Below, piece by piece: positions 1-33,739 of a stretch of 33,739 nucleotides of DNA; within the stretch, counting starts at the first letter, position 1, and the number at the start of each line of letters is the position of its first letter. Under the pieces are notes generated by a model. That model was not told the DNA's origin, searched no databases, and was given only the letters and a program-made list of their open reading frames with translations. A program made the translations under genes and the position numbers. Location: positions 1 to 33,739 of the IMG/VR virus record IMGVR_UViG_3300032163_000067, one strand, 5' to 3'. Source of the stretch: a virus.

Positions 1-145
1 CACAGGGAGCAGGCACAGGCTTGGTTATTGGAAATCCAGATATTCTTTCCATTATAAAACAAACCGTTAAAATCGGAGTAGATAATACTTTAAATTGTGG
101 ATGGCTTTCTGTTGATGCCGGAAATAACGGAGTTCAGCCTTTTAA
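1..145. repeat. Terminal overlap, left copy (pairs with 33595-33739)
   Basis: These 145 bases are identical to the last 145 bases of the window except at position 52 (T here, A at 33646). The reading frame is the same in both copies. This is what a circular or circularly permuted genome looks like when an assembler leaves an overlap. The mismatch turns Ile (ATT) here into Asn (AAT) there, so it is either population variation or a contig-end error. A genuine short terminal repeat is possible but less likely, because it would lie inside a coding frame. Confidence 0.9.
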
Positions 146-1418
146 ATTTAATGTAAACTCAGGAGTTGCTATTGGTAAAGACAATAACACAACTGTGAAT
201 ATATTAGGGACAGGAATGGCATTGACCATTCAGGGAATTAATAACGGTGCCGATGTTCAGTCTGGACTTGAATTACAAAATTCAGGAGTTGGCACAACTT
301 CTGTGGTTGGACGGGTTTCTTATTATGCGGGCACAAATTTAGTTTCATCAGCAGCTGTAACAACAGATGGAGCAACTGATGCAGGATATTATGTTATTTC
401 TACAAAACACACAGGTGCATCAAATGCTGAAAGGTTAAGAATAAATTCTTCTGGTAATGTTGGCGTAGGAACTTCAGCTTCTACAAGTAATTTTCAAGTG
501 TCACAAAACACAGTAGGTATCGGCACAATTACAACAGATGGAGTAAATACTGTATCAGGTATAACAACTCAATTTACAAATACATTTAAGGTAGGAGATA
601 CAATTACAGCAAGCGGTGTTACACGTACAATTTCTGTCATCACAAGTGATGTATTAATGACAACTCAAAATCCAACTTGGGGCGTTCTTAATACAGGCAC
701 TTCAGTGTACACTCTTGTTGGTGGAGATAATTTTGCTATCAAGGGAAATGGGCGCGTTGGTGTTGGAACTACAACACCGAAAGACCTATTCCATGTATTT
801 TCTACTTCCAGTAATTCAGCAGGATTAGCAGTTGGAGATGGTGTTGTTAATAGAGGATTGAACATAGGATATAATAGTGGCAACGTCTATTTCAATCAAA
901 TGTTTAATGATACTAATGGAGATTTCTATTTTAGAACTATGGTTTCAGCGGCTAATCCTATTTCTGCCTTAACTATTAAGGGTGGTGGTAATGTTGGTTT
1001 TGGAACTACAACTCCAAGAGATGGAATGGAAATAACCGGCAATACAATTGTAGGAGGGAATTTTTCAGCAGGAACAAATAATGCTACAAATTATTATTTT
1101 GGAAGAAGGTTAAGAAGAGTAGTTAATGTCGCATCGTCTGCTGGTCCTACAATTAATACAGATACAACAGATGTGGCTTCTATTACTGGATTAACTGTGG
1201 CTATAACTGGTATAACAGTAAGTGGAACACCAAATGATGGAGATTTACTTGAAATAAGAATTACAGATAATGGAACAGCAAGAGCTTTGACTTTTGGACC
1301 TTCTTTCTCTGCAACAACAGTTTCATTGCCAACAACAACTGTAATAAACAATATGCTAAGAACATTCTATGAATGGAATGTTCCGAATGGTAAATGGGAT
1401 ATAATTCGTTCAGCATGA
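1..1418 (+). CDS. Giant tail fibre protein, C-terminal part (continues from 30015-33739)
   Basis: This frame is open from the left edge and ends at TGA 1416-1418. An in-frame TTG at position 21 is not a real start: across the circular junction the frame is the end of the gene that begins at 30015, giving about 1,665 residues in all. This part carries repeated GNVGVGT/GRVGVGTTTP/GNVGFGTTTP elements, typical of shaft repeats in phage fibres. It ends in a compact domain closing with NGKWDIIRSA, a style of ending common in tail-fibre tip domains. No peptidase S74 chaperone motif is visible. The next small ORF overlaps its stop (TGATG). Probable role: distal, receptor-facing part of a trimeric fibre; the receptor is unknown. 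Confidence 0.85.
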   Translation, partial: QGAGTGLVIGNPDILSIIKQTVKIGVDNTLNCGWLSVDAGNNGVQPFKFNVNSGVAIGKDNNTTVNILGTGMALTIQGINNGADVQSGLELQNSGVGTTSVVGRVSYYAGTNLVSSAAVTTDGATDAGYYVISTKHTGASNAERLRINSSGNVGVGTSASTSNFQVSQNTVGIGTITTDGVNTVSGITTQFTNTFKVGDTITASGVTRTISVITSDVLMTTQNPTWGVLNTGTSVYTLVGGDNFAIKGNGRVGVGTTTPKDLFHVFSTSSNSAGLAVGDGVVNRGLNIGYNSGNVYFNQMFNDTNGDFYFRTMVSAANPISALTIKGGGNVGFGTTTPRDGMEITGNTIVGGNFSAGTNNATNYYFGRRLRRVVNVASSAGPTINTDTTDVASITGLTVAITGITVSGTPNDGDLLEIRITDNGTARALTFGPSFSATTVSLPTTTVINNMLRTFYEWNVPNGKWDIIRSA

Positions 1419-1540
1419 TGAAAAAAATTAAAAATGCGGCGGCGAAGACTGGATTAGTATTTTTTAGCGGAGCAACATTCTATTGTTATACAGGTTCAAC
1501 CGGAGCTTCAATAATGAGATTTAATCTATCAACACCATAA
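1418..1540 (+). CDS. Small protein, 40 aa, translationally coupled to the giant fibre
   Basis: The ATG at 1418 shares its A with the fibre stop (TGATG), and the frame runs to TAA 1538-1540. The product starts MKKIKNAAAKTGLVFF and has a weakly hydrophobic middle (GLVFFSGATFYCY). The stop-start overlap and tight fit before the next gene (4-nt gap) argue for a real gene. I do not recognise it. It might be a fibre-associated small protein or a vestigial tail of a longer gene. It is too short for a confident call. Confidence 0.5.
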   Translation: MKKIKNAAAKTGLVFFSGATFYCYTGSTGASIMRFNLSTP

Positions 1541-1544
1541 AGCT

Positions 1545-1817
1545 ATGGCAATACAAGACAATTATGAAAGGATAGCAAAAAAAATAGAAATGGCTGTTAT
1601 TGACATTGTTCATAATTCTGGGCACAACAAAACAGGCCATCTATTATCAAGTATACAAGTTACATCTGATAATAAAGGATTTTACTTTTCTTGTTCTGAT
1701 TATGTAAAATACTTGGATAACGGTAAATTATTAATGGAGATTAAAAATAAAATAAAGGATATAACTCGAGAAGAAATTGCAGAAGCAATAAAAAATGAAT
1801 TGACAACTGACATTTAA
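1545..1817 (+). CDS. HK97 gp10-like head-tail/tail completion protein (putative)
   Basis: The product has 90 residues. The N-terminal helix is followed by NKTGHLLSSIQVTSD and FSCSDYVKYLDNGKLL. A Gly-x-Leu-x-x-Ser-Ile strand followed by a Tyr-x-x-Tyr/Leu-Asp-x-Gly motif is the pattern seen in small HK97-gp10-type proteins at the head-tail joint. The C-terminus is a charged helix (ITREEIAEAIKNEL). It lies 4 nt after the 40-aa ORF and 9 nt before the next tail gene, so it is cotranscribed with them. The family call rests on pattern and context only; a generic tail protein is the alternative. Confidence 0.5.
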   Translation: MAIQDNYERIAKKIEMAVIDIVHNSGHNKTGHLLSSIQVTSDNKGFYFSCSDYVKYLDNGKLLMEIKNKIKDITREEIAEAIKNELTTDI

Positions 1818-1826
1818 GCATAGAAG
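1809..1826 (+). promoter_or_regulatory. GACATTTA leader motif before the 408-aa tail gene
   Basis: GACATTTAAGCATAGAAG lies directly before the ATG at 1827 and overlaps the end of the previous gene. The GACATTTA core recurs at 8033, 10166 and 29964, with GCATTTA and GCATATTTA variants at 11284 and 14111. This is the weakest member of that set. Confidence 0.3.
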
Positions 1827-3053
1827 ATGAGTATAACAATCAATAGCCAGCCAGGTCTTTTTTCTCCTGTACAAAGTCCAATGTATTTCAGGGTTACGTC
1901 AACCAATACTTCACAGTGTGGTTTCAACTATGTATTTGATATTTTTACCGGCAATACTGATTATAAAACGAGGATAGTTCTTCAGGCAAGACTTGACGGG
2001 AGTTGTGTGTTTACACCAAACACAGTACTTAAATCTTATTTAGGGTACGACCTGCAACCTACCTCATCTTCTGTAAAAGGTGCATCAAATTCAGCAATGC
2101 AATATAGGGTTTCAATTGGGGAGCAATATGGTCTTGGAAATAATTGTACAACTGGAGTTACAACATTCTCTGGAATCACTACCCAAAGTGGCTATTGTTG
2201 GAATGCAGTTACTCAATATAAGGATTTTCCAACTTTTAAGTACACTCAATTTTATATGACTGGCTCAACCAGTCGTTTTCTTACGAATCGACCTGATAAT
2301 TTAAAGGTTAACCCTATGGAATGGGAAACTATTTCAATATTGAACGTAAATTCAGGAGGGACAAAAGTATCAGGATTTTTATACACATTTGCAAGTGACG
2401 ATGGTTCTTCAGTAAGTCAGTTTTTCTTATCAAATCCTTTTAGTGCCAGTACCGCTGGAAGTGCCAAACTATTAAATATACCTGTTGGTACAGCTAATTT
2501 AGAACAGGCTTTTTTAATCTCATTTAATTACGCAGCTTTCAATTACTATACAATTCAGGCTACATCCGGCAACAGTGCATCAACTACTGGGATATCCGAG
2601 GTAAGGACTTTCAGGTTTAATGATGTATGTTACAAGTATCCAGGAGTAAGATTGGCCTTCTTAAATTCACTTGGTGGATTTGAGTTCTTCAATTTTCCTA
2701 TGATAAGTCGTAAATTCATAGATGTAGAAAGGGAAAAATATCAGAAAATACTACCATATAATTATAACGTAGGGAATAGAGCAAGGGCAGTAGTTGAAAC
2801 ACAAGCACAAGAAAGTGTCACAATTGGAACCGACTATATATCAACAGAAGTATCCGAGTGGTTAATTAGAGAATTTTACACCAGTCCAGAAGTATATGAA
2901 ATGCAAGGCGATGGTACTTATCTACCAATAACAGTTGAGCCGGGAAACAAGGAAATACCTTCTACATTTAATGATAAATTGGTTCAATTGTCATTCAAAT
3001 ATACATATGCTTTTGATAGAGGAACAACTTCTGGTGGAGGCGGTGCAGCATAA
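1827..3053 (+). CDS. Putative minor tail / distal tail structural protein
   Basis: The product has 408 residues, is mostly beta-strand in character and has no signal peptide. The N-terminal part (SITINSQPGLFSPVQSPMYF, then YKTRIVLQARLDG) looks like a beta-sandwich. The C-terminal part (EVSEWLIREFYTSPEVYEM, LPITVEPGNKEIPS, LVQLSFKYTYAFDRG) ends in a Gly-rich tail. It sits just upstream of the large tail-tip candidate at 3084 with a 30-nt gap. I recognise the style of Bacteroidetes phage tail proteins but cannot name a family. Structural role in the tail tip or baseplate is inferred from position. Confidence 0.55.
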   Translation: MSITINSQPGLFSPVQSPMYFRVTSTNTSQCGFNYVFDIFTGNTDYKTRIVLQARLDGSCVFTPNTVLKSYLGYDLQPTSSSVKGASNSAMQYRVSIGEQYGLGNNCTTGVTTFSGITTQSGYCWNAVTQYKDFPTFKYTQFYMTGSTSRFLTNRPDNLKVNPMEWETISILNVNSGGTKVSGFLYTFASDDGSSVSQFFLSNPFSASTAGSAKLLNIPVGTANLEQAFLISFNYAAFNYYTIQATSGNSASTTGISEVRTFRFNDVCYKYPGVRLAFLNSLGGFEFFNFPMISRKFIDVEREKYQKILPYNYNVGNRARAVVETQAQESVTIGTDYISTEVSEWLIREFYTSPEVYEMQGDGTYLPITVEPGNKEIPSTFNDKLVQLSFKYTYAFDRGTTSGGGGAA

Positions 3054-3083
3054 CGGATATCGGATATTTGTGTTTATTAAACA

Positions 3084-6000
3084 ATGAAAAGACAATTAGA
3101 AATAATATTAGGCTCTGCCACAGGACTTACATATAATAAGAACCAGTTGTCTTATTATAATAATGTTAAGACTGGTAATCTTATTCCTGTTTTACAGTCT
3201 TACTTAATTCCTGCACCAGGAGGTACTTTGGATTTATATGAGAATGAAGTATATTCTCTAAATTATGCCATTTCAGATATAAGAAATTACGCAGAAAGAA
3301 ATTCAAACTTCAGTAAAACAATACATTTACCAGGAACAGCAAACAACAATAAATTACTGGGTCATATATTTGAAATAGGAGCTAAGGGCAGTTTTAATCC
3401 AAATAAAAAAGTACCAGTACAAGTTTTGTCAGATACAATGCCGGTATTTGAAGGTAATTTTCAGCTCGCTAAGATAAACCCAAATCCTGTTTCTTACGAA
3501 TGTGTATTGTACGGAGATACAGATAATTTTGTACAAAATCTTGGAGACGCCAAATTTGCAGACCTGAATTTTTCAGGTATGACACACAGGATTGATTATG
3601 CTCATACAACAGCTTCTTGGACAAACTGGAGAACTCTTGGGTATTATTACCCATTGATTGACTACGGAAAAGGATGGTCTATAGCTGATATGAAAGGTCA
3701 GTATAACAATGGTGGTGGAGTTTCTATTGATGACTTACATCCTGGACTTAGGGTTAAGACGGCTTGGGATATGATATTTTCAGCTGCCGGCTATACTTAT
3801 CAGTCTAATTTTCTAAATTCAGAATGGTTTGGTAATCTGCTTATTCCTTGTCCTTTTTCTGACCCAAAACATACTTCTGATTTTATAGACGATAATACAT
3901 TTAAAATAGGATTTTCAGCAGATACAACTTACAATTCTATATTCAATGCAGTATGGATTCCTGGATATGCGGCTTTATCCGGACCGGAATTCAGTGATGC
4001 GTCTTCTCCTGGATATTCGAATGCAAATGGTGCTTACAATACTTCAACTTTTGTATATACAGTAGCTAATGTTGTTGGTATGATGAAGTTTGGGATGCAA
4101 ATTAATGGCATTTCGACTGGCACTACTTTACAGGCACACTTCTATAAGAATAATAATTTTTCTAATGGGCAGGTTCCTAAAATAATATATTCAGCTCCTT
4201 CTAATCCATCTCAATATATAAATTCATTTACTTCATTAGTAGAGTTCGAAAGCTGGGTAGTTCCAGGTGACCAAATATATATTAAGCTTTTAGCATATTC
4301 AGCAGTTAATCCTCCTTTAGATGGTATAAGAATTCTTAAACAGGATTCTTTTATTTACAATAAAGTAAATCCTACAATTTATCAGGGCTCTATTCCATAC
4401 TTCGGTTCATTTGTAAATCAAGACGTTAAACAAGCGGATTTTTTTAAGTCTATTGTCAAAGCTTTTAATCTTTATATAGAACCTTCGAAGGACGTTCCAA
4501 ACAGATTAAGAATAGAACCGAGAGACGATTACTATGATTCTGGTGGAGGAAAAGATTGGAGTTCAAAAATAGATATTTCTTCTCCTATAACAGAAGTGTT
4601 ACTTGGGGATTTAACAAACAAAACAACAAATCTTACTTACAAACAGGATAAAGATTATCTAAATGAAAAATATTTTTCTGAAAGAGAGAGAGTGTTTGGA
4701 GATTATAAATTTACAGTTGATAATGATTTTGTTGTAGGAGAGCGTAAAATCGAGCTTATATTTTCTCCTACACAAAGCACTTTTGTAGCAAACACTACAC
4801 AATTCATTATACCTCAAATTGCGAAATTAGGCACAAATAATTCTCTACAACCTACTGATATGAACATCAGGATGGTTCAGATATTCAGCGGTGGAACAAT
4901 TAAGAACGCATCTTCTGATAGCTGGGTTTTACAAGGAGTTGCACAAACAAGCTATCCATATGTAGGTATGGTTGACGCACCATTTTCTGGTGCAACCTCC
5001 ATAAACTTTGGTGTTCCAGATGGATATTATTATACCGGAGTATCAGGAGAAACAAATAATAACCTTTTTTATAATTATTGGCAGAACACATTACTTGAAG
5101 CGTCTGACGTAGATTCAAGGTTGATAACTTGTAGAGCATTCCTTACACCAGCAGATATAGCCACATTAGATTTTAGAAATAAAATTTATATTGACCATAT
5201 TGATAGTCATGGACATTACTTCAGACTTAATAAAATCAGTGATTACGACCCTTCAAAAGATGGTCTTTGTACCGTAGAATTAATTAAAATAAGAGAAGGA
5301 ATATCAGTAATTCAGCCAAGGAAACTTACTGTTTTTTCAGGAATTACCATTGGTGGTATTGTTCCTAAGTGGTCACCAGGACATCCAATTGTAATTTATC
5401 CTGTTGTAATTGGCGGCGGTGGATTAAATACATCAGTTCCATTTACTGGAATGTCAAATGTAGGACGTTGGAATGTTGTATCGCATCCGGATAATATAAT
5501 TTCAGACCAATCAGAAGGAAATAGTGTTAATGGTAGAAGTAATATAATATCCAATTTTTCTGAAAATAATGCAATATTCGGTTCGGCAAATACAATTAAT
5601 AGTCTTGCCAAAAGCAATATAACTGCCGGTGACGGAAATTATGTCTCAGATTATGCTTCTTATGATTTTGTTCAAGGAAGCGGAAATACTATATCTACCG
5701 GTGTAACCAACTCACAGATATTTGGAAATAATTTAACAGCATTTAGCTCAAATACAGCATATTTTGGAGGAAGCATAATTGCAAGCAATAATTTAACTGT
5801 ATCAGGCTCATCATTTTTTAACATTGCTTCGGCAACTACATTATCAGCCGGAACATTTTATTCTGGAACTACTCCTTTAAGTCAGATAATTCAGACTATG
5901 ATTTCTTCGTTTTCTGGTTCTTCTTCAAATATTTGGGCAGAAGGAACTGGATTACAAAGTGTTGTTTTGTTTTTAACTGGAACAACTGCAAATAATGCAG

Positions 6001-6098
6001 TTGGAAGTAGGTCTTTTGTGTCAGGATTTGCCAACACAGTTAATGTAGCCGGAATTTCAGGAAGTATATTAGGAGGAAGAAATAATTTAGTAGGATAA
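3084..6098 (+). CDS. Large tail-tip/baseplate protein with C-terminal fibre-like repeats
   Basis: The product has 1,004 residues. The N-terminal half contains YAISDIRNYAERNSNFSKTI with HLPGTANNNKLLGHIF, a segment I associate with Bacteroidetes siphophage tail-tip or hub proteins, and then long beta-rich stretches. From about residue 790 it changes to degenerate beta-roll repeats (SNIISNFSENN, GSGNTISTGV), then a linker SAGTFYSGTTPLSQII, then GSRSFVSGFANTV and GSILGGRNNLVG at the very end. The same linker style is in the giant fibre (FFSGSTPLSDII). The gene stops in mid-repeat at TAA 6096-6098. The next ORF, in the same frame after a second TAA, resumes the repeats, so this looks like the front half of a split fibre. 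Confidence 0.7.
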   Translation: MKRQLEIILGSATGLTYNKNQLSYYNNVKTGNLIPVLQSYLIPAPGGTLDLYENEVYSLNYAISDIRNYAERNSNFSKTIHLPGTANNNKLLGHIFEIGAKGSFNPNKKVPVQVLSDTMPVFEGNFQLAKINPNPVSYECVLYGDTDNFVQNLGDAKFADLNFSGMTHRIDYAHTTASWTNWRTLGYYYPLIDYGKGWSIADMKGQYNNGGGVSIDDLHPGLRVKTAWDMIFSAAGYTYQSNFLNSEWFGNLLIPCPFSDPKHTSDFIDDNTFKIGFSADTTYNSIFNAVWIPGYAALSGPEFSDASSPGYSNANGAYNTSTFVYTVANVVGMMKFGMQINGISTGTTLQAHFYKNNNFSNGQVPKIIYSAPSNPSQYINSFTSLVEFESWVVPGDQIYIKLLAYSAVNPPLDGIRILKQDSFIYNKVNPTIYQGSIPYFGSFVNQDVKQADFFKSIVKAFNLYIEPSKDVPNRLRIEPRDDYYDSGGGKDWSSKIDISSPITEVLLGDLTNKTTNLTYKQDKDYLNEKYFSERERVFGDYKFTVDNDFVVGERKIELIFSPTQSTFVANTTQFIIPQIAKLGTNNSLQPTDMNIRMVQIFSGGTIKNASSDSWVLQGVAQTSYPYVGMVDAPFSGATSINFGVPDGYYYTGVSGETNNNLFYNYWQNTLLEASDVDSRLITCRAFLTPADIATLDFRNKIYIDHIDSHGHYFRLNKISDYDPSKDGLCTVELIKIREGISVIQPRKLTVFSGITIGGIVPKWSPGHPIVIYPVVIGGGGLNTSVPFTGMSNVGRWNVVSHPDNIISDQSEGNSVNGRSNIISNFSENNAIFGSANTINSLAKSNITAGDGNYVSDYASYDFVQGSGNTISTGVTNSQIFGNNLTAFSSNTAYFGGSIIASNNLTVSGSSFFNIASATTLSAGTFYSGTTPLSQIIQTMISSFSGSSSNIWAEGTGLQSVVLFLTGTTANNAVGSRSFVSGFANTVNVAGISGSILGGRNNLVG

Positions 6099-6116
6099 TT
6101 ATAAGAAAGAAATTTA

Positions 6117-7868
6117 ATGAGCAATTATAATACAATAATAAGCGGAACATATAATTCGGCAACAACCGGTAGTTATATTTTTATTGGCAATGGACATGGT
6201 CATATTGCAACAGGTAACCATACATCTATTTCGAGTGGATATAAAAATACTGCTACAGGCGATTATTCTGGAATAGGCAGTGGGAAATATAATACAACTA
6301 TTGGTTATTATTCACATATAGGCGCAGGTTATAATAACACTTCTATTGGCGATTGGTCAGTTGTTGGCGCTGGTAAAAACAATATAGCGTATGGTGCCTA
6401 TGCTACAATTGCCGGCGGTTATAATAATTATAGCTCAGGAAGCAACACAACAATAGGAGGCGGATTAAACAATACTGCTGGAAATAACTATTCAAGTATT
6501 CTTGGTGGTAGAAATATTCGTTCTTATGGAACAGCTGCATCTATAGCTGGTGGCAGCACTAACTACGTAGGAAACCCAGGTGCCCACAGCTTTATTGGCG
6601 GAGGTTCCGGCAACACAACAATAGCAGCATACTCAGTTGTAGTTGGTGGATTCAGAAATACAATAACTCAAAGTTCTAATTATGGTTTTATAGGAGCAGG
6701 AAAATTAAATTCTGTTTTGAGTGGTTCTTCTGTAGTTGTTGGCGGAAGAAACAATAAAACATCCAATACCTTTTCAACTATCGTAGGTGGTTCTGGAAAC
6801 ACAGCATCTGGGCTTTATACATTCGTTGGAGGAGGAAAAGGCAATATTGCTACTGGACATACCTCTTCTATTTTAGGTGGCCAATATAATACTGCAAGAG
6901 GAACTCACTCTTCAATGCTAGGCGCCGGCATTAGTAATACAGCAATAGCAAACTATTCATTGGTGGCAGGCTCAGGAAATAGAAGTGGTGCAGAAGGATT
7001 TAATACAAAATTTATAAGAGTATTTGGTCAGAACAACACAGCCACAACTACCCACTCTTCTGTTTTGGGAGGGCAAAATAATCTCGCAGGAACAGCAGGA
7101 CTTAACTCCGGAAGCATAGTTGTTGGCGGTGCGAGCAATACATCTACAGGAAACTATTCATTTGTTGGTAATGGTAGCGCGAACTATGCAGCACTCAATG
7201 ATAAGGCGACTATTGTAAATGGAACATCTAACAAGGCAGATAGGATTTTCACATTTATAGGCAATGGCTATAGAAATACTGCAAATGCAAGTTTCGCCTC
7301 TGTTCTAAACGGAAGCGCCAACACAATTACAGGTATATATTCTGCCGTATTGAATGGTAAAGGCATAAGTGTTTCAGGAACATACTCTTCTGTATTAGGT
7401 GGATTAAACAATACTATATCAGCTGGCTTCTCACATATAGTAGGAAGTTCAGGTAATACAATATCCGGAATTAATAGCTCCATTATATCTGGAACGAAGA
7501 TGAGTCTATCTTCCAATACGTCTGTTGCAATTGCACTTTCTGGATTAACAATAGGAACCAATAATACTGTATTTGTTCCAGACCTTGCAATTCTTCGTTC
7601 AGCCGGAGCAAGTAGAGGTATATTTATACAGACAGGAGCAACTGATGCAACTGCAGGATGGGCTGTAATGGCTGGCGGAACCGTTGTTGTAAGCACTTCA
7701 AAAGTCACAGCTAATTCAATAATAATACTTACGGCACAATCAGGTACGTTGAATCTTGGTGCAGTCAGAATAAGCGCAAGGACAGCTGGAACCTCGTTTA
7801 CGATATTAAGTACAAACGCATTGGATACAGGAGCTGTTGGATGGTGGATACTCGAACCCATAGCTTAA
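6117..7868 (+). CDS. Beta-roll (YadA-head-like) tail fibre protein
   Basis: The product has 583 residues. From residue 1 to about 465 it is an uninterrupted array of about 15-residue units of the form (x)YSxIGGGxNNxASG, the pattern of left-handed parallel beta-rolls in trimeric autotransporter heads and many phage fibres. The last 100 residues form a distinct tip domain (VVSTSKVTANSIIILTAQ, ARTAGTSFTILSTNALD, GWWILEPIA) of a type seen at the end of phage fibres. It lacks any N-terminal anchor and starts inside the repeat array, in the same frame as the preceding gene and separated from it by two TAA codons. It may assemble with that protein. Receptor binding is inferred. Confidence 0.8.
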   Translation: MSNYNTIISGTYNSATTGSYIFIGNGHGHIATGNHTSISSGYKNTATGDYSGIGSGKYNTTIGYYSHIGAGYNNTSIGDWSVVGAGKNNIAYGAYATIAGGYNNYSSGSNTTIGGGLNNTAGNNYSSILGGRNIRSYGTAASIAGGSTNYVGNPGAHSFIGGGSGNTTIAAYSVVVGGFRNTITQSSNYGFIGAGKLNSVLSGSSVVVGGRNNKTSNTFSTIVGGSGNTASGLYTFVGGGKGNIATGHTSSILGGQYNTARGTHSSMLGAGISNTAIANYSLVAGSGNRSGAEGFNTKFIRVFGQNNTATTTHSSVLGGQNNLAGTAGLNSGSIVVGGASNTSTGNYSFVGNGSANYAALNDKATIVNGTSNKADRIFTFIGNGYRNTANASFASVLNGSANTITGIYSAVLNGKGISVSGTYSSVLGGLNNTISAGFSHIVGSSGNTISGINSSIISGTKMSLSSNTSVAIALSGLTIGTNNTVFVPDLAILRSAGASRGIFIQTGATDATAGWAVMAGGTVVVSTSKVTANSIIILTAQSGTLNLGAVRISARTAGTSFTILSTNALDTGAVGWWILEPIA

Positions 7869-7873
7869 TTAAT

Positions 7874-8032
7874 ATGACCCAGAAAGAACAACTAAAACTA
7901 ATAGAAGCAGTAACAAACGCTATGGATTATGTTTATGAGGAAAGGCTTAAAATAATTGAAAACAAAATTGATAGTTTGATAAAATATACAGCCGGTACTT
8001 ATGAGACAATAAATAAAATAGACGTAAAATAA
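7874..8032 (+). CDS. Small helical protein, 52 aa, before the tape measure
   Basis: The frame can be read from 7841, overlapping the fibre gene, but the start at ATG 7874, 5 nt after the fibre stop, fits spacing better and gives MTQKEQLKLIEAVTNAMDYV onward. The whole product looks like one or two amphipathic helices (EERLKIIENKIDSLIK). It sits 19 nt before the tape measure gene. The function is unknown. A small tail-assembly or coiled-coil partner of the tape measure protein is possible but not shown. Confidence 0.55.
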   Translation: MTQKEQLKLIEAVTNAMDYVYEERLKIIENKIDSLIKYTAGTYETINKIDVK

Positions 8033-8047
8033 GACATTTATATAAAG
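8033..8047 (+). promoter_or_regulatory. GACATTTATA late leader/promoter motif before the tape measure gene
   Basis: GACATTTATATAAAG begins right after the stop of the small upstream gene and ends 4 nt before ATG 8052. It is one of six related motifs in front of late genes. No Bacteroidetes TAnnTTTG box is evident here, so it could be a phage-specific promoter element or a translation leader. Confidence 0.4.
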
Positions 8048-8051
8048 AACA

Positions 8052-10142
8052 ATGAGTGATAAAATTGAAATAGATATCCTGATTAATACCTCAGAATCAG
8101 CAGGTTCAGTAAATGAGCTCAAGGCTTCTTTAAAGGATTTGCGTAATGCCGCTGCCGAAGCCGGACAGGGTAGTGAAGATTTCGATAAGTTAAGTAAAGC
8201 TGCTGGTGAAGTTAAAAACAAGATTGATGATGTAAATGCCTCAATTAAATCTCAGTCAGGAGAAGGTATTGAAAAGATAACTGGAAGTTTTGGACTTCTT
8301 GGAGATAAATTGAAGGCTCTTGATTTTAAAGGTGCAGCATCTGCAGCAAAAGGATTCGCTGGAAACATATCTGCTATAGACCTTAAAAGTTTAACTTCTG
8401 GAATTGGAAGCTTTGTATCTTCTCTAGGAACTCTAGGAAAAGCATTGCTTGCTAATCAGTTCATTCTTCTTGCAACAGCAGTTGTTGGATTAATTACAGT
8501 ACTTTCTCAATTACCAGCTTCATTTGCTGAAGGTGAGGATGCAATGAAGGATGCTGCTAAATCCATTGATGAAGTTAGGACATCAATATCAAAATTAAGG
8601 ACAGATTTATATGGTCTTCAATTAGATAACAAAGTATTAAATAAAGAAATAACACAAGGTGCTGCTGATGGTCTTAAAGCCCAAAGAGATGCATTAGAAT
8701 CTATTGGTGAAACTAGAAAAGAACAAGCGGAGAAAGCTAAAAAAATTAATGAAGACTTTGAAAAGGCAAGAGAAGCTGATGGATTCAAAGCTACTAAAAA
8801 CATATTGGATGCTATTGGTGTTGAAACAGATGCTACAGCCGCAAAAAACAAAGCTCTTGCTGATTTAAATAAAGAATATGATTATAAGAGAAGTTTGCTT
8901 CTTAAAATTGAACAGGAAAAAGTTAAGAAAGGTATTATTACAGACCAAAAGGACAAGGAAAAGGCAGCGGCTGAATTAGAAAAACTAGCAAAAGACAAGA
9001 ATACAAAAATTGCCAAAATCAATGATGATTCTCAGAAGAGGGCTGATGCGAAAGCTTTGGCTGACGCTAATGACACAAGAGCTGCGATTGAAAAAGAAAC
9101 TCAATATAGAATAGAATCTTTAAAAGGAACTGACCAAGAAGAAAAAAGAATTGCTATTGAAAGCATTGAAACAAGAAAGAGGCTTGGTACTGCGACTAGA
9201 GAGGAAATAGATGCCCTTGCTGATTATGAAAAAAATGCATTGGACAAAAGCGTTCAAGACCAAAGAGATGCTAATGACCAAAAATTAGCAATAGAAAAGA
9301 CACATACTGATGATAGAATTAATAGTCTTCAACTTAAGTCTGATAAACTTGCTCGTCAACACAAGAATAACGATAAGACAGAAAAGCAAATATTAAAAGA
9401 AAAATATGATGCAGGGCTTATAAGTGAACAAGAATATCAAGATGGAATTGCAAAAATAGATGAGGCTGCTAATAAAAAAAGACTTGAAAATGCTTCTAAA
9501 ATAATAGGTATAGCCAATGATTTAGCACAAGGTGTTAATGGTATTTTTGAAGAAAGTGCTAAACATCAGAAGTATTTGCTCGACCAAGAAGCGCAAGACC
9601 AAAACAATGCACTTAATACTGAATATCAACAAAAAATAGATAATGCAGAAAAGTCAGGACAAGACACTAGTGGAATAGAAGCGGAATATAAGAAACAAAA
9701 ACAAGCTCTTGATATTGCAAATGAAGCTAAGGCAAATGAATTGGCCAAAAAAGCATTCAAGAGAAATAAGGCTTTATCATTAGCTTCAGCTATAACATCA
9801 GGAGCTCAAGCTGTGTTATCATCTTTAGCAACAGGTGGTGGTGTTCCTGCCGGCATTCCTTTAGCAATAGCTGCAGGTGCATTAGCAGCACTTAATATAG
9901 GTAAAATCCTCGCTACAAAATTCGAAGGAGAATCAGGTGCTGCCAATGTTGATGCGCCATCTGCTGGCAGCGGTGGAGGAGGTACTTCAAATAATTTTCA
10001 ACCACCAAGTTTAAATTTATTTAAGAATCAACCAGCCGGAGGCAATGCTAAACCAGAACCAATCAGGGCTTATGTAGTAAGTGAGAATATAACTGATGCA
10101 CAAAATAAGGACGAGTTAATCAAACGTAGGTCTACATACTAA
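8052..10142 (+). CDS. Tail tape measure protein
   Basis: The product has 696 residues. The N-terminal region (IEIDILINTSESAGSVNELK and helices rich in Ala/Lys/Asp) is coiled coil. A hydrophobic stretch lies at about residues 130-158 (LLANQFILLATAVVGLITVL), then a long charged helical middle (about 165-570) rich in Lys/Glu/Asp/Gln. A second hydrophobic stretch follows at about 575-625 (GIPLAIAAGALAALNIGKIL). The end is Gly/Ser-rich. This composition and the two hydrophobic segments are characteristic of tape measure proteins. At roughly 1.5 angstrom per residue it suggests a tail near 100 nm. It is followed by head genes rather than tail-tip genes, which is unusual. Confidence 0.88.
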   Translation: MSDKIEIDILINTSESAGSVNELKASLKDLRNAAAEAGQGSEDFDKLSKAAGEVKNKIDDVNASIKSQSGEGIEKITGSFGLLGDKLKALDFKGAASAAKGFAGNISAIDLKSLTSGIGSFVSSLGTLGKALLANQFILLATAVVGLITVLSQLPASFAEGEDAMKDAAKSIDEVRTSISKLRTDLYGLQLDNKVLNKEITQGAADGLKAQRDALESIGETRKEQAEKAKKINEDFEKAREADGFKATKNILDAIGVETDATAAKNKALADLNKEYDYKRSLLLKIEQEKVKKGIITDQKDKEKAAAELEKLAKDKNTKIAKINDDSQKRADAKALADANDTRAAIEKETQYRIESLKGTDQEEKRIAIESIETRKRLGTATREEIDALADYEKNALDKSVQDQRDANDQKLAIEKTHTDDRINSLQLKSDKLARQHKNNDKTEKQILKEKYDAGLISEQEYQDGIAKIDEAANKKRLENASKIIGIANDLAQGVNGIFEESAKHQKYLLDQEAQDQNNALNTEYQQKIDNAEKSGQDTSGIEAEYKKQKQALDIANEAKANELAKKAFKRNKALSLASAITSGAQAVLSSLATGGGVPAGIPLAIAAGALAALNIGKILATKFEGESGAANVDAPSAGSGGGGTSNNFQPPSLNLFKNQPAGGNAKPEPIRAYVVSENITDAQNKDELIKRRSTY

Positions 10143-10165
10143 TTTTCAAAAAGAGGATTTAAACT

Positions 10166-10181
10166 GACATTTATAACAAAC
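10166..10181 (+). promoter_or_regulatory. GACATTTATAACAAAC late leader/promoter motif before the prohead protease gene
   Basis: GACATTTATAACAAAC lies 7 nt before ATG 10189. Its ATTTATAACAAACAA portion is repeated exactly in front of the portal gene (14115-14129). A shared 15-mer at two separate late-gene starts suggests a common regulatory element, possibly read by the phage sigma-like protein at 23922. Confidence 0.5.
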
Positions 10182-10188
10182 AAGAAGA

Positions 10189-11025
10189 ATGAAGAAGACA
10201 AGCAAAACAGAAAAGAAGCTTCCAATAATCTATCTTACTATAGATGAGTCTATTGACCCTAATGCTCCAAAGGAAAATGGAGGCGATGGTGTATCTCGCA
10301 TATCTCTTGTAAGGTCACCTGCTATTGAATCAGATTTTATGACTTTTTCAACCGATGGCAAATATTTGCTTAAATTCAAAACAACGGATAAATCTAAGCA
10401 GATAATTACCGGAGCCGTTTTGATTCCGGATAAAGAAATATATCGTTCGGATGAAAAAATGGGAGAGTTTTATGCTGTATTTGATAGTCATACTATTGAG
10501 AAGGTGGTTGAAAAATATATGCGTTCCAAAAAAACAGATAGTGTAAATCTTGAGCATAGCACTCCAATAGAAGAAGGTGTTTATGTAATGGAATCTTGGA
10601 TTGTTGCTGATGAAAAAAATGATAAAGCCAATTCTCTTGGATTTTCTGATGTGAAAAAAGGAAGTTGGTATATTTCTATGAAAATTGATAATCAGGAAGT
10701 ATGGAATAATTTTGTATCTACTGGAAAGGTTAGGGGATTTTCTTTAGAAGGAATTTTTAATCTTGTTCGTCCAAAAGATATGCCTACTCAAATGGCTAAA
10801 CAAACTTGTCTTAGTGAGCGCCAACTTAATAGATGTAAGCTCAAGAAAGTATTGTTAATGGACTTCATAAATAAAAACGTCACTAAAAAAAGTAAGGTTA
10901 AATGGGAAAAATATTCCGGAACCTGTAAATGCCGTTCTTGTTTAGAGCTTATGGCTCTTGGTAAGTTACCATTTTCTTGTCTTCCGGAAAATATGCAGAA
11001 GGAAGTGTGGGTGGAGGCGGTTTAA
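10189..11025 (+). CDS. XkdF-like prohead protease
   Basis: The product has 278 residues. The core (about 70-192) matches the XkdF-type phage serine protease pattern: ITGAVLIPDKEIYR, then NLEHSTPIEEGVYVMESWIV with candidate catalytic His123, then VRGFSLEGIF with candidate catalytic Ser185. Proteases of this family process scaffold and capsid during head maturation, and the next two head genes are scaffold-like and major capsid. The C-terminal 75 residues carry a cluster of Cys (CKCRSC plus further Cys), which may bind metal and is not part of the protease core. Its 3' end overlaps the opposite-strand NUMOD4 ORF by 4 bp. Confidence 0.82.
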   Translation: MKKTSKTEKKLPIIYLTIDESIDPNAPKENGGDGVSRISLVRSPAIESDFMTFSTDGKYLLKFKTTDKSKQIITGAVLIPDKEIYRSDEKMGEFYAVFDSHTIEKVVEKYMRSKKTDSVNLEHSTPIEEGVYVMESWIVADEKNDKANSLGFSDVKKGSWYISMKIDNQEVWNNFVSTGKVRGFSLEGIFNLVRPKDMPTQMAKQTCLSERQLNRCKLKKVLLMDFINKNVTKKSKVKWEKYSGTCKCRSCLELMALGKLPFSCLPENMQKEVWVEAV

Positions 11026-11243
11026 ATATGCTTCCAGGTTTTGCGATTAACAATACACATTATAGCATATTGACTTATATTATATTCTATTGCTAATTGT
11101 CTTTGGGTATATTTTTTTGTAGAATATCTTATGGCACCTTTTCCTGCAATCCATTCTTTAGTCAAGGATTTTACTCTTCCTTGATTTGAGACCTCATATA
11201 AACCTTCGTAACCTTCAATTTCCTTCCAAATTTCGCCTTCCAT
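11022..11243 (-). CDS. Miniature NUMOD4-HTH protein, remnant of an HNH homing endonuclease
   Basis: The product has 73 residues. Residues 4-27 (WKEIEGYEGLYEVSNQGRVK) form a textbook NUMOD4 motif, the N-terminal DNA-binding piece of many HNH homing endonucleases. Residues 46-73 (YTQRQLAIEYNISQYAIMCI, then NRKTWKHI) form the C-terminal helix-turn-helix usual in the same enzymes. The whole catalytic HNH segment between them is missing, so nuclease activity is not expected. It lies on the opposite strand between protease and scaffold genes and probably marks an old homing insertion. It is either decayed by internal deletion or kept as a small DNA-binding protein. Confidence 0.7.
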   Translation of the reverse strand: MEGEIWKEIEGYEGLYEVSNQGRVKSLTKEWIAGKGAIRYSTKKYTQRQLAIEYNISQYAIMCIVNRKTWKHI

Positions 11244-11283
11244 AGATTTTTTTATGTTAATGGTAGATTTTTACAAATATATA

Positions 11284-11296
11284 GCATTTATTGAAG
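11284..11296 (+). promoter_or_regulatory. GCATTTATTGAAG leader motif before the scaffold gene
   Basis: GCATTTATTGAAG ends directly at ATG 11297. The 13-mer CATTTATTGAAGA is shared exactly with the leader upstream of the giant fibre gene (29966-29978). It is a member of the late leader set. Confidence 0.4.
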
Positions 11297-11980
11297 ATGG
11301 CAAGCAAAACATTCACAAAATTACAAAATGCGGTACTTGAGGTCCTTGACCTTAAAGAGTTCATTTTCGCAGAGGTTCGTTTAGCAGAAGATGGCGGGAA
11401 ATATTTCAAAGTTAATGGTAACGAATTTGCTGTTGGAGCCGAAGCTTTTATTAGAGATGGCTCTGGGGCAGGAGAAGAAATAGCTGCAGACGGTTCTTAC
11501 AAAGTAGAAACCGGAGAGGTTTATGAAGTCAAAGCTGGAAAAATAACAAAAGAAATTAAAGGTGTACCGTCAGATAATGGCGCCAAAATCCCAGATTCAA
11601 AAAAACAAGCATCAATGTCAACAGAAAAAGTAGAAATCAAAGCGGAAGATATTCTTCCAACAGACCTTGCAGCTCCAGCAGCTGACGCAAATGCACCGGC
11701 TCCGGCTGATGCAAAAGCACCTGCAGATGATGCGGCAAAAGAAGAAGCTTTGGATAAAGCAATGGTTGCAGATATGATAATGAAAGCTCTAGAACCTATT
11801 CTTGCAAAGATTGCAGAATTAGAAGGCGGAGCACAAGCAATGAGCAAAGACGTACAAAAGTTTGCGGCAGCTCCTGCAGCAACACCAGTAAAGAAAACAG
11901 AAGCAGGAACTAGTACTTTGAGTGCAACCGAAAAGCGTCACAGCAAATTGGAAGAACTATCAGCTTTCTTGAGAAAATAA
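11297..11980 (+). CDS. Scaffold-like head assembly protein
   Basis: The start is taken at ATG 11297 (MASKTFTK), giving 227 residues; an in-frame TTG 6 nt upstream is not needed. The N-terminal third is beta-rich (ADGSYKVETGEVYEVKAGKI is a pattern I associate with scaffold-type proteins upstream of capsid genes). A long Ala/Pro/Asp low-complexity linker follows, then a helix (VADMIMKALEPILAKIAELE) and a basic C-terminal helix (KRHSKLEELSAFLRK). Acidic/Ala-rich composition with a basic C-terminal helix, between protease and major capsid, fits a scaffold that is proteolysed during head maturation. Homology is not proven. Confidence 0.65.
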   Translation: MASKTFTKLQNAVLEVLDLKEFIFAEVRLAEDGGKYFKVNGNEFAVGAEAFIRDGSGAGEEIAADGSYKVETGEVYEVKAGKITKEIKGVPSDNGAKIPDSKKQASMSTEKVEIKAEDILPTDLAAPAADANAPAPADAKAPADDAAKEEALDKAMVADMIMKALEPILAKIAELEGGAQAMSKDVQKFAAAPAATPVKKTEAGTSTLSATEKRHSKLEELSAFLRK

Positions 11981-12018
11981 AAACAGAATCAAAATAAACA
12001 AATAAAAACAAACGACAC

Positions 12019-12978
12019 ATGGCACTCGCATTCGGTAACTTATCAACCTACACAGACCAGATTTCTGGCGAATTAGTTCGTAAAGCCGTTCTTAAAGGAC
12101 GCTTCACTTCACTTGTAAGAGTTGAACCAGGAATTAAATCTGCAAAGAATATCAATATACTTGATTCTACTCTTTATGCAGTAGCAGGTGCCTGCGGATT
12201 CACCTCAAGCGGGTCCACAAATTTAAGTGCAGTTACTTTAACTGTATGCGATTTGAAAGTAAATGAATCTATATGTCCTCGTTCACTTGAGGCTTACTGG
12301 ACTCAAACTCTTTTGAAACCAGGACAATATCCTACAGATATGGGCTTCGAAGCTTTTTATGCAGAAGAAAAAGCAGCCAAGCTCGGCGCATTAATTGAAG
12401 ATATCGCAATCCGCGGTAACACTTCAACTGGTTCTGGAAACCTTAGCCTTTGCTCTGGTATCCTTCAGCAAGTTGACGTAACTTCAGTATCTGCTTCTAC
12501 AATCAATTTGTTTAATCAAGCTGCTGGTACAACTACTGCTTGGACAATAGCAAACTCAGTTGCAATGATTGATGCTACTATAGCATTGCTTCCTGCAGAT
12601 GTACAAGACCAAGACGATTTGACTCTCTTTGTTTCTTATGCAACATACAGAACAATCCTTCAAGGTTACAGAAACGCTGGTTACACAGTGACCACTGTAT
12701 CTGACGGACAAATCCCAGGTGCAAGCCTAGATAACGGTGTAATTCACCCAGGTTCTATCAACGTAAGAGTTGTTCCTATCAGAGGCCTTTCTGCATCGGC
12801 AACAAATGCAAGGTTCTTCTTGACACCTGCAAGCAACATCGCTTTCGGAACAGATTTACTTGATGACGCAGAAAAGTTCAGAATTTGGTACTCACAGGAC
12901 AATGATGAGGTAAGATTTTTGTCAGCATGGTCGCAAGGAGTTGTGCTTTTATTTCCTGAATACTTTGTACGAGGATAA
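12019..12978 (+). CDS. Major capsid protein, HK97-fold candidate
   Basis: The product has 319 residues with no low-complexity region. It starts MALAFGNLSTYTDQISGELV and contains an E-loop/P-domain-like middle (AEEKAAKLGALIEDIAIRGN; DDLTLFVSYATYRTILQGYR) and a C-terminal A-domain-like part (KFRIWYSQDNDEVRFLSAWS). It follows protease and scaffold genes and is followed by a strong terminator, as expected for the most highly expressed structural gene. Codon use is also richer in C-ending codons than in the fibre genes. The call is based on order, length and motif style; a structural prediction would confirm the HK97 fold. Confidence 0.8.
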   Translation: MALAFGNLSTYTDQISGELVRKAVLKGRFTSLVRVEPGIKSAKNINILDSTLYAVAGACGFTSSGSTNLSAVTLTVCDLKVNESICPRSLEAYWTQTLLKPGQYPTDMGFEAFYAEEKAAKLGALIEDIAIRGNTSTGSGNLSLCSGILQQVDVTSVSASTINLFNQAAGTTTAWTIANSVAMIDATIALLPADVQDQDDLTLFVSYATYRTILQGYRNAGYTVTTVSDGQIPGASLDNGVIHPGSINVRVVPIRGLSASATNARFFLTPASNIAFGTDLLDDAEKFRIWYSQDNDEVRFLSAWSQGVVLLFPEYFVRG

Positions 12979-13004
12979 TTGATAATAATAATGATAAACA
13001 AAAG

Positions 13005-13036
13005 CCCTCTCTGAAAAAAAGAGGGGGTTTTTTTTT
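13005..13036 (+). terminator. Intrinsic terminator after the major capsid gene
   Basis: The stem CCCTCT (13005-13010) pairs with AGAGGG (13020-13025), with a 9-nt A-rich loop, followed by nine consecutive T (13028-13036). It lies 27 nt after the capsid stop and 40 nt before the next gene. Confidence 0.85.
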
Positions 13037-13075
13037 GAAGATAATAAAAACGAATTAAAATAAAAAACAAAAACA

Positions 13076-13585
13076 ATGGCTTGTACAATCACCAGTAATT
13101 TTACGCTCGGATGTAATGACGGAGTAGGCGGAATAGATAAAGTTTATATCGCAAACTACTCGGCTTCTACTACTTATACTGTTTCTGCAGATAATACTAT
13201 AACCGGTATTACTTCGGGCGGCACTTTCTATTCACATGAGATGCCTAAGGAGGCATCGTCGTTTGTTGAAAACTCAACAACTTCAGGAGAATTCGGAGCA
13301 AACTCAACTGAGCAATTACTTACACTTCGCTTCAATAAGAACTCTGCAGACATTAGGAACAGGGTCCTTCTTTTGATGCAGGGACGTACTAGGGTGATTG
13401 TGAAATACGTTTCCGGAAAATACTTCTTGATGGGTAAGTCCTTTGGAGTTGATGCCACAACTGGCACCGGCACTTCAGGAAAAGCATTCACTGAAGGAAA
13501 TGGATGGGTGGTGGTTTTGCGTAGTACAGAGATAGCGCCTGCAGACGAGATGTCTAGCGGAGTAGTAGCTTCTATATCAGTCTAA
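13076..13585 (+). CDS. Probable major tail (tube) protein
   Basis: The product has 169 residues. It starts with ACTITSNFTLGCNDGVGGID, then KVYIANYSAS, ASSFVENSTTSGEFGANSTE, RVLLLMQGRTRVIVKYVSGK, and ends with WVVVLRSTEIAPADEMSSGV. The alternating beta-strand pattern, the size and the position in a separate transcription unit right after the capsid gene fit a tail tube protein of Bacteroidetes phages. It is bracketed by two strong terminators, so it may be expressed separately at high level. The alternative is a capsid decoration protein. Confidence 0.6.
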   Translation: MACTITSNFTLGCNDGVGGIDKVYIANYSASTTYTVSADNTITGITSGGTFYSHEMPKEASSFVENSTTSGEFGANSTEQLLTLRFNKNSADIRNRVLLLMQGRTRVIVKYVSGKYFLMGKSFGVDATTGTGTSGKAFTEGNGWVVVLRSTEIAPADEMSSGVVASISV

Positions 13586-13605
13586 GGTTAATTAAAATAC
13601 AATAC

Positions 13606-13650
13606 AAAGCCGGTTGCTGGGCTCTAATCCGGTACCCGGCTTTTGTTTTT
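13606..13650 (+). terminator. Intrinsic terminator after the tail tube candidate
   Basis: AAAGCCGG (13606-13613) pairs perfectly with CCGGCTTT (13636-13643) around a 22-nt loop, followed by a T-rich run to 13650. The A-rich 5' flank lets it work weakly in the other direction too. Confidence 0.8.
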
Positions 13651-13672
13651 AATAAAAAGAAAAAAGAAAATA

Positions 13673-14089
13673 ATGTGGTATATTCAAAAAAATAGTACTC
13701 AGGATTTAATATTTACTTGTACAGAGTTGTCCTCATTAAGCAATCCTTATTTTCTTTGTATAATAAAAAATAGAGAAACTAAGAATGAAATAAATTTCGT
13801 AATAACAAACCAAAGTACAGCTGTAACTCGCTATGATAAATTGGTGCTGATTGAATCAGGAATAACCTCACAAAACCTTACTGCCACTACTCCTTGTGTT
13901 AATCTTTCTCCTGGTGGTTTTTGGGATTATAGAATATACGAGCAATCATCCGCAACAAACCTTGCACTATCAGGCGTTACCGGAGGAGTATTAGAATACG
14001 GTATAGCATTAGTAAGTGGTTATACGCAGACATCCAACTATTTCTTCAGTGCGGGTAGCATCAATAACCACATTTTTCTTAAGACTTAA
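13673..14089 (+). CDS. Unknown virion-associated protein, 138 aa
   Basis: The start is taken at ATG 13673 (MWYIQKNSTQDLIFTC), not at an in-frame codon 30 nt upstream that would lie on the terminator's T-run. The sequence is beta-rich: NPYFLCIIKNRETKNEINFV, YDKLVLIESG, GFWDYRIYEQSSATNL, GVLEYGIALVSG. This order resembles a small beta-sandwich domain. The gene sits between tail tube and portal genes, so a neck, decoration or tail role is likely. I do not recognise a named family. Confidence 0.5.
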   Translation: MWYIQKNSTQDLIFTCTELSSLSNPYFLCIIKNRETKNEINFVITNQSTAVTRYDKLVLIESGITSQNLTATTPCVNLSPGGFWDYRIYEQSSATNLALSGVTGGVLEYGIALVSGYTQTSNYFFSAGSINNHIFLKT

Positions 14090-14110
14090 TTTTGAGAACA
14101 TAAACTTATA

Positions 14111-14129
14111 GCATATTTATAACAAACAA
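14111..14129 (+). promoter_or_regulatory. GCATATTTATAACAAACAA late leader/promoter motif before the portal gene
   Basis: This 19-mer lies 4 nt before ATG 14134 and shares ATTTATAACAAACAA with the leader of the protease gene at 10170. It is one of the best-matching pairs in the late leader set. Confidence 0.5.
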
Positions 14130-14133
14130 TAAA

Positions 14134-15507
14134 ATGGAGTCAAAATTCGAAGTAAGCAAAAACGATAAGCCTGAACAAAAAACAGCAAAGTTCGGTATGA
14201 ACTTTATGTCTTTAAGCAGGCATACCAAACCAATTTATGTAGAAGGTTATAACCAAAATCATCCTTGGATGAAGTGGGGTGATGATAACCTTTTGCCAAA
14301 TTATTATGTAGACATATACCGCAATAGCCCGACTAATGGACAGGCCATCAATGCCAAATCTCGCTTTACTGCCGGTCAAGGTTTTGTTTTAGGAGATGAG
14401 CCGTTCTTGAACTATATTAATGAGGATGATGAAAATGCAAACGACATTCTAACTAAAGTAGCTCTGGACCTTAATCTATTAAGTAGTTTTGCTCTGAATA
14501 TTATCTGGAGCAATGATAGAAAAAAAATAGCAAGCATTTCACACATAGATATCTCTCTTCTTAGAAGCGGAAAGTGTGATATAAAAGGTAAAATTAATTC
14601 ATATTGGTTTTCTAACGACTGGTCTCTTATGGGTCAAAGAAAGCCACAAAATAAACCTGTTGAAATAAAATGTTTTAATGCAACAGACAGAACTGAAGCT
14701 AATCAAATTCTTGTTTTTAAAAAACAACGACCAGGTTGTTTATATTATACTTGGCCCGAGTATGAAGGAGGTGTAGATTCAATAGAGGAAGAAATTGAAT
14801 GTATCAACTTTCATCTTATGAATGTAAAAAACGGATTCAGTCCAAGTTTTTCAATCAACTTCAATAATGTACCTGCTCCGGAAGAGATGGATGCTATCTA
14901 TAGAGATTTTCAAAAGAAATATAAAGGTACAGATAATGTTGGAAAAGTAGTAATGACCTTCAGTGAGCCAGGTAATGCTCCACAGATTACGCCATTGCAG
15001 TCAAATGATAGCGACAAGAAATATGAGAAGCAGCAAGAAAACGCAAGACAAAACATTCTCATCTCGCATAGTATTACTTCGCCTATGATGTTCGGCATAC
15101 TTCAACCCGGGCAATTGGGCGGCCGAAAAGAAATGGTAGAAGCGTTTGAGATATTTCAGAATGTGGTTATTAGTGAACAACAGAAAATTCTAGAGAGACA
15201 TTTCAACAAGCTGTTTAAATTAGCTGGTATAGTAGAATTTAAGGAAATAATACCATTTAAAATTATTAATCCTATCGACCTTTCCATCACTGAAAATAAG
15301 CTATTGGAAGTACTTTCTAGGGATGAGGTCAGAAATATGCTTGGACTTAAAAATGAAGTTCCTGATTCCAATGTTCAAAATCCACTAGATGAAATTGCTG
15401 CACCTATTGAAGATGTCATACCATCAACAGAGGCACCAGTTCAAAGTTCTAAAGAGGTTCCTGTAAGTGAATTGAAACGAATGATTGTAAAACAACTTAA
15501 CTCTTAA
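14134..15507 (+). CDS. Portal protein
   Basis: The product has 457 residues, a normal portal length. Diagnostic pieces are HPWMKWGDDNLLPNYYVDIY near the N-terminus, NSPTNGQAINAKSRFTAGQG (membrane-distal wing), a long middle with SWSNDWSL-like strands, the stem helix region VPAPEEMDAIYRDFQKKYKG, and SHSITSPMMFGILQPGQLGG before a long crown helix (EAFEIFQNVVISEQQKILER). It would form the dodecameric DNA channel at the capsid vertex. The gene is 5 nt upstream of the connector gene. Here the portal follows rather than precedes protease and capsid genes. Confidence 0.85.
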   Translation: MESKFEVSKNDKPEQKTAKFGMNFMSLSRHTKPIYVEGYNQNHPWMKWGDDNLLPNYYVDIYRNSPTNGQAINAKSRFTAGQGFVLGDEPFLNYINEDDENANDILTKVALDLNLLSSFALNIIWSNDRKKIASISHIDISLLRSGKCDIKGKINSYWFSNDWSLMGQRKPQNKPVEIKCFNATDRTEANQILVFKKQRPGCLYYTWPEYEGGVDSIEEEIECINFHLMNVKNGFSPSFSINFNNVPAPEEMDAIYRDFQKKYKGTDNVGKVVMTFSEPGNAPQITPLQSNDSDKKYEKQQENARQNILISHSITSPMMFGILQPGQLGGRKEMVEAFEIFQNVVISEQQKILERHFNKLFKLAGIVEFKEIIPFKIINPIDLSITENKLLEVLSRDEVRNMLGLKNEVPDSNVQNPLDEIAAPIEDVIPSTEAPVQSSKEVPVSELKRMIVKQLNS

Positions 15508-15512
15508 TACTG

Positions 15513-16097
15513 ATGGCAACTATTTTATTGACAGAAACATTTTTTAAGGAACAACTACCGGTAAATCTCAATGTAGATTTCCAGTCAGTATTAAGTGGCA
15601 TTCTTGTGGCACAGACCCGTTATATAGAAGATGCCTTAGGAACAAACCTATATACCACAATACTTAATAATGTTACCGCAAATACATTGAGTGGCAATTA
15701 TTTATTTCTGACAACTGAATATATTCAACCTGTAGTGCTTTGGGCTGGGTTATATGAGAGTCTGCCGTTTATGCAGTTCAAAATAACCAATCAAGGGATA
15801 ATTACTAGGGTAAGTGAGAATGGAACGCCGGCCACAAATGACCAGTTTAAGTTCTTGAGAGAGACCATTAAGAATAATGCCGAACAATATCAGCAACGAT
15901 TGGTTAAATATCTAATGGCAGCAGCATCTAATTTAGGTAATCTTTTTCCGGAATATAATCAAGGAAACAATGCAGTAAATACTATTCATCCAAGGCGTCG
16001 TCATATATATACTAATGGCATATATTTAGGCAATGGAGGCATTGATGATTGTTTATGGGGATTAGACTTACCTGAGAATCAACATCCAATAATGTAA
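15513..16097 (+). CDS. Head-tail connector, DUF6712-like
   Basis: The product has 194 residues. The helical N-terminus (LTETFFKEQLPVNLNVDFQS; VAQTRYIEDALGTNLYTTIL), then YIQPVVLWAGLYESLPFMQF and NQGIITRVSENGTPAT, then a C-terminal helix (NNAEQYQQRLVKYLMAA) match the layout of the Bacteroidetes phage connector family known as DUF6712. Proteins of this type sit beneath the portal. The gene starts 5 nt after the portal stop, which supports this role. The end (HPRRRHIYTNGIYLGNGG) is basic and Gly-rich. Confidence 0.65.
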   Translation: MATILLTETFFKEQLPVNLNVDFQSVLSGILVAQTRYIEDALGTNLYTTILNNVTANTLSGNYLFLTTEYIQPVVLWAGLYESLPFMQFKITNQGIITRVSENGTPATNDQFKFLRETIKNNAEQYQQRLVKYLMAAASNLGNLFPEYNQGNNAVNTIHPRRRHIYTNGIYLGNGGIDDCLWGLDLPENQHPIM

Positions 16098-16105
16098 TTA
16101 ATAAT

Positions 16106-16606
16106 ATGAAAAATAATAATACGAACTTTAAACAAAATGGGAAACTATCTAGTTCTCCTATTTTAGGATTTTACTCATTGAGTGACTTTGTAAACACATT
16201 TTTCTGTCCAGCAAGTGGAAAAGTAATAACTATAACCAGTATTCTCGGAGGTATATCTTCTATGATAACAGGTTATTTATATTACGACGCCGGCGCTATA
16301 TTCTTCTTGTTGGGACTTCTCGCAGTAGATGGTGTTACCGGAGTAGTTAATGCAATCAAATCTAAAACTTTCTCTTCTACTCGTATGCCAAGGATTTTAC
16401 TTACTATGGTATCAATGTTCATAGTACTTTCTTTGGCAACCAATATGGCAAAGTATTCTCCTGAACTCAATTTCATTCCAGGCGTTTGCTACACTTCATT
16501 CTCTGTAATTACAGCAGTAAGTATATTAGAGAACTTAAAAGCACTTGGTATTGTTTCACAAGGCATTCTGGATTTATTCAAGAGTAAGAGCGAGGCGAAT
16601 AAGTAA
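16106..16606 (+). CDS. Phage holin (TcdE/Cph1-like)
   Basis: The product has 166 residues with about four hydrophobic segments (near residues 38-58, 62-82, 93-114 and 122-142). LAVDGVTGVVNAIKSKTFSS is the D-x-x-T-G-V-x-x-A-x-x-x-K motif typical of the holin family that includes phage Cph1 and TcdE, and ILENLKALGI near the end is also typical. Holins time lysis by permeabilising the inner membrane. It is the last gene of the late block and converges on the leftward operon 50 nt downstream. No endolysin gene is recognisable beside it or elsewhere. Confidence 0.78.
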   Translation: MKNNNTNFKQNGKLSSSPILGFYSLSDFVNTFFCPASGKVITITSILGGISSMITGYLYYDAGAIFFLLGLLAVDGVTGVVNAIKSKTFSSTRMPRILLTMVSMFIVLSLATNMAKYSPELNFIPGVCYTSFSVITAVSILENLKALGIVSQGILDLFKSKSEANK

Positions 16607-16656
16607 AGGAATACCTCTGGCAACGCTTTTATGGCAAAATACCTTCGCCAAGAAAA

Positions 16657-17070
16657 TTATTGTATTATATAATATACTCCTGAATGTGGATATACAGAAG
16701 GATATGGCGATGTAACGTCATTATTTTTCGCCTTTAATTGTCCACTCAAGTATAATTCAGTACTTGTTGCAGTACCGGTAATGTTTCCGCTAAAATCCCA
16801 TAGACCAGAATAAGGAGTACCAGCTTGTATTGTGTCTCCAATGTGTGCTATGAATATACCATCATTTCCTGGGTTTATTTTATTATTATTAATAAACACA
16901 GCGATAAATGTAAATGTACCTGTTGAGTGAATTGAACAATTATATACATTAGATGTTTGAGCAGGATTGTTTGGAGGAGCTATCTTTTCTTTCTTGCAAG
17001 AAGGTAAAGTAAGCATTGTTGCTACTGTCCAGATGATTGCGATTGTTGCGAGTTTGGTTTTTTGTGTCAT
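16657..17070 (-). CDS. Phage-encoded lipoprotein, possible surface-exposed moron
   Basis: The product has 137 residues. The N-terminus has a signal peptide (MTQKTKLATIAIIWTVATML) and lipobox LPSC with the lipidated Cys at residue 25, followed by KKEK. In Bacteroidetes, charged residues right after the Cys can act as a surface export signal, so outer-membrane surface display is plausible. The mature part is beta-rich (GTFTFIAVFINNN; SGNITGTATSTELYLSGQLK) and matches no family I know. It is the last gene of the leftward operon, 43 nt after the HTH-like gene. Superinfection exclusion is a typical job for such phage lipoproteins, but that is inference. Confidence 0.7.
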   Translation of the reverse strand: MTQKTKLATIAIIWTVATMLTLPSCKKEKIAPPNNPAQTSNVYNCSIHSTGTFTFIAVFINNNKINPGNDGIFIAHIGDTIQAGTPYSGLWDFSGNITGTATSTELYLSGQLKAKNNDVTSPYPSVYPHSGVYYIIQ

Positions 17071-17113
17071 TTTGTTTTTTATTTTTAGATTGTTTTTATG
17101 TAAATATAATACT

Positions 17114-17377
17114 TTAAACGTTAGCTCCGGTCTTATGTTCCAAAATTATCTGATATATTTCCTTTGTCTTTGGATAAACAGGCCTATTACCTTGACTTGA
17201 CAGCCACTCCTGAATAGTATAGAAAGTAAGCCCTTCAGACGCACAAGCGTCACTTATAAGCTCACTTAGCTCATTTGAGGGGGTTATACCAAATTCAGAT
17301 AATAATCTCTCTACGCCCTGTTTCTGGGCTTCTGCAAGTGTTTTACGGTTATGTTCTATGTCTGCCAATGAAGACAT
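17114..17377 (-). CDS. Putative HTH (XRE-like) small regulator
   Basis: The product has 87 residues. The N-terminal helix is followed by VERLLSEFGITPSNELSELI and TFYTIQEWLSSQGNRPVYPK, then TKEIYQIILEHK. The x-T-I-x-x-W-L-x-x-x-G-x-R-P-x-x-P-x-T-x-x-I-x-x-x-L pattern resembles the recognition-helix half of XRE-type HTH domains. The same domain forms the C-terminus of the 159-aa protein two genes upstream. Its ATG overlaps the previous stop by one base (TAATG), so it is translationally coupled. Regulation of this operon or of host genes is an inference from the fold guess. Confidence 0.5.
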   Translation of the reverse strand: MSSLADIEHNRKTLAEAQKQGVERLLSEFGITPSNELSELISDACASEGLTFYTIQEWLSSQGNRPVYPKTKEIYQIILEHKTGANV

Positions 17378-17604
17378 TAGCTTATTTTGTGCTTAGATTT
17401 ACGGCGCCGCTTGTGATTGATGTTTAGTTTAATTACGTCTAATATAGGAGTTGACGGTATGCGCTCTCCAGAAGCCTTTATCTCTTCTTGGAAGCTATGC
17501 AACCGTAGGATTTGACTTGGACGCAATTTCAATCTTGTTCTATGGAATGCCGGAAGCCCCTTTATATTAAGAGAAATGTAGCAGAGGAATTGTTCGTTTG
17601 GCAT
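17377..17604 (-). CDS. Small basic protein of unknown function, 75 aa
   Basis: No family is recognised. The N-terminal half is beta-like (EQFLCYISLNIKGLPAF) and the rest is basic with helical character (LRPSQILRLHSFQEEI), ending in a Lys/Arg-rich tail (NHKRRRKSKHK) that could bind nucleic acid. Both ends are coupled to neighbours by TAATG one-base overlaps. That tight packing is the main evidence that it is a real gene. Confidence 0.5.
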   Translation of the reverse strand: MPNEQFLCYISLNIKGLPAFHRTRLKLRPSQILRLHSFQEEIKASGERIPSTPILDVIKLNINHKRRRKSKHKIS

Positions 17605-17936
17605 TAGTTTAAAATTTGTTTCTGTCTTTGCTCACTTAGATAAGCATATCGTATTGCACTTGCTATATCTAAAAATAGAAGGTCTCGGTTTGAATAATGA
17701 TTTATATGAAAGCTCTTTCCTATTTTGCGTTCTAGTTTCATCAATTTATTATTGTGCTTAATTTTAAATACCTCATAAATGTCAAACCCTTTATCATCAA
17801 AAGCTTCTCCGTCTATATGCCGCTTAAATGCTACATAATCATCAATACCCTCCACATCTATTTTTTTAGGATAATGGTTCTGTTCACTTAATAATCTTGA
17901 TAAAAAGGTAATCATTCTCATATTGTTTAAACGCAT
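17604..17936 (-). CDS. Unknown protein, 110 aa
   Basis: The product starts MRLNNMRMITFLSRLLSEQN; a later Met at residue 6 or 8 could also serve. It continues with a mixed helix/strand core (DDYVAFKRHIDGEAF, DKGFDIYEVFKIKHNNKLMK) and ends in a helix (RDLLFLDIASAIRYAYLSEQ). I do not recognise a family. It starts 2 nt after the upstream stop and ends in a TAATG overlap with the 75-aa gene, so it belongs to the leftward operon. Confidence 0.5.
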   Translation of the reverse strand: MRLNNMRMITFLSRLLSEQNHYPKKIDVEGIDDYVAFKRHIDGEAFDDKGFDIYEVFKIKHNNKLMKLERKIGKSFHINHYSNRDLLFLDIASAIRYAYLSEQRQKQILN

Positions 17937-17938
17937 AT

Positions 17939-18418
17939 TCAGGGATTTTGTTTCAGGACCAATTGATATATCTGATTTGTGACAGGGTGAGTTATAGGAT
18001 GTGGTCTGCTGCCTTTACTATTCAACCAATCATTAACTGTCATTATAATAAGCGTTTCTTTATATACGGCATTGTTTATTAGCTCTTCTACACCTAAGTC
18101 TATATTAACACCAAAGTTCTGCAGCAGCTCCTTGATTGTTTCTTTTTGCTTTTCATAGAACAACTTACGCCCATACTTAAACTCAGCATTAGTAATGGGC
18201 TCAGTTCTTTTATAATTCTTAGGCCCAACAATAAATAAGTTGGTTCTAGCAAGACGCTCTTCAAACCAATCCATAGACTTCATATGAGGAACTATAGGCG
18301 AATGACCATTGTCGGTCCGCCATTTATTCCAATCTGCCCATTCCTTTTTGAGGTCTAAATTAGGAAACTTCTTTACAAGTTCTCTATACCTAGTTTTTAC
18401 TAATTCTGATACTGGCAT
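17939..18418 (-). CDS. Unknown protein with C-terminal copy of the operon's HTH-like domain
   Basis: The product has 159 residues. The N-terminal half is Trp- and Arg-rich (KKEWADWNKWRTDNGHSPIV; MKSMDWFEERLARTN). The C-terminal half (about 85-159: QKETIKELLQNFGVNIDLGV, TVNDWLNSKGSRPHPITHPV, NQIYQLVLKQNP) aligns almost end to end with the 87-aa protein encoded at 17114-17377. The pair therefore arose by domain duplication or fusion. The domain looks HTH-like, suggesting DNA binding. The gene begins 10 nt after its upstream neighbour and ends 2 nt before the next start. Confidence 0.5.
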   Translation of the reverse strand: MPVSELVKTRYRELVKKFPNLDLKKEWADWNKWRTDNGHSPIVPHMKSMDWFEERLARTNLFIVGPKNYKRTEPITNAEFKYGRKLFYEKQKETIKELLQNFGVNIDLGVEELINNAVYKETLIIMTVNDWLNSKGSRPHPITHPVTNQIYQLVLKQNP

Positions 18419-18428
18419 TTGTGCAAAG

Positions 18429-18731
18429 TTAAAAATTAATTTTAAATATTGGTCGACTTTTTTCTATTAACACCATTCTTGATAATCTTTTAATTTTAAT
18501 CAGTCTAGTTGTGGTAATGCCGTCTTGGTTGCAATTGTCATAATATTCATTCGTAAATTCAAATCCATAACTTGCAAGTAAATTCAGACGCTGCTGCTCA
18601 GTGTCATAATTGAATTCGTCATCCATACCTGCGTAATGCAATCTAGTTATAGTATCGATTTGTGTAGATGTTAGTTTGATTTTATCAACCAATAAATTTC
18701 TTTTGATTATGTTTTTTTTTGTTAGTCCCAT
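18429..18731 (-). CDS. Unknown basic protein, 100 aa
   Basis: The N-terminus is very basic (MGLTKKNIIKRNLLVDKIKL). A helix (TSTQIDTITRLHYAGMDDEF) and a second helix (EQQRLNLLASYGFEFTNEYY) follow, then a basic strand-rich end (TRLIKIKRLSRMVLIEKSRP). No family is recognised. Its ATG follows the primase-like gene's TAA with no gap (TAAATG), so it is probably translated by coupling and may work with that protein. Confidence 0.5.
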   Translation of the reverse strand: MGLTKKNIIKRNLLVDKIKLTSTQIDTITRLHYAGMDDEFNYDTEQQRLNLLASYGFEFTNEYYDNCNQDGITTTRLIKIKRLSRMVLIEKSRPIFKINF

Positions 18732-20024
18732 TTATTTATTGTTGTTACGCAAAGATAGTTCTTTTTCAAATTCTGAACAAATATGTTCCCAGTATTTTTT
18801 CACTGTATTGTATGCAAGGCCACTTTGCCTAGTAAATGCCTTTTTGCTTATTATTACTGAGCAATCACTATTCTGTAATATTTCAATTGTATGACTTATT
18901 TTTTCCTTTGTTTTAGTACGGTGCAGTTCAGCAAGGGCGATAGGCGTTAATTTCTGTTTTTCTCCCTTCTTGTATTTTACATTATAACCCCACCATATTT
19001 TACGATTATGTTCGACGTAGTTTTTGTCCTTGTTTTTTGTTTTTGCCGGTTTGGTATAAAAATCTGTTTTGGTCCAAACAAAATCTATTGTGCTCCTGAC
19101 TTCTGATTTCGACATATCGACTTCAAAAAAAGAGTCTGCAAAGTATGTCATATGATGGCTTAGGGTGACCTTATCAATATCAGAGTATATTCCTTTTAAG
19201 TTAAATCCGAATACCTTAAGCGCATTGCCTCGACTACCTATTTTTATACTTTTGCGTTTGTATGGAATGTTGGCCTTGAGATATGTCATACCCTCTTCTA
19301 TTATCTTGTATTTTTTTACTTGGTCAACTTCAATAAGCAAATTAGCTTGGTTATAATCTAGCCACAATTCTGGTTGAGTTACTCCGGAATGAGGTGGGGT
19401 ATCAAACCTCTCCCTAATATGAGGGAAAGATACAGTATTAGGGTATGGATTGACACCCCCTTTAAATTCGGTTAGTTTTGAGGCATTGAACGGTAAAGCT
19501 TCAAAATTAATATAAATTGCAGGGTCAAGACTTACATAAGTAAGATTGTGAGGGTATGCTACCTTAGGGTCATATAGGCTGTCTAAACCTAATTCCTGCA
19601 TTATAAGCTTGTATTCAGCATTAAAATTAGAAATGGTCATTCCATCCACCCGGAGTATTATATGAGTTCCTGAGCCTCCTGGTGAGGTATATTGAGCTAT
19701 AATATGAGGTCTTGCTTTGATTAATTGGGCTTCCGATATTTGTTTATCAAAGTCGACGAATACATAGCCGGTGAGAGATTGTATATCAGCCTTAAGGCGT
19801 CCATCTTGTGAATGCAAGCAAATGGCTGGCAGCAATGTTGCTTTGGCTTGTTTATATAATTGGTCCTTACGGTCAAGTCCTCTTACATAAGATATATCAT
19901 CTAATAGACGGGGATATGTTTTATTACTTTCTTTTATAAGCTGTAGCCAATAAGGAAGTTCGATTCTATAATCTATTTCTGCAATTGAATCAGCACATTT
20001 GTACACACATAATTTACCATCCAT
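18732..20024 (-). CDS. BT4734/VirE-N-like primase-type replication protein with C-terminal HTH
   Basis: The product has 430 residues. Residues about 85-130 hold LTGYVFVDFDKQISEAQ and QYTSPGGSGTHIILRVDG. The D-x-D pair (Asp91, Asp93) followed by S-P-x-G-x-G-x-x is the signature of the BT4734-like/VirE N-terminal domain, a primase-like (AEP) fold common in Bacteroidetes mobile elements. The middle is unassigned. The end (SKKAFTRQSGLAYNTVKKYW) is a likely HTH. It is the only recognisable replication gene and heads the leftward operon, so it probably primes or initiates phage replication. An alternative is a regulator that keeps only the fold. Confidence 0.72.
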   Translation of the reverse strand: MDGKLCVYKCADSIAEIDYRIELPYWLQLIKESNKTYPRLLDDISYVRGLDRKDQLYKQAKATLLPAICLHSQDGRLKADIQSLTGYVFVDFDKQISEAQLIKARPHIIAQYTSPGGSGTHIILRVDGMTISNFNAEYKLIMQELGLDSLYDPKVAYPHNLTYVSLDPAIYINFEALPFNASKLTEFKGGVNPYPNTVSFPHIRERFDTPPHSGVTQPELWLDYNQANLLIEVDQVKKYKIIEEGMTYLKANIPYKRKSIKIGSRGNALKVFGFNLKGIYSDIDKVTLSHHMTYFADSFFEVDMSKSEVRSTIDFVWTKTDFYTKPAKTKNKDKNYVEHNRKIWWGYNVKYKKGEKQKLTPIALAELHRTKTKEKISHTIEILQNSDCSVIISKKAFTRQSGLAYNTVKKYWEHICSEFEKELSLRNNNK

Positions 20025-20035
20025 TTTATATTAGT

Positions 20036-20140
20036 GCATCACCGGTACCTAACCAGTTAGAACAGGGTAAGTATCTTTCGATACAAGGCGGTCAGGCCCA
20101 GTGATGCGTATGTCTTTATTTGTTTGAAACCCTGTTCTAA
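20036..20140 (-). ncRNA. Structured leader of the leftward operon: interleaved inverted repeats
   Basis: On the minus strand, reading 5' to 3', the order is TTAGAACAGGG (20140-20130), GCATCAC (20107-20101), a hairpin GTATC-GAAA-GATAC with a GNRA-type tetraloop (20084-20071), CCCTGTTCTAA (20067-20057), then GTGATGC (20042-20036). Both outer pairs are perfect (11 bp and 7 bp) and interleaved (a-b-a'-b'), so they form either a pseudoknot or two mutually exclusive states. The second arm of the 7-bp stem ends 12 nt before the primase start codon, so folding could gate its translation. A 4-bp hairpin (CTAA-CTGG-TTAG) competes with the 11-bp stem. No known RNA family is recognised. Confidence 0.5.
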
Positions 20141-20155
20141 GAATTTCTTTGTCTA

Positions 20156-20187
20156 CAAATATATAGTCGATAATATTGTAAACGCAA
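20156..20187 (-). promoter_or_regulatory. Bacteroidetes-type promoter for the leftward operon
   Basis: On the minus strand, TTG (20187-20185), a 21-nt spacer and TATATTTG (20163-20156) match the Bacteroidetes -33/-7 consensus (TTG, about 19-21 nt, TAnnTTTG). Transcription would start near 20149, giving a leader of about 125 nt that contains the whole structured region before ATG 20024. Confidence 0.5.
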
Positions 20188-20275
20188 CTTTTAATTAAAA
20201 ATAAATATTGCAAGTCTTTACGATATTTCGTTTTTCCTGCATATTTACAAAAAGACCCATTAATAATAACAACCA

Positions 20276-20947
20276 ATGACCATTCAACAAGAACTAGCCT
20301 TTGTACAGACACTGAAGGCCAATGCCGGCACCGATGCAGTTAAGAACAAATTCAGCCGCATCATTAAGAGCCTCACTGCTTATGACCGGTTAATCAATGG
20401 AAAGGCAGAAGATGTCGACAAGAAGATTAAAGGAGAGAAATGGAAGAGCATCAACCATCCGTATTGGAAAGCCTATTATTCAGCATCTAATCTTGGTAGA
20501 ATAAAAGACAAAAGGACCGGCAAACTAAGAAAGCCCATCCTGAATAAAATAAATGGGTTCCTCCAGGTAATGCTTATTGATGGACAAAAGACGCAGCTCT
20601 TTAGATTAGCAAGATTGGTGGGCCAAACTTGGCTTCCAATAGACAACTCTGATGATAGATGCATTAGATATAAGAACGGTAAATCATTGGATAACCGAGC
20701 CTGCAACCTTTTCTGGGACTCATCCGGCGGCCGCATAGAGTTAAGGGGCCCAGCCATTTGTAATGAAGTAAAGCTTCTGCACAAGCAAGGTATGAAGTTA
20801 AAAGATATCGCCGTTAAAACCGGCCTATCATATTATTCAGCGCTATATGTGTTATACAATAAGAAGCGTAAGAGAGCAACCGGCAAACCCAAAGAAAGAT
20901 TCAACTTTAATAAAGGTCATCAGAATGGGCCATACGAAGCAAGATGA
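20276..20947 (+). CDS. NUMOD4-HNH-like DNA-binding protein with degenerate nuclease motif
   Basis: The product has 223 residues. After an N-terminal helical extension (1-50) comes a NUMOD4-like motif (WKSINHPYWKAYYSASNLGR), then the HNH-type core LFRLARLVGQTWLPIDNSDD followed by RYKNGKSLDNRACNLFW. In active family members the equivalent positions read HRLVA and V-N-H-x-(N/D)-G; here both catalytic His are replaced (Phe and Arg/Tyr). A C-terminal HTH follows (MKLKDIAVKTGLSYYSALYV). Loss of the His with retention of the fold suggests a domesticated DNA-binding protein. It is the first rightward gene and may regulate that operon. Its stop overlaps the next start (ATGA). Confidence 0.65.
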   Translation: MTIQQELAFVQTLKANAGTDAVKNKFSRIIKSLTAYDRLINGKAEDVDKKIKGEKWKSINHPYWKAYYSASNLGRIKDKRTGKLRKPILNKINGFLQVMLIDGQKTQLFRLARLVGQTWLPIDNSDDRCIRYKNGKSLDNRACNLFWDSSGGRIELRGPAICNEVKLLHKQGMKLKDIAVKTGLSYYSALYVLYNKKRKRATGKPKERFNFNKGHQNGPYEAR

Positions 20948-21243
20948 CCTTCGATGAAACATATCAGTTCCTAATAGATTCAGGCTACAACTTAGAGGCT
21001 GACATCTGCGTAGATAATAACCAGATGATATATTATCGTATGCGTAAAGACGACTGCCGCATACAGAGAATGATTCCAACAACCAGCATTATGGAACTGC
21101 AGCCCGATATTATCTTTGAAGTGTTGAAGCAGGAATTACATTCTATGGCCCGGGAGCTTGACCAACTAGTATTTCGGCGTCGGAATGTATATCAAAGGAA
21201 AGTGATAATAGAAAAAGTAACATCCGAATACAAAACAATATAA
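20944..21243 (+). CDS. Unknown protein, 99 aa
   Basis: ATG 20944 overlaps the previous stop by 4 nt (ATGA), indicating coupled translation. The product is mixed helix/strand: TFDETYQFLIDSGYNLEADI, then NQMIYYRMRKDD, then a long helix (IIFEVLKQELHSMARELDQL) and a basic C-terminus. No family is recognised. Confidence 0.55.
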   Translation: MTFDETYQFLIDSGYNLEADICVDNNQMIYYRMRKDDCRIQRMIPTTSIMELQPDIIFEVLKQELHSMARELDQLVFRRRNVYQRKVIIEKVTSEYKTI

Positions 21244-21244
21244 T

Positions 21245-21256
21245 AACAGCCGTCCG
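21245..21256 (+). repeat. ACA(T/G)CCG leader motif 1
   Basis: AACAGCCGTCCG abuts the ATG at 21257. It is one of eight related motifs in the rightward operon, seven of them just upstream of start codons. Confidence 0.65.
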
Positions 21257-21778
21257 ATGGATAATAAAATTAAACAAGTGGCAGAACTTCTGCGAAAGGA
21301 ATTATTGGTAGGTATTATCACCGGAACCGATTCTTTTGTACTGATTTCTGCAATAGAAAGCATCAATGCCTCCAAAATAAGAACAGCCAACATACAACAA
21401 GATTCAGTAACGGCTATTTTTAAACCGGAATCATATGACGAATTTGTACTAAACAATGAAATACGACCCGAATGGATTTCACATCTAAAAGCTGCTGATG
21501 GAGAGGCAATCATAATTTGTAAGACCAATTCTTTAATATATAATATAATCACTGAATATGAAAAGTCTTATGGTATACCTGTGCTCTTATGCGCCAAACT
21601 AAATAACAAACATCCGACCAAACATACGGCACCGGTAAGCACAGAAGACACAGAGAAATTTATAGAATATAACCGAATAGAATCATTCGTTTCTTTTGCC
21701 AACAACATAATTGATATAGAACTGGGCCCACAAATAGGCAGTGGCGGAGAATATCATCCAAACGGCAAAATAAATTAA
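21257..21778 (+). CDS. Unknown protein, 173 aa
   Basis: The N-terminal helix (MDNKIKQVAELLRKELLVGI) is followed by TDSFVLISAIESINASKIRT, TAIFKPESYDEFVLNNEI and AADGEAIIICKTNSLIYNII. The alternation of helix and hydrophobic strand suggests a small alpha/beta fold. The C-terminus is Gly-rich. No catalytic motif or family is recognised. The gene is preceded directly by a leader motif (21245-21256) and lies in the rightward operon, so an early or middle role is inferred. Confidence 0.55.
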   Translation: MDNKIKQVAELLRKELLVGIITGTDSFVLISAIESINASKIRTANIQQDSVTAIFKPESYDEFVLNNEIRPEWISHLKAADGEAIIICKTNSLIYNIITEYEKSYGIPVLLCAKLNNKHPTKHTAPVSTEDTEKFIEYNRIESFVSFANNIIDIELGPQIGSGGEYHPNGKIN

Positions 21779-21841
21779 CGTCCGAAGTACCGAAAACAGA
21801 AATTCCGACTACTTATATAAAAGAATAACAGAACATCCTAT

Positions 21842-21853
21842 AGCCGACATCCG
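21842..21853 (+). repeat. ACA(T/G)CCG leader motif 2
   Basis: AGCCGACATCCG lies 2 nt before ATG 21856. The 77-nt gap upstream also has looser CCGA/CATCC pieces (around 21779-21795 and 21833). Confidence 0.65.
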
Positions 21854-21855
21854 GA

Positions 21856-22419
21856 ATGCCAACCAAACGACCCTTTCAATTCTTCGAAACCCAGCAACCC
21901 CTGGAAGATATGCTTCAATTAGGTCTAGTAGATATACTTCACACTTCTACTCTTAATAAGAAAAGGGCATCCAGATATGCAGAGTCCCTAAGAGAATGGT
22001 TCCGCTCAGGAAGAAATACTATGGAATGGTTTTATGAATTAAACACATTAGTAAATGGTAGGCCCGCAAGAAGCATATCCTCCGATAATTTCCTTCTACA
22101 AGGCATATATAATATAATACATCCGTCGGTTATTATTAAGAAACTATACTCAGAAACAAAAACCGAAAATCAGCCGTATATCAAACTAGCAATTACCCGT
22201 AAAGAAGACTATAAACCAGATGGCCGGAAGTTATCTAAACTAAAGACGGTATATCAATATTATTCAATCAAAGGAGGTTATATAAGAGAATGGGAAAATG
22301 TAACTGAAGCAGCAATTGGACTAGAAATACCTCGCTCCAATATCAGCCTTTGTCTTAATGGATTCAATAAATCAGCAGGCGGGTATTATTTTACATATCA
22401 AAAACTTATCATAGAATGA
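21856..22419 (+). CDS. Protein with C-terminal NUMOD1-like DNA-binding motif
   Basis: The product has 187 residues. The N-terminal 130 residues are mostly helical (EDMLQLGLVDILHTSTLNKK; SLREWFRSGRNTMEWFYELN) and match no family I know. The C-terminal 55 (YQYYSIKGGYIREWENVTEA, NISLCLNGFNKSAGGYYFTY) follow the NUMOD1 pattern found at the ends of homing endonucleases, yet no GIY-YIG, HNH or LAGLIDADG catalytic motif is visible. It may be a DNA-binding protein built from a homing-enzyme module. It overlaps the next gene by 4 nt (ATGA). Confidence 0.6.
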   Translation: MPTKRPFQFFETQQPLEDMLQLGLVDILHTSTLNKKRASRYAESLREWFRSGRNTMEWFYELNTLVNGRPARSISSDNFLLQGIYNIIHPSVIIKKLYSETKTENQPYIKLAITRKEDYKPDGRKLSKLKTVYQYYSIKGGYIREWENVTEAAIGLEIPRSNISLCLNGFNKSAGGYYFTYQKLIIE

Positions 22420-23015
22420 AAAAGTATAAGACATATAGTCTAAGGGAACAACAGTTTTTGCTTTTCTCCACAAAAGAAAGACTCCTTTTACAGGACTTCT
22501 GGAGAAGCAGAGGTGAGGATTTTACATTTCAGAGGATAAGTAAAGTCGAAGATAAAGAAAAGTACGATGCCATTATCTGTTCCGGAAATACAGAACATCC
22601 CATTACTTATTTAACAGAAGTAAAAGTAAGAACAATTCCGTCAACCAAATATAAAAGCGGTAGCAAAATAATGAAGCATAAATGGGACTTCTTGACTCAG
22701 TCTTGTATTGCCGCTGCCGAAGAAGGACAAATGATGCAGCCTCTATATATAGTATTTTATACAGATAATAAAGTAGCTGTCTTTAATTTGTGTAATGTAG
22801 ACCCAAAGTGGGTAACTAGATACGGCCACATTAACAGCAGCACAACTTCAGCTAATCCTATTGTGCCGCAGCAGGAATTTGATATTCCTTTGTCAGCAGC
22901 AACTTGGTATGATGCCGGCTGTATTCTAAATAAAGATTATAATCAATTGGCAATAGAAGTATGCAATTTTATGTTCGCTGGCAATAGTTTTGCTTGGAAT
23001 CGATTGGCTGAATAA
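22416..23015 (+). CDS. Putative PD-(D/E)XK-fold nuclease
   Basis: The product has 199 residues. The segment KEKYDAIICSG with Asp51, followed 17 residues later by YLTEVKVR with Glu68-Val-Lys70, forms the D-x(n)-E-x-K core of the restriction-endonuclease-like superfamily. The strand-helix context fits: hydrophobic DAII strand, hairpin, EVKV strand, then a long helix (HKWDFLTQSCIAAAEEGQMM) and strands LYIVFY and KVAVFNL. Substrate is unknown. In a phage early operon, recombination, host DNA degradation or replication-intermediate processing are candidates. It starts within the previous gene (ATGA). Confidence 0.6.
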   Translation: MKKYKTYSLREQQFLLFSTKERLLLQDFWRSRGEDFTFQRISKVEDKEKYDAIICSGNTEHPITYLTEVKVRTIPSTKYKSGSKIMKHKWDFLTQSCIAAAEEGQMMQPLYIVFYTDNKVAVFNLCNVDPKWVTRYGHINSSTTSANPIVPQQEFDIPLSAATWYDAGCILNKDYNQLAIEVCNFMFAGNSFAWNRLAE

Positions 23016-23028
23016 CAGAAAGGAATCA

Positions 23029-23385
23029 ATGAATAAACAACAAAAACATCCTGATGAGATTATACTTTGGAGAGCCTATGGTAAAAACCTTCTTATTCTA
23101 CAAAGGAAGATTGCTGAGGCCGTAGAAAAAGAACTGTATGAAGAAGCGGCAATGAATAAAGATATTCAGTTAGAAGATTACCATATGCTGATTCAAATTA
23201 TGAAACAGAAAGGATTATATGTATCCGGTCAAACAGAATCTTATATGCAAGGCCTTGAACAAAAGGCAATAAAAATTATAGAGAATGTACGGAAAGAAGA
23301 GAAAAAATTAGAAATTGATAAAATAAAGAACAAAAAACCCAATTCAGGACCAAGAACCGGCACTGAAAATGATGAAGACATTTAA
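23029..23385 (+). CDS. Unknown helical protein, 118 aa
   Basis: The start is taken at ATG 23029 (MNKQQKHPDEIILWRAYGKN) rather than an upstream TTG inside the nuclease gene. The body is helical and charged (LQRKIAEAVEKELYEEAAMN; LEQKAIKIIENVRKEEKKLE), with a low-complexity polar tail (KKPNSGPRTGTENDED). A coiled coil is likely. No family is recognised. The next start lies inside its 3' end. Confidence 0.5.
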   Translation: MNKQQKHPDEIILWRAYGKNLLILQRKIAEAVEKELYEEAAMNKDIQLEDYHMLIQIMKQKGLYVSGQTESYMQGLEQKAIKIIENVRKEEKKLEIDKIKNKKPNSGPRTGTENDEDI

Positions 23386-23599
23386 CCAACATAGACCCAC
23401 TGTATATCTTCATTTAAATGGAGTAGGACAACTATTTCAAGGAGATACCGTAGCACTTGAAAGAGAATATCCAAATAAGAAATTCTTTGTAGGTGAACCG
23501 GCATTTGAATTGATTCTGGATAACCATACTCGTTTCGATTATCAGTTTCAAACCACCAGAATGGTCCTAATAGAAAAACTAAATCCCAAATTACAATAA
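23369..23599 (+). CDS. Unknown protein, 76 aa
   Basis: Tandem ATGs at 23369 and 23372 allow either start; both overlap the upstream gene by 14-17 nt in another frame. The product is beta-rich (RPTVYLHLNGVGQLFQGDTV; FFVGEPAFELILDNHTRFDY; TTRMVLIEKL), perhaps a small barrel. No family is recognised. Confidence 0.5.
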   Translation: MMKTFNQHRPTVYLHLNGVGQLFQGDTVALEREYPNKKFFVGEPAFELILDNHTRFDYQFQTTRMVLIEKLNPKLQ

Positions 23600-23621
23600 C
23601 AGACTACAAACCAAACATCAT

Positions 23622-23636
23622 AACATCCGACATCCG
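23622..23636 (+). repeat. ACA(T/G)CCG leader motif 3
   Basis: AACATCCGACATCCG, two tandem units, lies 4 nt before ATG 23641. Confidence 0.7.
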
Positions 23637-23640
23637 TACA

Positions 23641-23883
23641 ATGAATAACGAACTTCAGGCAAATATAGAACTAACCAAGCTCAGGATTTTTGTTAAACAA
23701 CTAATTAATAACCATCCTGATAAAGATGCAGCAGTTTGGTTGGATAATATACGCCCATCCAATAAAGTTCTATTGGATTTTACACCTGTATCAGAATTGC
23801 AGCTGGTATATGCAATTATTGAACAGTATTTCAATCAAGCACCAGATACCTTAATAAAAGATTTAAACACAACCATACTTTAA
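23641..23883 (+). CDS. Unknown helical protein, 80 aa
   Basis: The product is largely helical: ELQANIELTKLRIFVKQLIN, then DAAVWLDNIRPSNKV, then SELQLVYAIIEQYFNQ and a short acidic-to-hydrophobic end. No family is recognised. A copy of GTAAAATCC (as GGATTTTAC at 23775) lies inside it, encoding part of LLDFTP. It sits between two leader motifs in the rightward operon. Confidence 0.5.
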   Translation: MNNELQANIELTKLRIFVKQLINNHPDKDAAVWLDNIRPSNKVLLDFTPVSELQLVYAIIEQYFNQAPDTLIKDLNTTIL

Positions 23884-23895
23884 AATTAACAATAT

Positions 23896-23919
23896 AACAG
23901 CCGACAGCCGACAGCCGAC
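23896..23919 (+). repeat. ACA(T/G)CCG leader motif 4, three tandem units
   Basis: ACAGCCG is repeated three times head to tail, ending 2 nt before ATG 23922 of the sigma-like gene. It is the longest run of the set. Confidence 0.75.
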
Positions 23920-23921
23920 TT

Positions 23922-24578
23922 ATGACAGAATTCAGGCCTATAATGCAATTTCCTTATACTTTTAGTGCTCAATCTTGGCAAGACATTGTCAGTCATATGG
24001 CCCGTAATAGGATAGTAGAGGCTATTGTCCGAAATATTGTTGAAAAGAAACGTCCGAATGATAATTATGCCTCTGATTTATGCCAGGATATATACGTTTC
24101 TTTATTGGACAAACCAAAGGCTAAGCAGCGGATGTTAAAAGAAATATATTGCAAAGGAGATATGAACTTCTATATCACCCGAATAGTTTTGACACAGGTC
24201 AAATCTAAAAACTCAGAAACCTGGCGCCGATACCGTAAACAAACCCAAAAGAACTTCCTAACTGAATCTGATTATGAACAGCAGCCGCATCTCTTCGAAG
24301 AACTACTAATGTCTGTATATGAACATCCGGACGATAATATAATAGATAAATTCCCCGGAACAGTGCAGGACCTTATGCTTTCGGCCTTAACAGCCACAAC
24401 AACCGATTGGTACAATATAGAACTAACCAAAAAACATCTCATTGAAGGTCAGACCCTATCTTCTATAAGCAAACAAACTCAAATACCTTTATCTTCTGTT
24501 TTTAAGACCATATCAACCGTAAAATCCAAAATGAGGACTTGGATTGAACAATACATAGAAGCCAACATCCAAATCTAA
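23922..24578 (+). CDS. Sigma-70-family-like transcription factor
   Basis: The product has 218 residues. Residues about 48-106 (YASDLCQDIYVSLLDKP, GDMNFYITRIVLTQVKSKNS, WRRYRKQ) resemble sigma region 2, with the acidic D-L-x-Q-D-x-Y-x-x-L helix and an aromatic/basic helix. Residues about 165-210 (LIEGQTLSSISKQTQIPLSS followed by VFKTISTVKSKMR) form a region-4 HTH with the usual G-x-x-x-x-x-I-x-x-x-x-x-I-P-x-x-x-V spacing. It would bind host RNA polymerase core and redirect it. The conserved RCATTTA motifs at late genes are candidate targets. An ECF-like or divergent phage sigma is the best reading. Confidence 0.7.
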   Translation: MTEFRPIMQFPYTFSAQSWQDIVSHMARNRIVEAIVRNIVEKKRPNDNYASDLCQDIYVSLLDKPKAKQRMLKEIYCKGDMNFYITRIVLTQVKSKNSETWRRYRKQTQKNFLTESDYEQQPHLFEELLMSVYEHPDDNIIDKFPGTVQDLMLSALTATTTDWYNIELTKKHLIEGQTLSSISKQTQIPLSSVFKTISTVKSKMRTWIEQYIEANIQI

Positions 24579-24590
24579 CATCCGACATCG
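24577..24590 (+). repeat. ACA(T/G)CCG leader motif 5
   Basis: AACATCCGACATCG overlaps the last codon/stop of the sigma-like gene and ends 3 nt before ATG 24594. Confidence 0.65.
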
Positions 24591-24593
24591 AAA

Positions 24594-24905
24594 ATGAACT
24601 TTGATACGCAACTATATCTAAACATCAGGGACTATTCTATTCCAGCAGCAGCCGTTGGTTGGACATTGGCTATTTTCGAACCAATTCAAACCATCATCTC
24701 TAAATTACCAAGACATCCAGTTTTTGCATTGATACAGAAGATTACTAGTTGTCCTCGCTGCTTATCGTTTTGGCTTTGTGGAGTCTGGATGCTGACTTCG
24801 GCATCAACATCCGAATTACAATTTATATTGCCTTGTATGGCTGTTTCTGCCATCCTGGGCTCATTATTAGACCAATACATAAACAACACAAACATAAGAT
24901 TATGA
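24594..24905 (+). CDS. Small membrane protein with CxxCxxFW motif (DUF1360-like)
   Basis: The product has 103 residues with hydrophobic segments near residues 15-35 (SIPAAAVGWTLAIF), 55-75 and 77-95 (LQFILPCMAVSAILGSLL). ITSCPRCLSFWLCGVW contains the C-x-x-C-x-S-F-W motif of the small phage/bacterial membrane family DUF1360. In phages its role is not settled; an inner-membrane location is likely. The following gene starts inside its stop codon (ATGA). Confidence 0.6.
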   Translation: MNFDTQLYLNIRDYSIPAAAVGWTLAIFEPIQTIISKLPRHPVFALIQKITSCPRCLSFWLCGVWMLTSASTSELQFILPCMAVSAILGSLLDQYINNTNIRL

Positions 24906-25489
24906 AAGAATACAAAATTTACGGATTAAGGCTTAAAAACCAAATTCCTGGAACCGAAGAGTTCCGGTACATAGGATGTACCACTACAAGTCTCAAAAAA
25001 AGGCTTATAGTACATATTGCAGATAAAAGATGCAATTTTAACGGAAAATATGATTGGATTAATGAAAATAAAAGTAATATAGAAATATTTCTTATTGAGG
25101 AATTCGAACACAATAAACAATATGCAAGCCATAGAGAAGTATATTGGATAGAATTTTATCGTAATCTTGGTAATAAACTTTTTAATGGAACTAATGGAGG
25201 ACTTGGTGGCCAATTAGGTATTAATATGACAGATAATTTAAAAAATACCAATAGGATATATATGCTTAATAATAATCCAATGAAAAATCCGGAAATATCC
25301 AATAAAGTAAAGCTACATAATTCTATTCCGGTTCTGCAATTAGATTTATCAGGTAATTTACTTAGAACATTCAATAGTGGAAGAGAAGCTGCCCGCTTTC
25401 TTGGAAGTAACTCCTTTCAGGGGTCAATAGGAAAATGTATTAACGGTAAACTTAAAACAGCATACGGATTTATTTGGAAAAAAGCATAA
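24902..25489 (+). CDS. GIY-YIG homing endonuclease with C-terminal NUMOD1
   Basis: The start is taken at ATG 24902, overlapping the preceding stop, which gives 195 residues; a longer upstream frame is just read-through of another gene. Residues 3-38 hold YKIYGLRLK, FRYIGCTTTSLKKRLIVH with the two Tyr-Gly motifs, Arg34 and His38. REVYWIEFYR supplies the catalytic Glu, and NGTNGG the conserved Asn. The C-terminus (VLQLDLSGNLLRTFNSGREA ... GKLKTAYGFIWKK) is a NUMOD1 DNA-binding motif. All key residues appear intact, so it is likely active and mobile. Its target is probably a nearby phage locus. Confidence 0.8.
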   Translation: MKEYKIYGLRLKNQIPGTEEFRYIGCTTTSLKKRLIVHIADKRCNFNGKYDWINENKSNIEIFLIEEFEHNKQYASHREVYWIEFYRNLGNKLFNGTNGGLGGQLGINMTDNLKNTNRIYMLNNNPMKNPEISNKVKLHNSIPVLQLDLSGNLLRTFNSGREAARFLGSNSFQGSIGKCINGKLKTAYGFIWKKA

Positions 25490-25491
25490 TT

Positions 25492-25980
25492 ATGACAGTA
25501 TACACACCACAAGAAATAGATAGGATTTTAATCCTAAGTACTCGCAGAAGAGCTACGCCAGAGGATACGGCTTTTATATCCGAAATGGGTAGTAAAATTG
25601 GTAATCATACCTGTGTCACTTGCCCTAGCTCTGTACGACAAGCATTCGGAAGAGTTGTGGCTCAAGCCCATAAAGATAAGGCAGAATTAGATTCATTAAT
25701 TCAGAAACAAACAGATGAAATGGAAGTCCGGCTAACAGCCGAGGCTGACCAGACGGCCGCCTCCGATAAAACAACGCTGGATTTTACGATTGAAGCTGAT
25801 TGTATTCATTGTCTTTATAAACAGCCGGTGTCTGATTTGAGTAATGAACAAAAAATACGCCTTATTAATGAGGTGGCCATTAGATGCGGAGTAACCATTA
25901 AAAATTGTATTTCTTGTGATAGTGATTTAATTGAAGCCCAAAAAATATTGCAAGAACATATGCTAAATTCTGGTACATAA
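25492..25980 (+). CDS. CxxC-rich, probably zinc-binding protein, 162 aa
   Basis: The start is taken at ATG 25492, 2 nt after the homing gene stop. Three CxxC pairs are visible: HTCVTCPSSVRQAF, DCIHCLYKQ and NCISCDSD. They could bind two zinc ions, with one pair shared or a His as ligand. The remainder is helical (AQAHKDKAELDSLIQKQTDE; NEQKIRLINEVAIRCGV). No family is recognised. Position suggests it closes the rightward block before the terminase genes. GTAAAATCC (complement) at 25789 encodes its TLDFTI segment. Confidence 0.55.
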   Translation: MTVYTPQEIDRILILSTRRRATPEDTAFISEMGSKIGNHTCVTCPSSVRQAFGRVVAQAHKDKAELDSLIQKQTDEMEVRLTAEADQTAASDKTTLDFTIEADCIHCLYKQPVSDLSNEQKIRLINEVAIRCGVTIKNCISCDSDLIEAQKILQEHMLNSGT

Positions 25981-25994
25981 TGTTAATTAACTGA

Positions 25995-26008
25995 AACATC
26001 CGCATCCG
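25995..26008 (+). repeat. ACA(T/G)CCG leader motif 6
   Basis: AACATCCGCATCCG lies 22 nt before the ATG of a 43-codon ORF at 26031. Confidence 0.55.
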
Positions 26009-26030
26009 CATTGGCAGGGAGTGGTAAATA

Positions 26031-26162
26031 ATGACTATTACAAAAAGTCAGTTAATTGAGGTAAAAGTAGACAACTTTAACAGAAAGTGTGAAGGGTTGA
26101 GGTGTAGGATTTTACAAATCGGAAAAAGGCCTCTTTTCTTTCCATTTATAAAGGCAAACTAG
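26031..26162 (+). CDS. Possible small basic protein, 43 aa
   Basis: ATG 26031 to TAG 26160-26162 encodes MTITKSQLIEVKVDNFNRKC, then a basic middle and a hydrophobic end (RPLFFPFIKAN). It has a leader motif upstream and sits in the only otherwise empty stretch between the CxxC gene and the HNH gene. Support is weak: length is short, and a GTAAAATCC copy at 26107 lies inside it. Confidence 0.3.
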   Translation: MTITKSQLIEVKVDNFNRKCEGLRCRILQIGKRPLFFPFIKAN

Positions 26163-26194
26163 AACAAAATGAGCCCTAAATCAGTAAAATCCAA

Positions 26195-26213
26195 AACATC
26201 CGCCAGCCGCCAG
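26195..26213 (+). repeat. ACA(T/G)CCG leader motif 7, now separated from any start
   Basis: AACATCCGCCAGCCGCCAG has no rightward start codon directly after it. The next gene on this strand is the small terminase at 26832, beyond the opposite-strand HNH gene. This is what insertion of the HNH gene between leader and terminase would leave. Confidence 0.55.
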
Positions 26214-26236
26214 TTCTTATTTAAGACCTCTAACTT

Positions 26237-26791
26237 TTAATTAAAATGTTCAAAAGTAAAATCCTCGCCCTTGCTTCCAGATTTGCACCAACGAAATATA
26301 TTATGCTTAGGAATTCCTGTAAGTCTTTCAGCTTCATAGGCAGAGCCATACTTAATTCCTTTAACAACAAACCACCCACTAAACCTAGGGTGTTTTTTAC
26401 CTTGCTTCTTAAGAGACATAAGTTTCTTAGATTCTTCAGACGCTTGTTTACCAAAGTTCCAATGGTCAGCACCGGTGAGGATTTTACGTCCTCTTGCATA
26501 AGACCTTTGTATATTAACTTGATGCGTAACCCACTCAAGATTGCTGTAATGATTATTCAATTTATTTTCATCCAAATGGTCAATCTCCCAATCTTCCGTA
26601 AAATCCTGCGGCTTCTCCACAAAATATTCTCCAACCAATCTATGAGCAAACTCCCATTTGCCATCAAGAAAATACAATTGATAACCAATGGTGCTTATTT
26701 GGCCCTTAAGAAATCGGTTCTTCTTTTCGCTGAACAGGCGACCATCTTCATACAATATGTACTGACTGGATTTTACTTTGATAGAATTCAT
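26237..26791 (-). CDS. HNH homing endonuclease with NUMOD3-like motif
   Basis: The product has 184 residues. HNH core: WEFAHRLVGEYF (His50), then DWEIDHLDENKLNNHYSNLE with Asp71-His72 and the N-x-x-N-L-E-W end. A NUMOD3-like piece follows (NFGKQASEESKKLMSLKKQG, then KKHP), and a C-terminal HTH-like segment (GSAYEAERLTGIPKHNIFRW). Key residues are intact, so it is probably active. It lies on the strand opposite to its neighbours, immediately before the small terminase, a classic location for phage homing genes. It carries several GTAAAATCC copies in its coding sequence. Confidence 0.8.
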   Translation of the reverse strand: MNSIKVKSSQYILYEDGRLFSEKKNRFLKGQISTIGYQLYFLDGKWEFAHRLVGEYFVEKPQDFTEDWEIDHLDENKLNNHYSNLEWVTHQVNIQRSYARGRKILTGADHWNFGKQASEESKKLMSLKKQGKKHPRFSGWFVVKGIKYGSAYEAERLTGIPKHNIFRWCKSGSKGEDFTFEHFN

Positions 26792-26831
26792 ATGTGTAAT
26801 ATAAATAGTAAATTAATTTAAGTAAATAGTT

Positions 26832-27536
26832 ATGGAACCATATAGCAATGCTAATAGCCGGGAAGAAGAAATAATAAATAAGATACGGATGATGGAAGAA
26901 CAAGAGCGTATATCTAAAGAGAACTTCTGGTTGACAGCCGGCACTCACAGTAACAGCTCTGACCTAAAGCCTAAGCAGACCAGGAAAAGAAGAAAGCAGG
27001 AAATAGAGATAGCCATATCAGATAGTTGGTCTTCACTTAATGACAGAGCAAGGAAGTTTGCACAACATTATGTTCAGTCAAATCCTAAGTCCGGAATGGC
27101 ATCAGCCATATATGCCGGCTATTCAGGCAACTCTAATAGCATCCTATCTAGTACGGCCTCTCATCTTCTTGCAGACCCTAGGGTAATCGGCTATTGTAAA
27201 TTCCTAATGAGCAGAACAGCCCTGAAGCTTAACTACACCAAAGAAGGGCAGCTACAGAAGCTTGGGAAGTTTATTGATATGGCTGCAGAGAAGAAGGACC
27301 TATATGCGGCTAGCAAGCTCATAGACCTTGAGAATAAGTTGTTAGGATTTTACCAGCCGACGACTCAGATTAATATGGCTGCTACAGGAGATATTAAAGT
27401 GACTTTTGGGTCTGAAGCAACTACTAATGACAGTACTAGTTCCGAACATCCTATGGATATAGAGGGTAGGACGGCTGCAGGGTTTCCGTTACCTGATGAA
27501 CAAAATAATTTTGAAGAAAAAAAAGATGAGGAGTAG
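26832..27536 (+). CDS. Terminase small subunit
   Basis: The product has 234 residues. The N-terminal 75 are charged and helical with a basic patch (KPKQTRKRRKQE). The core SLNDRARKFAQHYVQSNPKS, then AIYAGYSGNSNSILSSTASH and LLADPRVIGYCKFLMSR, is the standard small-terminase HTH layout (grow-F-x-x-x-Y, A-x-x-A-G-Y, A-x-x-L-L-x-x-P-x-V). A helical oligomerisation region follows (LQKLGKFIDMAAEKKDLYAA). It recognises phage DNA and recruits the large subunit for packaging. The stop lies inside a cluster of GTAAAATCC motifs, making these candidates for its binding site. Confidence 0.8.
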   Translation: MEPYSNANSREEEIINKIRMMEEQERISKENFWLTAGTHSNSSDLKPKQTRKRRKQEIEIAISDSWSSLNDRARKFAQHYVQSNPKSGMASAIYAGYSGNSNSILSSTASHLLADPRVIGYCKFLMSRTALKLNYTKEGQLQKLGKFIDMAAEKKDLYAASKLIDLENKLLGFYQPTTQINMAATGDIKVTFGSEATTNDSTSSEHPMDIEGRTAAGFPLPDEQNNFEEKKDEE

Positions 27537-27655
27537 GATTTTACAAGTCAGTTGGATTTTACGTAAAAAAGAAAAAACAAAAATTTCAATTCTGGGGTCA
27601 TAAATTTTATTCTTACAAAGGCGAACAGTAAAATCCAGCTAATATTAAACAACGA
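27537..27655. promoter_or_regulatory. Terminase small-large intergenic region with three GTAAAATCC copies
   Basis: Within 119 nt it holds GGATTTTAC (starting at 27536 on the small-terminase stop), GGATTTTAC at 27554 and GTAAAATCC at 27628. The second copy extends into the 12-bp palindrome TTTTACGTAAAA (27557-27568). Convergent repeats around an AT-rich core between the two terminase genes fit a packaging or replication site. Confidence 0.5.
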
Positions 27656-28915
27656 ATGCAAATCCAGCTCTATACTCCACACTCATCTCAAATCCCTGTA
27701 CATAATGCTTGTCAATACTTCGGCAAAGACGCACCCTTCTTCATATTTTGTTCTGCCGGCCGTCAATCAGGCAAAAGTTTAGCCAGTTTAAATCAGATGA
27801 GTCGCTGGCTTTTGGAGAATAAATCTACCCGGGGCGTATGGATTTCACCAACAGAAAGTCAGGCAGTAAAAGCCTTCCGGGAGATGGGCAATGCCTTATC
27901 AAAAGCCGGTCTTATAAAATCCAAACGCTCTTCAGCCGGAGCCCTAGAATTGGTCCTAATCAACAAGTCAATCTGTCAATTCAAGTCTGCCTCTGCGGGC
28001 GACGGACTTAGGGGCAATACGTATGAATGGTTCTGCATTGATGAAGCCGCTTTTATAAAAGAAGATATTTGGTCAGAAGTAATTATTCCAATGGCCACAA
28101 CCAAAGGGCGTAAAATCCTGGTGACCTCAACCCCGAGAGGGGCCAATAACTGGTTCGCACAATGGTTCAATAAAGCATCGGACCCAAAAAGTAAAATCCA
28201 AAGTTTCAGATATACATCTCTTGATAATCCACATTCAAATAAAGAGCTGATTCAACTTTTTAAGAACAGTCTTTCTCCGGCACAATACCAGCAGGAAATG
28301 GAGGCCCGGTTTATTGATGGTGCCAATCCTTTTGATGGTAGTTCTGGGTGTTTCAATGATAATATCCTGCCGCTTACTGGTCCGCAGCCTGGGCGTAAGT
28401 ATTATGCCGGAGTAGACGTAGCAATGAGTTCGGATTTTACGGTCATATGTATCATAGACGACCAAGGCCAGGTATGTTATATTGACCGGTTCAATAATAT
28501 TCCAGCACCAGCAATTAGGGAGAGGTTGTCAAAAACAATGAGGCTATTCAACGTAAAAACCTCAATTATAGAATCGAATAATCAAGGTGCATTTCTTATA
28601 AGTGAAATGAAAAGTCAGGGCATTAGGAACATACAGGAATTCCTAACCACCAACCAAAGCAAGTCAGAATTAATTGATGGGCTTATTTCGGCGTTTGCAA
28701 ATAAGCAGATAAGTATACCTGGATGCTCTACTGGCAATTTCAGGATTTTGCGGGACGAATTGGATGCATTCTCACTTTCGTATACAAAAACCGGCAAAGC
28801 AAAATACGAAGCTTCATATGGTAATGATGACGTTGTTATGGCATTAAATTTCGCACTACGCTGTAAAAACCAATATGCATATATTTCACATAAACCAACA
28901 TTTTATATCGGCTGA
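27656..28915 (+). CDS. Terminase large subunit
   Basis: The product has 419 residues, normal for a compact TerL. Walker A-like GRQSGKS lies at 35-41, Walker B WFCIDEAAF with Asp129-Glu130, and coupling motif VTSTPRG at 156-162. The nuclease domain has YYAGVDVAMSSDFTV with Asp254, IIESN with Glu306 and GNDDVVMALNFA with Asp391/392, a complete RNase H-like triad. It cuts and translocates genomic DNA into proheads at the portal. It follows the small subunit by 119 nt. Which packaging class it belongs to (pac or cos) cannot be decided by eye. Confidence 0.93.
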   Translation: MQIQLYTPHSSQIPVHNACQYFGKDAPFFIFCSAGRQSGKSLASLNQMSRWLLENKSTRGVWISPTESQAVKAFREMGNALSKAGLIKSKRSSAGALELVLINKSICQFKSASAGDGLRGNTYEWFCIDEAAFIKEDIWSEVIIPMATTKGRKILVTSTPRGANNWFAQWFNKASDPKSKIQSFRYTSLDNPHSNKELIQLFKNSLSPAQYQQEMEARFIDGANPFDGSSGCFNDNILPLTGPQPGRKYYAGVDVAMSSDFTVICIIDDQGQVCYIDRFNNIPAPAIRERLSKTMRLFNVKTSIIESNNQGAFLISEMKSQGIRNIQEFLTTNQSKSELIDGLISAFANKQISIPGCSTGNFRILRDELDAFSLSYTKTGKAKYEASYGNDDVVMALNFALRCKNQYAYISHKPTFYIG

Positions 28916-28955
28916 CCCGGCTGTTACCTATAAAATAAACAAATACAAACAACAT

Positions 28956-28963
28956 AACATCCG
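28956..28963 (+). repeat. ACA(T/G)CCG leader motif 8
   Basis: AACATCCG directly abuts ATG 28964, the most downstream copy. Confidence 0.6.
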
Positions 28964-29734
28964 ATGAAAACAATCAAAATTAACCAAGACAAATACTCTT
29001 TGCCTGAGAACTGGACAGAAGTTAAACTCAGACAGCTACAGGAGCTGTGTATTATGGTTGAGAAGAATAAAAAAGTAGCGGAAGTTGATTCTGTTACACA
29101 ACTTAATGCTGCTGTAGAAATACTTTCTATTATAACAGAGTGTCCAAGAGAGCTATTAATGAAGGCGGATGTAAAATCCATTACAAACCTATGTAATGAA
29201 ATAGGATGGACATCAGATTTCAGTGAAGAGACTTTAGGTCTTAAAAAAAAGAATGATAAAGGAGAGCTTATACCAGTTGATTTAGAGAGTCTTGAATTTG
29301 TTATAAACGGTCAAAGTTTTGTTTTCGACCATTCTATGAACATAACTTTTGGGCAAATGATTGATATAGAACAAGTAACTAATTCGACTGTAATACCTTG
29401 GGATAATGCTCATTTAATATTGGCTATATTAATGAGGCCTGCCAAAAAACGCTCAAAAACAACAAGTAAAGTATTATCTCTTGCATTAACAGAAAAGTTT
29501 AAAAACGATTCGGCTATAAAATCTTACGCTATAAAATCAGCATCTGAATATAAGATAGAAAAATATGATTGGGATTCTGTTGAATCAAGAGGGCAGTTAT
29601 TTAAAGACTATGTTTCTGTAGCAGACGCCTTTAAGGTAACTTTTTTTTTGGCATTTTTAAAGAAAGAATTCACAGAACGTACTCTGGCCTCTTTGGCGGA
29701 CAAGGAGTTGATGAACCTTCAGCGCAAAGATTAG
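28964..29734 (+). CDS. Tail assembly chaperone-like protein (0-frame product)
   Basis: The 0-frame product has 256 residues. N-terminal IKINQDKYSLPENWTEVKLR is a beta-hairpin of the type that opens tail assembly chaperones, followed by helical segments (LRQLQELCIMVEKNK; LNAAVEILSIITECPRELL). The middle holds EFVINGQSFVFDHSMNITFG. Near its 3' end are a run of nine T and the heptamer TTTAAAG, after which the -1 frame is open for 82 more codons with no start codon of its own. That is the G/GT arrangement of siphophage chaperones. In most phages this gene is next to the tape measure; here it is 11.7 kb away across the circle. Confidence 0.65.
   Translation: MKTIKINQDKYSLPENWTEVKLRQLQELCIMVEKNKKVAEVDSVTQLNAAVEILSIITECPRELLMKADVKSITNLCNEIGWTSDFSEETLGLKKKNDKGELIPVDLESLEFVINGQSFVFDHSMNITFGQMIDIEQVTNSTVIPWDNAHLILAILMRPAKKRSKTTSKVLSLALTEKFKNDSAIKSYAIKSASEYKIEKYDWDSVESRGQLFKDYVSVADAFKVTFFLAFLKKEFTERTLASLADKELMNLQRKD
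29641..29662 (+). promoter_or_regulatory. -1 ribosomal frameshift signal
   Basis: T9-G (29641-29650) in the 0 frame reads ACT TTT TTT TTG, allowing a slip on T-TTT-TTT or T-TTT-TTG. Just downstream, T-TTA-AAG (29656-29662) is a perfect X-XXY-YYZ heptamer in the 0 frame. A slip at either site moves to the same -1 frame. Confidence 0.65.
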
Positions 29735-29907
29735 CCTATGGAAAGAAGTGGGGATGGTGGCCATTAGTTTCTAAAATTATTGGTGATGACCTAACGAAAG
29801 TAGATGCAGTATTAGAGTTGCCGATGGCCCTGGTTCTTAATGACCTGAGCTGCAAAAAAGAGATGGCAGATATAGAGCGGATAGAAAACGATAAAACTGA
29901 CCGGTAA
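29662..29907 (+). CDS. Frameshift extension of the tail assembly chaperone
   Basis: After a -1 slip at 29662 the frame encodes 81 residues to TAA 29905-29907, giving a fusion of about 314 residues from 28964. It contains EPSAQRLAYGKKWGWWPLVS, then KIIGDDLTKVDAVLELPMAL, then a helix. The Y-G-x-x-W-G-W-W and D-D-x-x-x-x-x-x-x-L-x-x-P motifs are of the kind found in the downstream cistron of Bacteroidetes tail genes. The frame contains no ATG, GTG or TTG between its upstream stop (29632-29634) and the conserved part, so independent initiation is unlikely. Confidence 0.65.
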   Translation, partial: ERIHRTYSGLFGGQGVDEPSAQRLAYGKKWGWWPLVSKIIGDDLTKVDAVLELPMALVLNDLSCKKEMADIERIENDKTDR

Positions 29908-29963
29908 GTGACAGATAACGGATGTTTGTATTTGATGTTGGCAATAAAAATGAACCAAACGGG

Positions 29964-29978
29964 GACATTTATTGAAGA
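29964..29978 (+). promoter_or_regulatory. GACATTTATTGAAGA leader motif upstream of the giant fibre
   Basis: The element lies 36 nt upstream of ATG 30015 in a 107-nt gap. CATTTATTGAAGA is shared exactly with the leader of the scaffold gene (11285-11297). No ORF longer than a few codons is supported in this gap. Confidence 0.45.
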
Positions 29979-30014
29979 CGATAGATTGTATATAAATATT
30001 AAAAACAAAGAAGA

Positions 30015-33000
30015 ATGAGTCAATGGTTGCAAGTATCGCTAAATCAGGCAATAGAATCCTTAAGTAATTTTGCCACTGCTCATAAGCAGATTCATTCATT
30101 CAGATATGGAACAAATAAGGAACAGGAACTTTCTGAGAGCACAGTATATCCGGAAATGGCTGTTTATCCTACATCTGTTAATGTTGGTGAGCATACAATG
30201 GAGTATACGCTCAGAATTGAGTTATATGATTTAGAAAGAAATGATGTTGCCAATACACAAGACGTTCAATCTGACCTTCTTCAAGTTTGTGTTGATGCTG
30301 TAAATTTCCTTAGGCGCAATACCGGATATTACTGGAACGTTAAATCCAGCACAACTGCTACTCCTTTTACTCAAAGAAACACATCAGTTCTTGCTGGATG
30401 GTCTTTTAATGTAACACTAGTTGCAATTAATAATGGCAATATATGTGACATACCGGGAGTTCAACCAACTGAACCAATTGATTTGGATTTAACAGACGGA
30501 GCGAGTGGATGTTTTACTTTCCCTTGTTTGAGCGCTACGTCTATATCTGCTGGTAGTTTTTTTTCTGGTTCAACACCGCTTTCTGATATAATAATAAACC
30601 TTACAACCGGAATTACTTCCACACTTCAATCTGGATTCTCAGGCTGGACGGCCTCTACAGGTGTCAATTCAATAATAGCAAATAATGGAAGCGGTAACGT
30701 AGCCTCTGGTAATTTTGCCATTGCCGGTGGTACTGGGAATACTGCTTCCGGTCTGACGTCTTTTATTGGAGGTGGAATTTTAAATATAACAAATGGTGCT
30801 CGTTCATTCATTGGTGGAGGACAATCAAACGTAGCTACGGCAAATAATTCAGCTGTACTTACTGGACTTAATAATAAAGCTTCAGGACTTCAATCAGTTG
30901 TAGTTGGAGGTTCAGGAAGTTTAGCTTCAGGAAACAACTCAGTGATTGGAGGTGGATTTTTAAATTCAGCTACAACAACTTATTCGACAGTTTCTGGTGG
31001 AAGAAATAATGTAGCATCTGGAACTAATTCTTTTATTGGAGGCGGAAATGCCAATTCGACAACAACAACAAATGCAACTGTAGTAGGCGGAACATTAAAC
31101 AGGGCTTCTGGAATTGCCTCATTTATAGGGGGTGGAAATGCTAATTCAGCAACTACAACTTATTCCACCATAGGTGGCGGACATTTAAATAAAGCTTCTG
31201 GCTTGCGTTCTTTTGTCGGTGGTGGACAAAATAATACAGCAAGAACATCATATTCAATTGTAGTTGGCGGACAAAATAATATAGCATCTGGAAAAACTTC
31301 TTTTGTCGGCGGAGGAAACTACAATACGGCTTCAGGACACTACTCTTCTATTGTTGGGGGTTCTTACAATGTTGCTTCAGGAGCATATTCATTTATAGGA
31401 GGTGGGGGAGGAGTTAGTCCATATATAAGGCATTATGCTTCTGGAAAATATTCTACAATTGGTGGTGGTGCAGCGCATACTTCTTCTGGGTATCACTCTA
31501 CAATAGCAGGTGGTACTAATAATATAGCATCTGGTAATGGCTCTGCTATTTTAGGAGGTTCAAGCAATGAGGCGAATAATTTATACTCTTCTGTTTTAGG
31601 AGGTAAAGATAATCATAATTCCGGAGATTATTCATCAATATTGGCCGGAAGAGGCAATATAATAACAGGAAATCGTTCAGCAATTGGAGCAGGGCAGAAT
31701 TTGGTTAATTCCTTCGATGATACATTTTTAATACAGAATTTAACAGCCAATACAATATCGGGAACAACTTTTTATTCTGGTAACACAGAATTATCTTCCT
31801 TATTCGCACTACAAGGTACACAACCAAGAATTTCCCAAGGAAATAATATACAAACAGGCGGAACAATTTCTAATCCAATAATCAGCACAGTAGATTCTCC
31901 ACAATTCAATAACATAACTTCTACAGGCAATTCAATTTTTAATACTTTATCAGCTTCAACACTTTCTGCAAAAACAATATGGACAAGTACCATATCAGGA
32001 ATGTCTCCAATTAATATTGAAAAAGTTTACATACAAAATGGCTCTCTCAGTGCTACAGGATTTAATTACCAAGACGGAAATCAATCATTAAGTAAAATAT
32101 TAACTTCTGATGCCAGTGGTAATGCAACTTGGCAAGTTTCACAAGGAAATGGAATATTGACATTTATGCTATATTCTGGAGCTTCTGATATTGCCACTTA
32201 TAATCAGATGCCGTCCTTGTCTAATTATATTGCTGGTACACTTACGACTTCTGCATATACTGTAACGCCTGCACCAACAGTTATAGGGAATTTTGCAACA
32301 AATGTTGGGTTCCCAAATAGAACAATTATACCTGTTGGTTCTTTTCTTGGGCATTATGAAACTCAAAAGGGAGCAGGTTCAAATAATTATTATACATATT
32401 TTGAGGTTTATAAAAGAAATACATTAGGGAGTGAAACACTTCTTGTAACCTCAGACAATACGTCACAAACTTCCGTTAATACTGTTGTTCAAAATACAAC
32501 TACTGCATTTATATCCAGTGCTATTACTATTAGTGCGACAGACAGAATTGTAATGAAAATATATGCAGTGATGATAACGTCAAGTGCAAATATTACTTTA
32601 CGCTTTGATAATACGACAAATGCTCGTTTGGAATTGCCTTCACAAAGTGCGGATGCCACCAACTTTATCCCATATACAGGAGCTACGTCTGACGTAAATC
32701 TAGGTTCGCACAATTTAACAAATATTAATTCCTTTTCAGCAACTTCTGTATTTGCAAATTCAATAACTGGTGTTACTATTTCTGGGGGAACAATATATTC
32801 AGGTAGCACAGAGCTTGGTGTTGTGATGCAAAGATTTGTTCCCACAAGTTCTTCAACAAATATTGCCAATGGAACGAACACATATACCGGAGGAACATCC
32901 TCTGTCCCATCAATAAATGTATCAGGAGGTACGTTTAATAATATAAATGCAACAGGCACTTCTGTATTTAACACACTTAATGTTGCAACAATGAGTGGTA

Positions 33001-33739
33001 CAACCGGTTCATTTGCAAGTTTTTCAGCAACATCATTAAGTGGAACAACACTTACTCTTGGTTTGTCTGGAGTAGGCGGAAGTCAATTTATTAATGCAAC
33101 ACTTGGCGCAGAACTTGCTCCTGCATTATCTGGAGCAACAACTGTAAATTGGACTTTTGGTGCACCTTATACTACTCCGCTTGCTGGGACAATAAATAAA
33201 TCAACAGATGGAATTACTACCATCACACCAACTGCTGCATCAACTATAGTAATAGGAACAACTTATAAAGTCGTAATTGTTGTATCTGCTATTACTGTAG
33301 CTACTGGATTTTATTACACTTTGGGAAACGTACTTGGAACCATTATAACATCAGCGGGTACTTATACAGATTATATAACTGCAACATCAACTGGGAATTT
33401 AATTATAACTCCATTTCAAACTGGAACTAGATGGATAATTTCTTCAATAAGCATAAAGGCTGTGACATCTGGAACAGGTGCTGAGACAATAGAAGGAAAG
33501 TTAACTGTCGGAGCAGGCGCTTCTTTATATGGAAAAATAGGAATAGGAATGTCCAATCCTTTGTATCCGCTTCAAATAAATGTACAAGGAACAACACAGG
33601 GAGCAGGCACAGGCTTGGTTATTGGAAATCCAGATATTCTTTCCAATATAAAACAAACCGTTAAAATCGGAGTAGATAATACTTTAAATTGTGGATGGCT
33701 TTCTGTTGATGCCGGAAATAACGGAGTTCAGCCTTTTAA
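30015..33739 (+). CDS. Giant tail fibre protein, N-terminal part (continues at 1-1418)
   Basis: The frame is open from ATG 30015 to the window end and joins 1-1418 in frame, giving about 1,665 residues. Residues 1-150 (ATAHKQIHSFRYGTNKEQEL, VQSDLLQVCVDAVNFLRRNT, PFTQRNTSVLAGWSFNVTLV) look like a tail-terminator-like domain normally found alone in Bacteroidetes phages. A linker (FFSGSTPLSDIIINL) leads to about 21 beta-roll units of about 15 residues (TYSTVSGGRNNVASG type) over residues about 213-565. Shaft modules follow with FYSGNTELSSLF and IYSGSTELGVVM linkers, a beta-sandwich-like insert near 32300-32660, and GKIGIGMSNPLYPLQI repeats. It is the longest gene of the phage and likely the main adhesion fibre. 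Confidence 0.88.
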   Translation, partial: MSQWLQVSLNQAIESLSNFATAHKQIHSFRYGTNKEQELSESTVYPEMAVYPTSVNVGEHTMEYTLRIELYDLERNDVANTQDVQSDLLQVCVDAVNFLRRNTGYYWNVKSSTTATPFTQRNTSVLAGWSFNVTLVAINNGNICDIPGVQPTEPIDLDLTDGASGCFTFPCLSATSISAGSFFSGSTPLSDIIINLTTGITSTLQSGFSGWTASTGVNSIIANNGSGNVASGNFAIAGGTGNTASGLTSFIGGGILNITNGARSFIGGGQSNVATANNSAVLTGLNNKASGLQSVVVGGSGSLASGNNSVIGGGFLNSATTTYSTVSGGRNNVASGTNSFIGGGNANSTTTTNATVVGGTLNRASGIASFIGGGNANSATTTYSTIGGGHLNKASGLRSFVGGGQNNTARTSYSIVVGGQNNIASGKTSFVGGGNYNTASGHYSSIVGGSYNVASGAYSFIGGGGGVSPYIRHYASGKYSTIGGGAAHTSSGYHSTIAGGTNNIASGNGSAILGGSSNEANNLYSSVLGGKDNHNSGDYSSILAGRGNIITGNRSAIGAGQNLVNSFDDTFLIQNLTANTISGTTFYSGNTELSSLFALQGTQPRISQGNNIQTGGTISNPIISTVDSPQFNNITSTGNSIFNTLSASTLSAKTIWTSTISGMSPINIEKVYIQNGSLSATGFNYQDGNQSLSKILTSDASGNATWQVSQGNGILTFMLYSGASDIATYNQMPSLSNYIAGTLTTSAYTVTPAPTVIGNFATNVGFPNRTIIPVGSFLGHYETQKGAGSNNYYTYFEVYKRNTLGSETLLVTSDNTSQTSVNTVVQNTTTAFISSAITISATDRIVMKIYAVMITSSANITLRFDNTTNARLELPSQSADATNFIPYTGATSDVNLGSHNLTNINSFSATSVFANSITGVTISGGTIYSGSTELGVVMQRFVPTSSSTNIANGTNTYTGGTSSVPSINVSGGTFNNINATGTSVFNTLNVATMSGTTGSFASFSATSLSGTTLTLGLSGVGGSQFINATLGAELAPALSGATTVNWTFGAPYTTPLAGTINKSTDGITTITPTAASTIVIGTTYKVVIVVSAITVATGFYYTLGNVLGTIITSAGTYTDYITATSTGNLIITPFQTGTRWIISSISIKAVTSGTGAETIEGKLTVGAGASLYGKIGIGMSNPLYPLQINVQGTTQGAGTGLVIGNPDILSNIKQTVKIGVDNTLNCGWLSVDAGNNGVQPF
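33595..33739. repeat. Terminal overlap, right copy (pairs with 1-145)
   Basis: It matches positions 1-145 at 144 of 145 bases; 33646 is A where position 52 is T. See the left copy. Confidence 0.9.

Follow-up and report, generated by a model that had tools for sequence, protein, structure and literature searches.

The window, that is, the whole stretch of DNA that was analysed, is a viral record 33739 bases long. It has 145-bp end repeats at 99% identity, and the genome is therefore probably complete. A repetitive long ORF (positions 30015-33737 and 21-1418, with 90-bp repeats at 30948-31328) continues into the end repeat, which is the expectation if the genome is circular. The portal protein is similar to the portal of Nonlabens phage P12024S, and a BT4734-like domain is encoded in the gene at 18732-20024. 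Together these similarities make a Bacteroidota host likely for this phage. A genome-contig scan found no Bacteroidota relative. Both terminase genes and an HNH endonuclease gene lie within a cluster of copies of a 9-nt word, GTAAAATCC. Four HNH/NUMOD-type genes or gene fragments share the region with the cluster (20276-20947, 21856-22419, 24749-25489 and 26237-26791). The genes and the gap at the center of the region are as follows.

26237-26791, minus strand, HNH endonuclease gene, contains four copies of GTAAAATCC
26832-27536, plus strand, terS, terminase small subunit (phrog_51, 6.8e-10)
27537-27655, terS-terL intergenic gap, counterpart of the dense core in three other phages (G009, L172 and L226, below)
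27656-28915, plus strand, terL, terminase large subunit (phrog_2, 1.5e-41; Terminase_6N)

The copies of GTAAAATCC in the window, with the amino acids that they encode where they are in a reading frame, are:

1677-1685, minus strand, outlier
9901-9909, plus strand, outlier
11166-11174, minus strand, outlier
16166-16174, minus strand, outlier
16392-16400, minus strand, outlier
22517-22525, minus strand, as GEDFTF in ORF 22416-23015
23775-23783, minus strand, as DFT
24519-24527, plus strand, as VKS
25779-25787, minus strand, as DFT
26107-26115, minus strand, intergenic
26184-26192, plus strand, intergenic
26256-26264, plus strand, within HNH gene, DFT
26479-26487, minus strand, within HNH gene, KIL
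26598-26606, plus strand, within HNH gene, DFT
26768-26776, minus strand, within HNH gene, VKS
27345-27353, minus strand, within terS, GFY
27536-27544, minus strand, terS-terL gap
27554-27562, minus strand, terS-terL gap
27628-27636, plus strand, terS-terL gap
28110-28118, plus strand, within terL, KIL
28191-28199, plus strand, within terL, SKI
28432-28440, minus strand, within terL, DFT
29171-29179, plus strand, as VKS

There are 23 exact copies, 9 on the plus strand and 14 on the minus strand. This is one more than the 22 counted in the preliminary description of the sequence, whose estimate of less than one expected copy is borne out (about 0.5). Dinucleotide shuffling gives an expectation of 0.57 copies with a maximum of 3 among 100 shuffles, and the third-order Markov model that was proposed there as a check gives 0.52, with GTAAAATCC as the strongest k-mer of the window. 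Shuffles and Markov models together rule out chance or base composition as the source of the copies. The clustering reported earlier is reproduced, with 18 of the 23 copies at positions 22517-29179 and ten at 26107-27636; 20000 random placements on a 33594-bp circle never reached 18 or ten (null maxima 15 and 9). Outside the cluster, five copies are found where 0.42 would be expected (P = 7e-5), which is again an excess. Single-mismatch neighbours of the word are at background, 0-4 copies each, and all but one of the 23 copies (22) are followed directly by T or A. The copies in two intergenic gaps, at 26098-26120 and 27527-27549, have a longer common context, TGAGGNGTAGGATTTTACAANTC, with 91% identity over 23 nt.

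The window is 96% coding and about 4% noncoding; 18 of the copies are in coding sequence and 5 are intergenic. Coding copies cover all five frame and strand combinations that are free of a TAA stop, i.e., VKS, (G)KIL, GFY, (R)IL and DFT. Positions of the word in TerL are mostly at different alignment columns between phages, two DFT columns being common, which indicates that sites turn over from phage to phage. The differing frames, the presence on both strands and the noncoding copies rule out protein conservation as the cause. This agrees with the preliminary description, which had noted copies in several frames, on both strands, in coding and noncoding sequence and inside the opposite-strand HNH gene, and had argued that conservation of proteins could not explain them. 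Orientation in the four siphophages considered below is 49:28, and is accounted for by codon constraint, as a stop codon in one frame gives an expected ratio of 3:2 (P = 0.56). Between two records of one phage, L172 and L162, there are substitutions in 0 of 108 motif columns and in 24 of 1848 other columns, which are small numbers.

Pair-pattern scans over 2.9 million viral contigs, followed by copy counts, revealed only four other phages in which GTAAAATCC is dense; the scans required two close copies and would thus miss sparser carriers. The four are G005 (212.6 kb, 86 copies vs 3.6 expected), G009 (32.3 kb, 20 copies vs 0.54 expected), L226 (18 copies in 13.1 kb) and the L172 group (16 copies in 6.7 kb). 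L172, L162, L154 and L147 are records of one phage, and several of the motif-phage records are fragments. Many other matches from the scans resemble evenly spaced arrays on one strand (e.g., L151 and L332) and were set aside as protein-repeat artefacts. GTAAAATCC ranks first or second among the 9-mers of the window, G009, L172, L226 and G005. Near-miss words are at background in G009 and L172, and some neighbours show a modest excess in G005, which is A+T-rich.

The window phage, G009, L172 and L226 are siphophages and distant relatives, with TerL proteins that are 33-75% identical and structural genes in common where the records overlap. The similarity of G005 to these phages is limited to homing-endonuclease-like proteins and to a stretch of 82 aa in one short ORF. 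This ORF (135 aa, G005 47023-47430, locus L185) adjoins the dense core of G005 and shows 35% identity over 82 aa to a G009 protein, which is itself related to the window ORF at 10189-11025. The similarity suggests gene exchange between G005 and the otherwise unrelated siphophages. Phage descent alone does not explain where the word is found, as the 396 kb from 35 TerL relatives of the siphophages have 2 copies in total; it is absent from MCP relatives. The TerL tree does not unite the motif phages in a single group (three changes), but branches are long and one origin is possible. Both the motif-less relatives and G005 argue against inheritance within one phage family.

The terS-terL gap is where GTAAAATCC is densest in each of the four siphophages, with 5 copies in 269 bp in L226, 5 in 453 bp in L172, 8 in 884 bp in G009 and 3 in the gap of about 120 bp in the window. 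This placement is what would be found if the small terminase bound the word near the terS-terL junction and started packaging there, i.e., if it were a pac site. Such a role is nevertheless quite improbable. TerS proteins of the motif siphophages are only 19-26% identical to TerS of the window while the 9-mer is invariant, and the 35 TerL relatives are without clusters. G005 has its core, 11 copies within 1.1 kb of noncoding DNA, at 48.9-50.1 kb; TerL of this phage is encoded about 75 kb away, at 125.5 kb. Of the 86 copies in G005, 55 are intergenic though the genome is 86% coding, the orientation is 42:44, and the background outside the core is raised from 44 to 102 kb. The raised background, seen also in the window, makes the distribution ill-suited to a single fixed site.

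The cores of G005, G009, L172 and L226 also have a second word, AAAGTTATNAACA, which resembles a DnaA box in sequence and was picked after inspection of the cores. It is nearly absent elsewhere in those records (core copies out of the total: L226 3/3, L172 3/3, G009 2/2 and G005 2/4). Inverted pairs, e.g., GGATTTTAC-GTAAAATCC, are present in G009 and L226. Iteron/DnaA-box origins are characterised by short sites repeated in noncoding DNA together with DnaA-like boxes, and both the boxes and the inverted pairs favor GTAAAATCC as an origin-binding site. An initiator, either of the host or common to the phages, would bind the word, the cores would be origins and the scattered copies would be secondary sites. 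This is the main rival to a recombination signal, but it is unlikely. The window is without AAAGTTATNAACA boxes, no turning point in GC skew coincides with the cores, and no initiator was found to be common to G005 and the siphophages. Iterons would not be expected within genes or scattered across 58 kb, the range of the copies in G005. They also tend to be longer and degenerate, whereas GTAAAATCC is an exact 9-mer with copies scattered genome-wide.

The same exact word packed in unrelated phages is probably not a chance repeat but a signal read by the DNA-repair machinery of a common host. The reading that we favor, at slightly better than an even chance, is that GTAAAATCC is a Chi-like recombination signal of that host, which is probably a member of the Bacteroidota. 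The reader would be a host helicase-nuclease of the RecBCD/AddAB type, which would recognize the word while degrading DNA from a double-strand end and be switched by it from DNA destruction to RecA loading. Phages without a recombinase of their own would gain from having the word where double-strand ends arise, i.e., near the origin of replication and the packaging cut (in the window, the terS-terL region); the cores would represent these origin/packaging regions. A Chi-like role further predicts an excess of the word in the host chromosome. Among the four roles that had been offered in the preliminary description, a Chi-like signal fits best, packaging is disfavoured, and an iteron-like origin is kept in consideration by the presence of AAAGTTATNAACA in the four other cores.

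Several properties argue for the Chi-like signal. The phages in which the same 9-mer is prominent are not closely related, and near misses are approximately at background, as they are for E. coli Chi, GCTGGTGG, in phage P1. The first 50 kb of P1 have 27 Chi copies vs 4 expected, 15 on the plus and 12 on the minus strand, with few near misses; Chi in P1 and in E. coli phages that lack recombinases is, like GTAAAATCC, an exact short word in strong excess, on both strands and within coding sequence. The first 100 kb of T5 show little Chi excess (6 vs 3.8). Host Chi is over-represented in lambdoid phages that lack recombinases, where it is concentrated between the origin and the packaging site (Bobay et al. 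2013, PMC3784561). The siphophage cores at terS-terL and the noncoding core of G005 may correspond to this placement, the origin/packaging region being putative in the motif phages. ERF, RecT, RecA and YqaJ families have no match in the window, G009 and G005, nor in the L226 record (the result being partial for fragments), and ERF is present in three of seven motif-less relatives and in P12024S. The other four motif-less relatives are also without all four families, so the lack of these families in the motif phages fits a Chi-like role but is no proof of it. Recombinases of other families, or RecBCD inhibitors, may be present in the motif phages.

Other properties do not fit as well. Core density reaches about 19 per kb in L226, far above the 0.2 per kb for Chi in recombinase-lacking phages (PMC3784561). 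Compared with GCTGGTGG of E. coli, GTAAAATCC is a different word, 9 nt in length and A+T-rich, with a far denser core. Polarity is limited to the expected 3:2 ratio, but Chi in P1 is likewise non-polar. Each bacterial lineage has its own exact Chi word, which a phage must match to its host; examples are AGCGG in B. subtilis, GCGCGTG in L. lactis, GAAGCGG in S. aureus and GNTGGTGG in H. influenzae. To our knowledge, Chi words have been determined for few bacteria, all are 5-8 nt and G-rich, and none is established for the Bacteroidota. The 9-nt, A+T-rich GTAAAATCC differs from these words in both respects.

An exact word in unrelated phages would suit any sequence-specific host protein. The word may then serve another host- or phage-specific purpose, such as DNA uptake, nucleoid or partition binding, modification or anti-restriction. 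We regard this as improbable, since it leaves the peak at the terminase genes, or at one noncoding core, unexplained; a literature search found no paper containing GTAAAATCC. Stoperators of cluster A mycobacteriophages are tens of dispersed short repressor sites of 13 bp that lie mainly between genes and follow the direction of transcription. They are similar to GTAAAATCC in that tens of short sites are dispersed through a phage genome, but differ in that the 9-mer is also present in an unrelated phage, and no repressor was found here.

A wider proposal combines the recombination signal with the origin. Here GTAAAATCC would be an undescribed word for a host reader, perhaps the first of Chi type from the Bacteroidota, and part of a convergent composite origin-recombination module, mostly with DnaA-like boxes, that unrelated phages have accumulated separately at an origin/packaging core. 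We hold this tentatively, at somewhat less than an even chance. If the Chi-like role is true, the Chi word of a host can be deduced from phage genomes alone, without culturing the host, and GTAAAATCC would link uncharacterised phages to one host. It would also offer a directly testable example of convergence, in which unrelated phages arrived at a single recombination signal in the origin/packaging region.

Two further words were noticed. A second over-represented word in the window, AACATCCG, has 11 copies (9 on the plus strand), all at 21.2-29.9 kb (21219-29926). Several copies are just upstream of start codons, e.g., at 28956 before the ATG at 28964 and at 24577 before the start at 24594; ACATCCG at 21847 precedes the start at 21856. 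In G005 (loci L183-L193) there are 44 copies of AATGTACTATAC, 43 of them on the plus strand, at 5.8-28.6 kb and 57-92 kb, and this word is possibly promoter-like.
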